Part shown: one piece after another, positions 1 through 64,000 of the stretch | Layout: every line of letters begins with the position of its first letter | Numbering within the stretch: the first letter of the stretch is position 1 | The notes under the pieces: generated by a model | Databases searched by the model: none | Told to the model about the DNA's origin: nothing | The model's input: only the letters and a program-made list of their open reading frames with translations | DNA from: a virus | Virus record (IMG/VR): IMGVR_UViG_3300022391_000001 | Span: 41,470-105,469 of that record | Reading direction: 5' to 3' (one strand) | DNA: 64,000 nt | Translations under genes and position numbers: made by a program

Positions 1-1168
1 AGGTGGTGGGGCGGAGGTGTGGGGGCCATGGGTGTTGGGTGATTGGGTGGTAGTTGAGTGGTTCAAAAGGGGTGGAAGTGTGAGACGGTGGCGTGGGAAG
101 CGTGGGGTGGTTGTGCCAGGCATTGGGCTGCGGCGCAGCCCACCCCACGCTTCCGTCCACAGTGGGGGGGTCGCTCCGCTTTCACACCGCAATCGCCCCC
201 ACCTCGGAGCCCTCCGCCGAGACACTCATCCCACCCAACCAGGCATGTGTTATCTGGTAGCTGGGAGCGCCAGATTGTCTACCGGACGGTAGGCAGCGGG
301 CACCCCTCGGAGGGTGTGCGGTCGGAGGGTGAGATTGCCCCTCCGAGGTGTGGTTTGCGCATGCCCTCCGAGCCCTGCTCTATGATGCATTTTTGCACGC
401 AAAATGCCATGCGGTGTTGGGTGATATGTGTGCGAAAGTATAATTATTTAGCTGTGTTGTGTGGAGGTTGAATTATATGGGGTTTCCGCACGCCCTGTGG
501 TGTGTGCGAAGCACACTGCAAGTGGCAGGAAGTTCAACGATTTCGCCACACCACACCCACGCCGCCCACTATCCCCACTAGAGTCATGTTTATTTGTTCG
601 TTTCTCGTCACATCCCCTTCTACGGGCTACCCCATTCAGTCTTATCCCCACTCTATCCGCTCTTCATCCTTTTCTCGCTCCTATCCCTCCCTTGTACTCG
701 TCATACGGGTACTTGTATATGCTCCTATGTTCTTCTCGCTTGTTCTAGTGGCTTCTCTCATTTCTCGTGTAGACTTGTGTTGTAGTTGTCTGCGATGCCT
801 TCTGTTGTTTCCTTGTGCGTGGGGCTTCGAGGTGGGGTCTGGTTTTTCCGGGCTGTGGGAGGGATGGTGTTTTCTGGGCTCGTGCAATGCTGTTGGACTT
901 GAGTTGCTGTGGTGCGCGGATAAACAGCCTCGATGTTTGATCTTGAAGTCCGGTTTCTTAGGGCTTCCAATAAAAGGCGTGTTTCCGGCTTCGTTGCTCG
1001 TTTAGGTGTTGTCCGAGTTGAATTCTATGGGTTTGCGTTGGCTGGAGCATTGTCTGTGTCCATGCGGGTGCGTTTCTTGTGCCGCTTTGGCGTGCCAAAT
1101 TTCTATGGGTGTTTTCGTGTCTCTTCTCGGTGCTTTGTTCAGGTGGCGTTTCCGTCCGGTGGTGCTCG
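1..1168. other. Gene-poor left flank
   Basis: No reading frame here has both a good ribosome binding site and believable protein composition. The segment has changing strand bias: G/T-rich to about 170, C-rich at 180-240, pyrimidine-rich at 540-720 and T/G-rich at 780-1170. It has many CTCGGAGG-type half-palindromes around 200-370 and a TTCTATGG motif at about 1024, 1101 and just beyond the gene boundary at 1209. Minus-strand frames here are rich in Thr, Asn, Gln and Arg and unlike the phage proteins. It follows the last gene of the minus-strand array, so it could be an untranslated tail, a genome-end or packaging region, or a non-coding RNA locus. Confidence 0.5.
91..160. repeat. Nested palindrome
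   Basis: A perfect 15-bp inverted repeat (GGAAGCGTGGGGTGG at 96-110, its complement at 140-154) encloses a second perfect hairpin, GGGCTGC-GGC-GCAGCCC, at 125-141. The result is a hairpin within a hairpin. No T-run follows on either strand, so it does not look like a simple terminator. A protein-binding site, packaging or terminus signal, or structured RNA are all possible. Confidence 0.6.
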
Positions 1169-1465
1169 TTAGGATTTGTCTGTTTCTGGCTTCGTTTCCG
1201 CACACAGTTCTATGGCGGAATGGGGTGCGCTTGCCTTGATGGTCTTCTCCACGGCGTTGCGGAGCCGTTTGGCCTGCATTTTATGCTTCTCGTTACACCA
1301 CGGGCACGAACGGGCGGGACGCCGCCAGCCCACGTCAACCGCATCGACGTCATAGGTGTGCATGAGCGCTTCTAGCTTGCCGATGAACTCCGTCCTGTCC
1401 CTCGGGTCATTGTCGCAGATGATGTTTCCAACCAGGTTGCTTTCCACTTTGTGCTCCGGTGTCAT
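1169..1465 (-). CDS. Hypothetical protein, 98 aa
   Basis: This is the last gene of the minus-strand array. Its ATG overlaps the stop of the upstream gene (ATGA), which supports both the start and operon membership. A CPWC pair sits near the middle (about residue 54) followed by basic residues, so a metal site is possible but incomplete. I do not recognise the family. Confidence 0.6.
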   Translation of the reverse strand: MTPEHKVESNLVGNIICDNDPRDRTEFIGKLEALMHTYDVDAVDVGWRRPARSCPWCNEKHKMQAKRLRNAVEKTIKASAPHSAIELCAETKPETDKS

Positions 1466-1683
1466 CCTTCTCGGTTCCCCCGCATGATTTTTGCCTCTTT
1501 GGGCGTGTCAGGTTGCAAACGGTCGGCGTTCACGTCCGGATAAAGCGGCGCCCGGATTTGATCCAGCCGGTCGTTGAGACGCTCTATCGCTTCGGTCAAC
1601 CGTTCTTGCGACTTTCGATGAAGCTGAAGCTCCGTGATCAGCGTCCGGAGATTGTGGTTCAACGTTGATGTGTTTTCCGTCAT
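1462..1683 (-). CDS. Hypothetical coiled-coil protein, 73 aa
   Basis: The start chosen is the ATG whose first bases form an ATGA overlap with the upstream stop; a longer version would run far into the previous gene. The N-terminal two thirds are predicted helical with heptad-like leucines and many Gln, Glu and Arg, so a small coiled coil is likely. It also overlaps its downstream neighbour by four bases. No family recognised. Confidence 0.6.
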   Translation of the reverse strand: MTENTSTLNHNLRTLITELQLHRKSQERLTEAIERLNDRLDQIRAPLYPDVNADRLQPDTPKEAKIMRGNREG

Positions 1684-2099
1684 GGTTTCTTGCTCCCGCG
1701 TGGCTTCGCGTTGTATCCTGTGCCCATTTTCGGCGGCACGCCCCGGCTGACTTCCGAAAGCACCTTGGCTGCCAGGTCCCTCGGGATGCGATGGAGCCCC
1801 CAATCGGCTGGGATGAACAGTGCTGTGGCCTTTGCACCTGTCCTCCGGATTGCTTCGCGCACCAGCTCGATGTCGGCGCCGTCGGGCGGCGAGCCCTGCT
1901 GGTACTTGAGCAGGATCAAATCACCATCCTCGATGCGGAGCTTGCTCACCATCTCCCTCCATCCATAAAATTGTGTTGCTCGTGCCTGATGCTTGGCCTC
2001 ATATTCTCGTGCCTTGCGTTCCCATCGCTCGTTGTCCCACTCATCGCCCAAGTCCAGCCCGGTCCACAGCACTTCGCCGTCCAAGTCGTTTCGTCCCAT
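1680..2099 (-). CDS. Hypothetical protein, 139 aa
   Basis: Starts with ATG preceded by AGGAGA. The central part alternates beta and alpha (GDLILLKYQQG, then AKATALFIPADW), which suggests a small globular alpha/beta fold. Part of a run of co-oriented small genes at 1.2-4.3 kb with overlapping ends. Function unknown. Confidence 0.65.
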   Translation of the reverse strand: MGRNDLDGEVLWTGLDLGDEWDNERWERKAREYEAKHQARATQFYGWREMVSKLRIEDGDLILLKYQQGSPPDGADIELVREAIRRTGAKATALFIPADWGLHRIPRDLAAKVLSEVSRGVPPKMGTGYNAKPRGSKKP

Positions 2100-2130
2100 C
2101 CGGACTGTCTCCTATGGGTGATTTTGTTTG

Positions 2131-2565
2131 TTATTGCCGCCAGCGGTCCCGGAGCTGTTCTAGTGTTGCTGCCGAAAATGGCTTGTTGCTGGTCCTCAGC
2201 TCCTTGGTCATCGCCCTCTGATATTGGATCTGCTCGTCCAGGATGGCCTTCAGCGCGTGCTCCGTCGTTGGGTACTTGAGCACCCGTCCGGAGCGGTCTG
2301 AAATCGTCATCCCCTCCGCGTCCCACTCTATGGTGATCAGCGGCGGAGTGCCGAGGATGTTCTCCGCCGCTTGGCGAAGGTGACTTGGCGCTCCGAGCGT
2401 CCACCCATCCGATCGCATCAGCACGATGTCGTAGTGAATCCCGTCCCGGCGTGCCTGCCAGGTGGGCACCGCGTCCCCCTCGTGGTTGAGCAGAACTCGG
2501 ATGGGCCCCTTCTTCAGCACGCGGACAAGCTCCGCCCCGTGCCCGTTGTCATCTAGCCCGAGCAT
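2131..2565 (-). CDS. Hypothetical protein, 144 aa
   Basis: The ATG at 2565 is chosen; an upstream in-frame TTG would add 12 residues. Mixed alpha/beta sequence ending in a helical, charged tail. No motif ties it to a family. It sits between other small unknown genes and probably belongs to the same transcript. Confidence 0.55.
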   Translation of the reverse strand: MLGLDDNGHGAELVRVLKKGPIRVLLNHEGDAVPTWQARRDGIHYDIVLMRSDGWTLGAPSHLRQAAENILGTPPLITIEWDAEGMTISDRSGRVLKYPTTEHALKAILDEQIQYQRAMTKELRTSNKPFSAATLEQLRDRWRQ

Positions 2566-2615
2566 AACACCACTTTCCTGCTGTTTTCGTGCGTCCCCCA
2601 ACCCTCCGCCTGGAC

Positions 2616-2864
2616 TCAGACTCGCCTTTGTTCTATCGGCAAAAATTGGTGATACGTGATGGTGTTGTTGACGTTGTCCTCCGTCCGCTCGATGTGACGG
2701 CGAAGATCAAACCCGTTGATCACCAATTCTTCATGGATTTTGTGGCCCATTTTCTGCGCCGTCTGGAGCGTCACGGTGTGGGTGATGTATCGGTAACCGT
2801 CACCGATGGCCACCCGGTCGCCGTTGACCAGGAGCTTCTTGAAGTGCTCATCCTTGAAGATCAT
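2616..2864 (-). CDS. Hypothetical protein, 82 aa
   Basis: The ATG lies inside the end of the upstream gene (17-base overlap) with GAGG eight bases before it. Short alpha/beta protein with no cysteines and no membrane segment. Function unknown; position suggests an early accessory gene. Confidence 0.6.
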   Translation of the reverse strand: MIFKDEHFKKLLVNGDRVAIGDGYRYITHTVTLQTAQKMGHKIHEELVINGFDLRRHIERTEDNVNNTITYHQFLPIEQRRV

Positions 2865-3234
2865 CTTCTAACCTCACATCAATGATCCGTCGCCCTTCTC
2901 GGATCTGCTTACAGGTCTCACACTCCGGATCGTGCTCGACAACGCTCTGGAGCCCGAGGATGGCCCGAGCGGCGTTGTGGATGCAATCATCGTATCCGCA
3001 GCTGTTCTCGCACTCCGTCCCGGCGGCGGTCTTCAGCAGCCCTCGGAGCTTCGCGCCTGCTTCCGGATCATCAAATTGCTTGTTCCAATCTTCTGTGCGT
3101 TTCCGTGGCCAGCTGGACACCTCCGGCGCACCCTCCGGTCGCAGAAGGTTGAGCAGGACGCCATCGAGCCGCCAGCCATGAAAACTTGTGCCGTTGTCGC
3201 TGATCTTGTTCCAATCCATGATGTTCTTGGTCAT
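2848..3234 (-). CDS. Hypothetical protein with paired cysteines, 128 aa
   Basis: The start is set by an ATGA overlap with the upstream stop. Cysteines in C-x3-C-x4-C and C-x2-C arrangements near residues 79-111 could bind a metal. The region around them, with HNAARAILGLQ, recalls helical segments often seen in small phage proteins of unknown role. No firm homology can be claimed. Confidence 0.6.
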   Translation of the reverse strand: MTKNIMDWNKISDNGTSFHGWRLDGVLLNLLRPEGAPEVSSWPRKRTEDWNKQFDDPEAGAKLRGLLKTAAGTECENSCGYDDCIHNAARAILGLQSVVEHDPECETCKQIREGRRIIDVRLEDDLQG

Positions 3235-3464
3235 GATAGCGTGTATCCCTTGCCGCCGCAATTCATGCAGACTCTCTGGCGGGTGTCGTACCACTTCCTG
3301 CCATCATAGGCGATGCGAGATGCCTTGCGGAGCGTCTGGAGCGCTCCGTCCAGGTATCGGGATTGGACCTTTGTGGACAAGGCGTCGTGGATCTCTGAAT
3401 GACTCAACCTCTTGTCCTTCAGCAACTCCATGATCTCTGCTTCCACCCCATCCTTTCTTTCCAT
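3231..3464 (-). CDS. Small protein, possible winged helix, 77 aa
   Basis: Residues 5-55 look like a winged helix: a helix, then LSHSEIHDAL as a helix-turn, a recognition-like helix SRYLDGALQTLRKA and a short wing IAYDGRKWY. A single CMNCGGKG zinc-knuckle-like pair follows. It could be a small DNA-binding regulator. Start is an ATG with AAAGGA about ten bases upstream. The fold is inferred from pattern only. Confidence 0.5.
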   Translation of the reverse strand: MERKDGVEAEIMELLKDKRLSHSEIHDALSTKVQSRYLDGALQTLRKASRIAYDGRKWYDTRQRVCMNCGGKGYTLS

Positions 3465-3479
3465 GTTTTATGCGTCCTT

Positions 3480-3776
3480 TCACGGGAGCAACCCGCTTTG
3501 GTATTCATCCCATTGCTCCTGCCAAAACCCCACCCATTCTTCCATGTGTTCTTCACAGAGAATTGGCGGCGTGTCACTTTCTGCGTCCCCGTATGCGGTC
3601 ATCACCGGCGCCCGAGTCCCCTCCGCCTTGCGTCCGTGCCGCTCGCACTCTTCACATGGCCCCGTGCGTGGCAACTTCCAGAACCACCCTGGAACCGACA
3701 ACCCTGGTATGTATGGCTTGATGGGCTCCGGCGGCGGAGTCGAGAAACGGCGGCGCAGCTCATCCAGCGTCGGCAT
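3480..3776 (-). CDS. Hypothetical protein with MPTLD N-terminus, 98 aa
   Basis: The chosen ATG gives the N-terminus MPTLDELRRRF, nearly identical to that of the WGR-domain protein at 4382-4957 (MPTLDQLRQRF); both then enter a Pro-rich stretch. The remainder holds CEEC and a Cys-x2-His pair (CEEHM), possibly a zinc site, and a Trp-rich tail. GGGG precedes the start. Function unknown; the shared leader suggests a common binding partner. Confidence 0.6.
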   Translation of the reverse strand: MPTLDELRRRFSTPPPEPIKPYIPGLSVPGWFWKLPRTGPCEECERHGRKAEGTRAPVMTAYGDAESDTPPILCEEHMEEWVGFWQEQWDEYQSGLLP

Positions 3777-3975
3777 CAAATCCCCAAGCGAGTGTATCCC
3801 GAGGATGGACACGCACCTTGGTCTGGCCGCGCTGGATGTGGTATATTCCGCGCCTGCTCTCCAGGAGCGCTCCGGTGAAATTCAGCTCCAGATGCGTGAC
3901 CGGCTTGTCGTGGGCGAGTGTGTAGCCCCTCGGGAGCTTGCCGATGATGTCCCTGATGCTCTCGATGTCCGACAC
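3760..3975 (-). CDS. Hypothetical protein, 71 aa
   Basis: GTG start with a strong AAGGAGG seven bases upstream. The protein is short, beta-rich in its second half, with a basic stretch GQTKVRVHPRD. It overlaps the next gene by 17 bases. No family recognised. Confidence 0.55.
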   Translation of the reverse strand: MSDIESIRDIIGKLPRGYTLAHDKPVTHLELNFTGALLESRRGIYHIQRGQTKVRVHPRDTLAWGFDADAG

Positions 3976-4025
3976 GGCGCCACCTCCTTGAACCGTATCT
4001 ACATACAGGGAGCCGTCGGCGCTGA

Positions 4026-4328
4026 TTAGAGCTCACGCGGATGCGGCCCGTCGGTGATCTCTACTATGCTTTGACCCATCTGGTTGGCCGGTCCCGGCGG
4101 CGGCTGCCCATCTCGCTTGCGCCGCTTGATGGCAAATTGGTGTGCCGCTTGAATCGCGGAATTGGAGCTTGGGCCCGTGCCCTCATAGGCTCGGCCATCG
4201 TCGGCGGTGAGCGTCGCTCGCCAGTACTGCGGCCTGTTCTTCTTGCCGCTCGGGATGGGCTTGTCCTTGGGGCCAGTCTCTTTGGGCTTCTCAGGACGTG
4301 GCTTGGGCCCGACTGGATTCTTGGCCAT
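4026..4328 (-). CDS. Hypothetical basic protein, 100 aa
   Basis: ATG with AAGGAGG upstream. Residues 1-33 are Lys- and Pro-rich and likely disordered. Residues 34-70 (PQYWRATLTADDGRAYEG, then a helix SAIQAAHQFAIKRRKR) look like a small beta-beta-alpha unit resembling double-stranded-RNA-binding or AP2-like folds, though too short to assign. Function unknown. Confidence 0.55.
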   Translation of the reverse strand: MAKNPVGPKPRPEKPKETGPKDKPIPSGKKNRPQYWRATLTADDGRAYEGTGPSSNSAIQAAHQFAIKRRKRDGQPPPGPANQMGQSIVEITDGPHPREL

Positions 4329-4381
4329 CGTGTGCCTCCTTGATGGAGGTGATCATAGCGTGGATGCGTCTGGGAACCGAG

Positions 4382-4957
4382 TCACGGATTGAGCCCGTTC
4401 TTGTAGCCCTTCAGCGCCTTGTCGCCAGCCAGCTCAAATGCTGCTTTACGGGCCAAATATTCTGTGCTGAACACACCCTTGTCGGTGATCTTCATAGCCT
4501 TGCCCCGGCGACCGTACTGGGCCCGCACCTTGTAGGATGTCGTTTTGGTCGCCCCGATGCCAACCTTTGTTGCCAAGATCTCGACCACATACACCTTGTC
4601 GGAACGCTCATCCCGGAGATGAAGCGGGATGCGCTCGTGAACCTTGTAGGGCGGAGGTGGCGGAAGCAGCTCCGCTTCGGCCATTTTCGGCCCGTGCGGG
4701 AGCGGTGGACGCGGCGGCGGAGTCTTGGCCTTGGGGAGCGGCTCTGGCTTGCGCTTCGGTGCTTTCTCAGGCGGAGGTGGCGGCGGCGGAGTATTATCCT
4801 TGAGATGCCCAGGCCCCTTTCCCGACATCGCCGTCAAAGCATCGCCCATATCGTCCAGCCGGGTTTCAAAATCAGGCTTGTTGGCCGTTTTGCTAGGCTG
4901 TGAAGCGGGTGTGTTGCTTGTCCCAAAGCGCTGTCGGAGTTGGTCGAGTGTTGGCAT
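4382..4957 (-). CDS. WGR-domain protein with Pro-rich linker, 191 aa
   Basis: Three parts are visible. Residues 1-11 are the MPTLDQLRQRF peptide shared with the 98-residue protein encoded at 3480-3776. Residues 45-105 are a Pro/Lys-rich linker with polyproline runs. Residues 115-190 match a WGR domain: KVYVVEIL, then YKVRAQYGRRGK in the WGR position, then a helix ending KALKGYKNG. WGR domains bind nucleic acids or act with DNA-repair enzymes such as PARPs and some bacterial regulators; here the domain is free. The start follows GGGAGTCAGCC, the phage's recurrent start region. The role is not known. Confidence 0.65.
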   Translation of the reverse strand: MPTLDQLRQRFGTSNTPASQPSKTANKPDFETRLDDMGDALTAMSGKGPGHLKDNTPPPPPPPEKAPKRKPEPLPKAKTPPPRPPLPHGPKMAEAELLPPPPPYKVHERIPLHLRDERSDKVYVVEILATKVGIGATKTTSYKVRAQYGRRGKAMKITDKGVFSTEYLARKAAFELAGDKALKGYKNGLNP

Positions 4958-5004
4958 GGCTGACTCCCTTGTACAACTTGTCCAACGAGCCTGGTTTGAA
5001 ATAA

Positions 5005-5032
5005 GGCGGGTGCCTTCTCGGAGGTGCCCGCC
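5005..5032 (-). terminator. Putative terminator hairpin
   Basis: On the minus strand GGCGGG pairs with CCCGCC and CCT with AGG, with a symmetric two-base mismatch, followed by TTATTTC. It lies just after the stop at 5044 and before the WGR gene. The weak T-run suggests partial termination, so the WGR gene may depend on read-through. Confidence 0.5.
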
Positions 5033-5043
5033 CACCTCCCTTG

Positions 5044-5238
5044 CTACAGCGTCAATCCTTCGTTGAGCTCAACAAGGCGCCCGATACGGTCCATGAGCTT
5101 GCGGTATTCCTTGGCGTGATCGTCCCCTTCTCGGACGTTGCCGAGGTTGTATGCCTCGCCCATGAGCTCACCTAGCTCCGTCGCTTGCTCCCGGAGCTTC
5201 TGAATCTTCTTTGCCCTTGCTAGCTGCTTCGCGTCCAT
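5044..5238 (-). CDS. Hypothetical helical protein, 64 aa
   Basis: AAGGAG before the ATG. The whole protein is predicted helical and charged (ARAKKIQKLREQATELGELMGEA), likely a short coiled coil or helical hairpin. It is the second gene after promoter P1 (5466-5494) and is followed by a hairpin terminator. Function unknown. Confidence 0.6.
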   Translation of the reverse strand: MDAKQLARAKKIQKLREQATELGELMGEAYNLGNVREGDDHAKEYRKLMDRIGRLVELNEGLTL

Positions 5239-5241
5239 GAC

Positions 5242-5433
5242 CTACTCCTTGCCGATGTCGCCGTTGAGGATGAGCTGGCGCTCCCAATGGGATAGCGTCC
5301 GGAGATCATCGAGTGCCTTGCGGTAGGCTCGCTGATACGCCTCATAACCGGTTCTTGAGGATGTTAGCTGGCGATGTGCCTTCCAATAGCGTCGGGCTTT
5401 GTCGATAACCTGATCCGTTGTTGCTTTCTTCAT
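5242..5433 (-). CDS. Hypothetical helical protein, 63 aa
   Basis: First gene after promoter P1. GGAGTCGACC precedes the ATG, a variant of the recurrent start region. The sequence is basic and helical with several Tyr and Arg residues. No family recognised; a small early host-interaction protein would fit the position but is only a guess. Confidence 0.6.
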   Translation of the reverse strand: MKKATTDQVIDKARRYWKAHRQLTSSRTGYEAYQRAYRKALDDLRTLSHWERQLILNGDIGKE

Positions 5434-5465
5434 GGTCGACTCCGTTCTTTCCTTGTCCTACCTAT

Positions 5466-5494
5466 ATCATAAGTCCATCCACTGTAAAAGTCGA
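5466..5494 (-). promoter_or_regulatory. Promoter P1
   Basis: Minus strand: -35 TCGACT (5489-5494), 17-bp spacer, -10 TATGAT (5466-5471). It is one of six near-identical sigma-70-type promoters and shares the spacer core GTGGATGGA with three others. It reads into the small genes at 5433 and 5238. Confidence 0.8.
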
Positions 5495-5504
5495 GTGGAA
5501 GTGG

Positions 5505-5535
5505 CCAAAAAAGTTGGCGCCCAAGGTCGATTTTG
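5505..5535. promoter_or_regulatory. Conserved upstream element, copy a
   Basis: Reads AAAAAAGTTGGCGCCCAAGG then TCGATTTT. It begins 11 bp upstream of the P1 -35 box. Copies at 6653, 9065 and 35710 are in the opposite orientation relative to their promoters. Contains TTGG-CGC-CCAA, a small inverted repeat that could be an operator half-site. Confidence 0.55.
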
Positions 5536-5562
5536 TCCCGTGTTGATTTCTCAAGGCGCCAA

Positions 5563-5597
5563 AGCGGCTTGGGCACCCTCCGAGGGTGCCCGCCGCT
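5563..5597 (-). terminator. Strong hairpin terminator
   Basis: Nine-bp perfect stem GGGCACCCT/AGGGTGCCC with a CGG loop, extended by GCGGC/GCCGC, followed by TTT on the minus strand. It lies a few bases after the stop codon of the 323-residue gene, so it probably ends that transcript. Confidence 0.65.
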
Positions 5598-5603
5598 GTG
5601 GTC

Positions 5604-6575
5604 TTAGGCCATCGCGTCCAGAATCATCTCCGCTTCTGCTTCGGCCCGAGGGTCCAAGGACCACTTCTTCAGACCACGGAAGCGCTTGCAGTCGATGTCG
5701 ACCGGAACCAAGAAGCGAGCGAAGTTGCCGTTGAGCTCGACAGCTTCGGGCTGGAGCTTGCCGGAGTCGACCAGATCCTTGACTGCCGCCTTGGCCGCTT
5801 CGGCGGTGACTTCGCCCTTGTCGGTGACCGCGTACACGCCACCGGGCTTGCGCTTCCCGCAGCCCCGCTTGTGCTCCGCTTCGGCGGCGGTGACTTCAAC
5901 CAGGCGGAAACCGGCGGCGGCCATGTCCTTGCGAACCTGCTCGTCATCCTCGGGCTTGAGGATGTATTCGATGGCGCTGGGGATGAACATCCCGAACACC
6001 TTGCCTTGCGGGAGCCGCCCCGTCCCGCCGCAGGTGGCGCACATCGAGGTGTCGGCGACGTTCTTGATGCTGAAGCGCTTGGGCTGATGAAGCCAGTAGT
6101 TGTACTTGCGGTGGTCCCAGATCGAGCCGTCCTTGAGGGTGATGTGCCCGCCGGTCCCTGCCTCGATGGTCTCGGGCTCCGCGTCGTATTGCGCCTGAAG
6201 CTCTGTGGTCTTGCGTGCGCGGTTGTCCAGGAGCTTCTGAAGGCGTGCCTTCTCGGTGACCTCATCGGCGTCGGTGGCGGCTTGGAGTGCGTCGATGAGC
6301 TTGTCGGACTCTGCGCCGATGCGATCGATCTCGTTTTGGAGCTTCCGCCGCTCCGGGTTTTCAATAACGCCGACGCAATCCGGACACTCGCTGTACTCGC
6401 CCTCGTCATGCGCGACGAAAATGACCGTGCCGGGCTCCATAAGGGCGGCGGCGGTGGCGACGTTGGGGAGCCGCTTGGAGACTCCGAGTGCGAGTGCTTC
6501 GTCTGTGTAGGACTCGATGGACCCGTAGTGCTCTTGACCGATCCACATGAGGTAGCTGTTGGTGATCTGTGACAT
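5604..6575 (-). CDS. Hypothetical protein with zinc-knuckle pairs, 323 aa
   Basis: The ATG at 6575 follows GGGAGTCAGCC and lies just after promoter P2; the frame upstream of it is not needed. Features in order: CPDC near residue 64, a long charged helix (about 75-130), a CATCGGTGR knuckle near 180 typical of DnaJ-like zinc binding, then C-G-C near 240. The single-gene unit has its own promoter and a strong terminator, so it may be abundant early. No family recognised. Confidence 0.65.
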   Translation of the reverse strand: MSQITNSYLMWIGQEHYGSIESYTDEALALGVSKRLPNVATAAALMEPGTVIFVAHDEGEYSECPDCVGVIENPERRKLQNEIDRIGAESDKLIDALQAATDADEVTEKARLQKLLDNRARKTTELQAQYDAEPETIEAGTGGHITLKDGSIWDHRKYNYWLHQPKRFSIKNVADTSMCATCGGTGRLPQGKVFGMFIPSAIEYILKPEDDEQVRKDMAAAGFRLVEVTAAEAEHKRGCGKRKPGGVYAVTDKGEVTAEAAKAAVKDLVDSGKLQPEAVELNGNFARFLVPVDIDCKRFRGLKKWSLDPRAEAEAEMILDAMA

Positions 6576-6611
6576 GGCTGACTCCCGTTGGTTTCTTGTC
6601 CGTCTGCCTAT

Positions 6612-6640
6612 ATCATAATTCCATCCACCGGAAAAGTCGA
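6612..6640 (-). promoter_or_regulatory. Promoter P2
   Basis: Minus strand: TCGACT (6635-6640), 17-bp spacer containing GTGGATGGA, TATGAT (6612-6617). Drives the 323-residue gene, whose start is about 35 bp downstream. Confidence 0.8.
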
Positions 6641-6652
6641 GTGGAAGTTTGC

Positions 6653-6684
6653 CAGAATCAGCCTTGGGAGGCAACTTTTTTGGC
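6653..6684. promoter_or_regulatory. Conserved upstream element, copy b
   Basis: On the minus strand CCAAAAAAGTTGCCTCCCAAGG followed by CTGATTCTGG in pieces matching copy a at 5505. It begins 13 bp upstream of the P2 -35 box. Confidence 0.55.
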
Positions 6685-6687
6685 GGC

Positions 6688-7554
6688 TCACGCTTGCGCC
6701 GCTTCATCCATGTCGCTACGGTGGCGAAGATAGACCGGAAACCTGTATGTGGCGACTGCTGTGGGGTCTTTTTGATGCTTGAACTCAACCCAGCGTCCGA
6801 GGTGCCCCGCTTGGTCTGCCCAGATCTCGTGCCGTTGTTCGTCTGTGAAGCCCGTTCCAACTTCCACCTCTGAGCCGTCAGCCATCTCCAGGATCAACGC
6901 TCCGAGCGTACCCTGGAGACGCCGCGTGCCCTCCTGATAGCCCTTGATGCGCCCGTCGGAGCTTGTCCAGGGCTTGCGTTTCATCCACGCTCGGGAGCGG
7001 CGGCCAACGTATACGCCATCGGGGTCCTTGAGCATAGCCCCCTCGAAATTGTGGGCCAAGAACACCTCAAACACCCGCTCCACCTGCGCATCGTCGGACA
7101 CCTCGATGTGGGGTGTAAGCGACACGTTGGCGGCGCACGAGTGCTCGATCAACTCCTGGAGCCTGTCCTTGCGCTCCCGCAGCGGCGTCTCATCCCCGCC
7201 GGGAAGCACCAAGTCAAACGCATAGAACATCAGCGCGCTGCGGTCCATCTCGGGATCTTCAGTCTTGACGAGCGAGGTGGTGGCGTTCCAGGACTCGCTG
7301 AATGCTTCACCGTCGATCACCACCCCGTCCGGATACAGACGATTGGCCTCATCGACCAGCTGATCAGCGATGAAGCCCAGACGGTCGGTGTAGTCCACAC
7401 CGCTCCGCTGTACGACGATGCCGCTAGACACACCGTTGAACACGAGCTGGAACCGATACCCATCCAGCTTCGGCTCTGCCCATAGGGGCCATTTAGCGTG
7501 CTTCTCGGACCACGCCTCTGCGAGCATCATCGTTGGCTTGTGTTTGGTTGCCAT
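6688..7554 (-). CDS. ATP-dependent DNA ligase
   Basis: Seals nicks in phage DNA using ATP. Residues 29-34 are KLDGYR, the adenylation motif with the catalytic lysine. DGVVIDGEAF is motif III, FEGAMLK motif IV and AWMKRKPW motif V. The C-terminal third (about 205-285) is a beta-rich OB domain. At 288 residues it is a minimal ligase without extra DNA-binding domains, as in many phages. The ATG at 7554 follows GAGGAGGG; upstream frame is rejected because it runs into the small gene before it. Confidence 0.9.
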   Translation of the reverse strand: MATKHKPTMMLAEAWSEKHAKWPLWAEPKLDGYRFQLVFNGVSSGIVVQRSGVDYTDRLGFIADQLVDEANRLYPDGVVIDGEAFSESWNATTSLVKTEDPEMDRSALMFYAFDLVLPGGDETPLRERKDRLQELIEHSCAANVSLTPHIEVSDDAQVERVFEVFLAHNFEGAMLKDPDGVYVGRRSRAWMKRKPWTSSDGRIKGYQEGTRRLQGTLGALILEMADGSEVEVGTGFTDEQRHEIWADQAGHLGRWVEFKHQKDPTAVATYRFPVYLRHRSDMDEAAQA

Positions 7555-7564
7555 CGAGCCCTCC

Positions 7565-7771
7565 TCACCCGTCATAGTCTTCTGTGTCCTGCTCAACGTC
7601 AATCGTTTCCACGACGGTGAGCCCCATCGCCGCCACCTGATCGAGCACCCACCTTCGGGGGCCAGCGCACTCTGTCACCCAATCTTCAAATGGGCCGGAG
7701 CGCACTTCCAGTGTCGCCACAGGCAGCCCCGTCGTGAAGCAGCTGAGCAGATGAAGTCTTGCTTCTCGCAT
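7565..7771 (-). CDS. Hypothetical protein, 68 aa
   Basis: ATG with AGGGG upstream. Alpha/beta content with an acidic C-terminal tail (DVEQDTEDYDG). Its end contains the ribosome binding site of the ligase gene. No family recognised. Confidence 0.55.
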   Translation of the reverse strand: MREARLHLLSCFTTGLPVATLEVRSGPFEDWVTECAGPRRWVLDQVAAMGLTVVETIDVEQDTEDYDG

Positions 7772-7784
7772 CGTCGTTCCCCTC

Positions 7785-8501
7785 TCAGTCAAATGAACCC
7801 GTGTTGCGCCAAAACACCTTGAGGTCGGCGTCCTGGTAGACCACTCGGTTGGGTGCGTCGTATGTCTCGCCCATCGTCTGCGCCTTGTACGTTTCAAAGG
7901 CCACAACATAGCTGCGCTCGATGAACTCGGAGCCGAAGCTGACCTGAATCCAGCCCTTCTCGGCCAACGCTTCCAGATGGGCGTCGGTGAGCTTGAAGGG
8001 GAGCTTCGCCTGCGGCTTGCGGGAGCTGATGATGGCCATGATGTTGATCCAACGCGGCTTGGAGCTGTAGCCCCGCTGGATGGCGACGTTGCCAGACGCT
8101 TGGTTGACCTTGACGACGGTTTCCCACAGCGGCGATGAGCCTTTGTAGCGCACCAGAACCTCATCGCCCGGCTCGATGGCGAGGGTGTCTAGCTTGTTGC
8201 GGCGTGCGTTCCGTCGCTCCCGCTTGTGCTCTTGAGCGTTGTCCCGATTGTCCTCATACTTGCCGGTGGCGGCGGAGATCTCGGCGGCGGTGTATTCCCG
8301 AGATGGCTTCCCAAAGAGATTGGCGCCTGTGACTTTGAAGCCATAGGCATCCTCCTTGGCGGGCTTGGTGAGCGGTGCGAGACTGTACTTGTTGCGCCCT
8401 CGGAAGCGTCCCCGCCGGATTGGCTCGATGTCGATGATGATGACGTCCAGGCGTGGCCCTTTGGCGGGAAGGATGCTGACGATGTCCCCGATCTTGTACA
8501 T
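7785..8501 (-). CDS. Hypothetical protein, 238 aa
   Basis: Begins after the recurrent GGGAGTCAGCC region. The N-terminus MYKIGDIVSILPAKG and the later DEVLVRYKGSSPLWETVVKV resemble SH3-like barrel or KOW segments. A highly charged helix (EHKRERRNARRNKLD) separates them. Nucleic-acid binding is plausible but unproven. Same transcript as the ligase gene. Confidence 0.6.
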   Translation of the reverse strand: MYKIGDIVSILPAKGPRLDVIIIDIEPIRRGRFRGRNKYSLAPLTKPAKEDAYGFKVTGANLFGKPSREYTAAEISAATGKYEDNRDNAQEHKRERRNARRNKLDTLAIEPGDEVLVRYKGSSPLWETVVKVNQASGNVAIQRGYSSKPRWINIMAIISSRKPQAKLPFKLTDAHLEALAEKGWIQVSFGSEFIERSYVVAFETYKAQTMGETYDAPNRVVYQDADLKVFWRNTGSFD

Positions 8502-8528
8502 GGCTGACTCCCGCTTGCGTCCGATGTC

Positions 8529-8720
8529 CTATTGAACGTGATCTGGACCGTTCCAGTAGCGTCGGCAAAACGAGCTGAATTGCCGCTCCGTCCACCCCGT
8601 CCCGCTCGCTGCCGCTTTCATCAACACGTCGACATCGGCGTCAAGCGACGGGTCGCAAAGTGTGTCCATGACCATATCCGCCAAAACCTTCAACTCTTCA
8701 ACGGTGTACTTCTCGTTCAT
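8529..8720 (-). CDS. Hypothetical protein, 63 aa
   Basis: ATG preceded by GGGAGTCGGTC, a variant of the shared start region. Helical, with a C-terminal FCRRYWNGPDH. No family recognised. Confidence 0.55.
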   Translation of the reverse strand: MNEKYTVEELKVLADMVMDTLCDPSLDADVDVLMKAAASGTGWTERQFSSFCRRYWNGPDHVQ

Positions 8721-8756
8721 GACCGACTCCCGTTTGCCCTTGGAAATCTTGGACGT

Positions 8757-8987
8757 TTAGCGCTTGCCATAGGGAACGCCGTTGGACTCTTTGTCGCCTA
8801 GACGCTCGATAAGGCCCTTTTGACAAAGCGAGGAAAACGCGCGGGCTTCGCCGCGCCCGAAGCTCCGGAGGGTCCGACCGTCGAGATCTTTGATCTCCGT
8901 CGGAGGCATATCGGAAGCGGCGAAATCCTCGAAAATGTAGAAGAAATCAGGGAGGGAAGCGAGAAGCTTGGCTTGCGGCTGTGTCAT
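8757..8987 (-). CDS. Hypothetical protein, possible winged helix, 76 aa
   Basis: The ATG at 8987 has GGAG eight bases upstream; an earlier in-frame ATG at 9017 would fall at the expected transcription start of P3. The segment ARAFSSLCQKGLIERLGDKESNGVPYG looks like the recognition helix and wing of a winged-helix domain. It is first after promoter P3 and could be a small regulator; this is inference. Confidence 0.55.
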   Translation of the reverse strand: MTQPQAKLLASLPDFFYIFEDFAASDMPPTEIKDLDGRTLRSFGRGEARAFSSLCQKGLIERLGDKESNGVPYGKR

Positions 8988-9023
8988 CGTCGTCTCCGTG
9001 TTGCGCTCGTTGATCATACTTAT

Positions 9024-9052
9024 ATCATAACCCCATCCACTGTAAAAGTCGA
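9024..9052 (-). promoter_or_regulatory. Promoter P3
   Basis: Minus strand: TCGACT (9047-9052), 17-bp spacer with GTGGATGG, TATGAT (9024-9029). Reads into the genes at 8987-6688, ending with the ligase gene. Confidence 0.8.
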
Positions 9053-9064
9053 GTGGGCAGAACA

Positions 9065-9094
9065 CAAAATCGACCCAAAGCGGCAACTTTTTTG
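9065..9094. promoter_or_regulatory. Conserved upstream element, copy c
   Basis: Minus strand: CAAAAAAGTTGCCGC, then TTTGGGTCGATTTTG. It begins 13 bp upstream of the P3 -35 box and ends close to the stop of the preceding gene. Confidence 0.55.
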
Positions 9095-9098
9095 ACGC

Positions 9099-9674
9099 CT
9101 AATTGGAAACCGGCACGATTCCAAACCGTTTGGTCAGCTGAAATTCATTGATCAGCTCGTTGGCAACCTCGTGGGAACCCATTTCCTGGGCAACGATGCT
9201 GAGTGCGAGCCCGATAACGTTGGTGCTGTAGCGGCCAGCCCCGGCGATGGCCTTGCGGATACGCTGCCGTGCCTCCTGAACCACCTCGGGCTCCACCGGC
9301 AAGCACTCGCACACCGCGCAACCGCACTTCGCGCATAGCGGCTTGGGCGCTTGCACCGGCGTTTGCACCGGCGCTTCTGCCGGCGGCGGAGCTTCGGCTG
9401 CGACGGTTTCCTTCACCGGTGGTTTCGCGGTAGCCTTGCGGGACTTCTTCTTGGTTGCACTTCGTGGAGACTTCTTTCTGCCATCGGGCTCCGCCGCCTG
9501 TGGACCGGTTGCCACGGGCGGCGTCCTGATGTCACCGTGCCGATCGCACGCCACATTGCGACAGTAGGCATAAGGGTCCGATGGCTTGACGGGTCCCGCG
9601 TCCATTCGCTTGTACAGCGCCTTGCCGCAACAATCACACCTCGGTTGCTTCGGTCGCCCTTTGTAGTTGCTCAT
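9099..9674 (-). CDS. Hypothetical zinc-binding protein, 191 aa
   Basis: GGAGTCAGCC precedes the ATG. Residues 13-45 carry CDCC and C-x4-C spaced like a zinc ribbon. A Lys- then Ala/Pro-rich linker follows (70-115). CAKCGCAVCEC near residue 120 forms a second cysteine cluster, and the last 60 residues are helical. It sits alone between promoters P4 and P3. Function unknown; a nucleic-acid or protein adaptor is possible. Confidence 0.6.
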   Translation of the reverse strand: MSNYKGRPKQPRCDCCGKALYKRMDAGPVKPSDPYAYCRNVACDRHGDIRTPPVATGPQAAEPDGRKKSPRSATKKKSRKATAKPPVKETVAAEAPPPAEAPVQTPVQAPKPLCAKCGCAVCECLPVEPEVVQEARQRIRKAIAGAGRYSTNVIGLALSIVAQEMGSHEVANELINEFQLTKRFGIVPVSN

Positions 9675-9704
9675 GGCTGACTCCAAGTTTGATGTGTCCC
9701 TTCT

Positions 9705-9733
9705 ATCATAGAACCAGGCGCTGAAAAAGTCGA
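9705..9733 (-). promoter_or_regulatory. Promoter P4
   Basis: Minus strand: TCGACT (9728-9733), 17-bp spacer, TATGAT (9705-9710). The spacer differs from P1-P3 except for the T-rich start. No clear copy of the upstream element. Drives the 191-residue zinc protein. Confidence 0.75.
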
Positions 9734-9750
9734 GTGGGAATTGCTGCCAA

Positions 9751-9990
9751 TCACTGAATGTGAATTTTTGCTATGCGGTCAAACGGGATCCGATCCATCG
9801 GGTCGCCATTGAGTTCAAGCTCCGAGATGACGTCAACGTCAAATCCGTTGAACTGCATAGTCCGGAGCTGGAAGCCCGACAAGCGCCCTTCTCGGCGGAT
9901 GCCGTCGGAAGTCTCCAGCTGCACAAATGAATTCACCGCGCCCAATAGGTGTTCAATCCACCACGCCATCGATGTCTTCTTGCTCGCCAT
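9751..9990 (-). CDS. Hypothetical beta-rich protein, 79 aa
   Basis: The ATG at 9990 has GGAG close upstream and overlaps the previous gene by 38 bases; a later ATG at 9968 is an alternative. After a short helix the sequence FVQLETSDGIRREGRLSGFQ resembles an Sm/LSm-like strand pattern (ligand-binding loop, then strand), but the match is short. Function unknown. Confidence 0.5.
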   Translation of the reverse strand: MASKKTSMAWWIEHLLGAVNSFVQLETSDGIRREGRLSGFQLRTMQFNGFDVDVISELELNGDPMDRIPFDRIAKIHIQ

Positions 9991-10189
9991 CTGTCTCCAC
10001 TCCGGCGCACGCAGCGCTGCAAAATCGTTTGCTTTTTGGAACATCTGCGCTGCATTTCTCGCAGTGTCCGATCCTGTAGAATCCAATCGCTTCAGCCTTC
10101 ACCAGATTGGTAAAGGCCAAACGCTCTTGGCGTGTCATGTAGTCCAAATCGGGGCTGTTTCGCCACCCGTAAGTCTGCTTCAGGCTCAT
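9953..10189 (-). CDS. Hypothetical zinc-finger protein, 78 aa
   Basis: CEKC followed by FCSAAC about 12 residues later is a compact four-cysteine zinc site, like those in small phage and MYND-like fingers. The N-terminal half is helical. ATG start overlaps the previous stop by four bases. Function unknown. Confidence 0.6.
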   Translation of the reverse strand: MSLKQTYGWRNSPDLDYMTRQERLAFTNLVKAEAIGFYRIGHCEKCSADVPKSKRFCSAACAGVETDGEQEDIDGVVD

Positions 10190-10524
10190 GATTTCCTGTT
10201 CACCACCCGGCGTTGACCGGTGGCTTTGGACCAGAAGCGCTCCGCCACCTCGGGCCCAACCACCTCCTCAAGCCGCCGCTTGTGCACCAGTTGGACTCCC
10301 TTGACAGGGTCCTGTTCCAAAGGATAGGAGCCCATCCAATCGACCAAACACCCTCCGGCCAATATGGTGAAATCCTTGTAGTTGCCTTTTATCCCTTTGG
10401 ACACCATCAAGTCCCGGATTATCCGCGCGTTGGCGGTTGGAAGTGATGCCCGCTTCGCTTGGTTGCGGGCTCGGACTTTGGCCTTCAGCTCCCGCGCCTT
10501 CACCTTGATCCGTTCACAGCCCAT
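10186..10524 (-). CDS. Hypothetical basic protein, 112 aa
   Basis: ATG lies inside the end of the uracil-DNA glycosylase gene. Residues 1-30 form a strongly basic helix (KVKARELKAKVRARNQAKR), consistent with nucleic-acid contact. The rest is alpha/beta. No family recognised. Confidence 0.55.
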   Translation of the reverse strand: MGCERIKVKARELKAKVRARNQAKRASLPTANARIIRDLMVSKGIKGNYKDFTILAGGCLVDWMGSYPLEQDPVKGVQLVHKRRLEEVVGPEVAERFWSKATGQRRVVNRKS

Positions 10525-11116
10525 ATGCCAACATCCTTGCCTTCGCAATATCCTTGATCACACACTTGCGTGCCAGCGGATCACATGTACGCAACAAGAA
10601 CGATGGGTGGAAAGTGCAGATGGCTGGCCAAACGCCGATGTCCCCGGTCATCGTGATCATTTCCACATCCACCTTGCGCCCGGACCACTGGGTGATGTTG
10701 GTGACTCCGGCCAAACGCCGTGAAGCCACCTTGCCTAGCAACAGCATCGCCTTGGGCTTCAGCATGTTCACATAGGCCAAGAACCTTGGATGACACGCCT
10801 TGATTTCCAGCGGCGAAGGGTCCCGATTCATCGGTGGTCGACACGCCACGAGATTGACGATGAATGCTTGGTGCTCTTCAACTCCTGCGCTCTTGAAGCA
10901 GCGGTCCAACTCCTGGCCCGCAGGCCCTACAAACGGCTGCCCTAGCTCATCCTCGTGCGCTCCCGGAGCTTCGCCGACAACCAGGAGCTTCGCCGACGGA
11001 TTGCCCCGGCAGTGGACCACGTTTATCCGCCCCTCGTGGAGCTTGCACAGTTGGCAATTCTGCCAGTTGCGATTGATCCGACCCACGTCCTTTATGGTTC
11101 CCCGCGCCTTGCTCAC
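10514..11116 (-). CDS. Family-4 uracil-DNA glycosylase
   Basis: Removes uracil from DNA. GEAPG at residues 48-52 and the following ED-x2-G-x-PFVGPAG are the family-4 water-activating and pocket motifs; HPS near the C-terminus (FHPSFLL) is the leucine-loop motif. Cysteines 21, 24, 92 and 108 have the spacing of the 4Fe-4S ligands of this family. 200 residues is normal. ATGA overlap with the exonuclease gene. A phage encoding this enzyme presumably does not use uracil in its own DNA. Confidence 0.85.
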   Translation of the reverse strand: MSKARGTIKDVGRINRNWQNCQLCKLHEGRINVVHCRGNPSAKLLVVGEAPGAHEDELGQPFVGPAGQELDRCFKSAGVEEHQAFIVNLVACRPPMNRDPSPLEIKACHPRFLAYVNMLKPKAMLLLGKVASRRLAGVTNITQWSGRKVDVEMITMTGDIGVWPAICTFHPSFLLRTCDPLARKCVIKDIAKARMLAYGL

Positions 11117-12027
11117 AGTCCCATCTCCCCCATCTTCATCAATCCGTGAAGCTCCGCTGGCGCCATCAACGAGCGGAAGCGATAGACACGGAGGTGTTTC
11201 AGCAGCGTCGCCTGATCGGGCTTTGGGTCGATCAGACGCATCTGGGCTCGTGTCTCGATGGTGGTCAACCGCTTGAACAACCGGATCATCTCCGCCCCTT
11301 CGCTGATAGGAGCCCGGAACCTCTCAGGGATAGGCATAGGACTGCCGCTTTGTGCCGCTCTGATGATTTTCTCGATGCCCCCAAGCCCTTGTATGGCCTG
11401 TGCTGCCGTCTTTGGTCCTATGCCTCGGATGCCCGGGATGCCGTCGGAGTTGTCGCCAGCCAATGCCTTGAGGTCTGCAATCTTGTCCGGCGGCACGCCG
11501 TGCTTTTCCTCCACCTCCAGCGCGTTGTAGGTCTTGTCGGAGTTGCTACGATAGCCCGGCGAGACCACTGTGACGTTGTCGTTGACCAGCTGGCGCAAAT
11601 CGGAGTCGCCGCTGTAGATGACCACCGGCATCCCCTTCAGCGTCGCGTTGCGGGCCACCGTCCCGATGACATCATCGGCCTCATAGCCCACCCCGCAGTA
11701 TTGACGGACGCCGATAGCGCGGAGCATCGCCTTGAGTCGCAGCTCCTGTGCCCTCATTTCATCAGCCAGCGCCTTCATCTCGGCGTCGGGCTCCGCCCTC
11801 TGCTTGTACGCGGGCCAGAGCTTGCGCCGGAAGTTGCCTTGACCTTCCCACGCCACCATACACATCCCACCATAGCGGTTGTGTATCTTCATGGCGCAGG
11901 ACAAGAAGCCATACATGGCCCCTGTGCCCATATCCCGCCCATTGACTTCGGCGCTCAAGTCCTTGAAGGCATCTGCCGTCCGCCACAGCAGGTGGCGCCC
12001 GTCAAAGATCAGCACCGCCGCATTCAT
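11113..12027 (-). CDS. 5'-3' exonuclease / flap endonuclease
   Basis: Structure-specific 5' nuclease for RNA primer and flap removal, related to the T5 exonuclease and Pol I 5' nuclease domain. FDGRHLLWR at the N-terminus holds the first metal-binding Asp. GYEADDVIG and YSGDSDLRQLV are the acidic active-site motifs. The GDNSDGIPGIRGIGPKTA segment is the helix-hairpin-helix (H3TH) DNA-binding motif. 304 residues fits the family. Start chosen by the ATGA overlap with the upstream gene. Confidence 0.9.
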   Translation of the reverse strand: MNAAVLIFDGRHLLWRTADAFKDLSAEVNGRDMGTGAMYGFLSCAMKIHNRYGGMCMVAWEGQGNFRRKLWPAYKQRAEPDAEMKALADEMRAQELRLKAMLRAIGVRQYCGVGYEADDVIGTVARNATLKGMPVVIYSGDSDLRQLVNDNVTVVSPGYRSNSDKTYNALEVEEKHGVPPDKIADLKALAGDNSDGIPGIRGIGPKTAAQAIQGLGGIEKIIRAAQSGSPMPIPERFRAPISEGAEMIRLFKRLTTIETRAQMRLIDPKPDQATLLKHLRVYRFRSLMAPAELHGLMKMGEMGL

Positions 12028-12236
12028 CCGACCTCTCCAATCGGCTCGCCCGTCTCCAAGCACCTGGCCGCTACCCGAGCCTGGCACGTCGACAACCGGA
12101 GGGCTCGCAACAGGTCTTTGTCCTCGCAGCCCTGCTCTATCATCGACCGATACACCTCAAAGATCACATCGGCGGCGATCCGGAGCCGTGCCGCCCTGAT
12201 CAACGTATCCCGAGATGGTTGATCATCCTCTGTCAT
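12024..12236 (-). CDS. Hypothetical helical protein, 70 aa
   Basis: Overlaps both neighbours by four bases (ATGA). Mostly helical with two cysteines that do not form a known site. No family recognised. Confidence 0.55.
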   Translation of the reverse strand: MTEDDQPSRDTLIRAARLRIAADVIFEVYRSMIEQGCEDKDLLRALRLSTCQARVAARCLETGEPIGEVG

Positions 12237-12454
12237 TTACCCTCCCCATCATCCGCAATGGTCTGCGGGAAGCAGGCGTTGGGCGGCGCCCAAGTCAGAA
12301 AACCATCTTCATCCACCTTGCTGTAGCAGAAGCACTCCTGAACATCCTCCGACCATTCGCACTCCATATTCTCCATCACTTCTTCAGACTCCGGAGCATC
12401 ATCCATCGCTCCACATCCCACGAGAACCAACAATGCCAATGCTGTGTACTTCAT
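12233..12454 (-). CDS. Small lipoprotein, 73 aa
   Basis: Residues 1-14 are a signal peptide with a lipobox (LVLVGC), so the mature protein would be lipidated at Cys14. The mature part is acidic with five more cysteines, which could form disulfides in the periplasm. Candidate roles include superinfection exclusion or an outer-membrane spanin, though it is far from the lysis genes. The lipobox is clear; the role is not. Confidence 0.7.
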   Translation of the reverse strand: MKYTALALLVLVGCGAMDDAPESEEVMENMECEWSEDVQECFCYSKVDEDGFLTWAPPNACFPQTIADDGEGK

Positions 12455-12463
12455 ATCAACCTC

Positions 12464-12742
12464 CTACAGTCCTTGCTTTTCAACCCACCAGAGCGTGACA
12501 GTGACTTCCTTGTCCGTCGCTTCCAACGTCTGGCTCTTGGGCACCCAAACCTTATCGCCCTCGATGATCAGGAGCGTCGCCTTGTCGGTCATGTGCTCGA
12601 TGCTCTCGTATGCCAACGTGACTGTTTCCGGATCAGCCTTGTCTTCATCCCAACCAACCATGTCCTCTGGATACCACTTCCGTGGCGGCGGCTTGTGCCC
12701 CTTCTTTGCGCCGCGCATCTTGGACATATCGGGCTTTGCCAT
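12464..12742 (-). CDS. Hypothetical protein, 92 aa
   Basis: The ATG at 12742 follows AGGAG and begins right after the MazG gene; a longer frame would run over that gene. Basic N-terminus then an acidic beta-rich domain. No family recognised. Confidence 0.55.
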   Translation of the reverse strand: MAKPDMSKMRGAKKGHKPPPRKWYPEDMVGWDEDKADPETVTLAYESIEHMTDKATLLIIEGDKVWVPKSQTLEATDKEVTVTLWWVEKQGL

Positions 12743-12743
12743 C

Positions 12744-13073
12744 TCACACGCTCCTGTGGATGCTGTTCTCCGTGGTGAATCCCGCCGGATATCGGCGGCG
12801 GAGCTTGTCGATATTCTCTGCGACGATATCAGCAAAGTGCAAGTTGCTTTGGCTGGCCAACTCTGCTGTGTACCACATGATGTCGCCAAGCTCCTTGGAT
12901 ACATAGTCTGGATCAAATGGATGACCGTGGTACAAGTGCTTTTTGAGGTGGTCCAGAAGCTCACCCACCTCACCGGCCAACCCCATCGAGGTGTTGGCCA
13001 GTAGCTCCCGCTTGTTCAGCTCCGGATTGCGGGTCCTGGATGCCAGCTCTTGATACTCGTTGAACTCCATCAT
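12744..13073 (-). CDS. MazG-like NTP pyrophosphohydrolase
   Basis: All-alpha nucleotide pyrophosphohydrolase that hydrolyses NTPs or dNTPs to monophosphates. The metal ligands are visible: E35 and E38 in AGEVGELLD, and E61 and D64 in ELGDIMWY. At 109 residues it is a single-domain form. ATGA overlap with the resolvase gene fixes the start. It may clean noncanonical nucleotides or tune the pool, in parallel with the fused enzyme encoded at 29697-30635. Confidence 0.85.
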   Translation of the reverse strand: MMEFNEYQELASRTRNPELNKRELLANTSMGLAGEVGELLDHLKKHLYHGHPFDPDYVSKELGDIMWYTAELASQSNLHFADIVAENIDKLRRRYPAGFTTENSIHRSV

Positions 13074-13849
13074 TTCTTGCCTTTCGCCAAACAACATTTC
13101 CTTGAACCGCACACGTCGCAGACGGGCTCGTCATGCGGCGTCGGCACCCCGTCCGGATTCTCAATCCACTCCCGGCTGAGCAGATTGATTGGATAGGTCT
13201 TGGTTGTGCGGTTGAACACCTGTATCTCTTTGGGGTGCAAGTCATCCATCCGGAGCTTCCCTGCCCGGAGCTGCACCTCAGTCCAGACCAATTGCGCGAC
13301 CACATAAGCGTCTGCGAGGTCTTCACTGGTTTGGGTGTTGACCTTGCCGGACTTGGCCGGCGGCGGATTGAGCGGCGAGAAGTCCGCGCCCCATCGCTCC
13401 TGCACCGCTCGCTCGATGGCATCCTTGTGGCAGGTCCCGTCGTGAGCGCCGAACATCTTGACCGTGGTCGGATCAGGAAGTCTGATCTTGAATCCCCGGA
13501 ACCAACACAAGATCCGAGCGATGCCGCCCGCTTCGCCCATCTGATGCGCCCCTTGCTCCGCCCGCAGAGCATAGTCCTCAATCCCCACATAGGCGGCATC
13601 GGTGCGCATCAACACCCTCTTGTCCAAGTAGTGCTCGATCCAAGCCAGTCGGATCATTCCCCGCACGTGCTTGTCCTTGCTCCGATCCATCTGCTGGATG
13701 GGCAACCGCTCCCCTCGTTTGGACCTTGCCGCCGCTCCGGCGATGTCGGTCCAATACCAGAAGTTGCTCAGCTCGCCATCGGTGAGCTCAACCGCCGCTC
13801 CGTGATTCAGTGCGATGTCCATCCCGAGCACTTTGGTTTGATCTCTCAT
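13070..13849 (-). CDS. RuvC-like Holliday-junction resolvase
   Basis: RNase H-fold nuclease candidate that would resolve recombination junctions before packaging. LGMDIALNHGA puts the first catalytic Asp at residue 11; VGIEDYAL supplies the Glu of strand 4 and SEDLADAYVVAQLV the C-terminal acidic pair. A CDVC-x4-CC cluster ends the protein, an extra not usual in RuvC. Start set by ATGA overlap. Neighbours are SbcCD, RecA and the flap exonuclease. Confidence 0.75.
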   Translation of the reverse strand: MRDQTKVLGMDIALNHGAAVELTDGELSNFWYWTDIAGAAARSKRGERLPIQQMDRSKDKHVRGMIRLAWIEHYLDKRVLMRTDAAYVGIEDYALRAEQGAHQMGEAGGIARILCWFRGFKIRLPDPTTVKMFGAHDGTCHKDAIERAVQERWGADFSPLNPPPAKSGKVNTQTSEDLADAYVVAQLVWTEVQLRAGKLRMDDLHPKEIQVFNRTTKTYPINLLSREWIENPDGVPTPHDEPVCDVCGSRKCCLAKGKK

Positions 13850-14541
13850 CGGTCCCACGCCGCGCTGTCCCATTTGTCTTCATCGTCATCGTCACCGGCG
13901 CTGGCTTTGGCCTCCATGATCTCCTTGGTCGCCTTTTTTCGCCACGACACATCGGGCTTGTATCGTTCCAGATAATTCAGAATGTGCCCAAGACGGATGT
14001 CAGCGTTGTCCCGCTCGGTGCGAGCGGCGTCCAGCTCCGATTCCAATTCTGTCACCCTGATGGCCGCGCCAGCGCTATCCTGGATGGCCTGTCTCAAGCT
14101 CTGCTCCACCACCGGCAACACCGCCATATGGACTGCTGCGTCTGTTGCCGACGGCGGCAACACCTCCGGCGGCGGCGGAGCTTCCGGTGTCTTGGGCGGC
14201 GTGGAGGGCTCGTGAACTGCCCTGCCCATCAGAGTCCCGGTGACTGCTGTGTCGCTCATTTGCAGTTCCAAACCGCCCTGCTCCAAAGCCAATCCCAACG
14301 CAGCCCAACAACGGCGCCACACTTCCAACCCCTTGTTCCAATTGAACGTGTGAATCCGCCCGTTGGTGGAGCGGCCAACCCCTCCGGCTCCGCCGGAGCC
14401 GTCGGAGTACACCGACTGAATCGCGTCAGTCAGCCCCTGCCACTCCCGTGGTTCCAGCGCTGGGCCCAACTGCTCGATGCTTATCCGCATATGGTCCGAG
14501 CCCTGTTCAGGGCTGGCAACCAATTGTCTAACTGTCATCAT
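13846..14541 (-). CDS. Hypothetical protein with C-terminal coiled coil, 231 aa
   Basis: Starts at ATGATG after AAGGTGG; ends in an ATGA overlap with the resolvase gene. The N-terminal 70 residues look globular (WQGLTDAIQSVYSDGSGG). A Pro-rich linker at about 110-130 leads to a charged coiled coil (VTELESELDAARTERDNAD) and an acidic tail. Function unknown; position suggests recombination. Confidence 0.6.
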   Translation of the reverse strand: MMTVRQLVASPEQGSDHMRISIEQLGPALEPREWQGLTDAIQSVYSDGSGGAGGVGRSTNGRIHTFNWNKGLEVWRRCWAALGLALEQGGLELQMSDTAVTGTLMGRAVHEPSTPPKTPEAPPPPEVLPPSATDAAVHMAVLPVVEQSLRQAIQDSAGAAIRVTELESELDAARTERDNADIRLGHILNYLERYKPDVSWRKKATKEIMEAKASAGDDDDEDKWDSAAWDR

Positions 14542-14719
14542 AATCCACCTTCGCTCCGCAATCAGAACAATAATATTCCACCCGTTGCGATGTCTCTTGA
14601 AGCTCCAAAGCCAATCGTTCCCCATCGGTCTCAATCTGGCTGCGCGTCCCGATGATGATCCGTTTCTCGGGCGGTTCAATCGTCCCACAGTGTTCACAAT
14701 ATGCCCATGGCTGACTCAC
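14528..14719 (-). CDS. Small zinc-ribbon protein, 63 aa
   Basis: GTG start, four-base overlap with the SbcC stop, GGAGG upstream. YCEHCG near residue 7 and YYCSDCG near residue 53 give a four-cysteine zinc ribbon separated by a basic segment. Function unknown. Confidence 0.6.
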   Translation of the reverse strand: MSQPWAYCEHCGTIEPPEKRIIIGTRSQIETDGERLALELQETSQRVEYYCSDCGAKVDYDDS

Positions 14720-16674
14720 ATCCGCACCTCCAGTCTGCTGACGCCACCCTCCTTGGTTACCCACGCGGTGTGCTCGAACACCTCCCCAACCTCAGCTTCG
14801 TGGCTGATCACAAATATGGTGCCACGCTCCGCGCGCAAGGACTGAAGCAGCGTCAATACTCGTTGGCATCCCTCTGCGTCCAATCCGTCCAGCACTTCAT
14901 CGAGCATCAACAAATCTACATGGCCCCCTTCTCGGGTCGCCACGAGGTCCATCAGGGCCAAGTCGGTTGCAACCTCCATCTTTTTGAGCTGCCCACCGCT
15001 TGGCGGATAGTTATCCTCCAACCCCTCAACGTCCCACTGGATGTCGATCTCATCCCGATACTCGCCCTTGGCTGACTTGAGCTCCCGCTGGGTGGCGAAG
15101 CGCATTGTGATGTCGCCGTCGGCCAGCGTCTCCAAATAGTGGTTGGCCCGATCTGTTATGTAAGGCATCACTTCATCGAGGATGAACGATGACAACCCTT
15201 GGCCCGAGAAGCCCCGCACCCAAAACTCATGGTGGGCGAGGTCTTGAGACACCAGGACACTTTGCGAGCGGAGCTTCATCAGCTCCGCCTGGTATTCTTC
15301 AATCTTGGCCTTGGCGGTGGCCAGTGCCCCGTCAAAGGGATTCTCACACGCCATGATCCGCTTGATCTGCTCAACGTGCTCCTTGGCCATCGCAACGGCG
15401 TGCTTCGCTTCGCCGACGCGCCGTTGCTGCTCTTGCTCCAGGCGTTCCCGGCGCAAGCGAGCGGCGGAAATTCTCTGGTTGATCGCGTTCAGTCGGCGAA
15501 GGCATTCAGATGCTTCGGCGGCGGCGGAGCGATAGCGCTTGCGCATCTTCTGGATGGATGCCATAGCGTTGTGGTGGTTTTCTATCTGTTCTGTGCACTT
15601 CGCCGCCTTCACAGATGCCTCTTGGAGTGCTTCGGATAGCTCCCGGCGGTGCTCTTGGACGTGCTCCGAGGTCAACGGCGTACTACAGACCGGACACACC
15701 TCGCCATCGAGCGCTTCCAATGCTTCAGTCTTGGCCGCCACCGTCGCTCGATGCTGGGACTCCATCCTATGCGCCTTGTCCCGCCGACGCTCCAGCTCGT
15801 CCAGATCGAGGTCCAGCTTGTCTATCTGCTCTTCAGCTCCGTCGGATTCTGTGATCTTGGCTCTGAGCTCTTCAGCCTTGGCCTCCAGTGCGTCCGTGTC
15901 GGTTTCCTCTGTGTCCTCCGGCTGCCCCGCTAACAGCTCCTGCGCCTTTTGCTTCAGCCCCTGGACCTTGACCTTCAGCGAGTCAACCTGCCTTTCTCGG
16001 TCATTCTCCCACTCTTCTCGCTGTGACTCCAATTCATTGAGATCGTGCTCATCTATCCGCCACTGGTAGCCCTCCGCTGCCCTCTCAATCTCATCCAGAC
16101 TCCGCTTCAGCTCTGTGCGCTTCTCGCGCACACGCTCGTGACACTGCTTGAGGATGTCCGTGCGCAAGATCTTGTGCAACATTTCCTTGCGGTCGACATC
16201 CTTGGTCCGAGGGTCGGCGAAGCGTGCCGAATCGTTCTGGCCATACATCACCGTGTTCTTGAAGGCCAAGAAGTCCAGCCCCACCATCTCATTGATCTTG
16301 TGCTGCAGCGCGTCCCTGGAGCCCGAGAAGGGCTTGCCGTCGGGCTGAATCAGTTGGAGCTTGGGCGCACCCTTGGTCCGAGCCCGCTCCACCGTCCAGT
16401 ATTGCTCCGGCTGCTCGAACATCCGCACACGCACCGTTGCTCGGGTCGCCCCCCGACGGATCACCCGGTCGCCCGCTTCCCCGTCGATGGATTGGCCCCA
16501 CAGCCCCCATCCCAGAGCTTTGAGCAAGGTGGACTTGCCCGAGCCGTTGCTCTGGGATGACTCGGTGTCCAGATTGGTCCCGCCCAAGAATATCAACCCT
16601 TGGCGGTGCAGAGGCAGCGTGGCGGCGGCGAAGCTCCCGAAGTCAGTCAGCTGAACATCATACAGGTCCATCAT
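14716..16674 (-). CDS. SbcC/Rad50/gp46-like recombination ATPase
   Basis: SMC-type ATPase subunit of the nuclease that makes recombinogenic 3' ends. Walker A NGSGKST is at residues 43-49; a long coiled coil carries CPVC, the zinc hook; the C-terminal lobe has the ABC signature region (PPSGGQLKKMEVA) and Walker B LLMLDEVLDGLD. 652 residues resembles T4 gp46 rather than full bacterial SbcC. It overlaps the SbcD gene by four bases (ATGA), the usual arrangement for a co-translated pair. Confidence 0.9.
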   Translation of the reverse strand: MMDLYDVQLTDFGSFAAATLPLHRQGLIFLGGTNLDTESSQSNGSGKSTLLKALGWGLWGQSIDGEAGDRVIRRGATRATVRVRMFEQPEQYWTVERARTKGAPKLQLIQPDGKPFSGSRDALQHKINEMVGLDFLAFKNTVMYGQNDSARFADPRTKDVDRKEMLHKILRTDILKQCHERVREKRTELKRSLDEIERAAEGYQWRIDEHDLNELESQREEWENDRERQVDSLKVKVQGLKQKAQELLAGQPEDTEETDTDALEAKAEELRAKITESDGAEEQIDKLDLDLDELERRRDKAHRMESQHRATVAAKTEALEALDGEVCPVCSTPLTSEHVQEHRRELSEALQEASVKAAKCTEQIENHHNAMASIQKMRKRYRSAAAEASECLRRLNAINQRISAARLRRERLEQEQQRRVGEAKHAVAMAKEHVEQIKRIMACENPFDGALATAKAKIEEYQAELMKLRSQSVLVSQDLAHHEFWVRGFSGQGLSSFILDEVMPYITDRANHYLETLADGDITMRFATQRELKSAKGEYRDEIDIQWDVEGLEDNYPPSGGQLKKMEVATDLALMDLVATREGGHVDLLMLDEVLDGLDAEGCQRVLTLLQSLRAERGTIFVISHEAEVGEVFEHTAWVTKEGGVSRLEVRM

Positions 16675-17843
16675 CCACCCCTTGCAGCGGCCAGAGTCTC
16701 ACGCCCGATGCGCTTCAGCTCCCCAACATCGAGGTCCCCAGTCACCACCCCGGCAGCGTCCACGTATCGTGCGATGGCGGCGTCCAGCGTCGGCGCCGTC
16801 GCCATCTGCTTGCTGTCCGTGTCCCCTTCCAATCGGACCTTGTGGTGATAGATCGGCTTGTGCTTCGCCGATGCCTTGATCCCTGTCGATTGAAGAGCGT
16901 CGCAAATCGCCTTGACCTTGGGCTTCAACGTCGCCCAATCAGCGTTGGTACACGCAACCTCAAGACGCAGATAATCACCAGCTTCAATCTTGTTGGACTT
17001 GACGTATCCAGCTACAGTGGCAGGCTCAAACTTGTTGCCCATCCCCGTCGCCTTGTAGAAGCGGGGCATCTTGGGCTCGATGTACTGGCCCTCTGCTCCG
17101 CCCTGGTTGAACTCGATCAACCAATAGCCCGCTTCGCGGCCCACATCCCCGTAGTGGTGATGCATTGGCGCGCCGAGATACAGCCCTTGGGCGTCGGCGC
17201 CGAAGCGCTGGCGGTCGTGAAAGTGCCCGGAGTACACCTGATCGAAGCCCTCCGTCACCTCATCAGCTTCCAACCCGTCGTCACAGGTCCACTGGAGATG
17301 GGTGCACCCGAGGATGGAGTTGTGCATGAGCAGCACGTTATGCTGATCGGGGTCCAGTCGGGCTCGGATCTCCGCCAACCGCTCCCGAGTGTCCTCCACC
17401 GGCATGTACTCCACAGGCCAGAAGCGAAGCCACGTGTCAAACTCGAATGGTTCCCCGGTCTTGAACACCCGGATGTTGTCCCGGCGCATCCGGCCAAATG
17501 CCTCCACCGTGAAGCGTCCACCTCGGACGCTGTTGGCGTCGTGGTTCCCCGGCAGGATGTACACTGGCTGATCCAACGCGGTGACCGCTTCCACCGTGTG
17601 GGTCAGCGTCACGGCGTCGATCAGAGCCTTGTCGAATAAGTCCCCAAGGACAAACACCGCGTCCACATTGGAGGCGTCGGCGCAACGCTTCATCTCGTCC
17701 CAAAGGCGCAGCTGGTCCTCCAGCCTGTCGGTCATCCCGTTCTGAGTGGGCTTGGCGTAGGGCAGCCGGTTGGACATATGGATGTCTGCGACCATCAACG
17801 CCCTGAACACGGATGGGCTCAAGGAGCTGTCCCGCTTTGCCAT
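16671..17843 (-). CDS. SbcD/Mre11/gp47-like nuclease
   Basis: Metallophosphoesterase subunit paired with the SbcC-like ATPase. Phosphoesterase motifs: DIH at residues 20-22, GDLFDK at 67-72, GNHD at 99-102, LLMHN and GHFHD further on. The C-terminal third is the capping domain. 390 residues is within family range. Starts 25 bases inside the RecA gene, consistent with coupled translation. Confidence 0.9.
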   Translation of the reverse strand: MAKRDSSLSPSVFRALMVADIHMSNRLPYAKPTQNGMTDRLEDQLRLWDEMKRCADASNVDAVFVLGDLFDKALIDAVTLTHTVEAVTALDQPVYILPGNHDANSVRGGRFTVEAFGRMRRDNIRVFKTGEPFEFDTWLRFWPVEYMPVEDTRERLAEIRARLDPDQHNVLLMHNSILGCTHLQWTCDDGLEADEVTEGFDQVYSGHFHDRQRFGADAQGLYLGAPMHHHYGDVGREAGYWLIEFNQGGAEGQYIEPKMPRFYKATGMGNKFEPATVAGYVKSNKIEAGDYLRLEVACTNADWATLKPKVKAICDALQSTGIKASAKHKPIYHHKVRLEGDTDSKQMATAPTLDAAIARYVDAAGVVTGDLDVGELKRIGRETLAAARGG

Positions 17844-18916
17844 CGCTTGTACAGCTCCTTGTGTATGGCATCCCGCTTCTCGGTGTCCTTTTTCAGCGCC
17901 TTGGCGGCGGCAGGGAGCCCCTGGCCGCCCAATTTCTCGCCCTTGTATTCATAGGCGTTGCCCGCCTTTTTGATGATCCCGTCGGCCACGCCCTGGGCGA
18001 CCAGAGCTTGCTCCTGGTTGATCCCGTGACCATAGTCAATCAGCACTTCCGCCTTGCGAAACGGCGGCGCAATCTGATTCTTCTTGCATTCAACCACAAG
18101 TTTATTGGCCACCTTCTCGCCGTCGGAGTCCTTGTTGGTCGCCACACGCCGGACATCCAGGAGTAGGCTCGCATAGAATTTGGGCGCGTTGCCGCCGGCA
18201 GTCTCGGTGTCATTGCCAAACATCACCATCTTCTTTCGCACCTGGCTGATCCACAGAAGGGCCACATCTTCTTTGGACACCTTGGGCATGAGCTTCGGTA
18301 ACAGCTCCGAGTAGACTCGTGCCTGCGGCGCCATGTGCTTGTCCTCCCACTCGCCCTCATACTGCGCCTTGGTGATGGCCGCGTTCATCGAGTCCAACAC
18401 GATGAGGATTGGGATGCGTTCCCCGCCCTTGCGCAGCTCCGCCGCTCGCTCGATGACCCCTTCACACGTCGCAAACACCGACTCCAAGTGCGGCGGCTGG
18501 GCTAGCACCAATTGATCAATGTTCACCCCGATGGCCCGAGCGTAGTCAGGGTCCAGCTTGTACTCTTTGTCGATGTAGACTGCCACCCCTCCGAGCCGCT
18601 GCGTCTCAGCGACGATGTGCAGCGCAAGCGTGGTCTTGCCGGAGCCCTCCATGCCGTGGAGCAGCGTGAGACGGGAGCGTGGGATGCCGCCGCGTCCAAT
18701 GGCCGCGTCGATGGTCGCGCACTGTGTGGAGATGACGCCCCGGATCTTGATGGCTAGCCCATCGCTCCCGAGCAACATGGCGCTATCGTCGCCCAGCTTG
18801 GAGCGTATGCTATCCAGCACCCCGGTGGCGAAGTCTAGCTTGATGGCCGCTTCGCCGCCGGGTGCTTCTGGAGTCGCCACCGCCACCTGCTTCTTGGTGG
18901 CAGTCTTCTTTGGCAT
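17819..18916 (-). CDS. RecA/UvsX-like recombinase
   Basis: Strand-exchange ATPase. Walker A GMEGSGKTT is at residues 88-96 and Walker B LIVLDS at 171-176; a RecA-type core continues to about 310 with a shorter, Lys-rich C-terminal tail. The sequence before residue 60 is a helical polymerisation segment. TGATG overlap with the ssDNA-binding protein gene. With neighbouring SSB, SbcCD and a possible UvsY it forms a T4-style recombination set. Confidence 0.92.
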   Translation of the reverse strand: MPKKTATKKQVAVATPEAPGGEAAIKLDFATGVLDSIRSKLGDDSAMLLGSDGLAIKIRGVISTQCATIDAAIGRGGIPRSRLTLLHGMEGSGKTTLALHIVAETQRLGGVAVYIDKEYKLDPDYARAIGVNIDQLVLAQPPHLESVFATCEGVIERAAELRKGGERIPILIVLDSMNAAITKAQYEGEWEDKHMAPQARVYSELLPKLMPKVSKEDVALLWISQVRKKMVMFGNDTETAGGNAPKFYASLLLDVRRVATNKDSDGEKVANKLVVECKKNQIAPPFRKAEVLIDYGHGINQEQALVAQGVADGIIKKAGNAYEYKGEKLGGQGLPAAAKALKKDTEKRDAIHKELYKRWQSGTAP

Positions 18917-20109
18917 CAGCCCTTCTTGCCGCCCTTCTTGCCGCCCTTGGCCTTAGTTTTGGCCTTGTCCTTGCCTTTGCCGCCGGAGATCCGATCCAAC
19001 TCGGCATCCAGCGCGTCCAGCCCCAAGTCGTCATCGTCCTGTTTCTTGGTCTTGGACACCACAACTTTCTTGCCCTGCTTCGGCGGCTTCACAGGCTCGG
19101 GCTCCGGCTCATCATCATCGTCGCCTTCATCGTCGCCTTCATCGTCGGCGTCGTCGTCGGCGTCGTCACCTTCATCGTCGTCGGCGTCGTCATCGTCGGC
19201 GTCGTCGGCGTCGTCATCGTCGGCGTCGTCATCGTCGGCGTCGTCGTCATCGTCGGCGTCGTTCTCATCGTCGTCATCGTCGGCGTCGTCGTTCTCATCG
19301 TCGTCGCCGTTCTCATCGTCGTCGTCACCAAAGGCATCATCGTCGGCGTCATCTAGCTTCACGCCAGAGATCATCGCCTGGATATCCTGTGGAGTCTTGA
19401 CCATGTTGGCGACCAGCTTAAACAGGTCGCAATCGCCATTCTCAGCCATCGCCTTCAGGATCTTCTTGCGCAGCTCCTTGGACAACTTCACAGGCTTCTT
19501 GAGGCTTTCGGTGTCAGCCTGGACCTTGTATTTGGTGTCATTCTTTCCGCGCCCTTCGCGGCTGATTCTGGCCAATATCGCGGCGTCTGGATCAGTGATG
19601 TCGCCGTTGTCAAAGAACAGCTCCATCAACCCCTCATACACCGTCTTGCCGCACATGAGCACGGCTGGTTTCTCCGGCAATTTCTGCCACGGCTCCGACT
19701 TGGCGCGACGATGCTTCAACGGCGTGACGCCCCACAGAAAACGAGACTGTGGACGAGCGTTGTCTGCCTCTTCATCGCTCAATTGACCCGTCCGAAGTGC
19801 TTCAGCCATCGGACACTCCGACGGGAGCTTGAAGCCCTTTTTCTTGCGCAAAAATGCCTTGACAAATGGATGCTTGATCACCGGGTTGGCGTCGGTGTCC
19901 AATGATACCACCATCCCGTTGTTCTTGCCCACCCCGAAGTGGACGGTGACGGGCACATAGTTGAGCCCGGCTGTGGGCGGGTGCTCATCGTCATCCCTAC
20001 AGGGAGGATGGATGTACACCAAAGTGTCCCCCTCGGGCGGAGCCCAGAAGTCCCCGCCGCGCTGCTGCGCCTCATAGCCCTTGCGCATACGCCCCATATC
20101 AACGGCCAT
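18916..20109 (-). CDS. Single-stranded DNA-binding protein candidate (gp32-like role)
   Basis: Position before RecA, an N-terminal globular region (about 1-240) with phage SSB-like features (WAPPEGDTLVYIHPP, then a core including CDLF near 235) and an acidic tract support an SSB of the gp32 type; homology is inferred, not shown. Residues about 255-345 are nearly all Asp with some Glu and Ala. Unusually the protein does not end with the acidic tail: a linker and a Lys/Gly-rich basic tail follow. ATG chosen over the adjacent GTG because AAGGAG is better spaced. 397 residues is longer than gp32. Confidence 0.65.
   Translation of the reverse strand: MAVDMGRMRKGYEAQQRGGDFWAPPEGDTLVYIHPPCRDDDEHPPTAGLNYVPVTVHFGVGKNNGMVVSLDTDANPVIKHPFVKAFLRKKKGFKLPSECPMAEALRTGQLSDEEADNARPQSRFLWGVTPLKHRRAKSEPWQKLPEKPAVLMCGKTVYEGLMELFFDNGDITDPDAAILARISREGRGKNDTKYKVQADTESLKKPVKLSKELRKKILKAMAENGDCDLFKLVANMVKTPQDIQAMISGVKLDDADDDAFGDDDDENGDDDENDDADDDDDENDADDDDDADDDDADDDDADDADDDDADDDEGDDADDDADDEGDDEGDDDDEPEPEPVKPPKQGKKVVVSKTKKQDDDDLGLDALDAELDRISGGKGKDKAKTKAKGGKKGGKKG
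19105..19355 (-). repeat. Asp-codon low-complexity repeat
   Basis: About 250 bp built of GAC/GAT/GCC-type triplets (read on the plus strand as gtcgtc, gtcatc and gtcggc units) encoding the acidic tract. Near-tandem units of 9-18 bp make it prone to slippage in whole codons, so tract length may vary between isolates. Confidence 0.8.
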
Positions 20110-20158
20110 CACTCACTCTCCTTGAACTGGTGCTGATGTATTCAATCGTCCCGCAGCG

Positions 20159-20671
20159 CTATGCCCGGGCTTTTCTTTTCTGGTTGATTGCACGCATCGC
20201 TGATTCCGCGTGCGCCATATCAGGATTCTTGGCTGCCCTGGGGCGTGTAGACATGCCTGTGGCCTCCAGCTCCGCTCGGGCCATCGCGCCTTTGGATTGG
20301 AGCATATTGGCTTTGGTCCTGAATGCCTCATAGATGGCGCGGGTGAGTGTGACGTTGCGGGTGGCGGCGGCCAAGCTCTTTTTGATCGTCATGAAGCGAG
20401 GGTCCGCTTCAAGAGCCTGCCGCACCTTCCACTCCGACATCTTGCCGTCCGCTTCGATCATGGCAGCGCCGGTCTTGGCCCGCCAAGCCCGATACCACGC
20501 GTCAGCAGACTTCATCTCCGCTTCGGCTGCCGCCCAAACGGCTCCCCAGTATGCCATTTTGGCGGCGACCTGATCCATGTCTTTGCTCAGGTCGCCCACC
20601 TGCAACTCGACATCCACATTGATGGCGACCGATTGGCCGTCCACCTCGATATTGACTTCACCGAAGCTCAT
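20159..20671 (-). CDS. Possible UvsY-like recombination mediator, 170 aa
   Basis: A largely helical, basic protein placed between the SSB candidate and the HU gene. Residues 45-150 are long helices (YWGAVWAAAEAEMKSADAWY, then SEWKVRQALEAD, then NMLQSKGAMARAELE). T4 UvsY also has an alternating helical pattern with an SEMK-AD element, and loads UvsX on gp32-covered DNA. The assignment rests on that weak resemblance and on context. The ATG at 20671 is one base after the HU stop. Confidence 0.45.
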   Translation of the reverse strand: MSFGEVNIEVDGQSVAINVDVELQVGDLSKDMDQVAAKMAYWGAVWAAAEAEMKSADAWYRAWRAKTGAAMIEADGKMSEWKVRQALEADPRFMTIKKSLAAATRNVTLTRAIYEAFRTKANMLQSKGAMARAELEATGMSTRPRAAKNPDMAHAESAMRAINQKRKARA

Positions 20672-20672
20672 C

Positions 20673-21176
20673 TCAGCTCGCTTTCTTGACACCGCCAGAC
20701 GCTTTGCGCGGGCCACCCTTCGCCTTTGGCGCCGCTTTGGCTGCCTTGCTGACTTCCTTGGCTGCCTTTGCAGGCTCGGACTTGGGTTGTACCTCGGACT
20801 TCACCTCCGCCGGCTCAGTCTTATTGGGCTTCTTGCCCTTTGGTTTCTTGGTTCCAGACTTCTTGGCCTTTGGCTTCTCGGGTGCTTCAATCGGTAGCTT
20901 GGCATTCAGCCACTGCTTGGCACTCGCGTGTGCGGAGAAATTGAGCACCCACTTGTCACCGTAGGTGATAGAGCCACCCTCCAGGACTGGCGACGTGATC
21001 GTGCGGCCCTTCATGAGCTTGCGCTTGAACGTCCCAAACTTGTGGACTCGCAATTCAGTGCTCTTGGTCAGCAACTCCAACATGACTTCGAACGTCTTTT
21101 GAATTTGATCCTTGTGGACGCCAACCGCCTTGGCGATATCCGACACGCCCAAAATGACCTTTGTATCGTCTGACAT
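20673..21176 (-). CDS. HU-like DNA-binding protein with H1-like tail
   Basis: Residues 5-90 follow the HU/IHF pattern: two helices (DIAKAVGVHKDQIQKTFEVM), then LRVHKFGTFKRK as the HKFGTF-type strand, and an arm and closing helix. Residues 95-167 are Lys/Ala/Pro-rich like histone H1 tails, an extension not found in ordinary 90-residue HU. Probable nucleoid-type protein for phage DNA, or a replication architectural factor. AGGAGGTGAATC precedes the ATG. Confidence 0.75.
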   Translation of the reverse strand: MSDDTKVILGVSDIAKAVGVHKDQIQKTFEVMLELLTKSTELRVHKFGTFKRKLMKGRTITSPVLEGGSITYGDKWVLNFSAHASAKQWLNAKLPIEAPEKPKAKKSGTKKPKGKKPNKTEPAEVKSEVQPKSEPAKAAKEVSKAAKAAPKAKGGPRKASGGVKKAS

Positions 21177-21206
21177 GATTCACCTCCTGTTTGTGTCTTT
21201 CCTGTC

Positions 21207-24200
21207 TTATGCAGCCCGCGCATGTTTGGCTGACTTTTTCAGGAGCTTGATCGCACCGTTGTTCAAGAAATATTGCCAACTTTTCCTGTCTTTCTTGCGA
21301 TCTAGCTGAATTCGGAGATGATTGCCCGCCTTGATGTGCTTCTTGGCACTCGCGTCCCATGCCGACGCAAAGCAGATCACATCGATGTAGTTGCCAATCC
21401 CGTCGATGATGCCAAAAAAGGCCATTTCATTGCTGTTCTTGTCGTACTTCAACCGCACATGGGTAATGACCCCGGTGAACCAACTGCTCAACCCGAGTTC
21501 AAAGAGCTGATTGGTGATCGCGCTGGCGCGAAGCGTCGTGACCACTTCGCCCTCCGCGCCCTTGTATTTGATCTGCTTGTCGGCCCAAGGGTAGGACACC
21601 GACGGGTGCTGGCCTGCTATGATGCGCTCCCAGACAGTCAGCGGTGCCCCCTCGTTCACCTTCTTGCGGTACACTTCCAGATCCAATAGGAAATGGGCGC
21701 GCAAATTCTCATACCGCGCATTGGCCGACGCGTGAACCACCACCGGGGTCCCAACGCCCGCGTCAACCACCTCACGGAAGTCATCAAAGATGTCAAAGTC
21801 AACCTTGATCCGGTTCTGCTTCCCGCCGACATCCTCCACGTTGACATTCGCATACCTCGCTCCCCAGAACATGTCCCGCCGCTCTTCAGCAGACGGAAGC
21901 TCCCCTGTGTGAAAGTCCCCCACCTGGTTGTACTTCACCTCCACAACAACGCCGACGATGAACACTCCGGCTCCGTCGTTGTTCACCCAAAAGTCTTCAT
22001 CGCTCATGGCGGCGATTGGAACCTTGATGTTCTTGGAGATGAAGTCCCCGTATGCATCAACTGGATGCTTCCCAAAGGCCAGAGGGTTGACCTGGGACGC
22101 GATCAACTGCCGCTCTTCATCGGCATAGTCGGGCTCCGCCGCCCATTGCTTCAGAAGCTCCCGAAGCCCCTCCTTGTCCTTCTTGTTGTACACCTTCCAG
22201 AAGTCTTCAATGCCCTCGATGAACTGCTTGATATTGGGCAACATCTCATCGAGCGCTCCCGCGCGGGCCAGCGCCAAGACCACGCCCTTGTGACACTTGC
22301 GCCGGTCCACGCGGGCAAGGAAGTCAAACAGCCCCTTGTAAGGTTGATTCTCCATGATCGTTGTCGCCGCCGCTTCACCAACACCCTTGATGTCAACCAA
22401 ACTCCCCCGGATGGCCCTGCGTCCCGAGTCAATTGCAAACTGCTTCTTGGACATCGACACAGAGGGTGGCAGCAGCTCGATGTCGTGGCGCTTGACATCC
22501 TTTGCGATCTGCTGGATGCGGAGCCGCTGCGGCTCGTTCTTGAGCAGCGCCCAGTAGAATTCAAGCGGATACTTCCGCTTGAGCCACATCCCCCAATAGG
22601 CGATAACTGCATAACATACAGCGTGAGAGCGGTTGAATCCATAGCTGTTGTGTGATTGAAAATATTGAGGATTTGCACCTTTGGAACAGACCAAATAGTT
22701 GGCTAATTCACCACCGTGCTCACACTCGATGTCCCACATCGACTCCACGCCGATATCTCGGACTTCAACCACAACGGCGGAGCTTCCCAACGCCAACATC
22801 CTCACGCCCGGATACAGATCATTGGCTTTCATCCACCCTTTGTCGGTATTCCACCAATGATCTGGAGAGCAAGCAAGAGTCTGGCCGCCTGTGAGCTTGA
22901 TGTCGAATTGCCGACGCACGCCCGTCCTAGCAACCGTCTTGACTCTGTTTTCGGTTGGCCGCCCCTCGGAATCCAAGGACACGATTGAATCGCCTGGCTT
23001 CAAGTCGCTGATTGCTTTCGTTTCAGCCTGTAACTCCGAGAATAATGCATCGAACACATGTTCTTGCTGTATGTGACTCTGCCGCACCCCAAATAAATGC
23101 ATATCGGCTCTTGCCGTTTTGAGCCCTTCAGATGATAGGATGTGTGCGGCCCTCGTGCTGTTATCTCCAGATTGTCCAGAGTGTTGTTCGTCGTGTCGCC
23201 GTCGATATGATGCACCATCTCTCTGGACAACAGCTTCCGACCAATCATCTTTTCCATGGCCACTCTGTGCTCCAGCTCCCAGCCATTCTCCGTCTTGATC
23301 GTCAAGTAACCATTCTGCTTCCCCTTGTCGCCAATTTTCTTCTTGCAAGTTGGCGCGCCGCGCTCCGTTGTCAACTCTAAATTGTCGATGTCGTTGTTCA
23401 TCGGATCGCCGTCCTTGTGGATCACTTGCTCCCGATTTGTCAACCGCCGGCCTATCTTCTGCTCCATGAGCCATCGATGCTCTCTCACCCATCCCCTCTT
23501 TGTCTTCACATCCATGTATTTGCCGTCGCGTCGGCGGCTCCCTATTGGCTTGGCTTTCGGCATCCTCTTGACTCCCGTTGTCGTTTCGTTTAGCTTCTAA
23601 CGAAACGACAACGCAAGAACAAGAGGGCAAACAACCAAAAAAAGTTATCGCGTCCATCACCCGCCCAGCGGTCTTGGCGTCCATACCGCAAGTTGCCTTC
23701 GCGCCCTCGATGAAATTTTGACGCTCCTTGCCAATAGTCTCGTCGCCCCACTTCTTTGCGATCTTTTTCCTGAGTGAGTCAGCGGTGGCCGGAGGGAACC
23801 CGGCGACCTGTGTGAAAATCTTCAGCACATGCTCCTGGTACACGATGATCCCGAGGGTGTCCTTGGTGATCTCATCTACCAACGGGTGGCCAAAGGCTGA
23901 CTTCTTGATCAGCTTCGGGTCCTTTTTGCGCGCCACGTACTGGGTGGCCAAGCCCGAGCGTGCGGTGCCCGGTCGATTCAGCGCTGTCATCGCAGCGATG
24001 TCTTCAAAGTTGTTGAACTCAACGCCTGAGCAAATCTTGTCGGCGCCCGGGGAATCGTATTGGAAGATCCCCACATAGTCATGGTCTGTGAACCCCTGGA
24101 GCACATCAGGCTCGTTGAGGTCCAACTTCTCCAAGTCGATGTCCACCCCGTGCCGCTCCTTGATCGCCTTCACGCAGTCGTTCAACACGGTCAGAGTCCG

Positions 24201-26078
24201 GAGCCCGAGCACATCGAGTTTAAGCAGCCCCATCGCCGCCACGCCATACATGTCGATGGCGCTGACCACGACATCCTTGCCCTCGTGCTTCCGGATCTCC
24301 AATGGAACCAGATCCGTGAGCGGCACCGGTGATGTAATCACCCCGGCGGCGTGTATGCCGAGGGTCTTGGCCATCCCCTCCAGCCGCTTGGCGTGACGGA
24401 GCACGTCTGGATACTTCGCGTTGAATTCCTGACACACCTTGAATTCAGCGAAGCTGTCCTCAATGGTCTGGCTGGCCCGCTCATCGCCGCTGCTCCGCTC
24501 GATGATCGAAGCGGTGACCGCGTTCACCTCGGCATAGGGCACGTCCAGGACTCGGGACACATCCTTCAGGCACTGCTTCCCTGACAGTTTACCCACTGTC
24601 GCGATCTGACACACCTTGTCGGCGCCATACTTCTCACGCAAGTGGTCGATGATCTCCTGGCGACGCACATCCTCAAAGTCCATGTCGATGTCGGGCATGT
24701 CGATACGACTGGGTGAGATGAACCGCTCAAAGATCAACCCGTGCTCGATGGGGTCCACGGAGGTGATGCCCAGCAGGAATGAGACGATTGAACCGGCGGC
24801 GGAGCCCCGCCCTGGCCCGCAGGCGATGTTCTGGCGTCGCACCCAATCATACAAGTCTCGGACCAGCAGGAAGTAACCGATGAACCTCTGCCGCTTGAGC
24901 GCCCCCAATTCCATCTTCAGACGGTCCCGGTAGATGGCGACGGCTTGGGCCGGCGGCATCTTCATCCGGCGGGCATAGGCGGCTGCCCGGCTCGGGATAT
25001 CCCGCCAGCTCCAACCTCCGATGCACAGCTCTTTCAGGTACTGATACTGCTGTGCATCTGTGGCGTCATATCCGCCATATTCACTCGGGAGCCGAAGCGC
25101 CGGCATCAAGCACGCGAAGCGGTCGATGTTGATGATCTTCGGCTCGATCATGCTATTGAACAGCAGAGTGTTGTCCAATGCCTCCTTGATGACCTTGTCA
25201 GACATGAATTCATGGTTATCTTGGAAGGCTGTCTTCATCTCCGCCCGAGTCCGGAGGTGAAACTCATTGTTGCCGAAGCGGAACCTGTCTGGGTTGGACA
25301 TCCTGTCCCCGGTCCCGATACAGAGCATCACCTCGTGGGCGTCGGCATCCTTCTGGTCGACATAGTGGGCGTCTTGCGTCGCCAACAGGCGTGCGTGCTT
25401 GCCCCAACGCTCCCGGAGATCCAATGCGAATTGGTTGGCCAACCGTTGATCGTCGATGGCGTGCGGTTGCACCTCCAGCCAGAGGTCTTCACCGAAGCGC
25501 TCCCGCAGCTTCTCGGCGTCGGCCAATGCCATCCGCTTCTTGCCCGTCGCAACCCGGTCGTTGATCGGCGATGACAAGCAACCGGTGGCAACCGCCAATC
25601 CGTCGCCGTGTTCCATCAGCGCCTTGAGGTCGATGCGCGGCTTGTAGTAGAATCCCTCTGTCCAGCCCATCGTGGACAGCCGATACAAGTTGCGGAGCCC
25701 TTCGGCGTTCTTGGCCCAGACGGTGATGTGCCACCGGTCCCGGATCCCCCAGTGCTCCTCATACCCCTTGACGGCGTTCTTGGCGTCGGCGCGATTCATC
25801 CCCTGGGTGATCTCCGCCCGCTCTTCAGGCGTGATCCCCTTGCGATGCATGTCCATCGCGACATAGAATTCAATCCCGTATATGGGCTTGACGCCGTGCT
25901 CCTGGCACTCCAACAGCTGCTGGTAATATCCGCGCATCGTGCCGTGGTCGGTGATCGCGATGGCTGGCGCTCCGCGCTCCTTGGTCGCCTTGACATAGTC
26001 GGCGACCTTGCCGCAACCGTCCAATTGGCTCATATCCGCGTGTACGTGCAAGTGGACAAAGTCTTCAGCCTTTGACAC
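21207..26078 (-). CDS. dnaE: DNA polymerase III alpha (DnaE) containing an intein
   Basis: Replicative polymerase of the C family; 1623 codons of which 1294 are host protein. PHP domain at the N-terminus (HLHVHAD, residues 9-15). Polymerase core with GPGRGSAAGS (421-430), PDIDMDF (462-468, two catalytic Asp) and GLLKLDVLGL (third Asp). After residue 815 an intein interrupts the protein before SYGFNRSHA; the fingers, HhH and OB domains follow. GTG start with GGAGGG upstream. No separate proofreading subunit was recognised nearby, so proofreading may lie in PHP or come from elsewhere. Confidence 0.92.
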   Translation of the reverse strand: MSKAEDFVHLHVHADMSQLDGCGKVADYVKATKERGAPAIAITDHGTMRGYYQQLLECQEHGVKPIYGIEFYVAMDMHRKGITPEERAEITQGMNRADAKNAVKGYEEHWGIRDRWHITVWAKNAEGLRNLYRLSTMGWTEGFYYKPRIDLKALMEHGDGLAVATGCLSSPINDRVATGKKRMALADAEKLRERFGEDLWLEVQPHAIDDQRLANQFALDLRERWGKHARLLATQDAHYVDQKDADAHEVMLCIGTGDRMSNPDRFRFGNNEFHLRTRAEMKTAFQDNHEFMSDKVIKEALDNTLLFNSMIEPKIINIDRFACLMPALRLPSEYGGYDATDAQQYQYLKELCIGGWSWRDIPSRAAAYARRMKMPPAQAVAIYRDRLKMELGALKRQRFIGYFLLVRDLYDWVRRQNIACGPGRGSAAGSIVSFLLGITSVDPIEHGLIFERFISPSRIDMPDIDMDFEDVRRQEIIDHLREKYGADKVCQIATVGKLSGKQCLKDVSRVLDVPYAEVNAVTASIIERSSGDERASQTIEDSFAEFKVCQEFNAKYPDVLRHAKRLEGMAKTLGIHAAGVITSPVPLTDLVPLEIRKHEGKDVVVSAIDMYGVAAMGLLKLDVLGLRTLTVLNDCVKAIKERHGVDIDLEKLDLNEPDVLQGFTDHDYVGIFQYDSPGADKICSGVEFNNFEDIAAMTALNRPGTARSGLATQYVARKKDPKLIKKSAFGHPLVDEITKDTLGIIVYQEHVLKIFTQVAGFPPATADSLRKKIAKKWGDETIGKERQNFIEGAKATCGMDAKTAGRVMDAITFFGCLPSCSCVVVSLEAKRNDNGSQEDAESQANREPPTRRQIHGCEDKEGMGERASMAHGAEDRPAVDKSGASDPQGRRSDEQRHRQFRVDNGARRANLQEENWRQGEAEWLLDDQDGEWLGAGAQSGHGKDDWSEAVVQRDGASYRRRHDEQHSGQSGDNSTRAAHILSSEGLKTARADMHLFGVRQSHIQQEHVFDALFSELQAETKAISDLKPGDSIVSLDSEGRPTENRVKTVARTGVRRQFDIKLTGGQTLACSPDHWWNTDKGWMKANDLYPGVRMLALGSSAVVVEVRDIGVESMWDIECEHGGELANYLVCSKGANPQYFQSHNSYGFNRSHAVCYAVIAYWGMWLKRKYPLEFYWALLKNEPQRLRIQQIAKDVKRHDIELLPPSVSMSKKQFAIDSGRRAIRGSLVDIKGVGEAAATTIMENQPYKGLFDFLARVDRRKCHKGVVLALARAGALDEMLPNIKQFIEGIEDFWKVYNKKDKEGLRELLKQWAAEPDYADEERQLIASQVNPLAFGKHPVDAYGDFISKNIKVPIAAMSDEDFWVNNDGAGVFIVGVVVEVKYNQVGDFHTGELPSAEERRDMFWGARYANVNVEDVGGKQNRIKVDFDIFDDFREVVDAGVGTPVVVHASANARYENLRAHFLLDLEVYRKKVNEGAPLTVWERIIAGQHPSVSYPWADKQIKYKGAEGEVVTTLRASAITNQLFELGLSSWFTGVITHVRLKYDKNSNEMAFFGIIDGIGNYIDVICFASAWDASAKKHIKAGNHLRIQLDRKKDRKSWQYFLNNGAIKLLKKSAKHARAA
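23000..23563 (-). CDS. Tandem-HNH homing endonuclease nested in the DnaE intein
   Basis: 187-residue protein read in a different frame from DnaE. Two copies of an HNH_3-type unit: EHRWLMEQKIGR with HKDGDPMNNDIDNLEL, and EHRVAMEKMIGR with HHIDGDTTNNTLDNLEI. A C-terminal Cys cluster (C-x5-C, C-x2-H with YSKNMCSMHY) resembles the zinc finger found beside phage HNH nucleases. GGGAG is eight bases before the ATG; the stop lies inside the continuing intein code. Likely drives homing into intein-free alleles. Confidence 0.88.
   Translation of the reverse strand: MPKAKPIGSRRRDGKYMDVKTKRGWVREHRWLMEQKIGRRLTNREQVIHKDGDPMNNDIDNLELTTERGAPTCKKKIGDKGKQNGYLTIKTENGWELEHRVAMEKMIGRKLLSREMVHHIDGDTTNNTLDNLEITARGPHTSYHLKGSKRQEPICIYLGCGRVTYSKNMCSMHYSRSYRLKRKQSAT
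23577..23612. promoter_or_regulatory. Perfect hairpin before the nested HNH gene
   Basis: Stem GTTGTCGTTTCGTT and its exact complement AACGAAACGACAAC, 14 bp, with an 8-base loop. On the mRNA it ends directly before the GGGAG ribosome binding site of the HNH gene and lies within intein codons for VVVSLEAKRNDN. It could tune translation of the endonuclease or mark an insertion boundary. Confidence 0.8.
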
Positions 26079-26128
26079 CCGATCCCTCCAATCGGCGGCG
26101 TGTATATCCTACCAAACCACTCGGACGT

Positions 26129-26716
26129 TTATTCGCCCAACCTTGATAGGACTGCGCGCGCCGCGTCGCCTTTGACCACGTTGGTGGTTGTGATATGGCA
26201 CTTTGGAACCGTGATGGAGCGCTCGAACATCAGCGTGAACAGCCGGTCCAGTGTTCTCCAATCGGCCTGCGATGGGAACCACCTCCCCTCGCAGCGCCGC
26301 TTACAAACGTCATAGGCGGCGGTCATCCAAACGTACAGCACATCGCCGCCCTGCTGTGTCATCAGCTCCTGCCAGAATCCCACCAATTTGCGGCTCGCAG
26401 ACAGGTCCTTGTAGTAACCATCCAGATGGTTGTGAAGCACACCATAGGCGACAGCGGAGGGCAGCGAGCGGTCCAATATGACGTTTGCTCGGAGGGTGCC
26501 TAGCAGGTCTGCCGTGAAAAGATCCTCGATGTGGCAGTTCAGAGGTATCCGGAAGTCATCCCTGAGCACTCGCTCCGCGTCGCCCTCGTGCCCCCAATGC
26601 AGATCGGAGTTGCCCCGCCTGAACGGCCGATACACCGGCCATTCAAGCCACTGCGACAGCTCCTGGGCACAAGATGACTTGCCAGTCCCGTTGAGCCCCT
26701 CCAATATGATGATCAC
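26129..26716 (-). CDS. P-loop nucleotide or nucleoside-phosphate kinase
   Basis: GTG start at 26716 makes a GTGA overlap with the aminotransferase stop and gives the N-terminus VIIILEGLNGTGKSS, the P-loop. LDRSLPSAVAYG is the DR(S/T) motif of thymidylate/deoxynucleotide kinases. 195 residues is normal. It differs clearly from the second kinase at 38042-38665. It could phosphorylate dTMP or a modified pyrimidine nucleotide, or hydroxymethyl-dU in DNA as in some hypermodifying phages. Substrate cannot be told from sequence. Confidence 0.75.
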   Translation of the reverse strand: MIIILEGLNGTGKSSCAQELSQWLEWPVYRPFRRGNSDLHWGHEGDAERVLRDDFRIPLNCHIEDLFTADLLGTLRANVILDRSLPSAVAYGVLHNHLDGYYKDLSASRKLVGFWQELMTQQGGDVLYVWMTAAYDVCKRRCEGRWFPSQADWRTLDRLFTLMFERSITVPKCHITTTNVVKGDAARAVLSRLGE

Positions 26717-27990
26717 AGAGCCAACCCCTTGTGAACAGCATCCACCGCTGCCAATGCCCAAGCCAGATCATTCTCCGGGATGGTCAGCGGCGGTGTGAAT
26801 CGGATAGGCCCGAATTGCCGATGCGTGGCAAACAACAATCCGACTTCCCGCGCCCGATGGATGAACTGAAAACCGTCATATCCATAGGTGTGAAAGTCGG
26901 GCGTGAAGGCGTTGAGCATCCCGAAACCATCGACGCTGGCCACCCAATCATAGCCACCCAACACCGTCCGGATCATCTCCCCCCGTTTACGCACCATCGG
27001 CAAATTGGCATCCAACCATCTGAACATCTCCGCTGCCATGTGACAGACAAAGGGCGAGCCCCCGAAGGTGTTGAAGTGGACTCCTGGAGTGAACGCCTTG
27101 GCGACATCCTCCGACGCCAGCATACAGCTCATCGGGAAACCCATGGCCAAGCCCTTGGCCAGCGTCATGATGTCGGGCTTGACTCTGATCTTCGGGTGCT
27201 GCCACGTGGCGTGATAGCCCGCGCGTCCCGAGCCCGCTTGCACATCGTCATAGATGAGCAGGAAACTGTGCTGCTTGCGTATCCTGGCCAACTCTTGCCA
27301 GAATGCAGGCGGATATGTGTGCACAGTGTTGTTGCCCAAGACGGGTGCGAGAATGACGGCGGCGACTGTGTCCCAATCTGGCGCCTTGGGCTCGTGCTCG
27401 GCGCCGTCTGTAACCACCTGTTGGAGCACCAACTCATCTTCACGCCATCTAGGGTCCAGGACTCCGAAGCCAGCAGCGATGGGCCCAAACCCGTGGCGGT
27501 GATATGGACTGACTCGGAAGTCCCCGGCGGCGAGACTCAGACCGGTGCGCCCATGGAAGTTGCCTTCCATCGTCAAGATGCGGCGCCGCTCTTCATGCCC
27601 CCGGTCCCACCAATACTTGCGCGCAATCTTGATGGCTGCCTCGTTGGCTTCAGTCCCGCTGTTGGAAAAGAAGATCCTGTCCATCTCCGTGCGCTGGCAA
27701 ATCAGCTCCGCCGCTTCCCAGCGCGTTGGATTGGGATAGATGTCAGGGAGCTGGTGCGGAGCCCCGGTGCCAAAGAATTTGAACACCGCCTGAAGAACCT
27801 CCGGCGTGTTGTAGCCCAGCGCGCAGACACCCTCATCCCCCCAGAAATCCAAAAGGCGTTGTTGCTTCTCAACATCCTTGACGGCACTTCCGGCTGCCGA
27901 TTCAACCGTTATCGGCAGCCGTACCACGTTGTTCATCAGACGGCCGTTGTACTTCTCGGTGTTGACCGTCGTGTCCTCATTCTGGTTCAT
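26713..27990 (-). CDS. Class III PLP-dependent aminotransferase
   Basis: Related to ornithine/acetylornithine and diamine aminotransferases. SGTEAN at residues 111-116, DDVQAG at 248-253 (usually DEVQ) and TLAKG with the PLP-binding Lys279. 425 residues, full length. The first ATG that overlaps the ThyX-like stop (ATGA) is chosen. Such an enzyme is unusual in a phage. In this operon it may feed an amine into base modification, but a metabolic or cell-surface role is also possible. Confidence 0.88.
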   Translation of the reverse strand: MNQNEDTTVNTEKYNGRLMNNVVRLPITVESAAGSAVKDVEKQQRLLDFWGDEGVCALGYNTPEVLQAVFKFFGTGAPHQLPDIYPNPTRWEAAELICQRTEMDRIFFSNSGTEANEAAIKIARKYWWDRGHEERRRILTMEGNFHGRTGLSLAAGDFRVSPYHRHGFGPIAAGFGVLDPRWREDELVLQQVVTDGAEHEPKAPDWDTVAAVILAPVLGNNTVHTYPPAFWQELARIRKQHSFLLIYDDVQAGSGRAGYHATWQHPKIRVKPDIMTLAKGLAMGFPMSCMLASEDVAKAFTPGVHFNTFGGSPFVCHMAAEMFRWLDANLPMVRKRGEMIRTVLGGYDWVASVDGFGMLNAFTPDFHTYGYDGFQFIHRAREVGLLFATHRQFGPIRFTPPLTIPENDLAWALAAVDAVHKGLAL

Positions 27991-28946
27991 CGGCCATCCT
28001 TTCTGGTGCCTGTCCAAGGATCCCTGCCCCAGAAGCGTTCATATTGCGTCGCACGCTCCATCATCTCCGCCTTCATCGGCACGTCCACGTTGCCCAATGC
28101 CAAGGGCAAGGGCTCCGTCGTCCATTCGCGGTTGAGATGGAGCGGACACGGTGGCAGCTTGTCGTCCCCGGTCAACCGGCGGCGGCATTCTTCTTTGTAC
28201 ACGCATCCCATGAAGTCATCTCCCGACATGCACGGCGGTGAGACCATCTCCCGGAATATGGGGTGAATCTTCTCGGCGCACTCGTTGATCATCCCCTCGA
28301 TGATGGGCCCCCAAATTCCAAGCTGCAAAATCCAACATCCCCGCTTGCCCACGATGTGCTGCAGCGCTGAGATGTTCAGCTTCCAGCTGATCCGGTGTTG
28401 CGCCCCCAACGGTATCAGCTCCCGAGCATCCTCCATCGGTATCCCTGCCGCCACCAGCGCGTTGTATCCCGCCTGAATCCGCTCCATTGTCGCCCTGTAC
28501 AAGTCAATGAGCGTGCTATCCGGATGTTGCTGAATTGTCAAGGGCAGCCGGTATGCCTCATTGGTGGCAAAGCTCCCCATGTCCTGGATGCGCATCGACT
28601 GAGACCACCATGAACTCTTGGCCAAATCAGGTATCTCATCCATCACTATGTCGGCGCCCACTCGCTCCGGCGAAGGGAGCGTGCCGATCCGATGGCGCAC
28701 CGCCTGCTCCCGCCAAGATACAGAGACACCCTCCAGCATGAACACGAGGTCCACGTGCTCGCCGATCGGGATGCGCTGGGCTATCACCGCCCTGAAGAGC
28801 TTTTCAATCTCTTCAGGGGCCACGTCCCGCTTGATCTCCGCCGGAGTCCGAAGCGGCTCCTCAGTCTTGCTGGCCTCCCACACGCTGTACACCAGCTCCA
28901 AAGGGTCCCGAGTCCAGGTCAGCAGGGTCACTTCCGGTTCATTCAT
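27987..28946 (-). CDS. ThyX-like flavin-dependent thymidylate synthase homologue
   Basis: ThyX makes dTMP from dUMP with FAD. The RHR motif is at residues 84-86 inside WREQAVRHR, but the following residues (IGTLPSPERV) do not keep the full RHR-x7-S pattern and are one shorter. ARELIPLGAQHRISWKLNISALQHIVGKR matches the C-terminal ThyX half, and an AQ/EI-type helix follows. At 319 residues it is longer than usual (about 220-250) with a Cys-rich tail (CMSGDDFMGCVYKEEC). It may act on a variant reaction such as hydroxymethylation; this is inference. Confidence 0.75.
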   Translation of the reverse strand: MNEPEVTLLTWTRDPLELVYSVWEASKTEEPLRTPAEIKRDVAPEEIEKLFRAVIAQRIPIGEHVDLVFMLEGVSVSWREQAVRHRIGTLPSPERVGADIVMDEIPDLAKSSWWSQSMRIQDMGSFATNEAYRLPLTIQQHPDSTLIDLYRATMERIQAGYNALVAAGIPMEDARELIPLGAQHRISWKLNISALQHIVGKRGCWILQLGIWGPIIEGMINECAEKIHPIFREMVSPPCMSGDDFMGCVYKEECRRRLTGDDKLPPCPLHLNREWTTEPLPLALGNVDVPMKAEMMERATQYERFWGRDPWTGTRKDGR

Positions 28947-29716
28947 CGCACAATCTCCTTGAATTCTCTCACCACTTTAACAGGCACCTTGTCCTGCACT
29001 TCTTCAATCTCCAACGCCCCTTGCGGAGCCCCCCGCTGAAGCAAGAACATCGATGACATCCGATGCCACGTCACCACCATAAGTGTGCCAAAGTCGTATC
29101 GCTCCTTGTATTTCCGAGCCACCACCCGAAAGTAGTCAGGCCAGTGATCAGGGTGCATCCCGATGGACTTGTGGTATGACGCCCGGTTCTTGGGGAATCG
29201 GGACAATCCGAAAATGGCGCTGTCGGTGATCGTCACCCACTTCTTGGACGCCTTGAAGATGGCGTCAACCGCGTCCATGTAGCGCTTCTCGGTCAGAAAT
29301 CGGTTGAATGTGAGCTGATTGAAATCGGCGTGCACCCAATCCCAATACCGTTTGGGTTGTTCACCGATGAAAGCATAAGAGTCTGTGACCCTGGCGTTCA
29401 CGTCCGGAAGCGATCGCTTGATGGACATCACGCAATCCTTCTCGATGTCCAATGCCAGGTGCGCCCTTGGTTTGCACAGCTGCTGGATGATGGAAGCGTG
29501 CCAGCCGGAGCCGCCAAACAGTTCCACCACGCGCCCCACCTTGCCCACCTTCTCGGCCACCTTTTGGAATGCGGCTAGCTCCGCGTGAATCTCATGCCGG
29601 CGGATGGCGTAGTGCGAGTGCGGAGCGTCCTTGCCGATCAGCGCCCGCTCTTCATCGCTCGATGAATCGCACACATACATGCGTTGGCCGCCCAGATCAA
29701 TCTCGGTGATGTTCAT
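28943..29716 (-). CDS. SAM-dependent methyltransferase-fold protein, 257 aa
   Basis: VVELFGGSGWHASIIQQL is a class I motif I (GxGxx), followed by an acidic residue in LALDIEKD and a motif IV-like HADFNQL. No DPPY/NPPY, so not a standard DNA-adenine enzyme. It overlaps both neighbours and belongs to the proposed modification operon. Substrate unknown. The ATG at 29716 follows AAGGG. Confidence 0.65.
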   Translation of the reverse strand: MNITEIDLGGQRMYVCDSSSDEERALIGKDAPHSHYAIRRHEIHAELAAFQKVAEKVGKVGRVVELFGGSGWHASIIQQLCKPRAHLALDIEKDCVMSIKRSLPDVNARVTDSYAFIGEQPKRYWDWVHADFNQLTFNRFLTEKRYMDAVDAIFKASKKWVTITDSAIFGLSRFPKNRASYHKSIGMHPDHWPDYFRVVARKYKERYDFGTLMVVTWHRMSSMFLLQRGAPQGALEIEEVQDKVPVKVVREFKEIVR

Positions 29717-30635
29717 CCCGGTTCCCTTCGATGGCTTCGGCGGCGCGTTTGACAATAGCAGGCCAATCAGACACCCGTTGAATCAGCCGCGTATCCTTCA
29801 ATTCCCTGTTGTATGGCCAATCCAATAACAGAACAGGCACACCTATGGACGCGACTTCCAGACAATGCTTCACCCGGTCCTCCACAAAGAAGGTTGGGCG
29901 CGCTGGAAAGATGTGCTCATAGATCAATTCTGCCTTGTCTTTCCCGAATAAAATCAAGTCATAGGCCATCCCGTGTTCTCTGAGCCAAAACATCGTATCG
30001 GCATACAGGTTCTTGTATTGCGCATATGGCCGTGCTGTCATCAACACGATCTTGAACCCGAGGTCCCGGATGGCTTGCGTTGCTTCAGAAGCCCCTCTTA
30101 TGGGCGGCAGCTCCCGGAATTGGCCACCCCTGTAGAAATCCTCCTTGAGCGATTCAAGCAGAGCGATGGTCCGATCGTTCATTGGGGCTCCGCCCTGGGC
30201 ACTGTTGAGTTTGTCTTGCCACTCGCTCAAATCGGCCAGGCAGTTGTCCACGTCGATGACAACCAAGCGGGTGGAAGTCTCCAGCGCCAAACGCTCCCCT
30301 CGGGCTCGATCATCGACCACCGCCGACTTCCGCATGAACGAGTCATACAGCCCGTCGGAGTCCACCCCGTACAGCTGCGCGATTGCAATCAGATACTTGA
30401 GCACATCGGCGGCTTCATCAGCCAAATTGACCTGCTCCACGGGTCTGCTCCGGAGCACATGCGCCTTGAAGTGCGTGGCGACCCGCATCAGCTCCGCTGC
30501 TTCTTCAAACATCCCCAAGGCCAAGTCCTTGGACACCCGAGCCCGGTCCATCGGCGACATCGCCGATGGGTCCAGGTTGAACGTCTCTTGCTGTCGCGCT
30601 TGGCGCTTGAACATCTCATCCCATCGGTCGGACAT
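29697..30635 (-). CDS. Fusion: NTP pyrophosphohydrolase + HAD 5'-nucleotidase
   Basis: Residues 1-110 are an all-alpha NTP-PPase (EEAAE at 44-48, DEAADVLKY at 73-81). Residues 120-300 are a HAD-type nucleotidase of the NT5C kind: DVDNC (128-132) is motif I, VLMTARP motif II, and FFVEDR motif IV. Together they could take a dNTP to dNMP and then to the nucleoside, removing a nucleotide from the pool. Start at the MSDRW ATG; overlap with the FAD enzyme gene is 20 bases. No break or frameshift was seen between domains. Confidence 0.8.
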   Translation of the reverse strand: MSDRWDEMFKRQARQQETFNLDPSAMSPMDRARVSKDLALGMFEEAAELMRVATHFKAHVLRSRPVEQVNLADEAADVLKYLIAIAQLYGVDSDGLYDSFMRKSAVVDDRARGERLALETSTRLVVIDVDNCLADLSEWQDKLNSAQGGAPMNDRTIALLESLKEDFYRGGQFRELPPIRGASEATQAIRDLGFKIVLMTARPYAQYKNLYADTMFWLREHGMAYDLILFGKDKAELIYEHIFPARPTFFVEDRVKHCLEVASIGVPVLLLDWPYNRELKDTRLIQRVSDWPAIVKRAAEAIEGNRDEHHRD

Positions 30636-31593
30636 CGAACCATCTCTCAGCCAGGTCAATCGCATCCTCCAACACCACATCCATGGTGGAGCGTGAATTC
30701 CATGTCGCAAATCGGCCCAGCGGTGCTATGTTATTTGGCCACTCGGGCTCCACTTCCAACGGCAGCAGATGCCCCTTCAACCCCTCCGTCACTTGATCTA
30801 TGGCCCACCCATCCTGAAAGATGAAATTGAGGTCAGAGTGCATCCTCGGGACATCCAACTGGCCGTTGATCTCCACGGAGTAGCCGGAGCCCGACGGCGA
30901 GAAACGGTGAACGGCGTCGGCAGGGGTGTACGGTGTGTACACATAGTCCCATTGGACGTATCGGTCCCGCAGGGGATGGACCTGGATGACGTTCAGCTTC
31001 ATCGCAACGCCCTCCGGCACATAGAAGTCAGCCATCCGACGCACCGCCCACAACGGAATTGTGACCACGCAGTAGTCATAGGGCACTGACACCCCTGATG
31101 CGGTCTGCAACGCACCACCCCGGATCCCCGTCACCGCCGTCTTCATCACCATGAGCCCACCGGCCAATTTCGTGATCACCTCTGGGAAGTGAGCCCGGAT
31201 GGCCTTGCGGGGCTTGGCTGCCGCCGGATCATTCATCGCCGTCGCTGCGGACTCCGCGTCCGCTTCTGTGCGTCGCGTCTTGCGGTAGTGATCGGCTCGT
31301 ATCCGGGCTGCCTCGGAGCCCGGAAGCGAGTGCAAATATTTGGGATAGGGATGCACCCCGCCGCGAAGCATGATCCCGCCTGAAATCGCATAGTCGCTGT
31401 AGACCACCCCCAATTCATCAAACAGGTTGATCATCCCGATGGTGTGGTGAATGTATTTGAGCCCTCCGGCGAGAAATTCCCCGCCCAAGGCGCCCGACTC
31501 TATCACCAGAACCTCCGCTTGCAGTCGCCTGAACACATACGACGCGATCAGTCCAGACATACCACCGCCGATGAGAACCACGCGCGGTTTCAT
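30616..31593 (-). CDS. FAD-dependent oxidoreductase
   Basis: Residues 4-34 form an FAD-binding Rossmann unit (VVLIGGGMSGL, then VLVIESG). GGEFLAGGLKYIHH resembles the amine oxidase/UDP-galactopyranose mutase class. 325 residues, shorter than typical amine oxidases (400-450). Some hypermodifying phages encode FAD lyases/oxidases acting on amino-acid-linked thymine; whether this protein does so is unknown. First gene of the 31.6-26.1 kb operon; GGGG precedes its ATG. Confidence 0.75.
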   Translation of the reverse strand: MKPRVVLIGGGMSGLIASYVFRRLQAEVLVIESGALGGEFLAGGLKYIHHTIGMINLFDELGVVYSDYAISGGIMLRGGVHPYPKYLHSLPGSEAARIRADHYRKTRRTEADAESAATAMNDPAAAKPRKAIRAHFPEVITKLAGGLMVMKTAVTGIRGGALQTASGVSVPYDYCVVTIPLWAVRRMADFYVPEGVAMKLNVIQVHPLRDRYVQWDYVYTPYTPADAVHRFSPSGSGYSVEINGQLDVPRMHSDLNFIFQDGWAIDQVTEGLKGHLLPLEVEPEWPNNIAPLGRFATWNSRSTMDVVLEDAIDLAERWFDVRPMG

Positions 31594-31645
31594 TGATTGC
31601 CCCAATTATTGTTGGATTAAAAGGCGGGTGACGCCGCTGATGGCC

Positions 31646-31659
31646 GGAAGTCAGCCATG
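31646..31659 (+). promoter_or_regulatory. Plus-strand copy of the conserved start region
   Basis: GGAAGTCAGCC-ATG on the plus strand inside the 122-bp gap (31594-31715). It is identical to the CobS and CobT start regions but points the other way, and opens a 37-codon frame (MKTHHRGATHAST...) to about 31770. On the plus strand TTGATT, 17 bp, ATTAAA could be a promoter. It may be a small antisense gene or a relic of rearrangement. Confidence 0.3.
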
Positions 31660-31715
31660 AAAACCCACCATCGCGGCGCCACCCACGCCTCCACCGAGCC
31701 CCGGACAAGGAAAGC

Positions 31716-32588
31716 TCATACTGGTGGAGGCAACCAGTTTAGTCTACCCTCACGGATCATCCGCCCGTAAACCTGCGCCACAAACCTCGCTCCGTCCTTG
31801 TCGTGATCTGAGGCACGAGAAGTGAAGAAACCATCGACATGCGGGGCCAAGTGGAGCTGTTTGAGTTCAGCTTGAGAAACACCCTTCCACTCCGTCGCTC
31901 GGAGCGGTGTCAAGACATCTACCAGCCCAGTCCGTGGCTTGAAGAGAACCAACGCCAATGGCTGGTCCCGCCCGCTCGATGTTCTCACATAGATTGACAT
32001 GTATTTGCTCTTCTTGCGCCTATCCGATGTGTACAGCCGTCCCGGCAAGAGCGCTTGGGAGCCCTTGGGATACTTGTACGGGATCTGCTCCAGCAACGCC
32101 GCTCGGAAGTGCTCAAAAATCTTGTAACAGTCCAACCGGTTGCGGATCGACAACGCCACCAGCGCTTCCGTCGCCGCGCTCTGCGAACAATCGCGTGGCA
32201 GCCGCTTGTTCTTGCGTCGCCCCTTCGCGCTGCGAATCATGTGTTTGCGTGGTGTTACCTTGGACGGATCCCTCTTGGACAATCCGCCCCGGATGCCCCA
32301 ACGCCGGATGACCTTGTCCAGCTCTTTCATGAACTCGGTGGCATCCTGCTTGGCGATGGCGTAATGATCCTCCACTCCGTCCACCTCGCACAGCTGGATC
32401 TCCACCAAATCGTCCGTGGTCTTCTTGCTTTCCCTCAAATAGATCTGGAAGGCAGCACAGTGGTTCCGCCACAAACAAGGCTCGCTCTGATCCGGATCTT
32501 CGTGCTCCGGTTCCCCGTCACAGGTCTCATCCCCACGCTCGTATTGCCCCACGCAGGGTGGCATGTATTTGTTGGCATCGTCGCTCAT
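31716..32588 (-). CDS. Hypothetical protein, 290 aa
   Basis: ATGA overlap with the sigma factor gene fixes the start (MSDDANKY). The N-terminal 50 residues have five cysteines in Cys-x2-type pairs (PPCVGQYERGDETC, then PCLWRNHC), possibly a zinc site. Basic residues at 110-135 (KHMIRSAKGRRKNKR) and an alpha/beta C-terminus follow. It might act with the sigma factor it is cotranscribed with. No family recognised. Confidence 0.6.
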   Translation of the reverse strand: MSDDANKYMPPCVGQYERGDETCDGEPEHEDPDQSEPCLWRNHCAAFQIYLRESKKTTDDLVEIQLCEVDGVEDHYAIAKQDATEFMKELDKVIRRWGIRGGLSKRDPSKVTPRKHMIRSAKGRRKNKRLPRDCSQSAATEALVALSIRNRLDCYKIFEHFRAALLEQIPYKYPKGSQALLPGRLYTSDRRKKSKYMSIYVRTSSGRDQPLALVLFKPRTGLVDVLTPLRATEWKGVSQAELKQLHLAPHVDGFFTSRASDHDKDGARFVAQVYGRMIREGRLNWLPPPV

Positions 32589-33661
32589 TCTTGCCCCTCC
32601 TTGAGCCGCTTCACCAGGTCCCCATACCAACCTACAGGCACCTTTTCGCGTGCGCCGTCGGCACCGTAGACCACACCTAACAGCGCGTTGAATTTCCCCT
32701 CAAGCACCAATGTGCGGCGGAGCTTCCCCTTGCCCAAGACCAACACCACGCCCCACTCATAACGCTCGATCATCCGAGACCACTCACCGGCTGCCTGGAA
32801 GTGATCCGGCTCCGCCGCGTAGCCCGGAATTGGCCGAGGGTCCAATCCCCTCCGCTCGATCACCTCTGCCACAAACTCGTGATCGTGATAAGGGGCCTTG
32901 CTGATGTGAATCACCGGCCACCCCTTTTCTGCTACTGCCTCGCCAAACAATTCGCTGAATTCCGAGTCATACTTGGCCATTTTTGTGAACAACAAACGGA
33001 TTTTGTGCAAGCTCCAATCAACTGTGTTCTTGGTGACCCCTAAGTAGCGTGCGATGGCGATGCTGGGGACTTCCTTGCTCGCGTCGCCGCCGCTGTTCTT
33101 GATCATCTTCAGCAGCTCCACCGACGGATTGCATCGGGCTGTAAATACCTTCTTGTCCAACCCCGTCAAGGTGTTGAGCAGTCGGAGCTTCATCCGCTTC
33201 GCTTGCGCGTCCAACTCCGCCCAGCTACACACCACCTCGGGCGATTCATCCGACGCTGCCGGCTCATAGCCCCAACCGTCGCCGTCCCATGCGAGCATGT
33301 CATCGAGCGACAACAATGGAAGTGGACGCTTCACGGCGTTGCCGTCGGCGTCGGTCACGATCACAAAGGGAGTCCGACACTGCGCCAGCTCGTGATACAC
33401 CAGACCAAGGTAGGCATTGGTCAGGACGCGGCTGGCATAGGCCACCAAGCCGCCCTTCGCCTTGTTGTAGTCGTATCGCAACAGCGCGCCGAGAAGGGCC
33501 AACCGTCCCTCCTGGATGGCGTCGTCCACGCCGATGGACGGGAGCGAGCGGTGCAACGCCCGGCTCTTATGGAGGATGGCTGGATACACCCTCCGCTCGA
33601 TGTCGGGGTACATCTCCCGGAGCGCTTCAGGGCAGCGCCAGCCCTCTGGGAAGGTGGTCAC
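32585..33661 (-). CDS. Divergent sigma-70-family factor
   Basis: Residues 44-95 resemble sigma region 2: VDDAIQEGRLALLGALLRYDYNKAKGGLVAYASRVL, the pattern core helix plus YAS-R. Residues about 200-225 (PSIAIARYLGVTKNTVDWSLHKIR) look like region 4 helix-turn-helix. Between them lies a divergent segment; the last 130 residues are unlike sigma. GTG start, GTGA overlap with the VWA gene. Likely a phage late or middle factor comparable in role to T4 gp55, inferred from pattern. Confidence 0.7.
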   Translation of the reverse strand: MTTFPEGWRCPEALREMYPDIERRVYPAILHKSRALHRSLPSIGVDDAIQEGRLALLGALLRYDYNKAKGGLVAYASRVLTNAYLGLVYHELAQCRTPFVIVTDADGNAVKRPLPLLSLDDMLAWDGDGWGYEPAASDESPEVVCSWAELDAQAKRMKLRLLNTLTGLDKKVFTARCNPSVELLKMIKNSGGDASKEVPSIAIARYLGVTKNTVDWSLHKIRLLFTKMAKYDSEFSELFGEAVAEKGWPVIHISKAPYHDHEFVAEVIERRGLDPRPIPGYAAEPDHFQAAGEWSRMIERYEWGVVLVLGKGKLRRTLVLEGKFNALLGVVYGADGAREKVPVGWYGDLVKRLKEGQE

Positions 33662-35631
33662 GCTGCCACTCCCTTCTTGCCCTTGAGCAACTGGCTCCGC
33701 ATCAGCTTGTACACTTCAACGGCCAATGCCTCAATGTCGTTCACGATGACATGGGTGGCGCCGTGCCGCTCGTTGTAGAAGTCCTGGACGGTCCTGGTCT
33801 GTGCGCCGATCCCAATCACCTCGATGCCCGAGCGTGTGATCTTCTGGATTGCTTCCTTGAGTGCCTTCTCGTTGGTATCTATCGCGACACCGCCGCCTGC
33901 CGGTTGGCCGTCAGAGAGCACGAACATGATCTTGCGTGTCTCGGAGCGCTTCGCCAGCCGCTCCGCGACCATCATCACCGCTTCACAGTCCACGTTGTCT
34001 TGGCGGCCCGTGATCGTCGTGAGACGGCTCCGCACCTTGCGGTAGGACTCGCTGAACGCCTTGAACATGTGGTATTCCATCGGTGCCATGCGGCTGTAGC
34101 CGTCCCGCTCGCAGCGGATACTGTCGCGAGTGCGAGTGTGGAAACCGATGATCTCAAATGGAATGTTCAGCGCGGCGAAAGTCTCACCCAGCGCCACTGC
34201 CATCAGCTTCGCCTGGTATGCTTTGGTGGTGTAGCTGTATCGGCTGTTGCCGTCGCCGTTGCCCATCGAGCCGCTGAGGTCGATGAGGATGCTGATCGCG
34301 GTGTCTAGCTTCTCGCCCTGCTCTTCAACCTGAAACACCGCCCGGTTGCCGGTGCGCACAGAAGCGAGCCTGGAGCTGTCCAACTCGCCGCTCCGCTGAT
34401 CGCCGATGAGCTTGGATGCCGCCCGAGCCCGAATGACGGTGGTGAGCTTGCCCTTCAGCCCTCGGATCTGCGCGGCCACCTTCTCTTTGATGACGTTGTA
34501 CTCCAGGTTGCTGTCGGCACGAGTGTGCGGGATAATCTGTGCATCCGCCGCTGCCGCTTGCGGGTGTGCGGAGTATCGGCGATTGCGGCTGCCGTCGGCG
34601 CGAGCGGCGTCAATCACTTGCTCCTTGGCCAGCTCCATGAGGTCGCCGTTGTCGGCGTCCTTGAGCATCGCTTGGCGGCCAGCTTCGGCGGCTGCTTCAC
34701 GGGCTGCCTCGTCACCTTCGCCACCGCTGTCCTCGGAAGCCCCTCCGCTGCCCGTCTCTGCGTCTTTGTCCTCGCCCTCATCCTCGCCCTTGGACTCGCC
34801 TGAATCCTGGTCTTCTGCGGCATCCTCGTCATCCTCGTCACCAGCGGCACTGGACTCGCCGTCTGCCTCGTCACCCTCGTCACCGGCGGAGCCGCTCTGC
34901 TCGCCCTGCTCACCCTCGGACTCGCCCTGCTGACCCTGCTCGCTCTGCGCTTGGTCGGCGTCTTGGCCCTGCTCGCCCTTCTGCTGCGGCTCGCCCTTCT
35001 GCTGCTCGGGCTGTTCCAGCTCTTCAGCCTTGTCGCCGATCTTCTTGATCGCGCTACGGGCCAGCGCCAGACTGTCGGAGCCCCAACGGGACTTCGGGCC
35101 AGCGGCGATCTCGTCAGCAACGGCGTCCATGTAGGGTGTGAACTCGGCAGGCATCCAGCTCGTGTCCAGGCCGTGCGCCGCGAAGATGATGCCGCACCCG
35201 AGGGTGTGCCAGAAATTCTTGGAGTGATCGGACTTCTGCTGATACTGCCGGACGCTGTTGAGGTTGGCGGCGGCCAAATTCTCCGCCATCCCCGGATACC
35301 TGGCGCTGTACTTGTGCTCAATCCGGATGTCCTCAAACACGTTGAGGAGCATCTTCTCACGATTGGTCCGGCACTTCCGGCAAAGCTGAAGCGGAGTGAT
35401 CTGCCCGGCGTCGGCGTGATCCCGCTCGTCAGCTACGTGCGCCGTCTCGTGGTCGAGAAGCCCGTGGAGAACCTTCTGATCGGCGTCCTTGAGGTGGTCG
35501 GCGTTGAACGGGTACTTGATCGTGTCGCCGTCGGTGCAGCACTCATATCCCGAGGGCACTACGTTGACCTGCCAATTGCGGCTCATCGCCCGAGCGATGT
35601 TCGTGAAAAGGGAGCTTCGGTCTGTGATCAT
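33658..35631 (-). CDS. CobT-like VWA-domain protein
   Basis: Partner of the CobS-like ATPase encoded upstream. The N-terminus has an HETAH-like motif (LLDHETAHVADER), as in metal-dependent proteases or CobT-type folds. A long acidic low-complexity stretch covers about residues 210-320. The C-terminal 240 residues are a VWA domain with a MIDAS DLSGS motif. 657 residues. CobS/CobT pairs are chaperone-like in cobalamin synthesis; phage versions have no settled role. Has its own promoter P5 and the AGGAAGTCAGCC start region. Confidence 0.85.
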   Translation of the reverse strand: MITDRSSLFTNIARAMSRNWQVNVVPSGYECCTDGDTIKYPFNADHLKDADQKVLHGLLDHETAHVADERDHADAGQITPLQLCRKCRTNREKMLLNVFEDIRIEHKYSARYPGMAENLAAANLNSVRQYQQKSDHSKNFWHTLGCGIIFAAHGLDTSWMPAEFTPYMDAVADEIAAGPKSRWGSDSLALARSAIKKIGDKAEELEQPEQQKGEPQQKGEQGQDADQAQSEQGQQGESEGEQGEQSGSAGDEGDEADGESSAAGDEDDEDAAEDQDSGESKGEDEGEDKDAETGSGGASEDSGGEGDEAAREAAAEAGRQAMLKDADNGDLMELAKEQVIDAARADGSRNRRYSAHPQAAAADAQIIPHTRADSNLEYNVIKEKVAAQIRGLKGKLTTVIRARAASKLIGDQRSGELDSSRLASVRTGNRAVFQVEEQGEKLDTAISILIDLSGSMGNGDGNSRYSYTTKAYQAKLMAVALGETFAALNIPFEIIGFHTRTRDSIRCERDGYSRMAPMEYHMFKAFSESYRKVRSRLTTITGRQDNVDCEAVMMVAERLAKRSETRKIMFVLSDGQPAGGGVAIDTNEKALKEAIQKITRSGIEVIGIGAQTRTVQDFYNERHGATHVIVNDIEALAVEVYKLMRSQLLKGKKGVAA

Positions 35632-35666
35632 GGCTGACTTCCTTGCTTGTCCTTGTCCTATTCCCT

Positions 35667-35695
35667 AGCATAATTGATGCGTGTTCAGAAGTCGA
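35667..35695 (-). promoter_or_regulatory. Promoter P5
   Basis: Minus strand: TCGACT (35690-35695), 17-bp spacer, TATGCT (35667-35672). Drives the CobT-like gene and probably the sigma factor and following operon. Confidence 0.75.
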
Positions 35696-35709
35696 CCCCA
35701 AATTAAGGC

Positions 35710-35731
35710 AAAATCGACCTTGGGGGCCAAC
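35710..35731. promoter_or_regulatory. Conserved upstream element, copy d
   Basis: Minus strand: GTTGGCCCCCAAGG followed by TCGATTTTG, matching copy a apart from one or two bases, with TTGG-CCC-CCAA symmetry. Begins 15 bp upstream of the P5 -35 box. The adjacent A-run is missing. Confidence 0.55.
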
Positions 35732-35733
35732 TA

Positions 35734-36909
35734 TCATGCAACATCGCCACCGAAATAGCGCTGAATCAGGTTATCCACGAATTTGGCGTCATCAGCTGAC
35801 AGCTTGTTGACGACGGTGATCTGCGCGGCGCGGCGGGCATCGCGCATCCGGACTGCCTTGCTAGCCCACGCGATCAGCCGGCGAGTGCTGAAGGTGCAGT
35901 AGCACATCTCGTTGGCAAGGGCTTCTCGGACCTTGGATGCGATGGTGACCATCTTCTCTGCGATGGCCCGATTCACGCGGGTGCGATTCATCAGGATCTC
36001 AACCTCTGTCTCCTTGGCGGGATAGTTTGCCTTGATGACCACGCCGAAGCGGTCCAGGGTTGCCTCGTTGATCACGTTGGTGCCGGCGTACAACCCGGTG
36101 TCGTCGCCGCGCCCGTTGGTGTTGTCGGTCGCCATGAAGCGGAAACTGGCGTGAGGCACGACCACTTCGCCGCCGTTGTCGGTGAGCACGAGCGGCTTGC
36201 CTTCCAGGACGGCTTGGAGCTTCATGAGGATGCCGGCCGGAGCGGCGGTGATCTCGTCAAGCAGGAGCCACCAGCCGTTGCGCATCGCTTGGGGCAGGAG
36301 CCCGTCGCGCCAAACGGTCGTGCCGTCGGCGGCGATCTCGTGGAAGCCCACAAACTCGGCAGTGGTAAAGCGCTGGTTGAGCTGGACTCGGACGCAAGGC
36401 TGGTTGAGCATCGCTGCCAGCTCTTCAACGAGCGTGGACTTGCCGCAGCCGGTTGGACCGTAGATGAACGCGGGGCTGTTCTCTTCAACGGCCAACCCCA
36501 ACTCCTCCAACATCTGCTCCTCAGTCTTGCCGACCATCCAGTTGGGATTGTGCTTCGGCACGTACACGCCGTCATCGGCTCCGAGGTCCCGGCGGATCTT
36601 GAGCTGGACGCAACCGAAGTGGAGGGTGTCGGGCGAAGCGACGGGCTTGGCTTCCTCAATCGGGTATCCCGTCGGCGACGTCACCGGCTTGGGCGCGGTG
36701 ACCTTGTTCTGACCGGATTTGGCGCGGTGACGCGCCGTCGCGCTGATTGTCGGAGCCCCGGGGAAGCGCTCGTTGTACTCTGCGACGTTGGTCTTGTGCG
36801 CGAAACCGAGGTGCGCGTCTAGGCGGTGATACCAACACTCGCACAACTTACATTGGATCTTCTCGGAGCCGTCTTTGTCGAAGCGCTCGTGCTTAGCGTC
36901 CTTGGCCAT
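35734..36909 (-). CDS. CobS-like AAA+ ATPase (MoxR class)
   Basis: AAA+ ATPase with Walker A GPTGCGKST (about residues 154-162), Walker B LLLDEI, a sensor FMATDNT and an arginine-finger region after NEATLDRF. The N-terminus has a Cys-x2-Cys/His cluster (CKLCECWYHRLDAHLGFAH) of a C2H2-like finger. 391 residues. MoxR/CobS ATPases act with VWA proteins, here the adjacent gene. Own promoter P6 and AGGAAGTCAGCC start region. Confidence 0.88.
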   Translation of the reverse strand: MAKDAKHERFDKDGSEKIQCKLCECWYHRLDAHLGFAHKTNVAEYNERFPGAPTISATARHRAKSGQNKVTAPKPVTSPTGYPIEEAKPVASPDTLHFGCVQLKIRRDLGADDGVYVPKHNPNWMVGKTEEQMLEELGLAVEENSPAFIYGPTGCGKSTLVEELAAMLNQPCVRVQLNQRFTTAEFVGFHEIAADGTTVWRDGLLPQAMRNGWWLLLDEITAAPAGILMKLQAVLEGKPLVLTDNGGEVVVPHASFRFMATDNTNGRGDDTGLYAGTNVINEATLDRFGVVIKANYPAKETEVEILMNRTRVNRAIAEKMVTIASKVREALANEMCYCTFSTRRLIAWASKAVRMRDARRAAQITVVNKLSADDAKFVDNLIQRYFGGDVA

Positions 36910-36969
36910 GGCTGACTTCCTTGTGCTAACTGTCTTGTTTTGTCCGGTTGCTCTTGTCCGTTATCTGAT

Positions 36970-36998
36970 AGCATAATTCCATCCATCGCAAAAGTCGA
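36970..36998 (-). promoter_or_regulatory. Promoter P6
   Basis: Minus strand: TCGACT (36993-36998), 17-bp spacer with ATGGATGGA, TATGCT (36970-36975). Drives the CobS-like gene. Confidence 0.78.
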
Positions 36999-37022
36999 GT
37001 GGATATTGACCAGAAAATTGCC

Positions 37023-38042
37023 CTATGCCCTAAGTGCACGATCTTGTTGATACCGATCAGCCAACTTTCTTTGGGCTGAGGCCAATGAAGCGGCCAAGCG
37101 AGCACTCCGCCCACCGGTGTAGCGCTCCGCCGACTCAACCGCCATCCTTGCTTGGTTCCTAGTTGCCGAACCAGGGTCAACCCCATCCGGCAGGCGAGCA
37201 ATGTGGACCGATCCAAACCGACATGTGAGTTGTCGGGCCACGTCATAGGGCGCCGTCTGCTCTTCAGGGTCCAACATCACCGTGATTCCGGCGTCCACAG
37301 GCTTGGCCAACAACATTTCCAGCTGCTCTTTGTGAAGCACCTTGCCCATCAGGGCCAACGCCGGGATGCCGTGCTGCCATAACTTGATGGCGTCCAATGG
37401 CCCCTCAACCAATGCAACGTCGCCATCGAGCGGCGCGTGCTTCCACCCCAACAAAAGGCGCCCGTGGTTGGCGCCCGCTGGGTTCAGGTATTTCGGTTCC
37501 TGCTGGCCCGTCATGTCCCGAGCGGTGAAGCTCCGCCCGTTGGGACACTCGACAGGGATGATGAGACGGCACGCAAACCTGCCTGTGCGGGCCCAACCGA
37601 GCCCCCATTCACGTGCCGTCTCACGCGTCACCCCTCGCTCCCGCAGATACACCGGCATCTTCCATTTCCCTGCTCTGAAGACTGGTATGAACTCGGATGG
37701 AAGCTCCGTGTTCTGCTGAACCTCGGGCTGCTCGCCCCCTCGCATTGCCAGCAAGCGCTGAAGCAACGTCTGCGGAGTCCCTTGCCGCCGGAATTGGACT
37801 GCCCGCCGGAGGATGTATTGGCGTGCCTCGTTGCGGGTGATCCCCTCGACACGCGCAATCAATCCAACCAGCCAGCGTCCCCGCTCCTGGCACTTGAAGC
37901 AGATGTAGTGGCCCTCCTCAGCGTCCACGTAGAATCGGCCATCCTTGCCGCACCAAGGGCACCGCCCCACATACTGATTGGACCCGTTGAGCCTGGCGCC
38001 CTCGATGTGACTCTGACACCATTCTTTGACGTCAAACTGCAT
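37023..38042 (-). CDS. DnaG-type primase
   Basis: Makes RNA primers on the lagging strand with the phage helicase. Zinc ribbon CPWC (28-31) and CFKC (48-51); Toprim acidic motif VEGPLDAIK at 212-220 and MLDPE at 256-260. 339 residues, shorter than bacterial DnaG (about 580) and without its C-terminal helicase-binding domain of usual size. TGATG overlap with the kinase gene sets the start at MQFDVKEW; longer N-terminus rejected. Confidence 0.88.
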   Translation of the reverse strand: MQFDVKEWCQSHIEGARLNGSNQYVGRCPWCGKDGRFYVDAEEGHYICFKCQERGRWLVGLIARVEGITRNEARQYILRRAVQFRRQGTPQTLLQRLLAMRGGEQPEVQQNTELPSEFIPVFRAGKWKMPVYLRERGVTRETAREWGLGWARTGRFACRLIIPVECPNGRSFTARDMTGQQEPKYLNPAGANHGRLLLGWKHAPLDGDVALVEGPLDAIKLWQHGIPALALMGKVLHKEQLEMLLAKPVDAGITVMLDPEEQTAPYDVARQLTCRFGSVHIARLPDGVDPGSATRNQARMAVESAERYTGGRSARLAASLASAQRKLADRYQQDRALRA

Positions 38043-38665
38043 CAGCTGATCTTCGCTTGGACGGCTCTCACCGCTTCCATGATCGCCTTGTGGACCTGGC
38101 CAACTTCCGCGTCTGCATTGACGATCGGCCAAGTTTGCTTGCCGTGGATCTCCTGCTCCGCCATCCGCTTCCAGAACCACCGATAACGCTTCACCACCTT
38201 CTCCATCAACCCCGGTTGCTGCTCGTATCGGTCCCTACGCTCCGGCCGTCGCTCCGCTGAAACAGAGGGCTCCGCATCCAACAGAATATGGATATCGGCC
38301 TTGGGCAGATAAGCGTGCATGACCACGAGTTGACGGGAGTCCAATCCATCCTCCGCCCCATAGACCACGCCGGAGGGCCACCACCGATCGGCGACCGCAT
38401 TGACCATCATCTTCTTGGTCCAAGCGATCGTGTCCGCGTGCTCCATCTGATTGGCGAGCTGAAGCGCCTGGAACACCAGTGCGTTGGTCATCCCGTCGGC
38501 GTCGGGCTCCGCCCTCCACTCCCGATTCAGATGCGCATAGATCAGCTTCCCCACTGGCGTCTCAACATCCGGAAACTTGAACAGCTTTGCGTTCATCCGC
38601 TTCTTCAGCAGCTCCGCCTGCGTGGACTTCCCACAAGCGTCAATCCCTTCCAGCACCACAAACAT
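38042..38665 (-). CDS. Thymidylate-kinase-like protein
   Basis: P-loop EGIDACGKST at residues 6-15; DRWWPSGVVYG as the DR motif with a lid region (RPERRDRYEQQPG). 207 residues, typical of Tmk. Starts with the MFVVLEG ATG overlapping the upstream stop. Makes dTDP from dTMP or acts on another pyrimidine monophosphate. It is the second such kinase in the window and lies within the replication cluster. Confidence 0.85.
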   Translation of the reverse strand: MFVVLEGIDACGKSTQAELLKKRMNAKLFKFPDVETPVGKLIYAHLNREWRAEPDADGMTNALVFQALQLANQMEHADTIAWTKKMMVNAVADRWWPSGVVYGAEDGLDSRQLVVMHAYLPKADIHILLDAEPSVSAERRPERRDRYEQQPGLMEKVVKRYRWFWKRMAEQEIHGKQTWPIVNADAEVGQVHKAIMEAVRAVQAKIS

Positions 38666-38937
38666 CACTTGCTCCTGTTGATCGGAACGGAGCCTGTAGC
38701 CCAAAATCTGTATCGCGCATAGTCGCCCGGCCGGTCCTTGAACGCCAACAGCACTTCCGACGGATAGCGCTGCCACCGGTCCCGCTCTGACCCATGCATC
38801 CCGCTGGTCTTTGCGTACAAAAGCCCCTTCAGCTCCACTTGCTCCAACGTCAAGTGGGACTTCTCGCAATCATCCGCCGCTTCTCGGCGGCTGTAATGTG
38901 TCTCACAGACGTTGCAGATCCACGCTTCTTTGGGCAT
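38665..38937 (-). CDS. Hypothetical zinc-finger protein, 90 aa
   Basis: CNVCETHYSRREAADDCEKSH near the N-terminus is spaced like a C2-x-CH finger. The rest is short alpha/beta. It lies between the methyltransferase and thymidylate kinase genes with 35-base and 1-base overlaps. Function unknown. Confidence 0.6.
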   Translation of the reverse strand: MPKEAWICNVCETHYSRREAADDCEKSHLTLEQVELKGLLYAKTSGMHGSERDRWQRYPSEVLLAFKDRPGDYARYRFWATGSVPINRSK

Positions 38938-39637
38938 CGCGCAACCCCGTTATTCGCTGGATGGATGTCTTGATGGCTTGGCCCGAAGTGTCAATGCCGA
39001 TGTAGTCCCGCTCGTTGTTCAGAGCGGCAATCCCCGTTGTACTGGAACCGCAGAAGGGGTCCAACACCACTTGGCCCGGCTTGGTTGAATTCAGCACCAG
39101 AGCTTCGCACAGCCCAACGGGCTTCTCAGCCGGATAGCCCCGGTGAATCCGAGCGTAGCGCAGGACATCCCGCTGTCTCAAGTCGTTGAGCCGCCGCTTG
39201 CCCTTCTCCAAGAAGACGATGAACTCATACTGGCATCGCCAGTGGTAGCCCATCCCTATCTTCATCTTATCCCACACCAGACGCTTCCACCACTTGAACT
39301 TCATCTTGTCCACGATCGGCCGGAGAACATCGCTGGTCTCGTCATCGCAGAAGATGTACAGGTGCGAGTTGGGCTTCATCACCCGCCAGCACTGTATCAA
39401 GAACGGCAAGAAGCGCTCGTTGGGGAATACCGTGAACCAATCGTTGCTGCTCTTGGCCGAGTGCTTCAGCCGCGTCGTGCTCCCCACCGCCCGGTGTTTC
39501 TCGATGGACTCATATGGAGGGTCTGTAATGATACAGTCCACCGAGCCCTCCACCAAGTTCTGCATCACCTCGATGGCATCGCCCTGGAACACGGACCAGC
39601 CCGGTCCACCCTGCCCTCTGTACTTGATTCTGAACAT
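38903..39637 (-). CDS. DNA methyltransferase (N6-A or N4-C)
   Basis: DPPY at residues 39-42 (motif IV) comes before DPFCGSSTTG near 193-202 (motif I), the order of the beta class. 244 residues. No restriction enzyme gene is next to it, so it may protect phage DNA or regulate. ATG at 39637 has GGAG seven bases upstream; the neighbouring in-frame ATG at 39649 would overlap the previous gene more. Target sequence unknown. Confidence 0.85.
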   Translation of the reverse strand: MFRIKYRGQGGPGWSVFQGDAIEVMQNLVEGSVDCIITDPPYESIEKHRAVGSTTRLKHSAKSSNDWFTVFPNERFLPFLIQCWRVMKPNSHLYIFCDDETSDVLRPIVDKMKFKWWKRLVWDKMKIGMGYHWRCQYEFIVFLEKGKRRLNDLRQRDVLRYARIHRGYPAEKPVGLCEALVLNSTKPGQVVLDPFCGSSTTGIAALNNERDYIGIDTSGQAIKTSIQRITGLRDAQRSVDLQRL

Positions 39638-39638
39638 G

Positions 39639-39845
39639 TCAGGCTCCATATGGGATCCTATCACCCAACTTCCGCGCCAGCTTCCAGCCCTTCAAAGTCA
39701 GCTTGTATCGCTTCAGCGTCGGGCGCACCCGCTTCGCCAGCCCTGCTTCTTGCAGCAGCCGGAGATCATCGTCATAGACTCCTGATGCTTCTATCACCCC
39801 AAAATTCTTGGATGCCTTGGAGATCATCCATGAAATCCTGTTCAT
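39639..39845 (-). CDS. Hypothetical small protein, 68 aa
   Basis: ATGA overlap with the upstream stop. Helical with a basic end (LKRYKLTLKGWKLARKLG), reminiscent of a winged-helix tail but not enough to assign. Function unknown. Confidence 0.5.
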   Translation of the reverse strand: MNRISWMISKASKNFGVIEASGVYDDDLRLLQEAGLAKRVRPTLKRYKLTLKGWKLARKLGDRIPYGA

Positions 39846-40102
39846 GTCCCCGTCTTGCAATTTCTCCCCCGTGCGTCATCTCTGTTCTTCACATCCCAAC
39901 GCCAAGAATTCAGATTGGCGCAACACCCTTCGCTGATGTACAATTCATAGCGCCATTCAGCCGCTTGCTGGCACACGTATCGCCCTCGCTCTTCATCCCA
40001 CGCCAACGCCGGGCAGTCCAAGAGCCCCCACTTGGCCAATGACAAGGGGCACGGGACTTTGATGCAGCACCATCCGCAACCGACACAAGGATGGGTCTTC
40101 AC
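39842..40102 (-). CDS. YkgJ-like cysteine-rich protein, 86 aa
   Basis: GTG start in a GTGA overlap with the helicase gene. CVGCGWCC at residues 6-13, another Cys in KVPCPL, then CPAL and YVC resemble the YkgJ-type Fe/Zn-binding family. Short for that family. Role in phage is unknown. Confidence 0.55.
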   Translation of the reverse strand: MKTHPCVGCGWCCIKVPCPLSLAKWGLLDCPALAWDEERGRYVCQQAAEWRYELYISEGCCANLNSWRWDVKNRDDARGRNCKTGT

Positions 40103-41487
40103 GCTTCTCGCTCCTGCTCCGCTTCAGCGATGTACATGCGCGTGAACTCCGCTTCCAACGGGAATGTGATGTCACCTTTGCCGTCCCGGTATTTGGCCAG
40201 ATACAGCTCCATGTGCTTTGTGTCGGGCTTCAGCGGTCCCTCCGTCGGCGCTGCCTCTTCACCGTCGTCATCGTCTATGGACACCCGCGTTGAGCGGGTG
40301 CGCTTCTCGGGCGTGTTCAGGGTTATGACCAGGTCAGCGATGCGCGCCTTGTCGTAGGACTCGGCGGTTGCCTCTGCCTTGGCGATCTTGTCCTTCCACT
40401 CCTTGCCCGCCTGCGTGGAAGTCCACACACCGTAGCCCTCGCCAGCGAGCCCGGCGATGTCCCAGTACACCTCCGCCTGCTGGAGCCTATGTGACTCAAA
40501 CCGCCCCACGCCGCGCATGTGATCGGCGGAGTCCAAGATGATCACCTTGGGGTGAAAGTCGTGCTCCGTCCGCAGATCATCCAACGCGGCGCGCACGGTG
40601 TTGATATCACACCGGCGAAGCGGCATCTCAACGATATGGAGCAACCCCTCAAACTGCTTCAGCGCCTTGCCCTGCTTTGCCTCCAGCTGGCGAAGCTCCG
40701 AAGGTTTGAAGTCATATTCCTTGAACTTCTTGTATTCCATACGTGACCAGCGGGAGTCCATCCGCTGAGCAATCTGGAACAAAGGCATCTCAAGGCTGAA
40801 ATACACCGTGGGATAGCCCCGGGCGATGGCGTTGTAGGTGAGGTTGCTCAGGACGATGGACTTGCCCACGCCCGTCGTTGCGACCACCAGACCTAGCTCG
40901 CACAGCTCCAGCCCTCCACTCAGGATCCGGTCCAGTCGCTTGAACCCGGTTGGGATGCGTGTCCACTCTTCAGGGTGCTCCCGGCGACGCTTCCGCTCCA
41001 TCTGCCGGTGCTGAAAGTCCGAGATCCACTCAATGCTGTTGTAGTCCCGTGGCTTGAGCTCCCGGTCCACCGCCGACCGCAACGCCTTGTACACATCATC
41101 CACTTGGCCCTTCTCCAGCGACCTTGCCGCTGCTTCCATGGCCAGTTGGGCGTTGACCGTGCGGACAAACTCCGAGAGTTGATCCAGCGATGCCAAAGCC
41201 GCCTTGGGCTGGCGCCGAATGAGCTTGCGCACCAACTCCAGGTGAACCGCTCGCTCCCCATCCTCACGGAAGTCCACCCGCGCCCGAGCGATCAAGTGCG
41301 CGGCGGTGGTCTGCTCCCGGTATTTGGTCCAGATCTCATAGATCCCCTTCCACACCCATGCGTGCTGCGGAGTGTTGAAATGGTGCTCCGCCACCAACCG
41401 CGCTGCCCGTTTCAAATAGTCTTTGTCACGCAGCGCGCGACAAAGGATGTCCTCTTCAAACTCCTGATCCAGAATCAGGTTTGTCAT
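40099..41487 (-). CDS. DnaB-like replicative helicase
   Basis: Hexameric 5'-3' helicase. N-terminal primase-interaction domain (about 1-110), linker, then RecA-like domain with Walker A ATTGVGKS at about 203-210 and Walker B VIILDS at 315-320. 462 residues, normal length. Overlaps the loader gene by 32 bases. With initiator, loader and primase it makes a phage-owned primosome. Confidence 0.92.
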   Translation of the reverse strand: MTNLILDQEFEEDILCRALRDKDYLKRAARLVAEHHFNTPQHAWVWKGIYEIWTKYREQTTAAHLIARARVDFREDGERAVHLELVRKLIRRQPKAALASLDQLSEFVRTVNAQLAMEAAARSLEKGQVDDVYKALRSAVDRELKPRDYNSIEWISDFQHRQMERKRRREHPEEWTRIPTGFKRLDRILSGGLELCELGLVVATTGVGKSIVLSNLTYNAIARGYPTVYFSLEMPLFQIAQRMDSRWSRMEYKKFKEYDFKPSELRQLEAKQGKALKQFEGLLHIVEMPLRRCDINTVRAALDDLRTEHDFHPKVIILDSADHMRGVGRFESHRLQQAEVYWDIAGLAGEGYGVWTSTQAGKEWKDKIAKAEATAESYDKARIADLVITLNTPEKRTRSTRVSIDDDDGEEAAPTEGPLKPDTKHMELYLAKYRDGKGDITFPLEAEFTRMYIAEAEQEREA

Positions 41488-42196
41488 ATCCCATCTCGCG
41501 CACCATCTCGGCGCCTTGGTTGCGGCGATAATCCCCAGGCTCCATACAGACTGTGTAGAACCTCCCCTGTAGCATCGACTTGACCGTTGGCCCGTATGCT
41601 TGATGCAGATGTTGCAATGACAAATTGGTGGCGAAGATCACCGGCATTGAATCATCAAGTCGCTCCTTGAACACTCGTTCCAACTGAGCGTCCATATACC
41701 GATTGGACGCCTTCACCCGCTCCTTGCCCAGCTCATCGATCACGACAAAGTCAGAGGTCAGCATCAGAGACAGCCTACGTTGCCGCTCTGCGTCGTTGAA
41801 ACCTGCCTTGATGTCTAGGTCCAGCTGTGGCATCGTCGTGTAGTACGCGGTGAACGAGGCACGCAGAGCACACACGATCACGTATGAGCAGAACATCGTC
41901 TTGCCGGTCCCGTTGTCCCCGGTCAGCAGCAGACCATACCCATGCTTCAACGCCCGACGGAAGTTGGCCACATACCGGCGGATCACGAGGTCAAACGCCT
42001 GCCGATTGTGTTTGACCTGATCATCCTTCACATACCAGAATTGCCTGGGCACGCAGGATTCATATGCTTCCAGAGCGTATTCAAACTGCTCCCGGCACGA
42101 ACATCGCCTGCCCCGTCCCTCGCACTTCCGGCACAAAATGACGTGCCGGAAATAGGCTCGGGCTCTGAATTCTTCCACCTCCGCCTCAGTCCTCAT
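41456..42196 (-). CDS. DnaC-like helicase loader (AAA+)
   Basis: Walker A GDNGTGKT at 93-100, Walker B VVIDELG at 151-157, sensor IFATN at 187-191. The N-terminal 35 residues have CRKC and CSC, a small zinc site. 246 residues matches DnaC/DnaI. Placed between initiator and helicase genes, as lambda P is after O. The ATG at 42196 (MRTEAEVEEF) overlaps the previous gene end. Confidence 0.85.
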   Translation of the reverse strand: MRTEAEVEEFRARAYFRHVILCRKCEGRGRRCSCREQFEYALEAYESCVPRQFWYVKDDQVKHNRQAFDLVIRRYVANFRRALKHGYGLLLTGDNGTGKTMFCSYVIVCALRASFTAYYTTMPQLDLDIKAGFNDAERQRRLSLMLTSDFVVIDELGKERVKASNRYMDAQLERVFKERLDDSMPVIFATNLSLQHLHQAYGPTVKSMLQGRFYTVCMEPGDYRRNQGAEMVREMGYDKPDSGSGV

Positions 42197-44051
42197 GATA
42201 CATATTCTCCGCCGCCCACTGCACCCAAACGTCGTGCTTGCCCACGAACACGACTGCGCCTGCCCCTCGGGACATGGCGGCACTCTGGACAGACATCAAG
42301 TAGCGATCTGAAACCCCGCTGATGTCAAAGCCCGCTGACTCCAACCCCGGTCGGAGTCGAGGGTCCAACTTGGTCACATCGCCATAAGAATGGCGATTGG
42401 ACGCGCCCTCTGCGCCGGCCTTGAAGTCCCCGGCTCGCCATTGACGCCCCTTCTCGCTCGTCACCTCCATCGCCTGGCACGCCACCCGGTCCACGTTGGT
42501 CGGCGAAGTCAAGAATGTGATCGGGGGCACACGAAGCTTCGCGTCAGCGAAGTGCTTGATCTGCACGTGCCAGTATTCCAGCACCTGGCGTGGCGTCACG
42601 GAATACTGGAGACAGAGGATGGCCGCCGCGATGGCGTGTTTTTTCTCCTTGGCGTTGAACTCATAGTTGACCACCCGTCCCGTCTCACGCTGGTCCATCC
42701 GGCGATATCGGCTGTAGATGCGGGCATACTCGTCACCCAGCTTGCTGACCAGCTCCCGCCGCTTCGGGTTTTGGGGCGACAGCCTCAGCGTCTCCAGCAT
42801 CTCAACCCGTTGCGCATCGGAGGGCTCGAATGTGACCTGTGGACGCCCCCTCTGGTCCAACTTGGTCCAGTCAATCGGTTGCTTCGCCGCCGCCGCTTCC
42901 GCCACACGCTGGGCTGAGGCTGCCTTGCGCTTCCCCGCCTGCTTCTCGGCGCCTGCTCGCATCGCCGACATGTCCACGCCAGTCTTCTTTGGCGTGGGTG
43001 GCGTGGGTGCTTTTGCACTTCCTGATACTTTACGCCTAGTTATAGCCTGCCCCCCCTTATCCGATAGGGATCTAGGGGTTAAGGATCTAGGGGTTAAGGA
43101 TCTAGGGGTTAAGGATCTAGGAATAGGATCTAAGGATCTAGGTTCTAAACTACTAGCCACTTCTGCGAAACGATGGGTGGAATTAGAACAATCGCTGGGG
43201 ACTCTCACATGATTCTTGTCTTTCTTGGTGTTTTTCGCCATAGGGGTCTTTTCGCTCGATGATGCTGTTCTTGTCCGGTCTTGTGCGCTTCGCGCACATG
43301 CAGATTCTGTCGAATCTGCTTGTTCTTCATAGGGTTTTTGATTTGTGCTATCCTTCTTGAGTGCTTCGATGAAACAACGAACAGCAGAACTGCCACAATA
43401 TATTGGGTTGCCTAAGGGGTCATGATAGGACATTAAACCAAGATTCAGCTTCCCAAGCGGGATTTTCAGTGAGTGGCCGGTGTTTTGATCAAAAAACCTT
43501 ATATTTCCATCATCTATGCCATGAAGTGCAGCCGATTTGCTAGTGGATTTTCCACCCATCCCGTCGTTCCCAGCCGGTGGAGAGTCGTTTTTAACCGATG
43601 GCACCAGCTTCCCGCCCGTGAGATTCATCCGAACGTCTGGTGGGATGTCCTCTGCTCGGGCGAAGTCTATGTCATCTTCACGCAACAAATCGTCCGCAGC
43701 CAAGACGCCGATGTTGGAATCAGGGATCAGATGGCGGGTGAGCTTCACGAGCCGGTTGGGCCCAGAGATGAGGGCTCGCTTCAGGATCTTGACGACAGTG
43801 GGGACTCCGATTGCCTCACGGTAGATCTCGATGTATCCCTTGTCGTGAAGCTCCTTGAGGATGACCGACGCTCGCCCCTCGGACAACCCCAAGATCTCGG
43901 CCACCTCTGGACGCCCACGAGACAACTCCGAGTCCGAAGCCACCTGGAAGCGCATCCAGGCTGAGAACCCTTCTTGCGACAGCTCCAGGTAGGCTTGTTG
44001 GATGGTGGCGTGGCCCTTGGCAAAGATGTTGGGATCAGGCTCTTTAACCAT
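42186..44051 (-). CDS. Putative replication initiator (lambda O-like role)
   Basis: Residues 5-95 are a winged-helix domain (SRGRPEVAEILGLSEGRASVILKELHDKGYIEIY). The middle is low-complexity, with RSLTP repeats at about 302-328 that come from the 15-bp DNA iterons. The C-terminal 250 residues are globular with helical content. Position directly before loader and helicase genes, and internal iterons, argue for an initiator that binds its own coding DNA. 621 residues is larger than lambda O (about 300). The MVKEPDP start is the first ATG after the leader hairpin. Confidence 0.7.
   Translation of the reverse strand: MVKEPDPNIFAKGHATIQQAYLELSQEGFSAWMRFQVASDSELSRGRPEVAEILGLSEGRASVILKELHDKGYIEIYREAIGVPTVVKILKRALISGPNRLVKLTRHLIPDSNIGVLAADDLLREDDIDFARAEDIPPDVRMNLTGGKLVPSVKNDSPPAGNDGMGGKSTSKSAALHGIDDGNIRFFDQNTGHSLKIPLGKLNLGLMSYHDPLGNPIYCGSSAVRCFIEALKKDSTNQKPYEEQADSTESACARSAQDRTRTASSSEKTPMAKNTKKDKNHVRVPSDCSNSTHRFAEVASSLEPRSLDPIPRSLTPRSLTPRSLTPRSLSDKGGQAITRRKVSGSAKAPTPPTPKKTGVDMSAMRAGAEKQAGKRKAASAQRVAEAAAAKQPIDWTKLDQRGRPQVTFEPSDAQRVEMLETLRLSPQNPKRRELVSKLGDEYARIYSRYRRMDQRETGRVVNYEFNAKEKKHAIAAAILCLQYSVTPRQVLEYWHVQIKHFADAKLRVPPITFLTSPTNVDRVACQAMEVTSEKGRQWRAGDFKAGAEGASNRHSYGDVTKLDPRLRPGLESAGFDISGVSDRYLMSVQSAAMSRGAGAVVFVGKHDVWVQWAAENMYHED
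43068..43147. repeat. Iteron array inside the initiator gene
   Basis: Tandem copies of AGGATCTAGGGGTTA: nearly perfect copies from 43068, 43082 and 43097, then three shorter or diverged ones at 43112, 43125 and 43133. Unit length 15 bp keeps the codon frame (RSLTP). Every copy has the palindromic GATC-TAG core. Flanking sequence downstream in the gene direction is AT-rich in places. Candidate phage replication origin. Confidence 0.75.
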
Positions 44052-44065
44052 TCTATGTGCCCCCG

Positions 44066-44143
44066 AAAAAAAGCCCGGCGGCACGCACGTTGATCCTACA
44101 GGACGTACAGGACGCACGCCCACAACGTGAACGCCGCTCGGGC
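44066..44143 (-). terminator. Leader hairpin with T7 run (attenuator or terminator)
   Basis: Minus strand: arm GCCCG-A-GCGGC-CACGTT type (44124-44143) pairs imperfectly with 44073-44091, then TTTTTTT at 44072-44066. The loop has a direct repeat ACAGGACG. It lies between promoter P7 and the initiator ATG at 44051, so it may attenuate initiator expression, or it may end the upstream helicase transcript. Confidence 0.6.
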
Positions 44144-44193
44144 AACTTCAATTCTAGCCGACAAAACAACAGTAGGATTTGTCGCCGGGAGTC

Positions 44194-44222
44194 TCTATCG
44201 CTGATGCTGCACTGAAAGTCGA
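44194..44222 (-). promoter_or_regulatory. Candidate promoter P7
   Basis: Minus strand: TCGACT (44217-44222), 17-bp spacer, GATAGA (44194-44199). The -35 context CTCGACTTTC matches the other six, but the -10 is weak. Would drive the initiator gene through the leader hairpin. Confidence 0.4.
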
Positions 44223-44235
44223 GTCCTTTTATTGC

Positions 44236-45654
44236 CTACTCGACCACTCGGATATTGAAGGCAGGCTCCGCCCGGTAGGACGCCAGACGCTCCGCCGAAT
44301 GGCCAGCAAAGTATGGGTTTGTGGTGTCCATGAAGTCAATAAATATGGCCTCTGTTTTGCCGGCGTGCGGCGTCATATTTCGCATCCGCTGGACGCTCGC
44401 CTTCATGTCGCGGCCACCCTCCGCGTTGATAACCACTTCAACTTCAGGGATGTCGATGCCTTCACCAAAAACGGTCCCGATCAGGATCGGACACGATCGG
44501 GAAGTGAACGCCTCGACATTCTCCGCCCTGGTCTCGGAGCGGTCCTTGCCGGTGACCGCTCGATGGTCCAACCCGGCGGCGGTCATCTTCTCGGCGAGGT
44601 CCCGGATCTGGTTCAGCCGATTGCTCACGATCAGCACAGACAGCCCTTCTCGGACCTTCGCCGCCGCCAGCTCCACTATCTTGCGGTTGCGCCAATCGTT
44701 CATGTAGATCAATTTGTCCCGAAGCTCTTGGGACCACTTCCAATCCTTGAACCCTTGGGGCTCATTGCAGCGATGCAGCTCCACGTTCTGGCGCATCAGA
44801 TAGCCCGCTTCAATCAGCCGCGTCGTGGACACGTCAATCCGGATCTCGCCACAACAGCCGCGAAGCCAGATCACCCCTCGCTCCTGCTCCCGCTTGGAGT
44901 CGAAATACACAGTGGCGCTGAGGCCCACCCTGTAGCACGCTCCGAGGTCCATCACGACCTTGTGCCAGACATCCCCTCGGAGGTGGTGGGACTCATCGAA
45001 GATCACCAGGTCATAAGTCTTGGCCACGTGCCTGTATCGTGGTTCCCCTCGGACCTTGCTCAGCGTCTGGACGGTCGCCACCGTAACGCATTTTTCATCC
45101 CAATGTGAATCGCCTATCCTGCCAACGTTGAAACACAGTGCCTCGCTCAACGAGGCGTGCGTCTGGTGGAGAAGCATCTGGGACGGCACGATGAAAAGGG
45201 TCTGCTTGCCCAGCCGGTGGATCAGCCCCGCCGCTGTCTTTGTCTTGCCGGAGCGGATAGGCATCTTCAAGATGCCGAGCCCGGTCTCAACCCCGGGCTC
45301 CGTGATCGCTTCGATGGCCTCCATCTGGTAGTCACGGAGCTTGATCCCGTCATTCCACTCATACCGGACATCGTGGGCCGATGGTCGGCGCTGATTGTCC
45401 AACCGGTAGGGGACCTCCATGTCATCGAACGTGAGCAGGACGGTGCGCAGGAGCCCGATGGGGACTGAATAGCCTCGCTGCGCGTGGTAGGTCATCAGGT
45501 GCTCTCGCCCGTCCCAACGTCCGTTGCGGAATGACGGCGCGAAGCGATGACCTGCGACTGGATAGCTGGTGGCCCTGCTCAACGTCCGGATGATCTGGCG
45601 CGAAGCTCCGTTGATGAGCAGGTGACGGTTTGTTGCTGTTAGCTCGATGACCAT
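44236..45654 (-). CDS. UvsW-like SF2 helicase
   Basis: DEAD-type helicase/ATPase. Motif I PIRSGKTKTA (SGKT), motif II FDESHH (DESH), motif III LSAT, motif VI-like SVQRMRNM. An N-terminal domain (about 1-100) precedes the motor, as in T4 UvsW, which processes stalled forks and R-loops. 472 residues. Between lysis genes and replication genes. ATG has only GAGC upstream, so the start is somewhat uncertain. Confidence 0.85.
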   Translation of the reverse strand: MVIELTATNRHLLINGASRQIIRTLSRATSYPVAGHRFAPSFRNGRWDGREHLMTYHAQRGYSVPIGLLRTVLLTFDDMEVPYRLDNQRRPSAHDVRYEWNDGIKLRDYQMEAIEAITEPGVETGLGILKMPIRSGKTKTAAGLIHRLGKQTLFIVPSQMLLHQTHASLSEALCFNVGRIGDSHWDEKCVTVATVQTLSKVRGEPRYRHVAKTYDLVIFDESHHLRGDVWHKVVMDLGACYRVGLSATVYFDSKREQERGVIWLRGCCGEIRIDVSTTRLIEAGYLMRQNVELHRCNEPQGFKDWKWSQELRDKLIYMNDWRNRKIVELAAAKVREGLSVLIVSNRLNQIRDLAEKMTAAGLDHRAVTGKDRSETRAENVEAFTSRSCPILIGTVFGEGIDIPEVEVVINAEGGRDMKASVQRMRNMTPHAGKTEAIFIDFMDTTNPYFAGHSAERLASYRAEPAFNIRVVE

Positions 45655-45700
45655 GCTCGGCGTATACTGCGCCCGAGCAAGAGACGATGAGTCATATCGT

Positions 45701-45916
45701 TCAGGTTCCTGTTGCCGCCGCTGCTGTCTTCACGCGTTGTAGGGCTCGGAGCCTATCCTTGAGTTCATGTAGGCGTTGGATGCTTTCGTCCAATGTGTCC
45801 AAACGTCTTTGTCGTTGGAGGTCTGCACGGCGGATCATACACACCCGTCGTTTGTCCAACACCGCTTCCAGATCCCTGTTGTGATCCTTTTCAGCCCACT
45901 CGCAGCACCCCTTCAT
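45701..45916 (-). CDS. Hypothetical coiled-coil protein, 71 aa
   Basis: Highly charged helix with heptad leucines (LDTLDESIQRLHELKDRLRAL). Sits at the end of the small-gene run after the holin candidate. Function unknown. Confidence 0.55.
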   Translation of the reverse strand: MKGCCEWAEKDHNRDLEAVLDKRRVCMIRRADLQRQRRLDTLDESIQRLHELKDRLRALQRVKTAAAATGT

Positions 45917-45929
45917 GGCTTCGCCCTCC

Positions 45930-46145
45930 TCAACGGTGTAGATCCGACAACCCCTTCAGCGTATCATTCAGCGCTTCTGTGATCTCTTGGTACTTTTTGG
46001 CATCACTCTCTGATTTCTCGATGAGCCTAAGATACAACGCCTCCACCTGTTTGTCCTTCTTGATCACCGCATATGTCAGGGCTGCTACGCAGATGCCCAA
46101 CACCCCATACTCGGAAATGGCCGACAACAGCTGGGTGAAGCTCAT
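45930..46145 (-). CDS. Holin-like membrane protein (BhlA-like), 71 aa
   Basis: One transmembrane segment at residues 13-29 (YGVLGICVAALTYAVI) followed by a charged coiled coil, the layout of BhlA/UviB holin-like proteins. ATGA overlap with the preceding gene. One of several membrane proteins here, so which one sets lysis timing is not clear. Confidence 0.6.
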   Translation of the reverse strand: MSFTQLLSAISEYGVLGICVAALTYAVIKKDKQVEALYLRLIEKSESDAKKYQEITEALNDTLKGLSDLHR

Positions 46146-46480
46146 TGGGCATTCACGATGATAACGCCCATCTGGATTGCTAGGCTAGTGACCAGGACTC
46201 CGACGCCAAAGCCCACCCACCGCTGGAAGCCCGATTGCTCATACCACTTCGGGTCCCTCATTCTGCGGTCCAATTGGCTCTCCAGCCGCTCGATGTATCG
46301 GGCGTCAATCATCTTCTGCTGCTCCGCTTGATCCGCCTTCACCTCCGCCAACAGTAGTGCGGCGAAGCGGTCATCTTGGAGCAGGACGCCGCTGAAGGGC
46401 GCTGGCGTGTCTTCTCGGAGGGCCACGGCGTCGCCTGCGGTGGCGGTCAGCATCACAGCGAGGATGGCCGCGTGGATCAC
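46142..46480 (-). CDS. Membrane protein with signal-like N-terminus, 112 aa
   Basis: GTG start in a GTGA overlap. Residues 1-20 are hydrophobic (IHAAILAVMLTATAG), then a charged helix, then a transmembrane segment at about 90-108 (GFGVGVLVTSLAIQMGVII). Possible holin/antiholin or spanin-related protein. Confidence 0.55.
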   Translation of the reverse strand: MIHAAILAVMLTATAGDAVALREDTPAPFSGVLLQDDRFAALLLAEVKADQAEQQKMIDARYIERLESQLDRRMRDPKWYEQSGFQRWVGFGVGVLVTSLAIQMGVIIVNAQ

Positions 46481-46764
46481 GTCCCCCTCCTGTTGTTGAA
46501 CTCAACCAAGCGTCGGCGCCGCTCATCAGGGTCCGAGATCTCCTGGATGTCCTCCAGCTCCAACACCCGCGATTCCATCTTGAGCTTGAGCAATTCATGC
46601 TCGCGTTCCCGTCGGTCCCGATTCATTTGAGCCCTGTATTGAAGCCGCTCTGCTTCAGGACTGTGCGGGAGCAGACGGAGCACGAGACAGATGGCGGCGG
46701 CGATGACAACCAATAGCCACAGCCAGTATCGGCGGAGCCAATCGCAAATGTCGTTAGCCATCAC
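46477..46764 (-). CDS. Rz-like inner-membrane spanin candidate, 95 aa
   Basis: Transmembrane segment at about 14-30 (LWLLVVIAAAICLVLRLL) with N-in topology, then a long charged coiled coil (RREREHELLKLKMESRVLE), the layout of i-spanins. No obvious outer-membrane partner overlaps it. GTG (or the next ATG) start in a GTGA overlap. Confidence 0.5.
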   Translation of the reverse strand: MMANDICDWLRRYWLWLLVVIAAAICLVLRLLPHSPEAERLQYRAQMNRDRREREHELLKLKMESRVLELEDIQEISDPDERRRRLVEFNNRRGT

Positions 46765-46973
46765 GGCACCTTCTCGTTGGCCTTGATTTTAGCCATCTCC
46801 CGGCGCCACACACGTTCAAGTGAGTGACCAAAGTCGGGCTTGTTTACCTTGTGGACCTGATCAAACCTCTGCTTGCCCCCTTCATCTGCCACATCATACA
46901 CAAACTTGATCGTGTCCGGTGTACCTTCCGGATCTCCAGACACAATCATCTGTGCGTATTCCAGCCGCCTCAT
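46761..46973 (-). CDS. Hypothetical protein, 70 aa
   Basis: ATG start; soluble, charged, no membrane segment. Lies in the lysis run. No family recognised. Confidence 0.5.
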   Translation of the reverse strand: MRRLEYAQMIVSGDPEGTPDTIKFVYDVADEGGKQRFDQVHKVNKPDFGHSLERVWRREMAKIKANEKVP

Positions 46974-46984
46974 GGGAGTCCACC

Positions 46985-47524
46985 CTATCCGAGCCGTTTT
47001 TCAGCCTTCCACTTGTTCAACAGCTCATTCCACCCGACAGCGCCCATTCCAGCCAACGCTCCGGCGACCAATGAATTGAGCAGGTGGCCGCTGGTCTGGT
47101 AGCTGACTGCTACCATCGCCGCCGCTCCGAGCCCGGCGGCGATGTAAGGCTTGATCCACTTCCGTCGCTTGTTCTGAAACCAATTGTTGATGGGACCAAA
47201 TTTCAGAAGCTTCATCAGGAGCTGAAGCAACGCGATCAATCCGGCGAGATAGCCCAGCTTGCTCCAGTCGTTGATCACCCGGCCGATGTCATTGATCAAC
47301 TCCTTGGGCGTGGGCTCCGCTTCGGCGCCCTCCGCTGGCGCCAGATGTGTCGCTCCGGAGCCCTCCGTGTCGTTTCCTGCTGTCGCCGACGGTGACGTGG
47401 GCATAGGGCTGGGCGCCGGAGTGCGGATGCTCTCTGCTGTGCCTAGCGGCGTCGTCTGAGCGGCGACCGTCGGCGACGCTAAGCACAACGCCGCTCCGAG
47501 TGCGAGTGCCAAAGGGAATCTCAT
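46985..47524 (-). CDS. Membrane protein with signal peptide, 179 aa
   Basis: AGGAGGTGATCG precedes the ATG. Residues 1-22 are a signal peptide (LALALGAALCLASPTVAA). A Pro/Ser/Thr-rich segment follows to about 75, then hydrophobic helices at about 92-110 and 130-160. Next to the endolysin gene, so holin or spanin function is possible; the length is greater than most holins. Confidence 0.6.
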   Translation of the reverse strand: MRFPLALALGAALCLASPTVAAQTTPLGTAESIRTPAPSPMPTSPSATAGNDTEGSGATHLAPAEGAEAEPTPKELINDIGRVINDWSKLGYLAGLIALLQLLMKLLKFGPINNWFQNKRRKWIKPYIAAGLGAAAMVAVSYQTSGHLLNSLVAGALAGMGAVGWNELLNKWKAEKRLG

Positions 47525-47537
47525 CGATCACCTCCTG

Positions 47538-48299
47538 TCAGTAGGACAACGCAAGCTGAAAATGCATGTCATCCCGATTGCGCCACCGTCCTCCCCACGA
47601 GAAACCATGTTCTTCAAACACAGCCACGAAAGCAGGGTCCATCGTCCCCACCTCGCCCACCGGATTGTCAGCCCAGTTGATGTCGCAGGCGATGGCCCAG
47701 CTGTGAGTTGACAGCCCTCGCTTCGGGTCGTGCATCTTGTGTCGAGGGCACCACAGGCTGAATTGCCGGATGAGTTCAGCCAAGCCTTCATCCAGGAGTT
47801 TGTGGAGCACCGATTTGAAGATCGGTTCCACCTTCTTGTGTACAAGTTGTTGACCTACCACCGGCAATTCAGCGCTTGTGATGTGCCTTTCGGCCCAATC
47901 ATTGGTGATCGTGATGTAGCCCCCTTGTGCCTCCTTGTACTCGATGGCGCCATACAGAGCTTCGATTTGGTCCAATCCCCTGGGCACCGGAAATGGCGGA
48001 AGTGTCTCGATGCTTCGGGATGCAACGGCGATCATCACGCGATCGATTGCCTCCTGCGTGGCATCGTCTACAACTCCGGTGACCATGTAGGCTGATTGAA
48101 ATTTGGCCACAGCCGCTTGTGTCTTTGGGCCATAGATGCCGTCAACGACTTCCACAAGCCCGAGCGTGCGCAGAGCCTTCTGCAGCTCGATGACTGCCAG
48201 CCCTCGGGAGCCCCGGCGCAACACGTCATCCACCGTCTCAGACAGCACCAAGCGTGGTGGCGGTTGCCTTGGGGTGAAGACTCGTTTCAGCCAGTCCAT
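47538..48299 (-). CDS. Endolysin: peptidoglycan-binding domain + M15 peptidase
   Basis: Residues 25-90 match a PG_binding_1 domain (GSRGLAVIELQKALRTLGL, then DGIYGPKTQAAVAKFQ). The C-terminal half is an M15/VanY-type D-Ala-D-Ala or L-Ala-D-Glu peptidase: H199 and D206 in STHSWAIACDINW, H246 in DMHF bind zinc. 253 residues. Cuts cell-wall peptides at lysis. A hairpin lies just before its ATG. Confidence 0.9.
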   Translation of the reverse strand: MDWLKRVFTPRQPPPRLVLSETVDDVLRRGSRGLAVIELQKALRTLGLVEVVDGIYGPKTQAAVAKFQSAYMVTGVVDDATQEAIDRVMIAVASRSIETLPPFPVPRGLDQIEALYGAIEYKEAQGGYITITNDWAERHITSAELPVVGQQLVHKKVEPIFKSVLHKLLDEGLAELIRQFSLWCPRHKMHDPKRGLSTHSWAIACDINWADNPVGEVGTMDPAFVAVFEEHGFSWGGRWRNRDDMHFQLALSY

Positions 48300-48305
48300 G
48301 ACCTT

Positions 48306-48334
48306 GACTCATAGCCGGTGTTCACGGCTGAGTC
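48306..48334. promoter_or_regulatory. Hairpin upstream of the endolysin gene
   Basis: GACTC-AT-AGCCG pairs with CGGCT-GAGTC across a 7-base loop. The minus-strand ATG at 48299 is just after it (AAGGTC-ATG). No T-run, so more likely an RNA structure near the ribosome binding site than a terminator. Confidence 0.45.
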
Positions 48335-48371
48335 TATTGTAGCCTGGCTTGTGGCGGAGCCCGAGTCTGAT

Positions 48372-48812
48372 TTAGGATTTGTTGGGCTTGCTGGGGATAG
48401 GTGTTGGTGATGGTGGTTTGGCGCCAGGTGCTTCAGGTGCCTTTTCGCCCTCCGGCGGAGCTTCTTTTTCAGCGGCGGCTGCTGCTTCCGCTTTCTCGGC
48501 GGCTTTGGTGGCTTTGCGCCGAGACCACTCCGCTGAAACCAGCATCCGAGCATAACCGCCCATCTCGCCTGACACCTCTGCGATGGCCGTCCCGAGCCCG
48601 GTGACTTGTTGGTTTAGCGCTTCCACCTGTTTCTCAACATCCGACTTCCGGGTGTTCAGCTCTCTGACTCGCCGCGAAGTCTCGGTGAGCGTTCTCAGCA
48701 TTTCCTGCTCCAGCGGCGACGCTTCGGCCGGAAGCTCCGAGCGTCCTGCTTGGAGCTTGCCGATGTATTCTTGTGCCTCTTCAGGCGGCATCTGGTCTTG
48801 TTGCTGTTGCAT
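48372..48812 (-). CDS. Hypothetical coiled-coil protein, 146 aa
   Basis: ATG at 48812 follows AAAGGGGAG. Residues 25-85 are coiled coil (MLRTLTETSRRVRELNTRKSDV), then an Ala/Glu/Pro-rich tail. It directly follows the fibre gene in the transcript, where a fibre-assembly protein often lies; that role is a guess. Confidence 0.55.
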   Translation of the reverse strand: MQQQQDQMPPEEAQEYIGKLQAGRSELPAEASPLEQEMLRTLTETSRRVRELNTRKSDVEKQVEALNQQVTGLGTAIAEVSGEMGGYARMLVSAEWSRRKATKAAEKAEAAAAAEKEAPPEGEKAPEAPGAKPPSPTPIPSKPNKS

Positions 48813-48851
48813 GTTCTCCCCTTTGAGCCCTCGGAGGGCCAATCAAGGCAA

Positions 48852-51800
48852 TCAAGTTTGTAGGGTGTTAGGGCGCCCCACGACTGTAAAACGAATGTGG
48901 TCAACATCCTCAGCATTGCGCCTAATGAATGCATCTTGAAAAGATGTTGATATGGTGGTGCCTCCACTTACGCTGCACCGGATTTGGTGGATGATGAGTC
49001 CGATTGCTGTGGTGCTAATCCAATAAGTGTGACAAATGCTCATGGAACTTTGGATCCCACTCAAATCCAATGTAACATGTATTTCACTATCAGGATCCAC
49101 TGCTTGATCCAAGTTGATTTGATAGGTCCCTGTCCCCAAATTGGAAACAGAAGCGACATTCCAATGGTTGCCAGAAATAGTGGGGGAAGCTGGTGTCGTG
49201 ATGTCTATCGTTCCGCGCGCAACGATCAGGTTCTGCTGATTCCTGATCAGCAAGTCCCCCTGGCTGGTCGGAGCTTGTGTGCTGTTGTATGTTCTCGTTT
49301 GTTCGGCGTACAGCGCATCCCATCGGTTTGCTGTTGCGGTCGCTCCGAGGTCCTGGCTAGCGGCGCCCGGCAACAAGTCGCCTGTGTCCAACAAACTGAG
49401 CTTGGTGCTGCTGCCAATGACGAAACGCAAATCATCGCCGGAGCGATCATAATCCAGGTAATCATTGTCATCAAATTGCACATAGCTGTTTGCAGTCACA
49501 GCATAGAGCTTCGGCCCGGCGTCGTTGGTGTTCTGGCTGTAATAGATGTTTCGGGCGTACACGGATGCCCACCGCAGCACGGTGGTGCCTAGGTAATTCC
49601 ACCCGTGCGATCCTGGGCTGAAGGACATGTTGGCTGCATCTTCTTGTCTGAAGACGCAATATCTCGTTGCGTCGCCGATGTACACCAGAGCGGTTGCCGG
49701 CGATGAGTTGCAGTCATAGACGATGGAGAACTGCTCGGTGCTCAAAGCGGCGGAGTCGGCTAGCTTGAGCACCGCATCGACAGTCTCGGAGCTGCTGGCG
49801 ATCAGGAGCTTCGCCCCGGCGCCATAGACCATGGCATCGGCACTGTCCAGCGGGGCGTCTTGGCCCGTCCCCATGACAGTGCCGTCGGTGCTGACTCGGA
49901 ACATTTGCGTGCCAGTTGTCGGGCCGGTGGTGGCGCCTGCATGGATTTGAAATCCAGTATAAGCACTCAAACGAGCATCGCTGGATTCCCGTGTGATGGA
50001 AAAGATGTGGGTTGTGCTAGCATAGCCCAACAGCCCATCGTCAGCGCTTGTGGCGTCAAACCGGATGTTGCCGGAAACATCGAGTTTGGTTGTAGGCTGG
50101 ACACCGATGCCGACGTTACCGCCGAAGTAGGTCTCTCCCGCGTTGACATAGATAGCGTAGCCTGGCGTTGCCCCTTGGATGTAGATACCGTAGTTGGTAG
50201 CTGCGCTCGTTAGCGACAGCACGTAGAGCCCGACCTGTTGAGTTATTGTGCCTCCGACTACATTGTTAGCTTGAAAATGCCTGAAGTTAGTTACAGTAGT
50301 AGAAGTCCCAAGACCCCCAAGTGAAACGAAGCCGTAGTAATTGCCTATTGAGCCAGCATTGTTTGAGATATTTAGCAAGGATCGAACGGCCGAGCATTCA
50401 GTAATTGTGCCCGTACCGCTCGGCTTGTTGACATTGCTATACACCCCACGAAGGTCGTCGATTACTTTGCCACTCGCAGCAGTCGATTCAGTAAGAACAT
50501 ACGCACCCCCGACGATACCGCTGCTAGTACCTTGGATCTGATTCTTTGTCAGAGAACCCCAGCCATCAGTATCGCCGTCAGAGGTGATGCCAAGTACGTT
50601 GAACTGGTAGTCTGCATTTGGAGCGACACCGATGCCGACCTGGCCTGTGTTGCTGATAAAAACTCGGTCACCAGCGGAGGTGCGGAAGATCATATTGTCG
50701 GTGTTGTTGTCGTATTTGACACCACCAACGTCCCGGTCATCCACATCGCCAAAAAGGATGCCTGTTTGACCTGTCGTGCCCGCAACGATGACGACATAGG
50801 CGTTGTCGCCAGCCGCTCCATTGTTGCGAAAGCAGGCGACGTCATTGGAATCCCAGCTAGGGGTCCCTTCGGCGACACCGTCTGGACCGACCACGTCGAA
50901 TTTGCGCACGGCGTCGGCGGAAGTGCCTATTGCCAACGTGCCGGGAAACTTGATTGCTCCATCGGCATCAAACTTGGCCACCAGGGTGTCATATGTGTTA
51001 TCGGTTTGCCAATCCCCTCCGCCAGAGACGATGGCAAATGAGTCATCCGTCCCATTCTCACGCAGCCCCATGACAAGCTGGCCGCTGCCCGTCCCTTGGA
51101 TGAGGGAACCGAAAGTTGAGCCAGAGACGATGCTTGTGATGTCCGTGTCTGCTGAGGTGTAATACGCTAACCTCAGCCCAGCGAGGTTCAGGTCCAACCC
51201 TCCGATTTGGTCCAAGACCATCTTGGGTGCGCTCTCAAGAGTCGCGTCGGTGGCGGTGCCGTCCTGTGTGAAGAATTCCAGTGCGCTGGAAGCGTTGTAC
51301 AGCGTTGCTGCGCTCCATGTCGCTCCGATTGAGCGCACCCGGATTGCCGCCGCCGGGTGATACAGCGCCCCCCGGCGACCTTCCCACTTGATGCCGCCGA
51401 GATACATTCCAGAGGTGACGATGTCCTCGGTGGAGGTGAGCTTGAGATACACGTCTGCGGCGGATGAAAGGTGCAATCGCTCTGCTGGTGTCGTTATCCC
51501 TATGCCGACCTTCCCGTTGCTGTCAATTTTGAGTCTGTTGGTTCCAGATCCGGCTATACCGGTCCATATATTGAAGGAATCATCTGTTGATTCTTTTGTG
51601 ATATGAAATGACGTAGAAATATTGTCGCCCAGAATAACTGAGCAGTAATCAGAACCGTTGGTCACATGTAACGTACCGGCCGGTGCAGCACCGATACCTA
51701 CAGCACCGTCAAATCGACAAATGCCCGAGTCCACCCAGATGGAGTAGTTGTTGCCGCTTCCGCCCGAAGCTCCGCCGATGTACAAGCCATAGTTGTCGAC

Positions 51801-54098
51801 CGATGCGGCATTTTGCGTGGCGATACGGACACCCCAAGCACTGGTGATGGTTCCAGAGCCGGTTGGAGTTGCCACATTCAGACCATACAACCCGCCAATC
51901 GTCCCCGTATGGTTGTAAACTCCATCGGCATAATAGTGGAAATGATTGGTGATATCGCCAGCATCTGCCGTGGTTGTGTATGACCTGAAAGCATAATAGC
52001 TTGTGATGTCGCCAGCTTCAGTCTTTTCCAGACGGCTAAACACCCCGCGCAAATCAACTATGTCTCCAGTCGTGTGTGCGGTCTTGTGGTAGAAGCTGCC
52101 CGTTGTTAGCGCTCCGGCGCTTGCCCCGGTGATGTTGTGATATAATTCAGATACAGTTTGCGTCAAAGATGTGGAGCTGTCCCTCCACACTCGCAACTGT
52201 TGTGCCGTCGCTGGTGTTGTCCCTATGGCAACGTTGTCGTCAATGCGTACGGTCCCGCTGTCTACCCAAAGAGCGTATCCTGGACTGGCGCCCGCGATGT
52301 ACACGCCATAGTTGTTGGTGCCACGTGTCAGGTTTTCAACGTGGAGCCCGTACTGAGCGTTGATCGTCCCGGCGCCCGCCGGATTGTCTGCTCGAAAGTG
52401 CGTTAGGTCCGTCACCGTGCCGGCGGTGGTGTTGCCGGCGGAGTGGAAGCCCTTGACGCTGGTGACGGTGCTCGTTTGCGACTTGTCAAAATAGTGCTTG
52501 TAACCAACCACTTCTGCCGAGGTCCCGGTGCCGGTCAGAGCGAGATCACTCACATAGGCATCGTACACGCCCTTGGTGTTGGCGGATGCGTCGTTGATGT
52601 ACGCTCGGGCGTGGACGCAATATTCATCCAGAGACTGGTGATCGAGGTCCGCCACCGACTGCAAGTAATGTTGGAGGTTGACAGATGTGTGGTCCCCGAA
52701 GTAGCCCTTGACCGAGTGCGTCTCAGCCCAGCGGATGGCAGGCGTCCCGAGGTCCTGCGAATTGTCCAGTGCCGGGATGAAGTCCCCGCTGAAGGACAAG
52801 TTGGCCGTATAGATATTGGCCCAACGTTCCGTCGGCGACCCCAGGTTGTATGTGTCCGGCGAAGCGGGCAGGATGGTCTGTGTGTTGAGCAGCCCTCCGA
52901 TAGCCAGCTTTGCTGTTGTGTCCGGAGTCCGAGCGATGCCGATGCGCCCCGTGGGCCCATCGACGATGAAGTGGTTGGCGGTCCCGGCGGTGTCGGTGTG
53001 CTTCCACTCGCCTTTGATCAGGTGGGTGTCCACCGCCGCGTCGTCACCGGCGGTCAGGTTGTCCGTGATCGTCTGTGACGCGTTGACCTGGACAAAGTCC
53101 TGTTGCGTCGTGGTGCCTTCAACCGTGAGGTCGCCCTCGATGACCACATTGCCCGCCTCATCGACGGAGAACATGGTGGAGCCTGTGTAGTCCTTGACTG
53201 TGATCTGCGGCTCCGCCGATTCCCCGGCGATTGACTTCACCTCGATCTTCAGCCGGTCGTTGCTGGCCACTCGGGTGATATGGCTGAGGGTGGACAACGA
53301 AGCTGGAATCAGCTCCTGCTCGTCCGTGTCAAATACGCTGGGTGTGAATCCCGCTCCGACGCCAGTGACAGTGCCCAGGAAGCAGCTCAACCCCGCCACG
53401 CGGGGGTCTGTGTATCGTTGGACAACGGGTCCTAGCAGGATGACCGTGTAGTCAGCCGGAGTCGTGGACACGTCACCAACGTCTTGGCCCAAGAGCCCGG
53501 TGGTGGTGATCACATTCTGGCCGCCCGACCACGCCACTGTCGCCGTCTCGATGGCCACCGCTGCCGTCGTTGCTCCAACAGGCAGATCATTCTTGTACAC
53601 CAACACCTGGCGTCCTGCGTTGGATGCGCCGGATTCTGTGATGGTGTTCACCCGGAAAGTGAGGGTGGCCCCGTTGTTGGTGACCAGGTCAGGGGTCCCG
53701 GCTCTGCCCAGGATCTCCCTGTATGTGCTGTACTCGGGATAACCGCTCCGAGGGTTGATCTGAACATCGGCTGGACGCAGAGCCCGTTGGAGCGCCACAT
53801 AGTAGTCCACACCAACCGCGTTCTCAAAGTAGATGCCGGACTTGACCGCTGAGGCGTCGGAGATGTCGATGAGGTTGCCGATGCCGTCGGACACCAGGTC
53901 TGTGCCCGCGATTTGGATCCTGTCAGCCCCGTCGGCGGCGATGGTCAACCCGTTCCCGTGGACCGCTCCGGAGCTGAAGACACGCTCCGCGTGCTCACGC
54001 AACCCTTCGCGCAGATAGTCCAGAAATTTGTCGCCAAAGTCCTGATACCCAAGCAGCTTCTTGGCGGTGATGCTTGTAAATTCAGCGCCTGTTGACAT
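48852..54098 (-). CDS. Long tail fibre protein, 1748 aa
   Basis: N-terminal 300 residues are probably the baseplate-attachment part. The rest is beta-rich with repeated units of about 170 residues, each ending in a VGIG-type turn (VAIGTTPA, VGIGAAPAG, VGIGVQPT) and containing GLYGL/NYGVYI segments, typical of trimeric beta-helix fibres. No C-terminal S74 chaperone motif is visible. Determines host binding. 9 kb of preceding genes are baseplate parts. Confidence 0.85.
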   Translation of the reverse strand: MSTGAEFTSITAKKLLGYQDFGDKFLDYLREGLREHAERVFSSGAVHGNGLTIAADGADRIQIAGTDLVSDGIGNLIDISDASAVKSGIYFENAVGVDYYVALQRALRPADVQINPRSGYPEYSTYREILGRAGTPDLVTNNGATLTFRVNTITESGASNAGRQVLVYKNDLPVGATTAAVAIETATVAWSGGQNVITTTGLLGQDVGDVSTTPADYTVILLGPVVQRYTDPRVAGLSCFLGTVTGVGAGFTPSVFDTDEQELIPASLSTLSHITRVASNDRLKIEVKSIAGESAEPQITVKDYTGSTMFSVDEAGNVVIEGDLTVEGTTTQQDFVQVNASQTITDNLTAGDDAAVDTHLIKGEWKHTDTAGTANHFIVDGPTGRIGIARTPDTTAKLAIGGLLNTQTILPASPDTYNLGSPTERWANIYTANLSFSGDFIPALDNSQDLGTPAIRWAETHSVKGYFGDHTSVNLQHYLQSVADLDHQSLDEYCVHARAYINDASANTKGVYDAYVSDLALTGTGTSAEVVGYKHYFDKSQTSTVTSVKGFHSAGNTTAGTVTDLTHFRADNPAGAGTINAQYGLHVENLTRGTNNYGVYIAGASPGYALWVDSGTVRIDDNVAIGTTPATAQQLRVWRDSSTSLTQTVSELYHNITGASAGALTTGSFYHKTAHTTGDIVDLRGVFSRLEKTEAGDITSYYAFRSYTTTADAGDITNHFHYYADGVYNHTGTIGGLYGLNVATPTGSGTITSAWGVRIATQNAASVDNYGLYIGGASGGSGNNYSIWVDSGICRFDGAVGIGAAPAGTLHVTNGSDYCSVILGDNISTSFHITKESTDDSFNIWTGIAGSGTNRLKIDSNGKVGIGITTPAERLHLSSAADVYLKLTSTEDIVTSGMYLGGIKWEGRRGALYHPAAAIRVRSIGATWSAATLYNASSALEFFTQDGTATDATLESAPKMVLDQIGGLDLNLAGLRLAYYTSADTDITSIVSGSTFGSLIQGTGSGQLVMGLRENGTDDSFAIVSGGGDWQTDNTYDTLVAKFDADGAIKFPGTLAIGTSADAVRKFDVVGPDGVAEGTPSWDSNDVACFRNNGAAGDNAYVVIVAGTTGQTGILFGDVDDRDVGGVKYDNNTDNMIFRTSAGDRVFISNTGQVGIGVAPNADYQFNVLGITSDGDTDGWGSLTKNQIQGTSSGIVGGAYVLTESTAASGKVIDDLRGVYSNVNKPSGTGTITECSAVRSLLNISNNAGSIGNYYGFVSLGGLGTSTTVTNFRHFQANNVVGGTITQQVGLYVLSLTSAATNYGIYIQGATPGYAIYVNAGETYFGGNVGIGVQPTTKLDVSGNIRFDATSADDGLLGYASTTHIFSITRESSDARLSAYTGFQIHAGATTGPTTGTQMFRVSTDGTVMGTGQDAPLDSADAMVYGAGAKLLIASSSETVDAVLKLADSAALSTEQFSIVYDCNSSPATALVYIGDATRYCVFRQEDAANMSFSPGSHGWNYLGTTVLRWASVYARNIYYSQNTNDAGPKLYAVTANSYVQFDDNDYLDYDRSGDDLRFVIGSSTKLSLLDTGDLLPGAASQDLGATATANRWDALYAEQTRTYNSTQAPTSQGDLLIRNQQNLIVARGTIDITTPASPTISGNHWNVASVSNLGTGTYQINLDQAVDPDSEIHVTLDLSGIQSSMSICHTYWISTTAIGLIIHQIRCSVSGGTTISTSFQDAFIRRNAEDVDHIRFTVVGRPNTLQT

Positions 54099-54113
54099 GA
54101 CTTCGCCTCACGG

Positions 54114-55349
54114 TCACGGGTTGATGTCCACCGTTGTTGTTTCTAAGGGCAGCTGGAACATTTCCACTTCGTCCACTTCGGCTTGGCCATCGGCGATGTA
54201 GGCTGCCAGCTTGCCAGAGGTGTAGTCCCCGTTGAGGGTGTTGATCACCTCTTCAGAGTCCAGATACACCTTGATCCTGTTGGAGCCGCCCTCGGGCTGC
54301 ACTTCCACGCGCAAGCCATAGTAGGTGTTGGGCAACAGCGGCTCTGCCAATACTACTGGAAGATATGTGGTGATTGCTCCGCCTACAAGGCTAACAAAGA
54401 CCACGCTGTTGGCGGCGTGATCAAGCGCTGCGGCATAATAGTTGTCATCATCCTGGTAATAGAAGCACAGCGCGAAGCCATCGGTGCTCTTTGCCCGCAT
54501 GAATGCCACTTGCGCTTCCCAATCGGAGTCCCCGCTCACATTGGTCGCCACGATGGTAGGTGTACCATCGGAAGTCAAGCTCATCACCCCATCGGCGACC
54601 GTCGGCGCGACGACTCCTGTGACAAATTGCCACTGGAGCAAATCATTGTCCGTTCTGAACAAATCCAAGAAGTCCAGCCAGCTGATTTCCACCCGCTCGC
54701 TCGATGGTCGTGTGAGCTTCACCAGGTTCTCAACCAGCTCCCGATCCAACGTCCCATCGTCCATGATTCTGAGGTTGGACCGGTATTCATCGACATCCGG
54801 TGGCCCCGGAAGCGAGATCATCCACGGGTCCCGCCCGTCGTGATCTTCACCCACGCCCGTCTCATCGAGCACAAACCTGAAGTCAAACCAGTTCCAGATG
54901 CGCATCCGGGAGCCCGTCGTGAGCTGCAACACGTTGAGCGTCGTGTCCTCTGGCCCTCGGGACTTCCACAGCGCTGCTGAGGTTGCCAGGAGCTTCCGCA
55001 GCTGGTCGGCGGTGAGCGCATCTGTGATGTGGTCCAGCTCCGGCGTCCACCCCAAGATCCGCTTCAGGTAGATCAGGTGCTCATCGGCGATGTCCGTGAT
55101 GGACCACAGGTCCTTGAGCGCAAAGATCTTGGCTTGGATGTCCGTCCAGAGCTGCTGCGGCCCTTCCAAGAGCCGCTTGACAAACAACGCCCCCTCGGGC
55201 TTGGCATCCTCCGTGCGTATCGGATCCAGCAAGAACCGATACATGCGCAGCGGCAGCGTCTCTTCAGGCTCCGGCGGCTCAATGTAACCCAAGACCTGGC
55301 CGGTGGTCCCGGGTGCGATTGGATTGCCTACCAGGTCTTGGATTGCCAT
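54114..55349 (-). CDS. Tail protein I (P2 gpI-like) with C-terminal LamG-like domain
   Basis: Residues 1-235 match the phage tail protein I family that links baseplate and fibre (RILGWTPELDHITDALTADQLRKLLATSAALWKSRG). Residues 240-410 form a concanavalin-like jelly roll (WQFVTGVVAPTVADGVMSL, then FALCFYYQDDDNYYAA), an added carbohydrate-binding-type module. 411 residues, about twice the P2 protein. Confidence 0.8.
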   Translation of the reverse strand: MAIQDLVGNPIAPGTTGQVLGYIEPPEPEETLPLRMYRFLLDPIRTEDAKPEGALFVKRLLEGPQQLWTDIQAKIFALKDLWSITDIADEHLIYLKRILGWTPELDHITDALTADQLRKLLATSAALWKSRGPEDTTLNVLQLTTGSRMRIWNWFDFRFVLDETGVGEDHDGRDPWMISLPGPPDVDEYRSNLRIMDDGTLDRELVENLVKLTRPSSERVEISWLDFLDLFRTDNDLLQWQFVTGVVAPTVADGVMSLTSDGTPTIVATNVSGDSDWEAQVAFMRAKSTDGFALCFYYQDDDNYYAAALDHAANSVVFVSLVGGAITTYLPVVLAEPLLPNTYYGLRVEVQPEGGSNRIKVYLDSEEVINTLNGDYTSGKLAAYIADGQAEVDEVEMFQLPLETTTVDINP

Positions 55350-55358
55350 GTCCTTGCC

Positions 55359-56087
55359 TCAAGGGGTGACGGTGAGCGTGTACAGCGTCCCCGGCGTTTG
55401 ATCCGAAGTGACCAGCTTGACTGTATCCGAGTCCACCTCCAGCACGCTCAAGACCGACAACCCACCGTCAAAATTGTACTTGGCGGGGTTGCGTATGTCG
55501 GCGTTGTCCGTCATCGGCTCGTTGAAGATCACATCCACTCGGTTCTCACTGATGGACTGAACGCTGGACAACGTCGGTGCGACTCCCACGCCGGTGAAGC
55601 CGCCTGAGTTGGCACTCGGATCTGTCGGTGTCCCTTCGGGGTCTGTGGCGCCCGGGGACAACGCCTCGACAGAATAACTGGCCCCGGTGGTGTGCTCCGA
55701 AGTCAACAGGTCCACGTATGTGGGTTGGCTGCCCGGTCCCTTCTCGGCGCTGAGAAACGTCAGCGCCGCTGCTCCCGGCGTGACCGTTGTGAAGCTGTAG
55801 CTGGACGCGAGCCGCAACGCGGCGTTATTGGCCATCGGTCGATCAAAGGTGACTCGGACTCGCCCGGCGGCGGGCACGGTCACCGATGAGACTTTGACCA
55901 ACTGCACTAAATTGGCCAACGGCGTTGCCGTCGCTTCGGCGATGCCGTAGCCTGCTATGTCGGCATTGGACCGTGCCTTCAAATCCGAGACCACAGAGGT
56001 GGTCCCGGCGGCGGCATGCTGGATGGCGCCCTTGCCCAGCGGAGTTGCTTGGGCTGCTGAGAGCCCTCTGGCGTCTATCACACCCAT
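55359..56087 (-). CDS. Structural protein with Ig-like (SbsA-type) repeats, 242 aa
   Basis: Two similar beta-sandwich units, each starting with VRVTFDRPM or VDVIFNEPM (about 77 and 189) as in bacterial Ig-like/SbsA domains. Probably a baseplate or fibre adaptor. No enzymatic motif. Confidence 0.7.
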   Translation of the reverse strand: MGVIDARGLSAAQATPLGKGAIQHAAAGTTSVVSDLKARSNADIAGYGIAEATATPLANLVQLVKVSSVTVPAAGRVRVTFDRPMANNAALRLASSYSFTTVTPGAAALTFLSAEKGPGSQPTYVDLLTSEHTTGASYSVEALSPGATDPEGTPTDPSANSGGFTGVGVAPTLSSVQSISENRVDVIFNEPMTDNADIRNPAKYNFDGGLSVLSVLEVDSDTVKLVTSDQTPGTLYTLTVTP

Positions 56088-56090
56088 TGG

Positions 56091-56504
56091 CTAGTCCAGG
56101 CTGATCCTAAGCTGTGAGGCCAAGAATCGGAAGGTGTCCCCGTCGTTGACTTGGCGCGGTTGCGCGACTCCGGAGCCGTTGTCCAGGATGCCGTTGGCAA
56201 TCTGAGTGGCCCCGTCATACATCGCCCAGTGGGTGATGAGCCCCCAATTGCCGCCGGATGCCGCTGGAAACACAATCTGATTGGCGTTGCTCTTGATGCC
56301 CGAGGCAGCGGCTGGCCATTCCGTCCCGTTGTTCGTCACGGTGATCCGAGCATAGCCGTTGCCCGAGGGTTCATCCAGCCCCGTCCCGTCATCTCCGGGG
56401 TCTGCCTTGGACAACGCGATGTCCACCGAGCCGCCCACTAGGGTCGCTCCGGCGCCCAGCATCGCGTCCAGAACGGCATTCTCAAAAGAGTCTGTGAATG
56501 ACAT
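56091..56504 (-). CDS. Tail fibre tip-type protein, 137 aa
   Basis: The pattern STADPGDDG-like (LSKADPGDDGTG), EPSGNGYARITV, then WGLITHWAMYDG is typical of a widespread small phage tail protein family, likely a jelly-roll tip protein. ATG start; neighbour of baseplate J. Confidence 0.7.
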   Translation of the reverse strand: MSFTDSFENAVLDAMLGAGATLVGGSVDIALSKADPGDDGTGLDEPSGNGYARITVTNNGTEWPAAASGIKSNANQIVFPAASGGNWGLITHWAMYDGATQIANGILDNGSGVAQPRQVNDGDTFRFLASQLRISLD

Positions 56505-56513
56505 CGCACCCTC

Positions 56514-58673
56514 CTATGGCTCCACGACTGTGATGGTCATCGTTCCTGCAACCGGAAGCTCCCGAGCGGCCAACGGCACATCGGCGGCTGGCGTCGTGAT
56601 CACTACGTTGGTGATTGAATCGTCTGTCTCAAAAATCTCGTGAATCAATCGGTTCAATGGCACCTCCCCGCCGAATGTCCATTCATAGGTCACCCCGTCC
56701 ACTTTCAGAGCTTCGGGTTGGATGACCTGATTCAACCGATTGATCACCGCTTGCTCTGTGACATCCCCGTACACCGTGGCCGTCACATCGATGGCCTTGG
56801 GGGTGTAATTGACCGCCGCCACCTCGTGGTTGGCGATCAGATGCTTTGCCACAGGCGGGTTGGCGTATCGGTCGCCGTTGAAATACAGCTCCAGGGCTGC
56901 CAACTGTGCCGCAGACGCGAGCCCTCCGCCTTGTGCGACCACCACCACCTCGATGGTCTTGGGCCCATAGCCCTCCTCAAACACCGTTGCTCGTCCAAAG
57001 GGGCTGGCGCCGTCGGAGTCGACAAAGGCCACGGTGAGCGTGATCACGTCATCGGGGCCGATGGCGACGGTGCCGGTGCGAAGCGATGCCGGTCCCTCGA
57101 TCTTGGCCCGCTCCAAACTCGCTTCGGAAGCCCCCTGTGCTTCTGCCCACCCCGTCGCTTGGCGAGGGTTAAAGAGCTTGTTGACGTAGGTCAAACCTGT
57201 CTTGTCTACGACAACTGTTTGTGCCCCTACGTTACCGTCCACAGCAGCTCCATACCGATAGCTGGCTGCGATGTTGCCCACCCCGATAGGTGGAATCTTG
57301 CCATTTGCTCCATCACCGAAGGTGAGGGTGGCCCGGTCATTCTCGCCCAGCGTCAACACCACGTGGGTATCCGCCGCCGCGCTGTTCAAGAAGTTGTCCA
57401 CCACCGTCCACTCGATATCATCGACGGTGACCACCATCGTCCCGCTGATGTAGTTGTTCTTGCTGGTGGTGAAGGTTTGGTTGGCGAGCCCCGTGCTGGA
57501 GCCCAGCGGATCATCGGTGCGGCTTTGCCCTTGCGTCGCCGACCTGAGCACGTACTGCTTGCCTTCATCCATCCTCGTGCGGCGAAGCGTCGGTGATGTC
57601 GCTCCGGTCGCTTGGACAATCCTGTAGCGTAGCCAGTATGCCTCGATGCTGTTGATCGTGGTGGGCTGCCAATTCTGGTCCAACGTCTGTGGGACGGGAT
57701 ACTCCACCGAGCCCGAGACTGTGAGGTCAGAGGTCCCGTCTGTCGCTTCTTCAAGGATGGTCCAGTCAGAGCCGATGGTGTAATCAGCAGGGTCCGTGCT
57801 GGGTGATACCTGCCCAAGAAGCCCGACGGTGGCGATATTGGCGGAGCCGTTCCAAGTGCTGAGCACATCCTCGTATGCCGTTGTGCTGTTCAGCTGCACC
57901 CGTACATAAGTCCCTTGCCGGTTGGTGGTCCCGAGCAAGGTGGCCAGGTCCACCTCCAGACTCCCGCCCAGATTGTTCACAGACGTTGGTGCCGTCTTGC
58001 GGAAGTCCCCGTCATAGACTTCCCACACGCCGACCATGTTGGACGCGGCGACCACGAGGGTCACGCCCAATTCATCCCACATCGCCGTATCATGGCCCCA
58101 ATACAGAGCATCGCCGACCACCGGCGTGACCCAAGGCACGAAATCATCGACCGTCGGCGTGTCGCTGTTGGCCTTGGCGGTGTAGTCTGTGAAGGCGCCC
58201 GACTCCTCAGCCAGCACTGCTGTATGTTGATCCGTCCTGGAGATGGTCAACGCTGTCAGCGCTTCAAACGGAATGGCGGCGGTGTCGCCCTCCTTGCGCG
58301 TCGCCGCCTGTGCTGCCTCGGGTATCAGTTGGAATGCGGCGGTGAACACCCGGCTCAACTCATAGACGATGTCCACCTGTGCCGGAGTTGCCGGCCGCAG
58401 CTCATAGTCGATCAGGCGGAGCATGTTGCGCACCTGCTCCACGAGCTTGGCCGTGGGCAGGGTGGACTCGTTGGCCACGAGATCGATCAGCACATTGTTC
58501 ATGTGCCCGACCAACGCAAACGCCCGGAGCAGCTGGATGAAGGGCTCAAACTCCGACTCATCGGTCAACTCGGGCACATTGAGGCGTTTGTACTGAATCA
58601 ACGCCTCCAGCAGCTCCGGATAATACAACCCAGCGCCGAAATTGAAGTCAGGGATGGTGATCTCAGTTGCCAT
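56514..58673 (-). CDS. Baseplate J-like protein
   Basis: 719 residues, a baseplate wedge component of contractile tails. The C-terminal half has the J signature region (VNYTPKAIDVTATVYGD, then YTFGGEVPLN-like). A middle segment TVGLLGQVSPSTDPADYTI closely resembles a piece of the fibre N-terminus. ATG at 58673 follows GAGGGGAGCC and lies 15 bases after the stop of the gp25 gene. Confidence 0.85.
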   Translation of the reverse strand: MATEITIPDFNFGAGLYYPELLEALIQYKRLNVPELTDESEFEPFIQLLRAFALVGHMNNVLIDLVANESTLPTAKLVEQVRNMLRLIDYELRPATPAQVDIVYELSRVFTAAFQLIPEAAQAATRKEGDTAAIPFEALTALTISRTDQHTAVLAEESGAFTDYTAKANSDTPTVDDFVPWVTPVVGDALYWGHDTAMWDELGVTLVVAASNMVGVWEVYDGDFRKTAPTSVNNLGGSLEVDLATLLGTTNRQGTYVRVQLNSTTAYEDVLSTWNGSANIATVGLLGQVSPSTDPADYTIGSDWTILEEATDGTSDLTVSGSVEYPVPQTLDQNWQPTTINSIEAYWLRYRIVQATGATSPTLRRTRMDEGKQYVLRSATQGQSRTDDPLGSSTGLANQTFTTSKNNYISGTMVVTVDDIEWTVVDNFLNSAAADTHVVLTLGENDRATLTFGDGANGKIPPIGVGNIAASYRYGAAVDGNVGAQTVVVDKTGLTYVNKLFNPRQATGWAEAQGASEASLERAKIEGPASLRTGTVAIGPDDVITLTVAFVDSDGASPFGRATVFEEGYGPKTIEVVVVAQGGGLASAAQLAALELYFNGDRYANPPVAKHLIANHEVAAVNYTPKAIDVTATVYGDVTEQAVINRLNQVIQPEALKVDGVTYEWTFGGEVPLNRLIHEIFETDDSITNVVITTPAADVPLAARELPVAGTMTITVVEP

Positions 58674-58687
58674 CAGCGGCTCCCCTC

Positions 58688-59065
58688 TCAATCAGCCGTG
58701 GTAAACGCTCGCCTGAAGAACACCTCTTCATCAGACTCCAGGTTGACATACCTGAATTCCAAGATCAACTCCTGTTGCGTGGCATTCTCCGACCACTTGA
58801 GGGTGTCACGCAGGAGCTTGAAGCGCTTCTGCGTCTGAAAATTCTGGAACAGCCGAATCACCCGCCGCTGAATCTGCGACCTGAGCACGGAGTCTGAGAT
58901 GTCGAAGATCATCCCGGTCCCCAGCCCGATGTCCTGCTGAAAGGCATTTTCGTTGTCGTCGCTGGACAAGGCCAGCTTGATGATCTTGGCGTCGTTGATG
59001 TCGCCATCGACCAACGCCGCTCCGCCGCTCGGGTTGACCCCCACTGGCACCTTCAATCCTAGCAT
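58688..59065 (-). CDS. Baseplate gp25/GPW-like protein
   Basis: 125 residues; the core QQDIGLGTGMIFDISDSVLRSQIQRRVIRLFQNFQTQKRF has the helix pattern of gp25, a wedge protein also related to T6SS TssE. It follows hub and spike genes, as expected in a P2/T4-type tail. Confidence 0.75.
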   Translation of the reverse strand: MLGLKVPVGVNPSGGAALVDGDINDAKIIKLALSSDDNENAFQQDIGLGTGMIFDISDSVLRSQIQRRVIRLFQNFQTQKRFKLLRDTLKWSENATQQELILEFRYVNLESDEEVFFRRAFTTAD

Positions 59066-59072
59066 AGCAACC

Positions 59073-59570
59073 TCACAGTATCGGCGATGGCCCTGGACCT
59101 GCCGGTGGTGGTGGTATCAAGGCAATCCCGCCCAGCTGTGTAGGGTGAATCGCCGTCGCCACCGCGTTGGCCGCGTCTGCCAATGATAGATCCCCGGCTG
59201 TGTTGGCGGCGAATGCGGCGGTGAGCGCCGCTGCTATCCCTCCGAGCCCCGGCGGCGGTGTCGCGCCCGTCGGCGGCGGAGCCGTCACCCAGATACTCGC
59301 CGCCGCTCCGGCGACCACTCCCCAAAAGGATGTGATCCCTGCTGCTATCTTTGCCGCTCCTGCGCCGTTGACGGACATCCCAACCAGAGATCCCTTCATG
59401 GCGCTGATTGCGCTAGAAAGTGAGCCCGGGGTGGTAGCGATGCCTAGCACAGACGCATCCTTGAAGTAGATTTCCCAAGCCGCCGCGAAGTTGTTGATGG
59501 CGTCCGGCTCGTTGTCCACCGGCGCCAAATTGGCCAACTCGGGGCCCAGCACTGAAGAGACCAATGGCAT
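59073..59570 (-). CDS. Baseplate-associated hypothetical protein, 165 aa
   Basis: TGATG overlap with the spike gene fixes the start (MPLVSSVLGPEL). Ala/Gly-rich with Pro-rich ends; no membrane anchor is certain though VVAGAAASIWV is hydrophobic. A PAAR-type or spike-tip connection was considered but no motif seen. Confidence 0.55.
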   Translation of the reverse strand: MPLVSSVLGPELANLAPVDNEPDAINNFAAAWEIYFKDASVLGIATTPGSLSSAISAMKGSLVGMSVNGAGAAKIAAGITSFWGVVAGAAASIWVTAPPPTGATPPPGLGGIAAALTAAFAANTAGDLSLADAANAVATAIHPTQLGGIALIPPPPAGPGPSPIL

Positions 59571-60457
59571 CAGGTATCCGGCACGCTCATCTTGGAGCTG
59601 TTGATGTTGGAGTCCCAATCCGGAGCGGAGATGGTCGGATTGGGTGGCCCGCTCGGACCCATCCCCGTCGGATGGACGTGCGTATCGAAGGTGTCCAGTT
59701 GAGTCTTCAACGCTTCATACAACGACTGCAGGTGATCCGCGATGGCAACCTTGACTGCCCCGTCACCTAACACGGCGGTGGCGTCGGCGTCCTTGCCGTT
59801 GAGCTTCAGATTGGCGCCCTCGCTCAGATTGAGTGCGAGCTCATCCGGCTTGATCACCAGCGTGTGTTTCCCCTCCTCAAGCGACACCTCCAACTCGTTG
59901 TCGGGCTTGAGGTGAATGAACTGCTGGTTCAAGATCGTGAACTTCACCGAGCCGTCTGTGTCGATCAGGAGCTGGGTGATCTTCTCGGGCTCCGCCGCCG
60001 CTCCGGGCTCGGGTCGCTCTTGGGCCCATGTGAGGTGAATTCGGGTCCCGCCCTCTGTATCATCAAACAACAGCACGTGGCCGCCTGGTGTAGCAAATCC
60101 CCTCCGCTTCCCATAATTCTCCAGGAAGTCTGGATGGATTGCGCTGGGCGTGTTCTCGCCCTCCACCTCGGAGTCTGTGATGAAGCGTTTTCCCCGCCAC
60201 TTGATGTCCAGATTGTCCAAGGACATTTGGCCATATGCCTCATCCTCGTCAGAACTGACAACAACCTCCACCTCGACAATCTCGCCGACATCGGGCAAAC
60301 AGAACCACCCCCAATCGTGGACCGGCTCCACGAGCATGGGCAGCTCCGTCTCTTCATCGCCCAGCAGTTGCGCGCACGCCACTCGGATCCTGCCCCGGTT
60401 CTCTTCATCCTCCACGGATGTGACCACCGCCGGATAACGCTCCGTCACCACGCCCAC
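59570..60457 (-). CDS. Baseplate spike protein (gpV/gp5-like)
   Basis: N-terminal OB-like domain (RYPAVVTSVEDEENRGRIRVACAQLLG), then a beta-helix style stem with repeated acidic strands (SVKFTILNQQFIHLKPDNELEV) and a His-x-His end (DTHVHPTG). 295 residues. Punctures the outer membrane in contractile tails. GTG start by TAGTG overlap with the hub gene. Confidence 0.8.
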   Translation of the reverse strand: MGVVTERYPAVVTSVEDEENRGRIRVACAQLLGDEETELPMLVEPVHDWGWFCLPDVGEIVEVEVVVSSDEDEAYGQMSLDNLDIKWRGKRFITDSEVEGENTPSAIHPDFLENYGKRRGFATPGGHVLLFDDTEGGTRIHLTWAQERPEPGAAAEPEKITQLLIDTDGSVKFTILNQQFIHLKPDNELEVSLEEGKHTLVIKPDELALNLSEGANLKLNGKDADATAVLGDGAVKVAIADHLQSLYEALKTQLDTFDTHVHPTGMGPSGPPNPTISAPDWDSNINSSKMSVPDT

Positions 60458-61629
60458 TACGGCACCACCTTTCTGGCGGCGAAGTCTATCACATAGCCCT
60501 GCGACTTGGAGCAGATGTGCTTCACCTTGGTGAAGTAGTATTCACCCTCAAACGTGTCGCCGACTCCGCCGAGAAGGTGGATTTGTCGGGCTCGGACTTC
60601 GGTGGTGCCGATTGTGCGCCCACGCGACAACACGAAATTCTCCCGATGACGACGGAACCACTGCTGTGCCCACGCGATCACTTCGGCGTTGGACCGGAAG
60701 CGCCGGTTGGAGATGATGTTGAAGCTGAAGTCCCCGATGAACAACTTGATGTCGCTGGCTGAAGTGACTTCCCCGCCGACTTCCCCGGTGACATCCCCGG
60801 TGGCATCGATGTCAGGGCTGGCGTTGTTCTCTTCTTCAACCTCCGCCTTGTACACCGCCCCGGTTCTGACATCCTTGACCACGGCGGCGATCTTGGTCAC
60901 AGCGCCCTTGATGAGCAACTCCGGCGTGAAGGCGAGAAGGGAGCTGAAGTCCCCTTGGTTGTAGATGAAGGTGAACTGTTTGTCCTGGAAGTCCTGGAGT
61001 GCTCCCGGCTCTTTGAAGTGCAGCGTCCACTCGCCCGTGTCGGAGCCGTCCACCCAGAAGTAGTAGCCTGTGATGTTGCTCAACCCACGCACAAACTCAT
61101 AGTCCGAGATGCCCGGCCGCTGAATGAAGTTGTGGGGAGCATCGGTGGTCGGATCGACATCGGGCGTCATGTCATAGTCGCCCACTCGCTCTTCAACCGC
61201 GTCGCTGAACTTCATGTCCTTGAAGAGCCGCCCTCCCTTGCCGCCCTTTTTCTTGGGCTCTTCAGGCTCGTTGTCCATCATCTTGGAGTCTTTGGTGTAG
61301 CCGACAACCTGGATGGTGGGCATCCCCTCCTGTGGGAAATTGGGTGTCTGCTTGGAGATGACCACCCGCCCGATGTGCTTGACATCGCCATCCCCGTATC
61401 CCATGTACACGTCCATCTCGTTGCCCGGCTGAAACACCTTGGCGTCGGAGATGATGAAGTTGGGGTTGACCGCCCGGATGCGCGCGACATCGGCGATACC
61501 GTCCGCACTCTCATATTCCACAGCCTCGATGAACTGGGTGACACCATAGTCCAGCTCGGTTCCGGCGACCTTGACCACAAACGTCGGAGCGAATGGATCG
61601 CCTTTGCCGAGCCCCCCGAAGCTGGTCAT
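60457..61629 (-). CDS. Baseplate hub protein (gpD/late control D-like)
   Basis: 390 residues; opening strands FVVKVAGTELDYGVTQFIEAVEYE and YTKDSKMM resemble late control gene D hubs that bind the spike. The middle has FIQRPGISDYEFVRGLSNITGYYFWVDG, typical of gpD/VgrG hub domain 2. ATGA overlap with the LysM-type gene. Confidence 0.85.
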   Translation of the reverse strand: MTSFGGLGKGDPFAPTFVVKVAGTELDYGVTQFIEAVEYESADGIADVARIRAVNPNFIISDAKVFQPGNEMDVYMGYGDGDVKHIGRVVISKQTPNFPQEGMPTIQVVGYTKDSKMMDNEPEEPKKKGGKGGRLFKDMKFSDAVEERVGDYDMTPDVDPTTDAPHNFIQRPGISDYEFVRGLSNITGYYFWVDGSDTGEWTLHFKEPGALQDFQDKQFTFIYNQGDFSSLLAFTPELLIKGAVTKIAAVVKDVRTGAVYKAEVEEENNASPDIDATGDVTGEVGGEVTSASDIKLFIGDFSFNIISNRRFRSNAEVIAWAQQWFRRHRENFVLSRGRTIGTTEVRARQIHLLGGVGDTFEGEYYFTKVKHICSKSQGYVIDFAARKVVP

Positions 61630-62393
61630 GCGATCACCACGTGGCTGACATAGGTCCGGTTGCGCGCGTCAAACATTTCCAACCGCCGCTCTTTCTGCGC
61701 GGTGAGCTTCTTGCCGTAGGCAGTGGTCAACGGAATGGACTTGGGCTCCACCCGCTCGGAGCGGATGGCCTCGATGGACGGCATCTTGATGACATCGCCA
61801 ACCTGGAGCACGGGCTGCGTTGGGTGGCGCTTCCGGATGACATCGCCCAGCAGGGGTTGCTTGTACTCCCGCTCGCTGATCAGCTCATAGTAGTCACGCA
61901 CCCGGCTGCGGTGATACCGCGTCTCAAAGATGCCGGTGGACTCAAGGCTGAAGGGCTCGTATTGGAGCAGGTTGATCGTGAGTGAGACTTCTCGGAGCCC
62001 GCCAAAGAAGGTTGGGCGCCCGTATGTGATCCCATCGAGCGAGGTGATCACGCAATCGATCTGCTGCAGGTGCCCGTCGCCCACCCAGAATGACATCGTG
62101 GGTGGGCGGTTGTACTTCGGGTCAATCTCTGTCCAGGACTCCAACAGCTTCAGCGTATCTTCAGCCTGAAACTCCAGAGCGTGGCGGTTGAAGAGACGCG
62201 CCCTGAACGAGATTGTTTCCGCCGCCCGGTTCAGGAATTGAAGGATGGGGTTTTGTCGATTGAGCGCCGTGTGCTGAGCGTAGTTGACGGCGATGTTCTT
62301 GGTTGTACCTTCAGGCTCAAACTGGCCCTTCAGGATCTGGCCTGTATCGACGTTGGCCAGAAACCACGTCTTCAGATTGGGAAACATCAACAT
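61626..62393 (-). CDS. Baseplate LysM/gp53-type protein
   Basis: 255 residues. The N-terminal two thirds are a beta-sandwich of tail-tube initiator type (FLNRAAETISFRARLFNRH). The end VLQVGDVIKMPSIEAIRSERVE has the LysM-like strand seen in contractile tail cap proteins. Starts in front of the hub gene. Confidence 0.75.
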   Translation of the reverse strand: MLMFPNLKTWFLANVDTGQILKGQFEPEGTTKNIAVNYAQHTALNRQNPILQFLNRAAETISFRARLFNRHALEFQAEDTLKLLESWTEIDPKYNRPPTMSFWVGDGHLQQIDCVITSLDGITYGRPTFFGGLREVSLTINLLQYEPFSLESTGIFETRYHRSRVRDYYELISEREYKQPLLGDVIRKRHPTQPVLQVGDVIKMPSIEAIRSERVEPKSIPLTTAYGKKLTAQKERRLEMFDARNRTYVSHVVIA

Positions 62394-62397
62394 CTGA

Positions 62398-64000
62398 TCA
62401 CCCCGTCGCTGACGCGGTCACCGGCGCCGCGCCCTGTTCCAACATCACCCTCCGTTGCCACGGCGTCGCCCGGAACCCGGCTCTGTCCTGAATCTCCTGC
62501 TTGTGCCGCGCCGACGCGACATTGAGACTTTCTCCGTCCACGCACATCTTGTTGTTGATGTTGAGGGTGCGCTTGTCTGTGAGATCCGCCTGGACCTGAA
62601 CCTTGGGTGCCTCTTGTTGGCGCTGCTTCTCTTGAACCTTGAGGTCTGTGATGCCCTTCAGCTGCTCCTTGAGCGTCGCCAGTTGGGACTTCCGGTCCTG
62701 CTCCGCCGCCACTTGAGGCTGCGTGGGCGCGGTGGTCGCCGCCGCTTCGGCGCCCTTCTGTGCCACCTCCACTGCGGTCTTCTTTTGCTGCTCGGGCTTC
62801 GGGAATGTGAACCCTTGGAGCCCTTCATCCGCAAACTTCTGCAACCCCTGTGGGATCTTGCTCTCGACTCCGGGGATGAGCTTGGCCAGCTCCAGGACGC
62901 CCTTGAGCGCCATTCGGATTGGCGTGGTCAGCACATCAAAGATGGCCACCCCGATCTTGGCGAGCCCGGTCAAGAAGTTGCCTTCCATGAGGTCGATGAT
63001 CCCATCAAAGGTGAGCCCCAAGAAGTTGTCAAACGCTTGGAAGGGCATGGTCAAGACTTTGAACAAAACGCCCATTACCTTTGTGGCCGTCTTGACCAAG
63101 AATCCGATCGTCTCAATGACGGCAATGACCATCGCCGCCACGAAATTGGCCACCGTCTTGCCCATCTCCACCCAATCAACGGTCATGGCGTCGGTGCCAA
63201 ACCCCCATGCGGCTGAGATCTCCTGGATGTGGGATTTGATGTCGGCGATGACTTCGGTGAACACCTGTATCACAGAACCGATGGTGTTGTCCCATGCCTC
63301 CTTGATGTCGGCGGTGAGCACCTGCCAGGCCAGCCGGAAGCCCTCGATGAAGGGCTGAATCACCCCAACCCAAACCTCGATCACCTTGGCCTTGATGCCT
63401 TCCCAGACGCGGGTGACCGTCTGCATCACAGTCTCGTTTTCCCGGCGGATGAGAGCAAAGGCGAGCCCGACGGCTCCGAGCACGAGCGTGATAGGCCACA
63501 GAGCCGCCATGAGCATCCCGGCGGCGCCTGACATGAAGGTGAACACTCCGCTGGCGATGGTCCACAAGGCGGCAAACGCGGTGGTCAGCCCGCTGATGAA
63601 GAAACCGACGGTGGCTAAAGCGATCAACACCGGTACAACCGCCGCTGTGATCAGAGTGATGACGGTGATGATCTTGGTCAGCCGGCGGAGCCCTTCATCG
63701 CCCAGTTGCTGGCGAAGTGCGTCGCCGAAATTCCGGACGGATTGGACCAATCTGTCCCATCCATTCTTGAGGGTGTCGATAGCGTCCTGAATGCCTTGGG
63801 CAATGGACACAGCGCCCTTGCCGTGCTTCTCTTCAATCTCTTGCAGCCGCTCGATGGTGTGGATTTGGGCTCGGATTGAGTCTTCACGCTGCTCCAGCCC
63901 GACCATGATTGAAGCGTCGGCGGCGAGTGTCGTGGCCAACTGCTTCCGCTGTTCAGCGCTAAGACCGGCGGAAGTCTCCAGCGCCAGCTGAAGGGTCCGC
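62398..64000 (-). CDS. Tape measure protein (5' part outside the window)
   Basis: Open to the right edge with no start codon inside the window; only 534 C-terminal codons are visible. Long amphipathic and hydrophobic segments (ITLITAAVVPVLIALATVGFFISG, then VFTFMSGAAGML) and helical charged stretches are typical of tape measures, which set tail length. The C-terminus after residue about 400 of the visible part becomes Gln/Lys-rich. Confidence 0.85.
   Translation of the reverse strand, partial: RTLQLALETSAGLSAEQRKQLATTLAADASIMVGLEQREDSIRAQIHTIERLQEIEEKHGKGAVSIAQGIQDAIDTLKNGWDRLVQSVRNFGDALRQQLGDEGLRRLTKIITVITLITAAVVPVLIALATVGFFISGLTTAFAALWTIASGVFTFMSGAAGMLMAALWPITLVLGAVGLAFALIRRENETVMQTVTRVWEGIKAKVIEVWVGVIQPFIEGFRLAWQVLTADIKEAWDNTIGSVIQVFTEVIADIKSHIQEISAAWGFGTDAMTVDWVEMGKTVANFVAAMVIAVIETIGFLVKTATKVMGVLFKVLTMPFQAFDNFLGLTFDGIIDLMEGNFLTGLAKIGVAIFDVLTTPIRMALKGVLELAKLIPGVESKIPQGLQKFADEGLQGFTFPKPEQQKKTAVEVAQKGAEAAATTAPTQPQVAAEQDRKSQLATLKEQLKGITDLKVQEKQRQQEAPKVQVQADLTDKRTLNINNKMCVDGESLNVASARHKQEIQDRAGFRATPWQRRVMLEQGAAPVTASATG

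Follow-up and report, generated by a model that had tools for sequence, protein, structure and literature searches.

The window analysed here, 64,000 nucleotides of the IMG/VR virus record IMGVR_UViG_3300022391_000001, carries six minus-strand open reading frames (ORFs) at 26129-31605, which a sequence-only reading had described as six overlapping or nearly touching genes. All six are found at the place it gave, and their starts and stops do overlap: ATGA at the SAM/ThyX and ThyX/aminotransferase junctions, GTGA between aminotransferase and kinase, and about 20 nt at each of the first two junctions of the operon (table 1). The gene for DNA polymerase III alpha lies directly downstream, and most lineages keep it in synteny with the module. 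The flavoprotein ORF could begin at 31605; the end given earlier, 31593, is an internal ATG. The six enzyme assignments are likewise upheld, by Pfam, PHROG and PDB profiles and, for the flavoprotein and the SAM-fold gene, by predicted structures.

Table 1. Genes of the operon and related genes of the window.
Feature	Position	Strand	Remarks
FAD-dependent oxidoreductase	30616..31605	-	329 aa; GxGxxG and C-terminal GR motif; predicted structure
MazG-like NTP pyrophosphohydrolase fused to NT5C-type 5'(3')-deoxyribonucleotidase	29697..30710	-	probable start ATG 30635
Class I SAM-fold enzyme, methyl-/aminopropyl-transferase-like, optional	28943..29755	-	probable start ATG 29716
Variant ThyX	27987..28946	-	319 aa; Pfam Thy1
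Class III PLP aminotransferase, ArgD-like fold	26713..28017	-	probable start ATG 27990
Thymidylate-kinase-like nucleoside monophosphate kinase	26129..26761	-	probable start GTG 26716
DNA polymerase III alpha (DnaE type), intein-like insertion	21207..26078	-	ORF; synteny; polymerase-based scan
Separate canonical thymidylate kinase, outside the module	38042..38869	-	Pfam Thymidylate_kin 1.5e-17

The ThyX homologue matches Pfam Thy1 (3e-19, 69.9 bits against a cut-off of 24.8) and, at 53.8 bits, falls below the NCBIfam thyX equivalog cut-off of 87.9. It lacks the compact RHRx2S...SxR motif of canonical ThyX: extra residues separate RHR from SxR in all 31 variant rows, and the C terminus of each is extended by a Cys-containing segment. 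The variant retains RHR and SxR as well as both substrate arginines, and with them the flavin and dUMP motifs; the insertions are private to it. A 99/97 branch splits variant from canonical rows in the tree, a separation to be read with the usual caveats about long branches. Judged by its sequence, the ThyX of the window is a distinct, non-canonical subfamily. The same variant recurs in a second (type II) module, where it accompanies a deoxyribosyltransferase and a 5'-deoxynucleotidase and adjoins DNA polymerase A. Its best cultured relative, a protein of Listeria phage LIS04 whose alignment spans 89% of the window protein, falls in the variant family; no other cultured phage was found to have a full-length relative. 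A ThyX-profile scan of genome contigs returned canonical ThyX only, at about 26-31%. A search for ThyA (PF00303), whose control matched in 9 of 14 genomes, gave no match.

The aminotransferase scores above the cut-off for Pfam Aminotran_3 (2e-67) and matches the acetylornithine aminotransferase profile (3e-97); the nearest types are acetylornithine, succinylornithine and putrescine aminotransferases, and the argD equivalog score is not reached (233.8 bits against 410). The PLP lysine and the GR of HGR are kept in 25 of 25 sequences. Both glutamates of the substrate-gating motif EPxQGE are lost in the same 25 (replaced by A/S/T and N/H/S), whereas two viral control aminotransferases retain both, and the substrate is therefore probably not that of ArgD.

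By sequence, the flavoprotein offers only a Rossmann motif, with GxGxxG and the C-terminal GR conserved in the alignment. Its AlphaFold model (pLDDT 89) finds T. cruzi UGM as the best Foldseek match (TM 0.70), followed by NicA2, L-amino-acid oxidase and renalase, which supports a predicted flavin amine oxidase/UDP-galactopyranose mutase fold. The model of the SAM gene product (pLDDT 82) matches spermidine synthases and methyltransferases, supporting a predicted class I SAM fold. Spermidine synthase itself was rejected as an assignment, given a GGSGW motif in place of GGG(D/E)G and a TM of only about 0.4.

In the fusion protein, the NT5C domain lies above the Pfam cut-off (4e-8) and the MazG domain below it (0.008), with the EE..E/E..D residues of the latter largely conserved in the alignment. 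PDB profiles point to human cytosolic deoxyribonucleotidase and to MazG-like proteins. The HAD catalytic set of NT5C is present across 10 lineages (DxD, R, K and ED invariant, T nearly so). The profile matches make it a nucleotidase of the pyrimidine deoxyribonucleotide type. The kinase is matched by Pfam (0.004), by PHROG 761, thymidylate kinase (4e-14), and by a PDB profile (1e-11), with SPbeta YorR and thymidylate kinases as the PDB matches. It scores 22 bits against an NCBIfam equivalog cut-off of 83, and it conserves the P-loop and a DRS motif of the DR(S/Y) form seen in thymidylate kinases. Its profiles and motifs mark it as a nucleotide (dNMP-type) kinase, the second beside the canonical one of the phage.

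Across viral genomes, all 21 distinct lineages that are untruncated carry the five core genes together, with gene order shuffled; the SAM gene, present in 5 of them, is an optional member. At one locus (L017), in an unrelated genome, the core genes stand together without any other gene common to the neighbourhood of the window. Reciprocal scans, which covered 2.9 million viral contigs, found the ThyX in 25 of 26 flavoprotein loci, the 26th being cut by a contig end, and placed 22 of 25 aminotransferase loci on module contigs. Because the five genes keep together in every untruncated lineage, the co-occurrence is more than chance. The outlying aminotransferases (L126-L128) are other enzymes in other contexts and do not belong to the module; L098 was rejected as a carrier, its ThyX being canonical-like (Pfam 1e-32) and no aminotransferase being found there. 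Among cultured phages, neither a DNA-level search with the operon nor tblastn with the flavoprotein and SAM protein gave a match. For the aminotransferase, the phage collection yielded weak matches (about 28-32%), mostly to bacterial-looking or unannotated records, and no cultured member of the module was found.

Such a cluster could simply serve ordinary nucleotide supply, with ThyX making dTMP, the kinase phosphorylating it, MazG-NT5C balancing pools, and the aminotransferase and flavoprotein as unrelated bystanders. Phages commonly carry ThyX, MazG and thymidylate kinases, and the flavin and dUMP motifs retained in the ThyX family fit this picture. However, a dTMP-type deoxyribonucleotidase beside a dTMP maker would be self-defeating, a canonical thymidylate kinase is encoded elsewhere in the phage, and the ThyX, the aminotransferase and the flavoprotein each form a private subfamily, with the three kept together throughout 21 lineages. 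We consider bystander genes in a supply operon unlikely.

The earlier reading had instead proposed a dedicated pyrimidine-modification island unlike those described. The ThyX variant, the aminotransferase and the dNTP- and dNMP-removing enzymes lend support to that proposal by inference; the likeness that it drew to thymine-hypermodifying phages with a base kinase was not supported. It did not bring out the wide spread of the module, the separate ThyX subfamily or the tie to SP-15-like phages. In phages such as M6, ViI and PhiW-14, a DNA kinase phosphorylates 5-hydroxymethyluracil in DNA, an amino-acid-derived group is attached, and trimming by PLP and flavin enzymes follows. Enzymes of these two kinds reportedly act in these pathways (Lee et al. 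2018 and 2022, as cited in PMC11955845), which is the attraction of a post-replicative route here, and both systems share a logic of complex C5 uracil modification with kinase, PLP and FAD enzymes. Those phages, however, act on DNA via HMUDK and ADDT (aGPT-Pplase). No aGPT-Pplase had been recognised in the window by the earlier reading, and none was found in the full 105-kb record or in 13 relatives, some of them fragments. In that same set, HMUDK (HMUDK_hel, PF18723) was absent alongside ADDT (PF18724); PhiW-14 was positive for both (2.8e-27 and 4.3e-12, respectively). The role of DNA base kinase was also rejected for the module kinase, whose profiles are thymidylate-kinase-like. A post-replicative route is thus very improbable. 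As the kinase is of the dNMP type and HMUDK and ADDT are absent, the predicted pathway most likely acts on mononucleotides before replication.

We infer, with fair though far from full confidence, that the operon serves to make, ahead of replication, a deoxyuridine nucleotide modified at C5, which would replace thymidine in virion DNA. Variant ThyX, with methylene-tetrahydrofolate and FAD, would place a one-carbon unit onto C5 of dUMP, the adduct ending as a hydroxymethyl or an amine rather than a methyl group. Oxidation of the side chain would fall to the flavoprotein, and the class III aminotransferase would leave a primary amine, so that the modified dUMP is probably aminated, as far as the enzyme families allow the product to be read. 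The hydroxymethyl-to-formyl step is a weak one, because the fold of the flavoprotein is typical of amine oxidation and flavin-N5 chemistry and not of alcohol oxidation. In some phages, the SAM-fold enzyme would attach an alkyl group. The thymidylate-kinase-like enzyme would yield the diphosphate and a host kinase the triphosphate, to be incorporated by the adjoining phage DNA polymerase, while MazG-NT5C would degrade competing dTTP and dTMP and probably also dUTP. A point against this pathway is that NT5C may attack dUMP, the presumed substrate; dCMP is a possible substrate instead. Since the module contigs were assembled from ordinary sequencing, the modification cannot completely block polymerases.

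The simplest product would be 5-aminomethyl-dUMP; an aminoalkyl chain of greater length would fit just as well. A larger side chain could arise at the nucleotide level if the ThyX variant coupled an ornithine- or putrescine-like amine to C5, the aminotransferase and flavoprotein processing the distal amine, in an SP-15-like logic with a different chain. The nearest relatives of the aminotransferase and the amine oxidase fold of the flavoprotein speak for such a chain; the lost EPxQGE glutamates argue for a changed substrate, and no chain-building gene was identified. We regard it as a possible but less probable variant, which shares the main claim and differs in the product alone, and whose likelihood lies within that given to the main claim. 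The modified nucleotide might also stay out of DNA and act in soluble form, inhibiting the defence enzymes of the host or diverting them as a decoy. Defences directed at dNTPs exist and the sequence is compatible with a decoy; tight linkage to the replicative polymerase (polymerase III alpha in type I, polymerase A in type II) and the presence of dNTP-removing enzymes make it a very doubtful reading.

Incorporation of a modified nucleotide in place of thymidine has partial parallels. In SPO1-type phages, hydroxymethyluracil is synthesized at the nucleotide level and normal dTTP and dTMP are removed, as proposed here; the ThyA-family dUMP hydroxymethylase of that type is absent here, and the module has a flavoprotein and an aminotransferase in addition. 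At the wobble uridine of tRNA, MnmE/MnmG aminomethylate C5 with the help of folate and FAD, and MnmC then performs a flavin oxidase step and a SAM methyl step. The analogy is mechanistic only, as the families are unrelated, the substrate is tRNA and no aminotransferase takes part. The hypermodified uracil of SP-15 is, according to PMC5977210 and its references 42-43, made as a nucleoside triphosphate, and in its dihydroxypentyluracil pathway a Thy1-family enzyme is proposed to modify dUMP, as in the module. The SP-15 genome also carries a deoxyribosyltransferase and a deoxynucleotidase, as do type II modules, and its gp130, a highly divergent protein, can be tied only tentatively to the variant ThyX family, through synteny and an alignment of marginal significance (E 0.002). 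Unlike the module, SP-15 and its relative LIS04 are without the aminotransferase, and the SP-15 stretches examined have no annotated amine-oxidase-type flavoprotein or MazG-NT5C fusion.

Altogether, the predicted enzyme set for thymine replacement looks different from any described so far. More tentatively, and at somewhat less than even confidence, we propose a new class of pre-replicative hypermodification, in which ThyX variant, flavoprotein and aminotransferase together produce a uracil nucleotide that carries an amine and takes the place of dTMP entirely, the ThyX variant being an exchangeable starter shared with a second pathway of deoxyribosyltransferase/radical-SAM type and with SP-15-like phages. 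Each module enzyme can be tested in vitro. If true, the proposal would mean that thymine can be replaced by a second biosynthetic logic, mononucleotide-level and aminotransferase-based, and would define a subfamily of ThyX whose product is probably not dTMP. It would also give a genomic handle on the synthesis of SP-15-like modified uracil, a question standing since the 1970s, and would predict that the DNA of a group of uncultured phages resists restriction.

The module ends about 50 bases ahead of a DnaE-type DNA polymerase III alpha gene, and the window spans bases 41470-105469 of the 105469-base IMG/VR virus record. By sequence, the ThyX variant belongs to the Thy1 family (3e-19) and the aminotransferase to class III (2e-67), an NT5C deoxyribonucleotidase domain (4e-8) is fused to a weak MazG domain, and the kinase is thymidylate-kinase-like. 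The two weakest assignments were settled by structure prediction: the flavoprotein (pLDDT 89, best TM about 0.7) has a predicted fold of the flavin amine oxidase/UDP-galactopyranose mutase type, and the SAM gene (pLDDT 82) encodes a predicted class I SAM fold, methyl- or aminopropyl-transferase-like. The six-gene island described in the sequence-only reading is real, with families assigned from sequence and predicted structure together. AT skew is near zero across 26001-32000 (0.005, -0.048 and 0.023; elsewhere mostly -0.1 to -0.35), which may mark a cassette gained as a unit.

Features of the phage and of module loci on other viral contigs
Feature	Sequence	Position	Strand	Remark
Six-gene module	window	31605 to 26129	minus	start/stop codons of adjacent genes overlap
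DNA polymerase III alpha	window	21207-26078		intein-like insertion
HNH-type homing-endonuclease-like ORF	window	23000-23563	as polymerase	frame differs from polymerase
Canonical thymidylate kinase	window	38042-38869		separate from module kinase
Second MazG	window	12744-13112
Uracil-DNA glycosylase	window	10514-11116
Two diverged aminotransferases	L011	5096-7921		same operon
Sulfotransferase	L017	10488-11261		directly after module kinase
NAD-dependent epimerase	L025	8765-10180		resembles UDP-sulfoquinovose synthase; between ThyX and aminotransferase

We scanned 2.9 million viral contigs with ThyX, flavoprotein, aminotransferase, MazG-nucleotidase and polymerase. Flavoprotein, MazG-NT5C, ThyX, aminotransferase and kinase co-occur in 21 distinct untruncated lineages; their order varies (ThyX-aminotransferase-kinase, aminotransferase-ThyX-kinase or aminotransferase-kinase-ThyX) while content is constant, and the SAM gene is an optional member (5/21). 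ThyX is present at 25 of 26 flavoprotein loci, the remaining one being cut by the contig end, and module contigs account for 22 of the 25 aminotransferase loci. Could this linkage simply reflect descent of one phage backbone? That is not the whole explanation, since locus L017 carries all five core genes without any neighbouring window gene, and its aminotransferase identity is 26%. Two distant contigs (L137 and L138) have flavoprotein, MazG-NT5C and kinase with neither ThyX nor aminotransferase in view, the L138 set adjoining a DnaE-like polymerase. Several relatives have a shorter polymerase (about 1284 aa) lacking the intein-like insertion. No cultured carrier of the module was found.

The L017 sulfotransferase is possibly a further decoration enzyme, and the L025 epimerase may serve sugar decoration. 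Class III aminotransferase genes at L127 and L128 lie beside LuxE/LuxC-like acyl enzymes and QueD-, QueE- and FolE-like genes, possibly another nucleotide-modification island.

The ThyX variant keeps RHR, SxR and the arginines matching T. maritima substrate sites. All 31 aligned variants share an insertion between RHR and SxR and a C-terminal extension, PPC...C...PPC, whose three cysteines are invariant in a ten-row alignment. Variant and canonical ThyX split in a tree (support 99/97), to which long-branch warnings apply. The variant is also part of a second kind of module, type II, in which a deoxyribosyltransferase (PF05014) and a YfbR-like 5'-deoxynucleotidase precede the variant and DNA polymerase A; some also have a radical SAM enzyme ahead of ThyX, of radical SAM/SPASM type and directly adjoining it at L029, L032 and L035. 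The only full-length cultured relative found is a protein of Listeria phage LIS04, which is taxonomically grouped with SP-15. Its gene, beside a deoxyribosyltransferase, is syntenic with SP-15 gp130; synteny and a marginal alignment give gp130 a putative link to the variant. In SP-15, 5-(4,5-dihydroxypentyl)uracil replaces more than half of thymine, and gp130 is the proposed dUMP-modifying enzyme (PMC5977210).

The PLP lysine is kept in 25/25 module aminotransferases, and both EPxQGE glutamates are replaced in all 25 (by A/S/T and N/H/S); they are intact in two other viral class III aminotransferases. This double loss argues for a substrate other than acetylornithine or ornithine. The paired L011 enzymes suggest two amination steps or substrates.

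DNA-level thymidine hypermodification has its own defining enzymes, 5-hmdU DNA kinase (HMUDK) and amino acid:DNA transferase (ADDT, or aGPT-Pplase). Neither was found in this record or in 13 relatives (some fragments), extending to the full record the lack of aGPT-Pplase first seen in the window, whereas the same search recovers both in phage PhiW-14. The module also encodes a nucleotide kinase and a fusion predicted to destroy dNMPs and dNTPs, beside a replicative polymerase. Taken with the missing DNA-level enzymes, these genes point to synthesis at the mononucleotide stage, ahead of replication.

Gene content, conservation, linkage, the motif changes and the lack of the DNA-level enzymes are direct results; from them we infer each reaction and product of the following route. 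The ThyX variant would convert dUMP, with methylene-THF and FAD, to a C5 one-carbon adduct, although dCMP is a possible substrate; no ThyA was found in the phage. Flavoprotein and aminotransferase would oxidise and aminate the side chain, giving 5-aminomethyl-dUMP as the simplest product. The flavoprotein step is the weakest, its fold being better suited to oxidising amines or to chemistry at flavin N5, and a longer aminoalkyl chain has to be taken seriously as an alternative. The SAM enzyme would optionally alkylate, the kinase would form the diphosphate, and MazG-NT5C would remove dTTP and dTMP. The earlier proposal of a hypermodification island is partly supported; its comparison with phages that use a base kinase is not. 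A hypermodification operon working at the nucleotide level is the most likely identity of the island.

Follow-up and report, generated by a model that had tools for sequence, protein, structure and literature searches.

A candidate intragenic iteron origin of replication in a new family of phage initiator genes

The window analysed here, that is, the whole 64,000-nucleotide stretch of viral DNA presented above, very probably contains an intragenic iteron origin of the lambda O and pSK41 Rep design, in which the product of a new initiator family would bind repeats in the middle of its own gene and start replication there (Table 1). An earlier note on this DNA had placed the repeats within a 621-codon gene that precedes loader and helicase genes, and this was borne out: translation from the ATG at 44051 on the minus strand yielded 621 codons, followed by the genes of a DnaC/IstB-type loader and of DnaB. 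The complete order reads UvsW-type helicase, initiator, DnaC/IstB-type loader, DnaB and, further on, DnaG. GC content averages 58.6% across the window and drops to its minimum in the 200-bp windows at 43301 and 43351 (42.5 and 43%).

Table 1. Coordinates of the putative origin, the initiator gene and the neighbouring replication genes in the window
Feature	Coordinates	Strand	Basis
Repeat array (iterons), six GGATCTA cores	43068..43147	+	Word count, Tandem Repeats Finder, shuffles
AT-rich stretch adjoining the array, with the 200-bp windows of lowest GC in the 64 kb	43151..43550		GC scan
Hairpin, 7-bp stem, C(GAA)G triloop	43282..43298	-	Class enriched in the region across relatives
Second hairpin, 8-bp perfect arms, 4-nt loop	43300..43319		Fold scan
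Initiator gene, 621 codons: winged helix, low-complexity linker, conserved C-terminal domain	42186..44051	-	Translation, Pfam/PHROG, family alignments
Winged-helix coding part, residues 17-106, proposed iteron-binding domain	43734..44003	-	Model, fold matches
C-terminal domain coding part, proposed loader/helicase recruiter	42189..42884	-	20-sequence alignment, model
UvsW-type helicase, upstream neighbour of the initiator, also in relatives	44236..45654	-	Profile matches
DnaC/IstB-type helicase loader	41456..42196	-	PF01695 E 2e-10, phrog_50 E 2.7e-27
DnaB-type replicative helicase	40099..41487	-	phrog_19 E 9.5e-60
DnaG-type primase	37023..38045	-	phrog_47 E 3.8e-43

Word counts located GGATCTA on the plus strand of the window at 43068, 43083, 43098, 43113, 43126 and 43134 and nowhere else on that strand, the six cores being packed into 73 bp with spacings of 15, 15, 15, 13 and 8. 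Three opposite-strand copies are scattered over the window (41339, 45939 and 59187), and the 105,469-base record contains GGATCTAGG five times, always within the array. None of 60 dinucleotide shuffles of the 859-bp gene middle reached six GGATCTA, and the array count exceeded all 60 at every word length tried. Six 15-bp copies had been claimed for this array; its presence and the six cores were confirmed, but only three full 15-bp units were found. Indeed, Tandem Repeats Finder delimited 3.6 perfect units, the remainder consisting of the shorter cores at spacings 13 and 8. Similarly, the idea that the unit length keeps the reading frame and makes an RSLTP peptide applies to the three perfect units, which encode RSLTP in frame, but not to the array throughout, because core 5 sits in a codon phase different from that of the others. 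The unit also uses rare codons, TTA and AGA accounting for 1.9% of Leu and 3.9% of Arg codons, respectively, in 18 other genes.

The proposed DNA-binding part of the initiator was modelled as a winged helix with a mean pLDDT of 81.7, and the isolated N-terminal piece matched HTH_24 in Pfam (5.3e-5). All six family members scanned matched a PHROG annotated as 'DnaD-like helicase loader' (best E 5.4e-4). The first five Foldseek rows for the N-domain model were plasmid initiator N-domains, headed by 4pql, 5kbj and 4pt7, which we take to be RepA_N proteins (E 7e-4 to 2e-3 in the first rows, TM about 0.5); a plasmid initiator match scored Z 9.5 (4.9 A, 89 residues), a value at which MarR-type regulators tie. 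PDB matches by sequence were set aside as chance. The last 232 residues form a conserved, helical C-terminal domain (model mean pLDDT 88.6), for which the family scans returned no named family, and Foldseek and VIA no usable fold match, an absence that in itself proves nothing. The family is new and undescribed, and apparently separate from the known intragenic-iteron initiators; a search of the open-licence literature retrieved no account of it, nor of a C(GNA)G hairpin at a phage origin.

Single-protein scans of IMG/VR with the window initiator and helicase yielded no relative; a CobS-like neighbour (35734-36909) gave access to a 105,429-base contig whose genes are in the same order, and further loci came from alignment-based scans in which the C-domain and the loader served as queries. 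Among the 31 sequences scanned with profile models, 20 (the window and 19 IMG/VR loci) encode winged helix, C-domain and loader in this order. The near-duplicates L028 and L044 were dropped, and counts are given over 18 loci; the contigs of L023 and L048 do not include the N-part, and L077 was a later find. Among the recovered loci there was no close relative of the window phage. Since tblastn of the window, L046 and L038 initiators and of the L044 C-domain against 50,697 phage records gave no match, and two scans of bacterial and archaeal genomes no family member, the family is known here from metagenome contigs only.

Comparison of these loci revealed that the middle region is consistently low in GC (below the value of the locus in 20/20) and often repetitive. 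Clear arrays of differing sequence occupy the same place in 7 of the 18 loci (window, L013, L014, L033, L046, L049 and L057), four others carry suggestive ones (GATTGGA in L003, AATTTAA in L010, GTAACGAATAGTCG in L043 and two TTACC in the gap of L026), and the same array test found none in seven (L009, L029, L031, L032, L038, L039 and L045). The array of L013 consists of six CCAAAGTTTA in both orientations, spaced by 17, 22, 21, 154 and 21, that of L033 of four CAGTCGGACTTTCC spaced by exactly 22, 22 and 22 bp, and that of L014 of three to four TTCTATCCCA, whereas L046, L049 and L057 share four TTACC-type iterons spaced by 21, 21 and 20 bp. This spacing breaks the frame in the fused genes of L033, L013 and L046/L049/L057, the fourth TTACC core of the last three falling in another codon phase. 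Their TTACC cores are invariant (20/20 columns), as compared with 56% of all columns and 23/52 of the other array columns. The earlier note had counted relatives that keep the peptide and lose the DNA repeat as evidence against an origin, and the opposite was observed: place, low GC and often the array are kept. The conservation that it had proposed checking where the peptide varies was also evident, the array often remaining at the same place while peptide, repeat sequence and frame are not kept. As for further motifs in this region, L026 holds its two TTACC, like the L046/L049/L057 iterons, at 7534-7554 in the gap of a split locus, although these phages are not close. In L046, L049 and L057, the winged-helix part is directly followed by the arms GTTCTCG and CGAGAAC, which are separated by about 24 nt and enclose the best conserved linker DNA (first 24 columns 96% invariant), possibly another site.

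Winged helix and C-domain reside in separate open frames in 7/18 loci, with 10 to 622 bp between them. Placed on the loader tree, these splits require about five changes, at least three of which are forced by well-supported branches, and they do not define a single clade. Most or all of the repeats of L014, L003, L043 and L026 are inside the gap between the halves, and in L077 the winged-helix frame stops before the linker. Low GC, arrays of unrelated sequence, broken frame, invariant TTACC cores and gene splits agree, and on this comparative ground we conclude that the linker is constrained as DNA and not through its peptide or reading frame. The protein-coding content of the linker would then be minor, the linker being a stretch of the gene obliged to hold the origin. 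The gap between the L045 initiator halves also holds, at 6908-6944, an inverted repeat whose 17-bp arms match perfectly around a TTT loop.

The middle region is further distinguished by small hairpins with a C-G-closed loop of GAA, GGA, GTA or GCA, a class defined after seeing the data and counted on either strand when the stem comprised six Watson-Crick pairs, or five plus two G.A pairs. There are 13 such C(GNA)G hairpins in 10,720 middle-region bases versus 12 in 264,000 bases from other parts of these loci, and they occur in 12/18 loci versus 11/432 control windows, a count in which related loci are not independent. Equally low-GC control windows contained one in 4/50 cases, and ORF-free DNA elsewhere had 1 in 8,578 bases. 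In nine loci the hairpin lies 14-62 nt before the C-domain; that of the window is a positional outlier, being located across the array from that position, at a distance of 401 nt from the C-domain. In local fold energy it ranks 36 of 11,630, but taken alone it is not significant because the window holds six such hairpins. In the L046/L049/L057 stem, 2/10 pairs change on both sides, a pattern matched in 51/500 shuffles and drawn from three sequences only; by eye, both sides of the stem changed synonymously from L046 to L049 (TTA to TTG and AGT to AGC). The G.A-interrupted hairpins of L013 and L033 were not predicted by nearest-neighbour folding, the partial locus L023 has a 5-bp C(GAA)G stem only, under threshold by eye, and the middle region of L077, the one complete later locus, is devoid of a C(GNA)G hairpin. 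By eye, L077 presents instead, at 2300-2365, tandem ACAGAC repeats and, after them, a TAT triloop on an 8-bp stem, both situated between winged helix and C-domain. Taken as a class, the C(GNA)G hairpin is probably a structural part of the origin.

Splits and hairpins could alternatively be for the most part by-products, the former of assembly errors and the latter of transcription, acting as RNA hairpins or terminators and not as DNA parts of an origin. All relatives are indeed uncurated metagenome contigs, some hairpins fall within transcribed gaps, and both the post hoc definition of the class and the later L077 speak for such caution. We nonetheless consider this explanation unlikely, because the seven split representatives are always interrupted at the linker, with frames that restart, and belong to more than one clade, and because gaps reaching 622 bp are not single-base errors. 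Moreover, GNA triloops are 27-fold enriched in the region as compared with 3.3-fold for other C-NNN-G triloops, and terminator-like sites, among which the second hairpin of the window scores, number 3 versus 2.3 expected by shuffle.

The promoter hairpins of the N4 virion RNA polymerase have loops of the C(GNA)G class. Like them, the hairpins of the window and of 12/18 loci combine a perfect stem with this triloop; unlike them, they are situated in the initiator linker, and their stems, which differ between loci, are mostly 7-10 bp. The N4 hairpins, whose 3-nt loop features a sheared G:A pair, are described to extrude at sub-physiological superhelical density (PMC4496689). This analogy invites a bolder reading, which we offer tentatively as the less probable outcome: a three-part origin, hitherto undescribed as such, made of exchangeable iterons, an AT-rich stretch and an extruding C(GNA)G mini-hairpin that would mark the entry point of loader, helicase or primase, with initiator halves repeatedly parted into two genes around the origin and an origin that dictates the middle of the gene. 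If this were true, the hairpin would pop out of supercoiled DNA as in N4 promoters.

Among known systems, lambda provides the closest anatomy together with RepA_N plasmids. In lambda, iterons and an AT tract make up an origin placed centrally in the O gene, with the loader gene next to it (PMC7466680), so that in both phages iterons within an initiator gene adjoin AT-rich DNA. The same array test recovered the known iterons of lambda O at spacings of 20, 24 and 23 and codon phases 0, 2, 2 and 1, a disregard of the reading frame shared with the fused relatives. The lambda-type origin proposed earlier is upheld as to anatomy, with the lambda iterons passing the same test, but not as demonstrated homology: hhalign against lambda O gave non-significant probabilities of 1.5% (N-terminal domain) and 0.1% (C-terminal domain), and the O-like PHROG 345 was matched by 2/6 N-domains (best E 0.02). 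Further differences are that this phage has its own DnaB and DnaC/IstB-type loader, that the AT-rich stretch of the window is on the other side of the array, towards the 5' end of the gene, that the initiator gene may be split in this family, and that the C(GNA)G hairpins present here were not found in a 3-kb lambda stretch.

RepA_N plasmid initiators are an equally good model. The rep gene of pSK41 carries four Rep boxes centrally, the linker they encode is dispensable, and Rep has a winged-helix N-domain and a separate helical C-domain, as described in PMC5703833. Repeats in the central part of the gene are common to RepA_N initiators and the window gene, whose product is likewise predicted to have a winged helix at the N-terminus and a helical C-domain. 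On the other hand, the Pfam families listed for the six N-domains (E up to 1) do not include RepA_N, the searches gave no usable fold match for the C-domain of the window protein, that of RepA_N being DnaD-like and binding DnaG, and the gene is part of a phage module that includes a loader and a helicase of its own.

By this design, several initiator copies would bind the GGATCTA repeats through the winged helix and strain the adjoining AT-rich DNA until it opens. The C-terminal domain would bring the phage DnaC-type loader, which would place the phage DnaB on the opened strand, and primase and DnaE might then join. We also examined GC skew, as the earlier note had suggested. The window has no turning point, but at fourfold sites the sense-strand G excess is higher downstream than upstream of the initiator in 6/7 genomes, mostly by little: 0.050 versus -0.013 in the window, 0.203 versus 0.029 in the L003 genome and 0.107 versus -0.037 in the L010 genome, with differences of 0.016 to 0.022 in three further genomes and a reversal by 0.042 in the L026 genome. 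This shift weakly follows the direction expected of a two-way origin.

Such weak skew support leaves some room for autoregulation only, whereby the initiator would bind the repeats to repress or pause its own operon, as intra-operon binding sites can do, and replication would start elsewhere. We regard this as improbable: the region is located well within the gene or, where this is split, between the two parts (in the window, the start codon is about 0.9 kb away), no promoter-like site was found near the array, and the low-GC stretch with loader, helicase and primase genes is what an origin module features. Neutral tandem duplication, or selection for the RSLTP peptide, in a disordered linker would suit three perfect in-frame units, as after a recent duplication, but is very improbable and already contradicted for the family, in which relatives keep the place and not the peptide, and arrays may break the frame, run in both orientations or fall in non-coding gaps.

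Intragenic iteron origins are already known from lambda and RepA_N plasmids; what the putative origin described here adds is an apparently separate initiator family, carried by phages of about 105 kb with their own helicase, loader and primase. Its evolution is visible, with iterons replaced between lineages and the frame broken several times while the place is unchanged, and because it can be watched, why an origin sits in the initiator gene becomes a directly testable question. The hairpin gives a concrete prediction on strand opening, and the loci found allow origins to be proposed for a group of related phages.

Some observations concern other genes of these phages. The DnaE-type polymerase frame of the window (21207-26078, minus strand) has a long intein-like insert that by eye begins at a CLPSCSCVV stretch and encloses an HNH-like open frame (23000-23563, by eye). 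The UvsW-type helicase of L013 (3777-6308) likewise appears by eye to carry an intein-like insert, inside which there is an HNH-like open frame (4885-5529). Finally, a long run of TCG/TCA-type repeats at 19115-19326 of the window corresponds to the acidic, Asp-rich tail of the protein encoded at 18916-20112.
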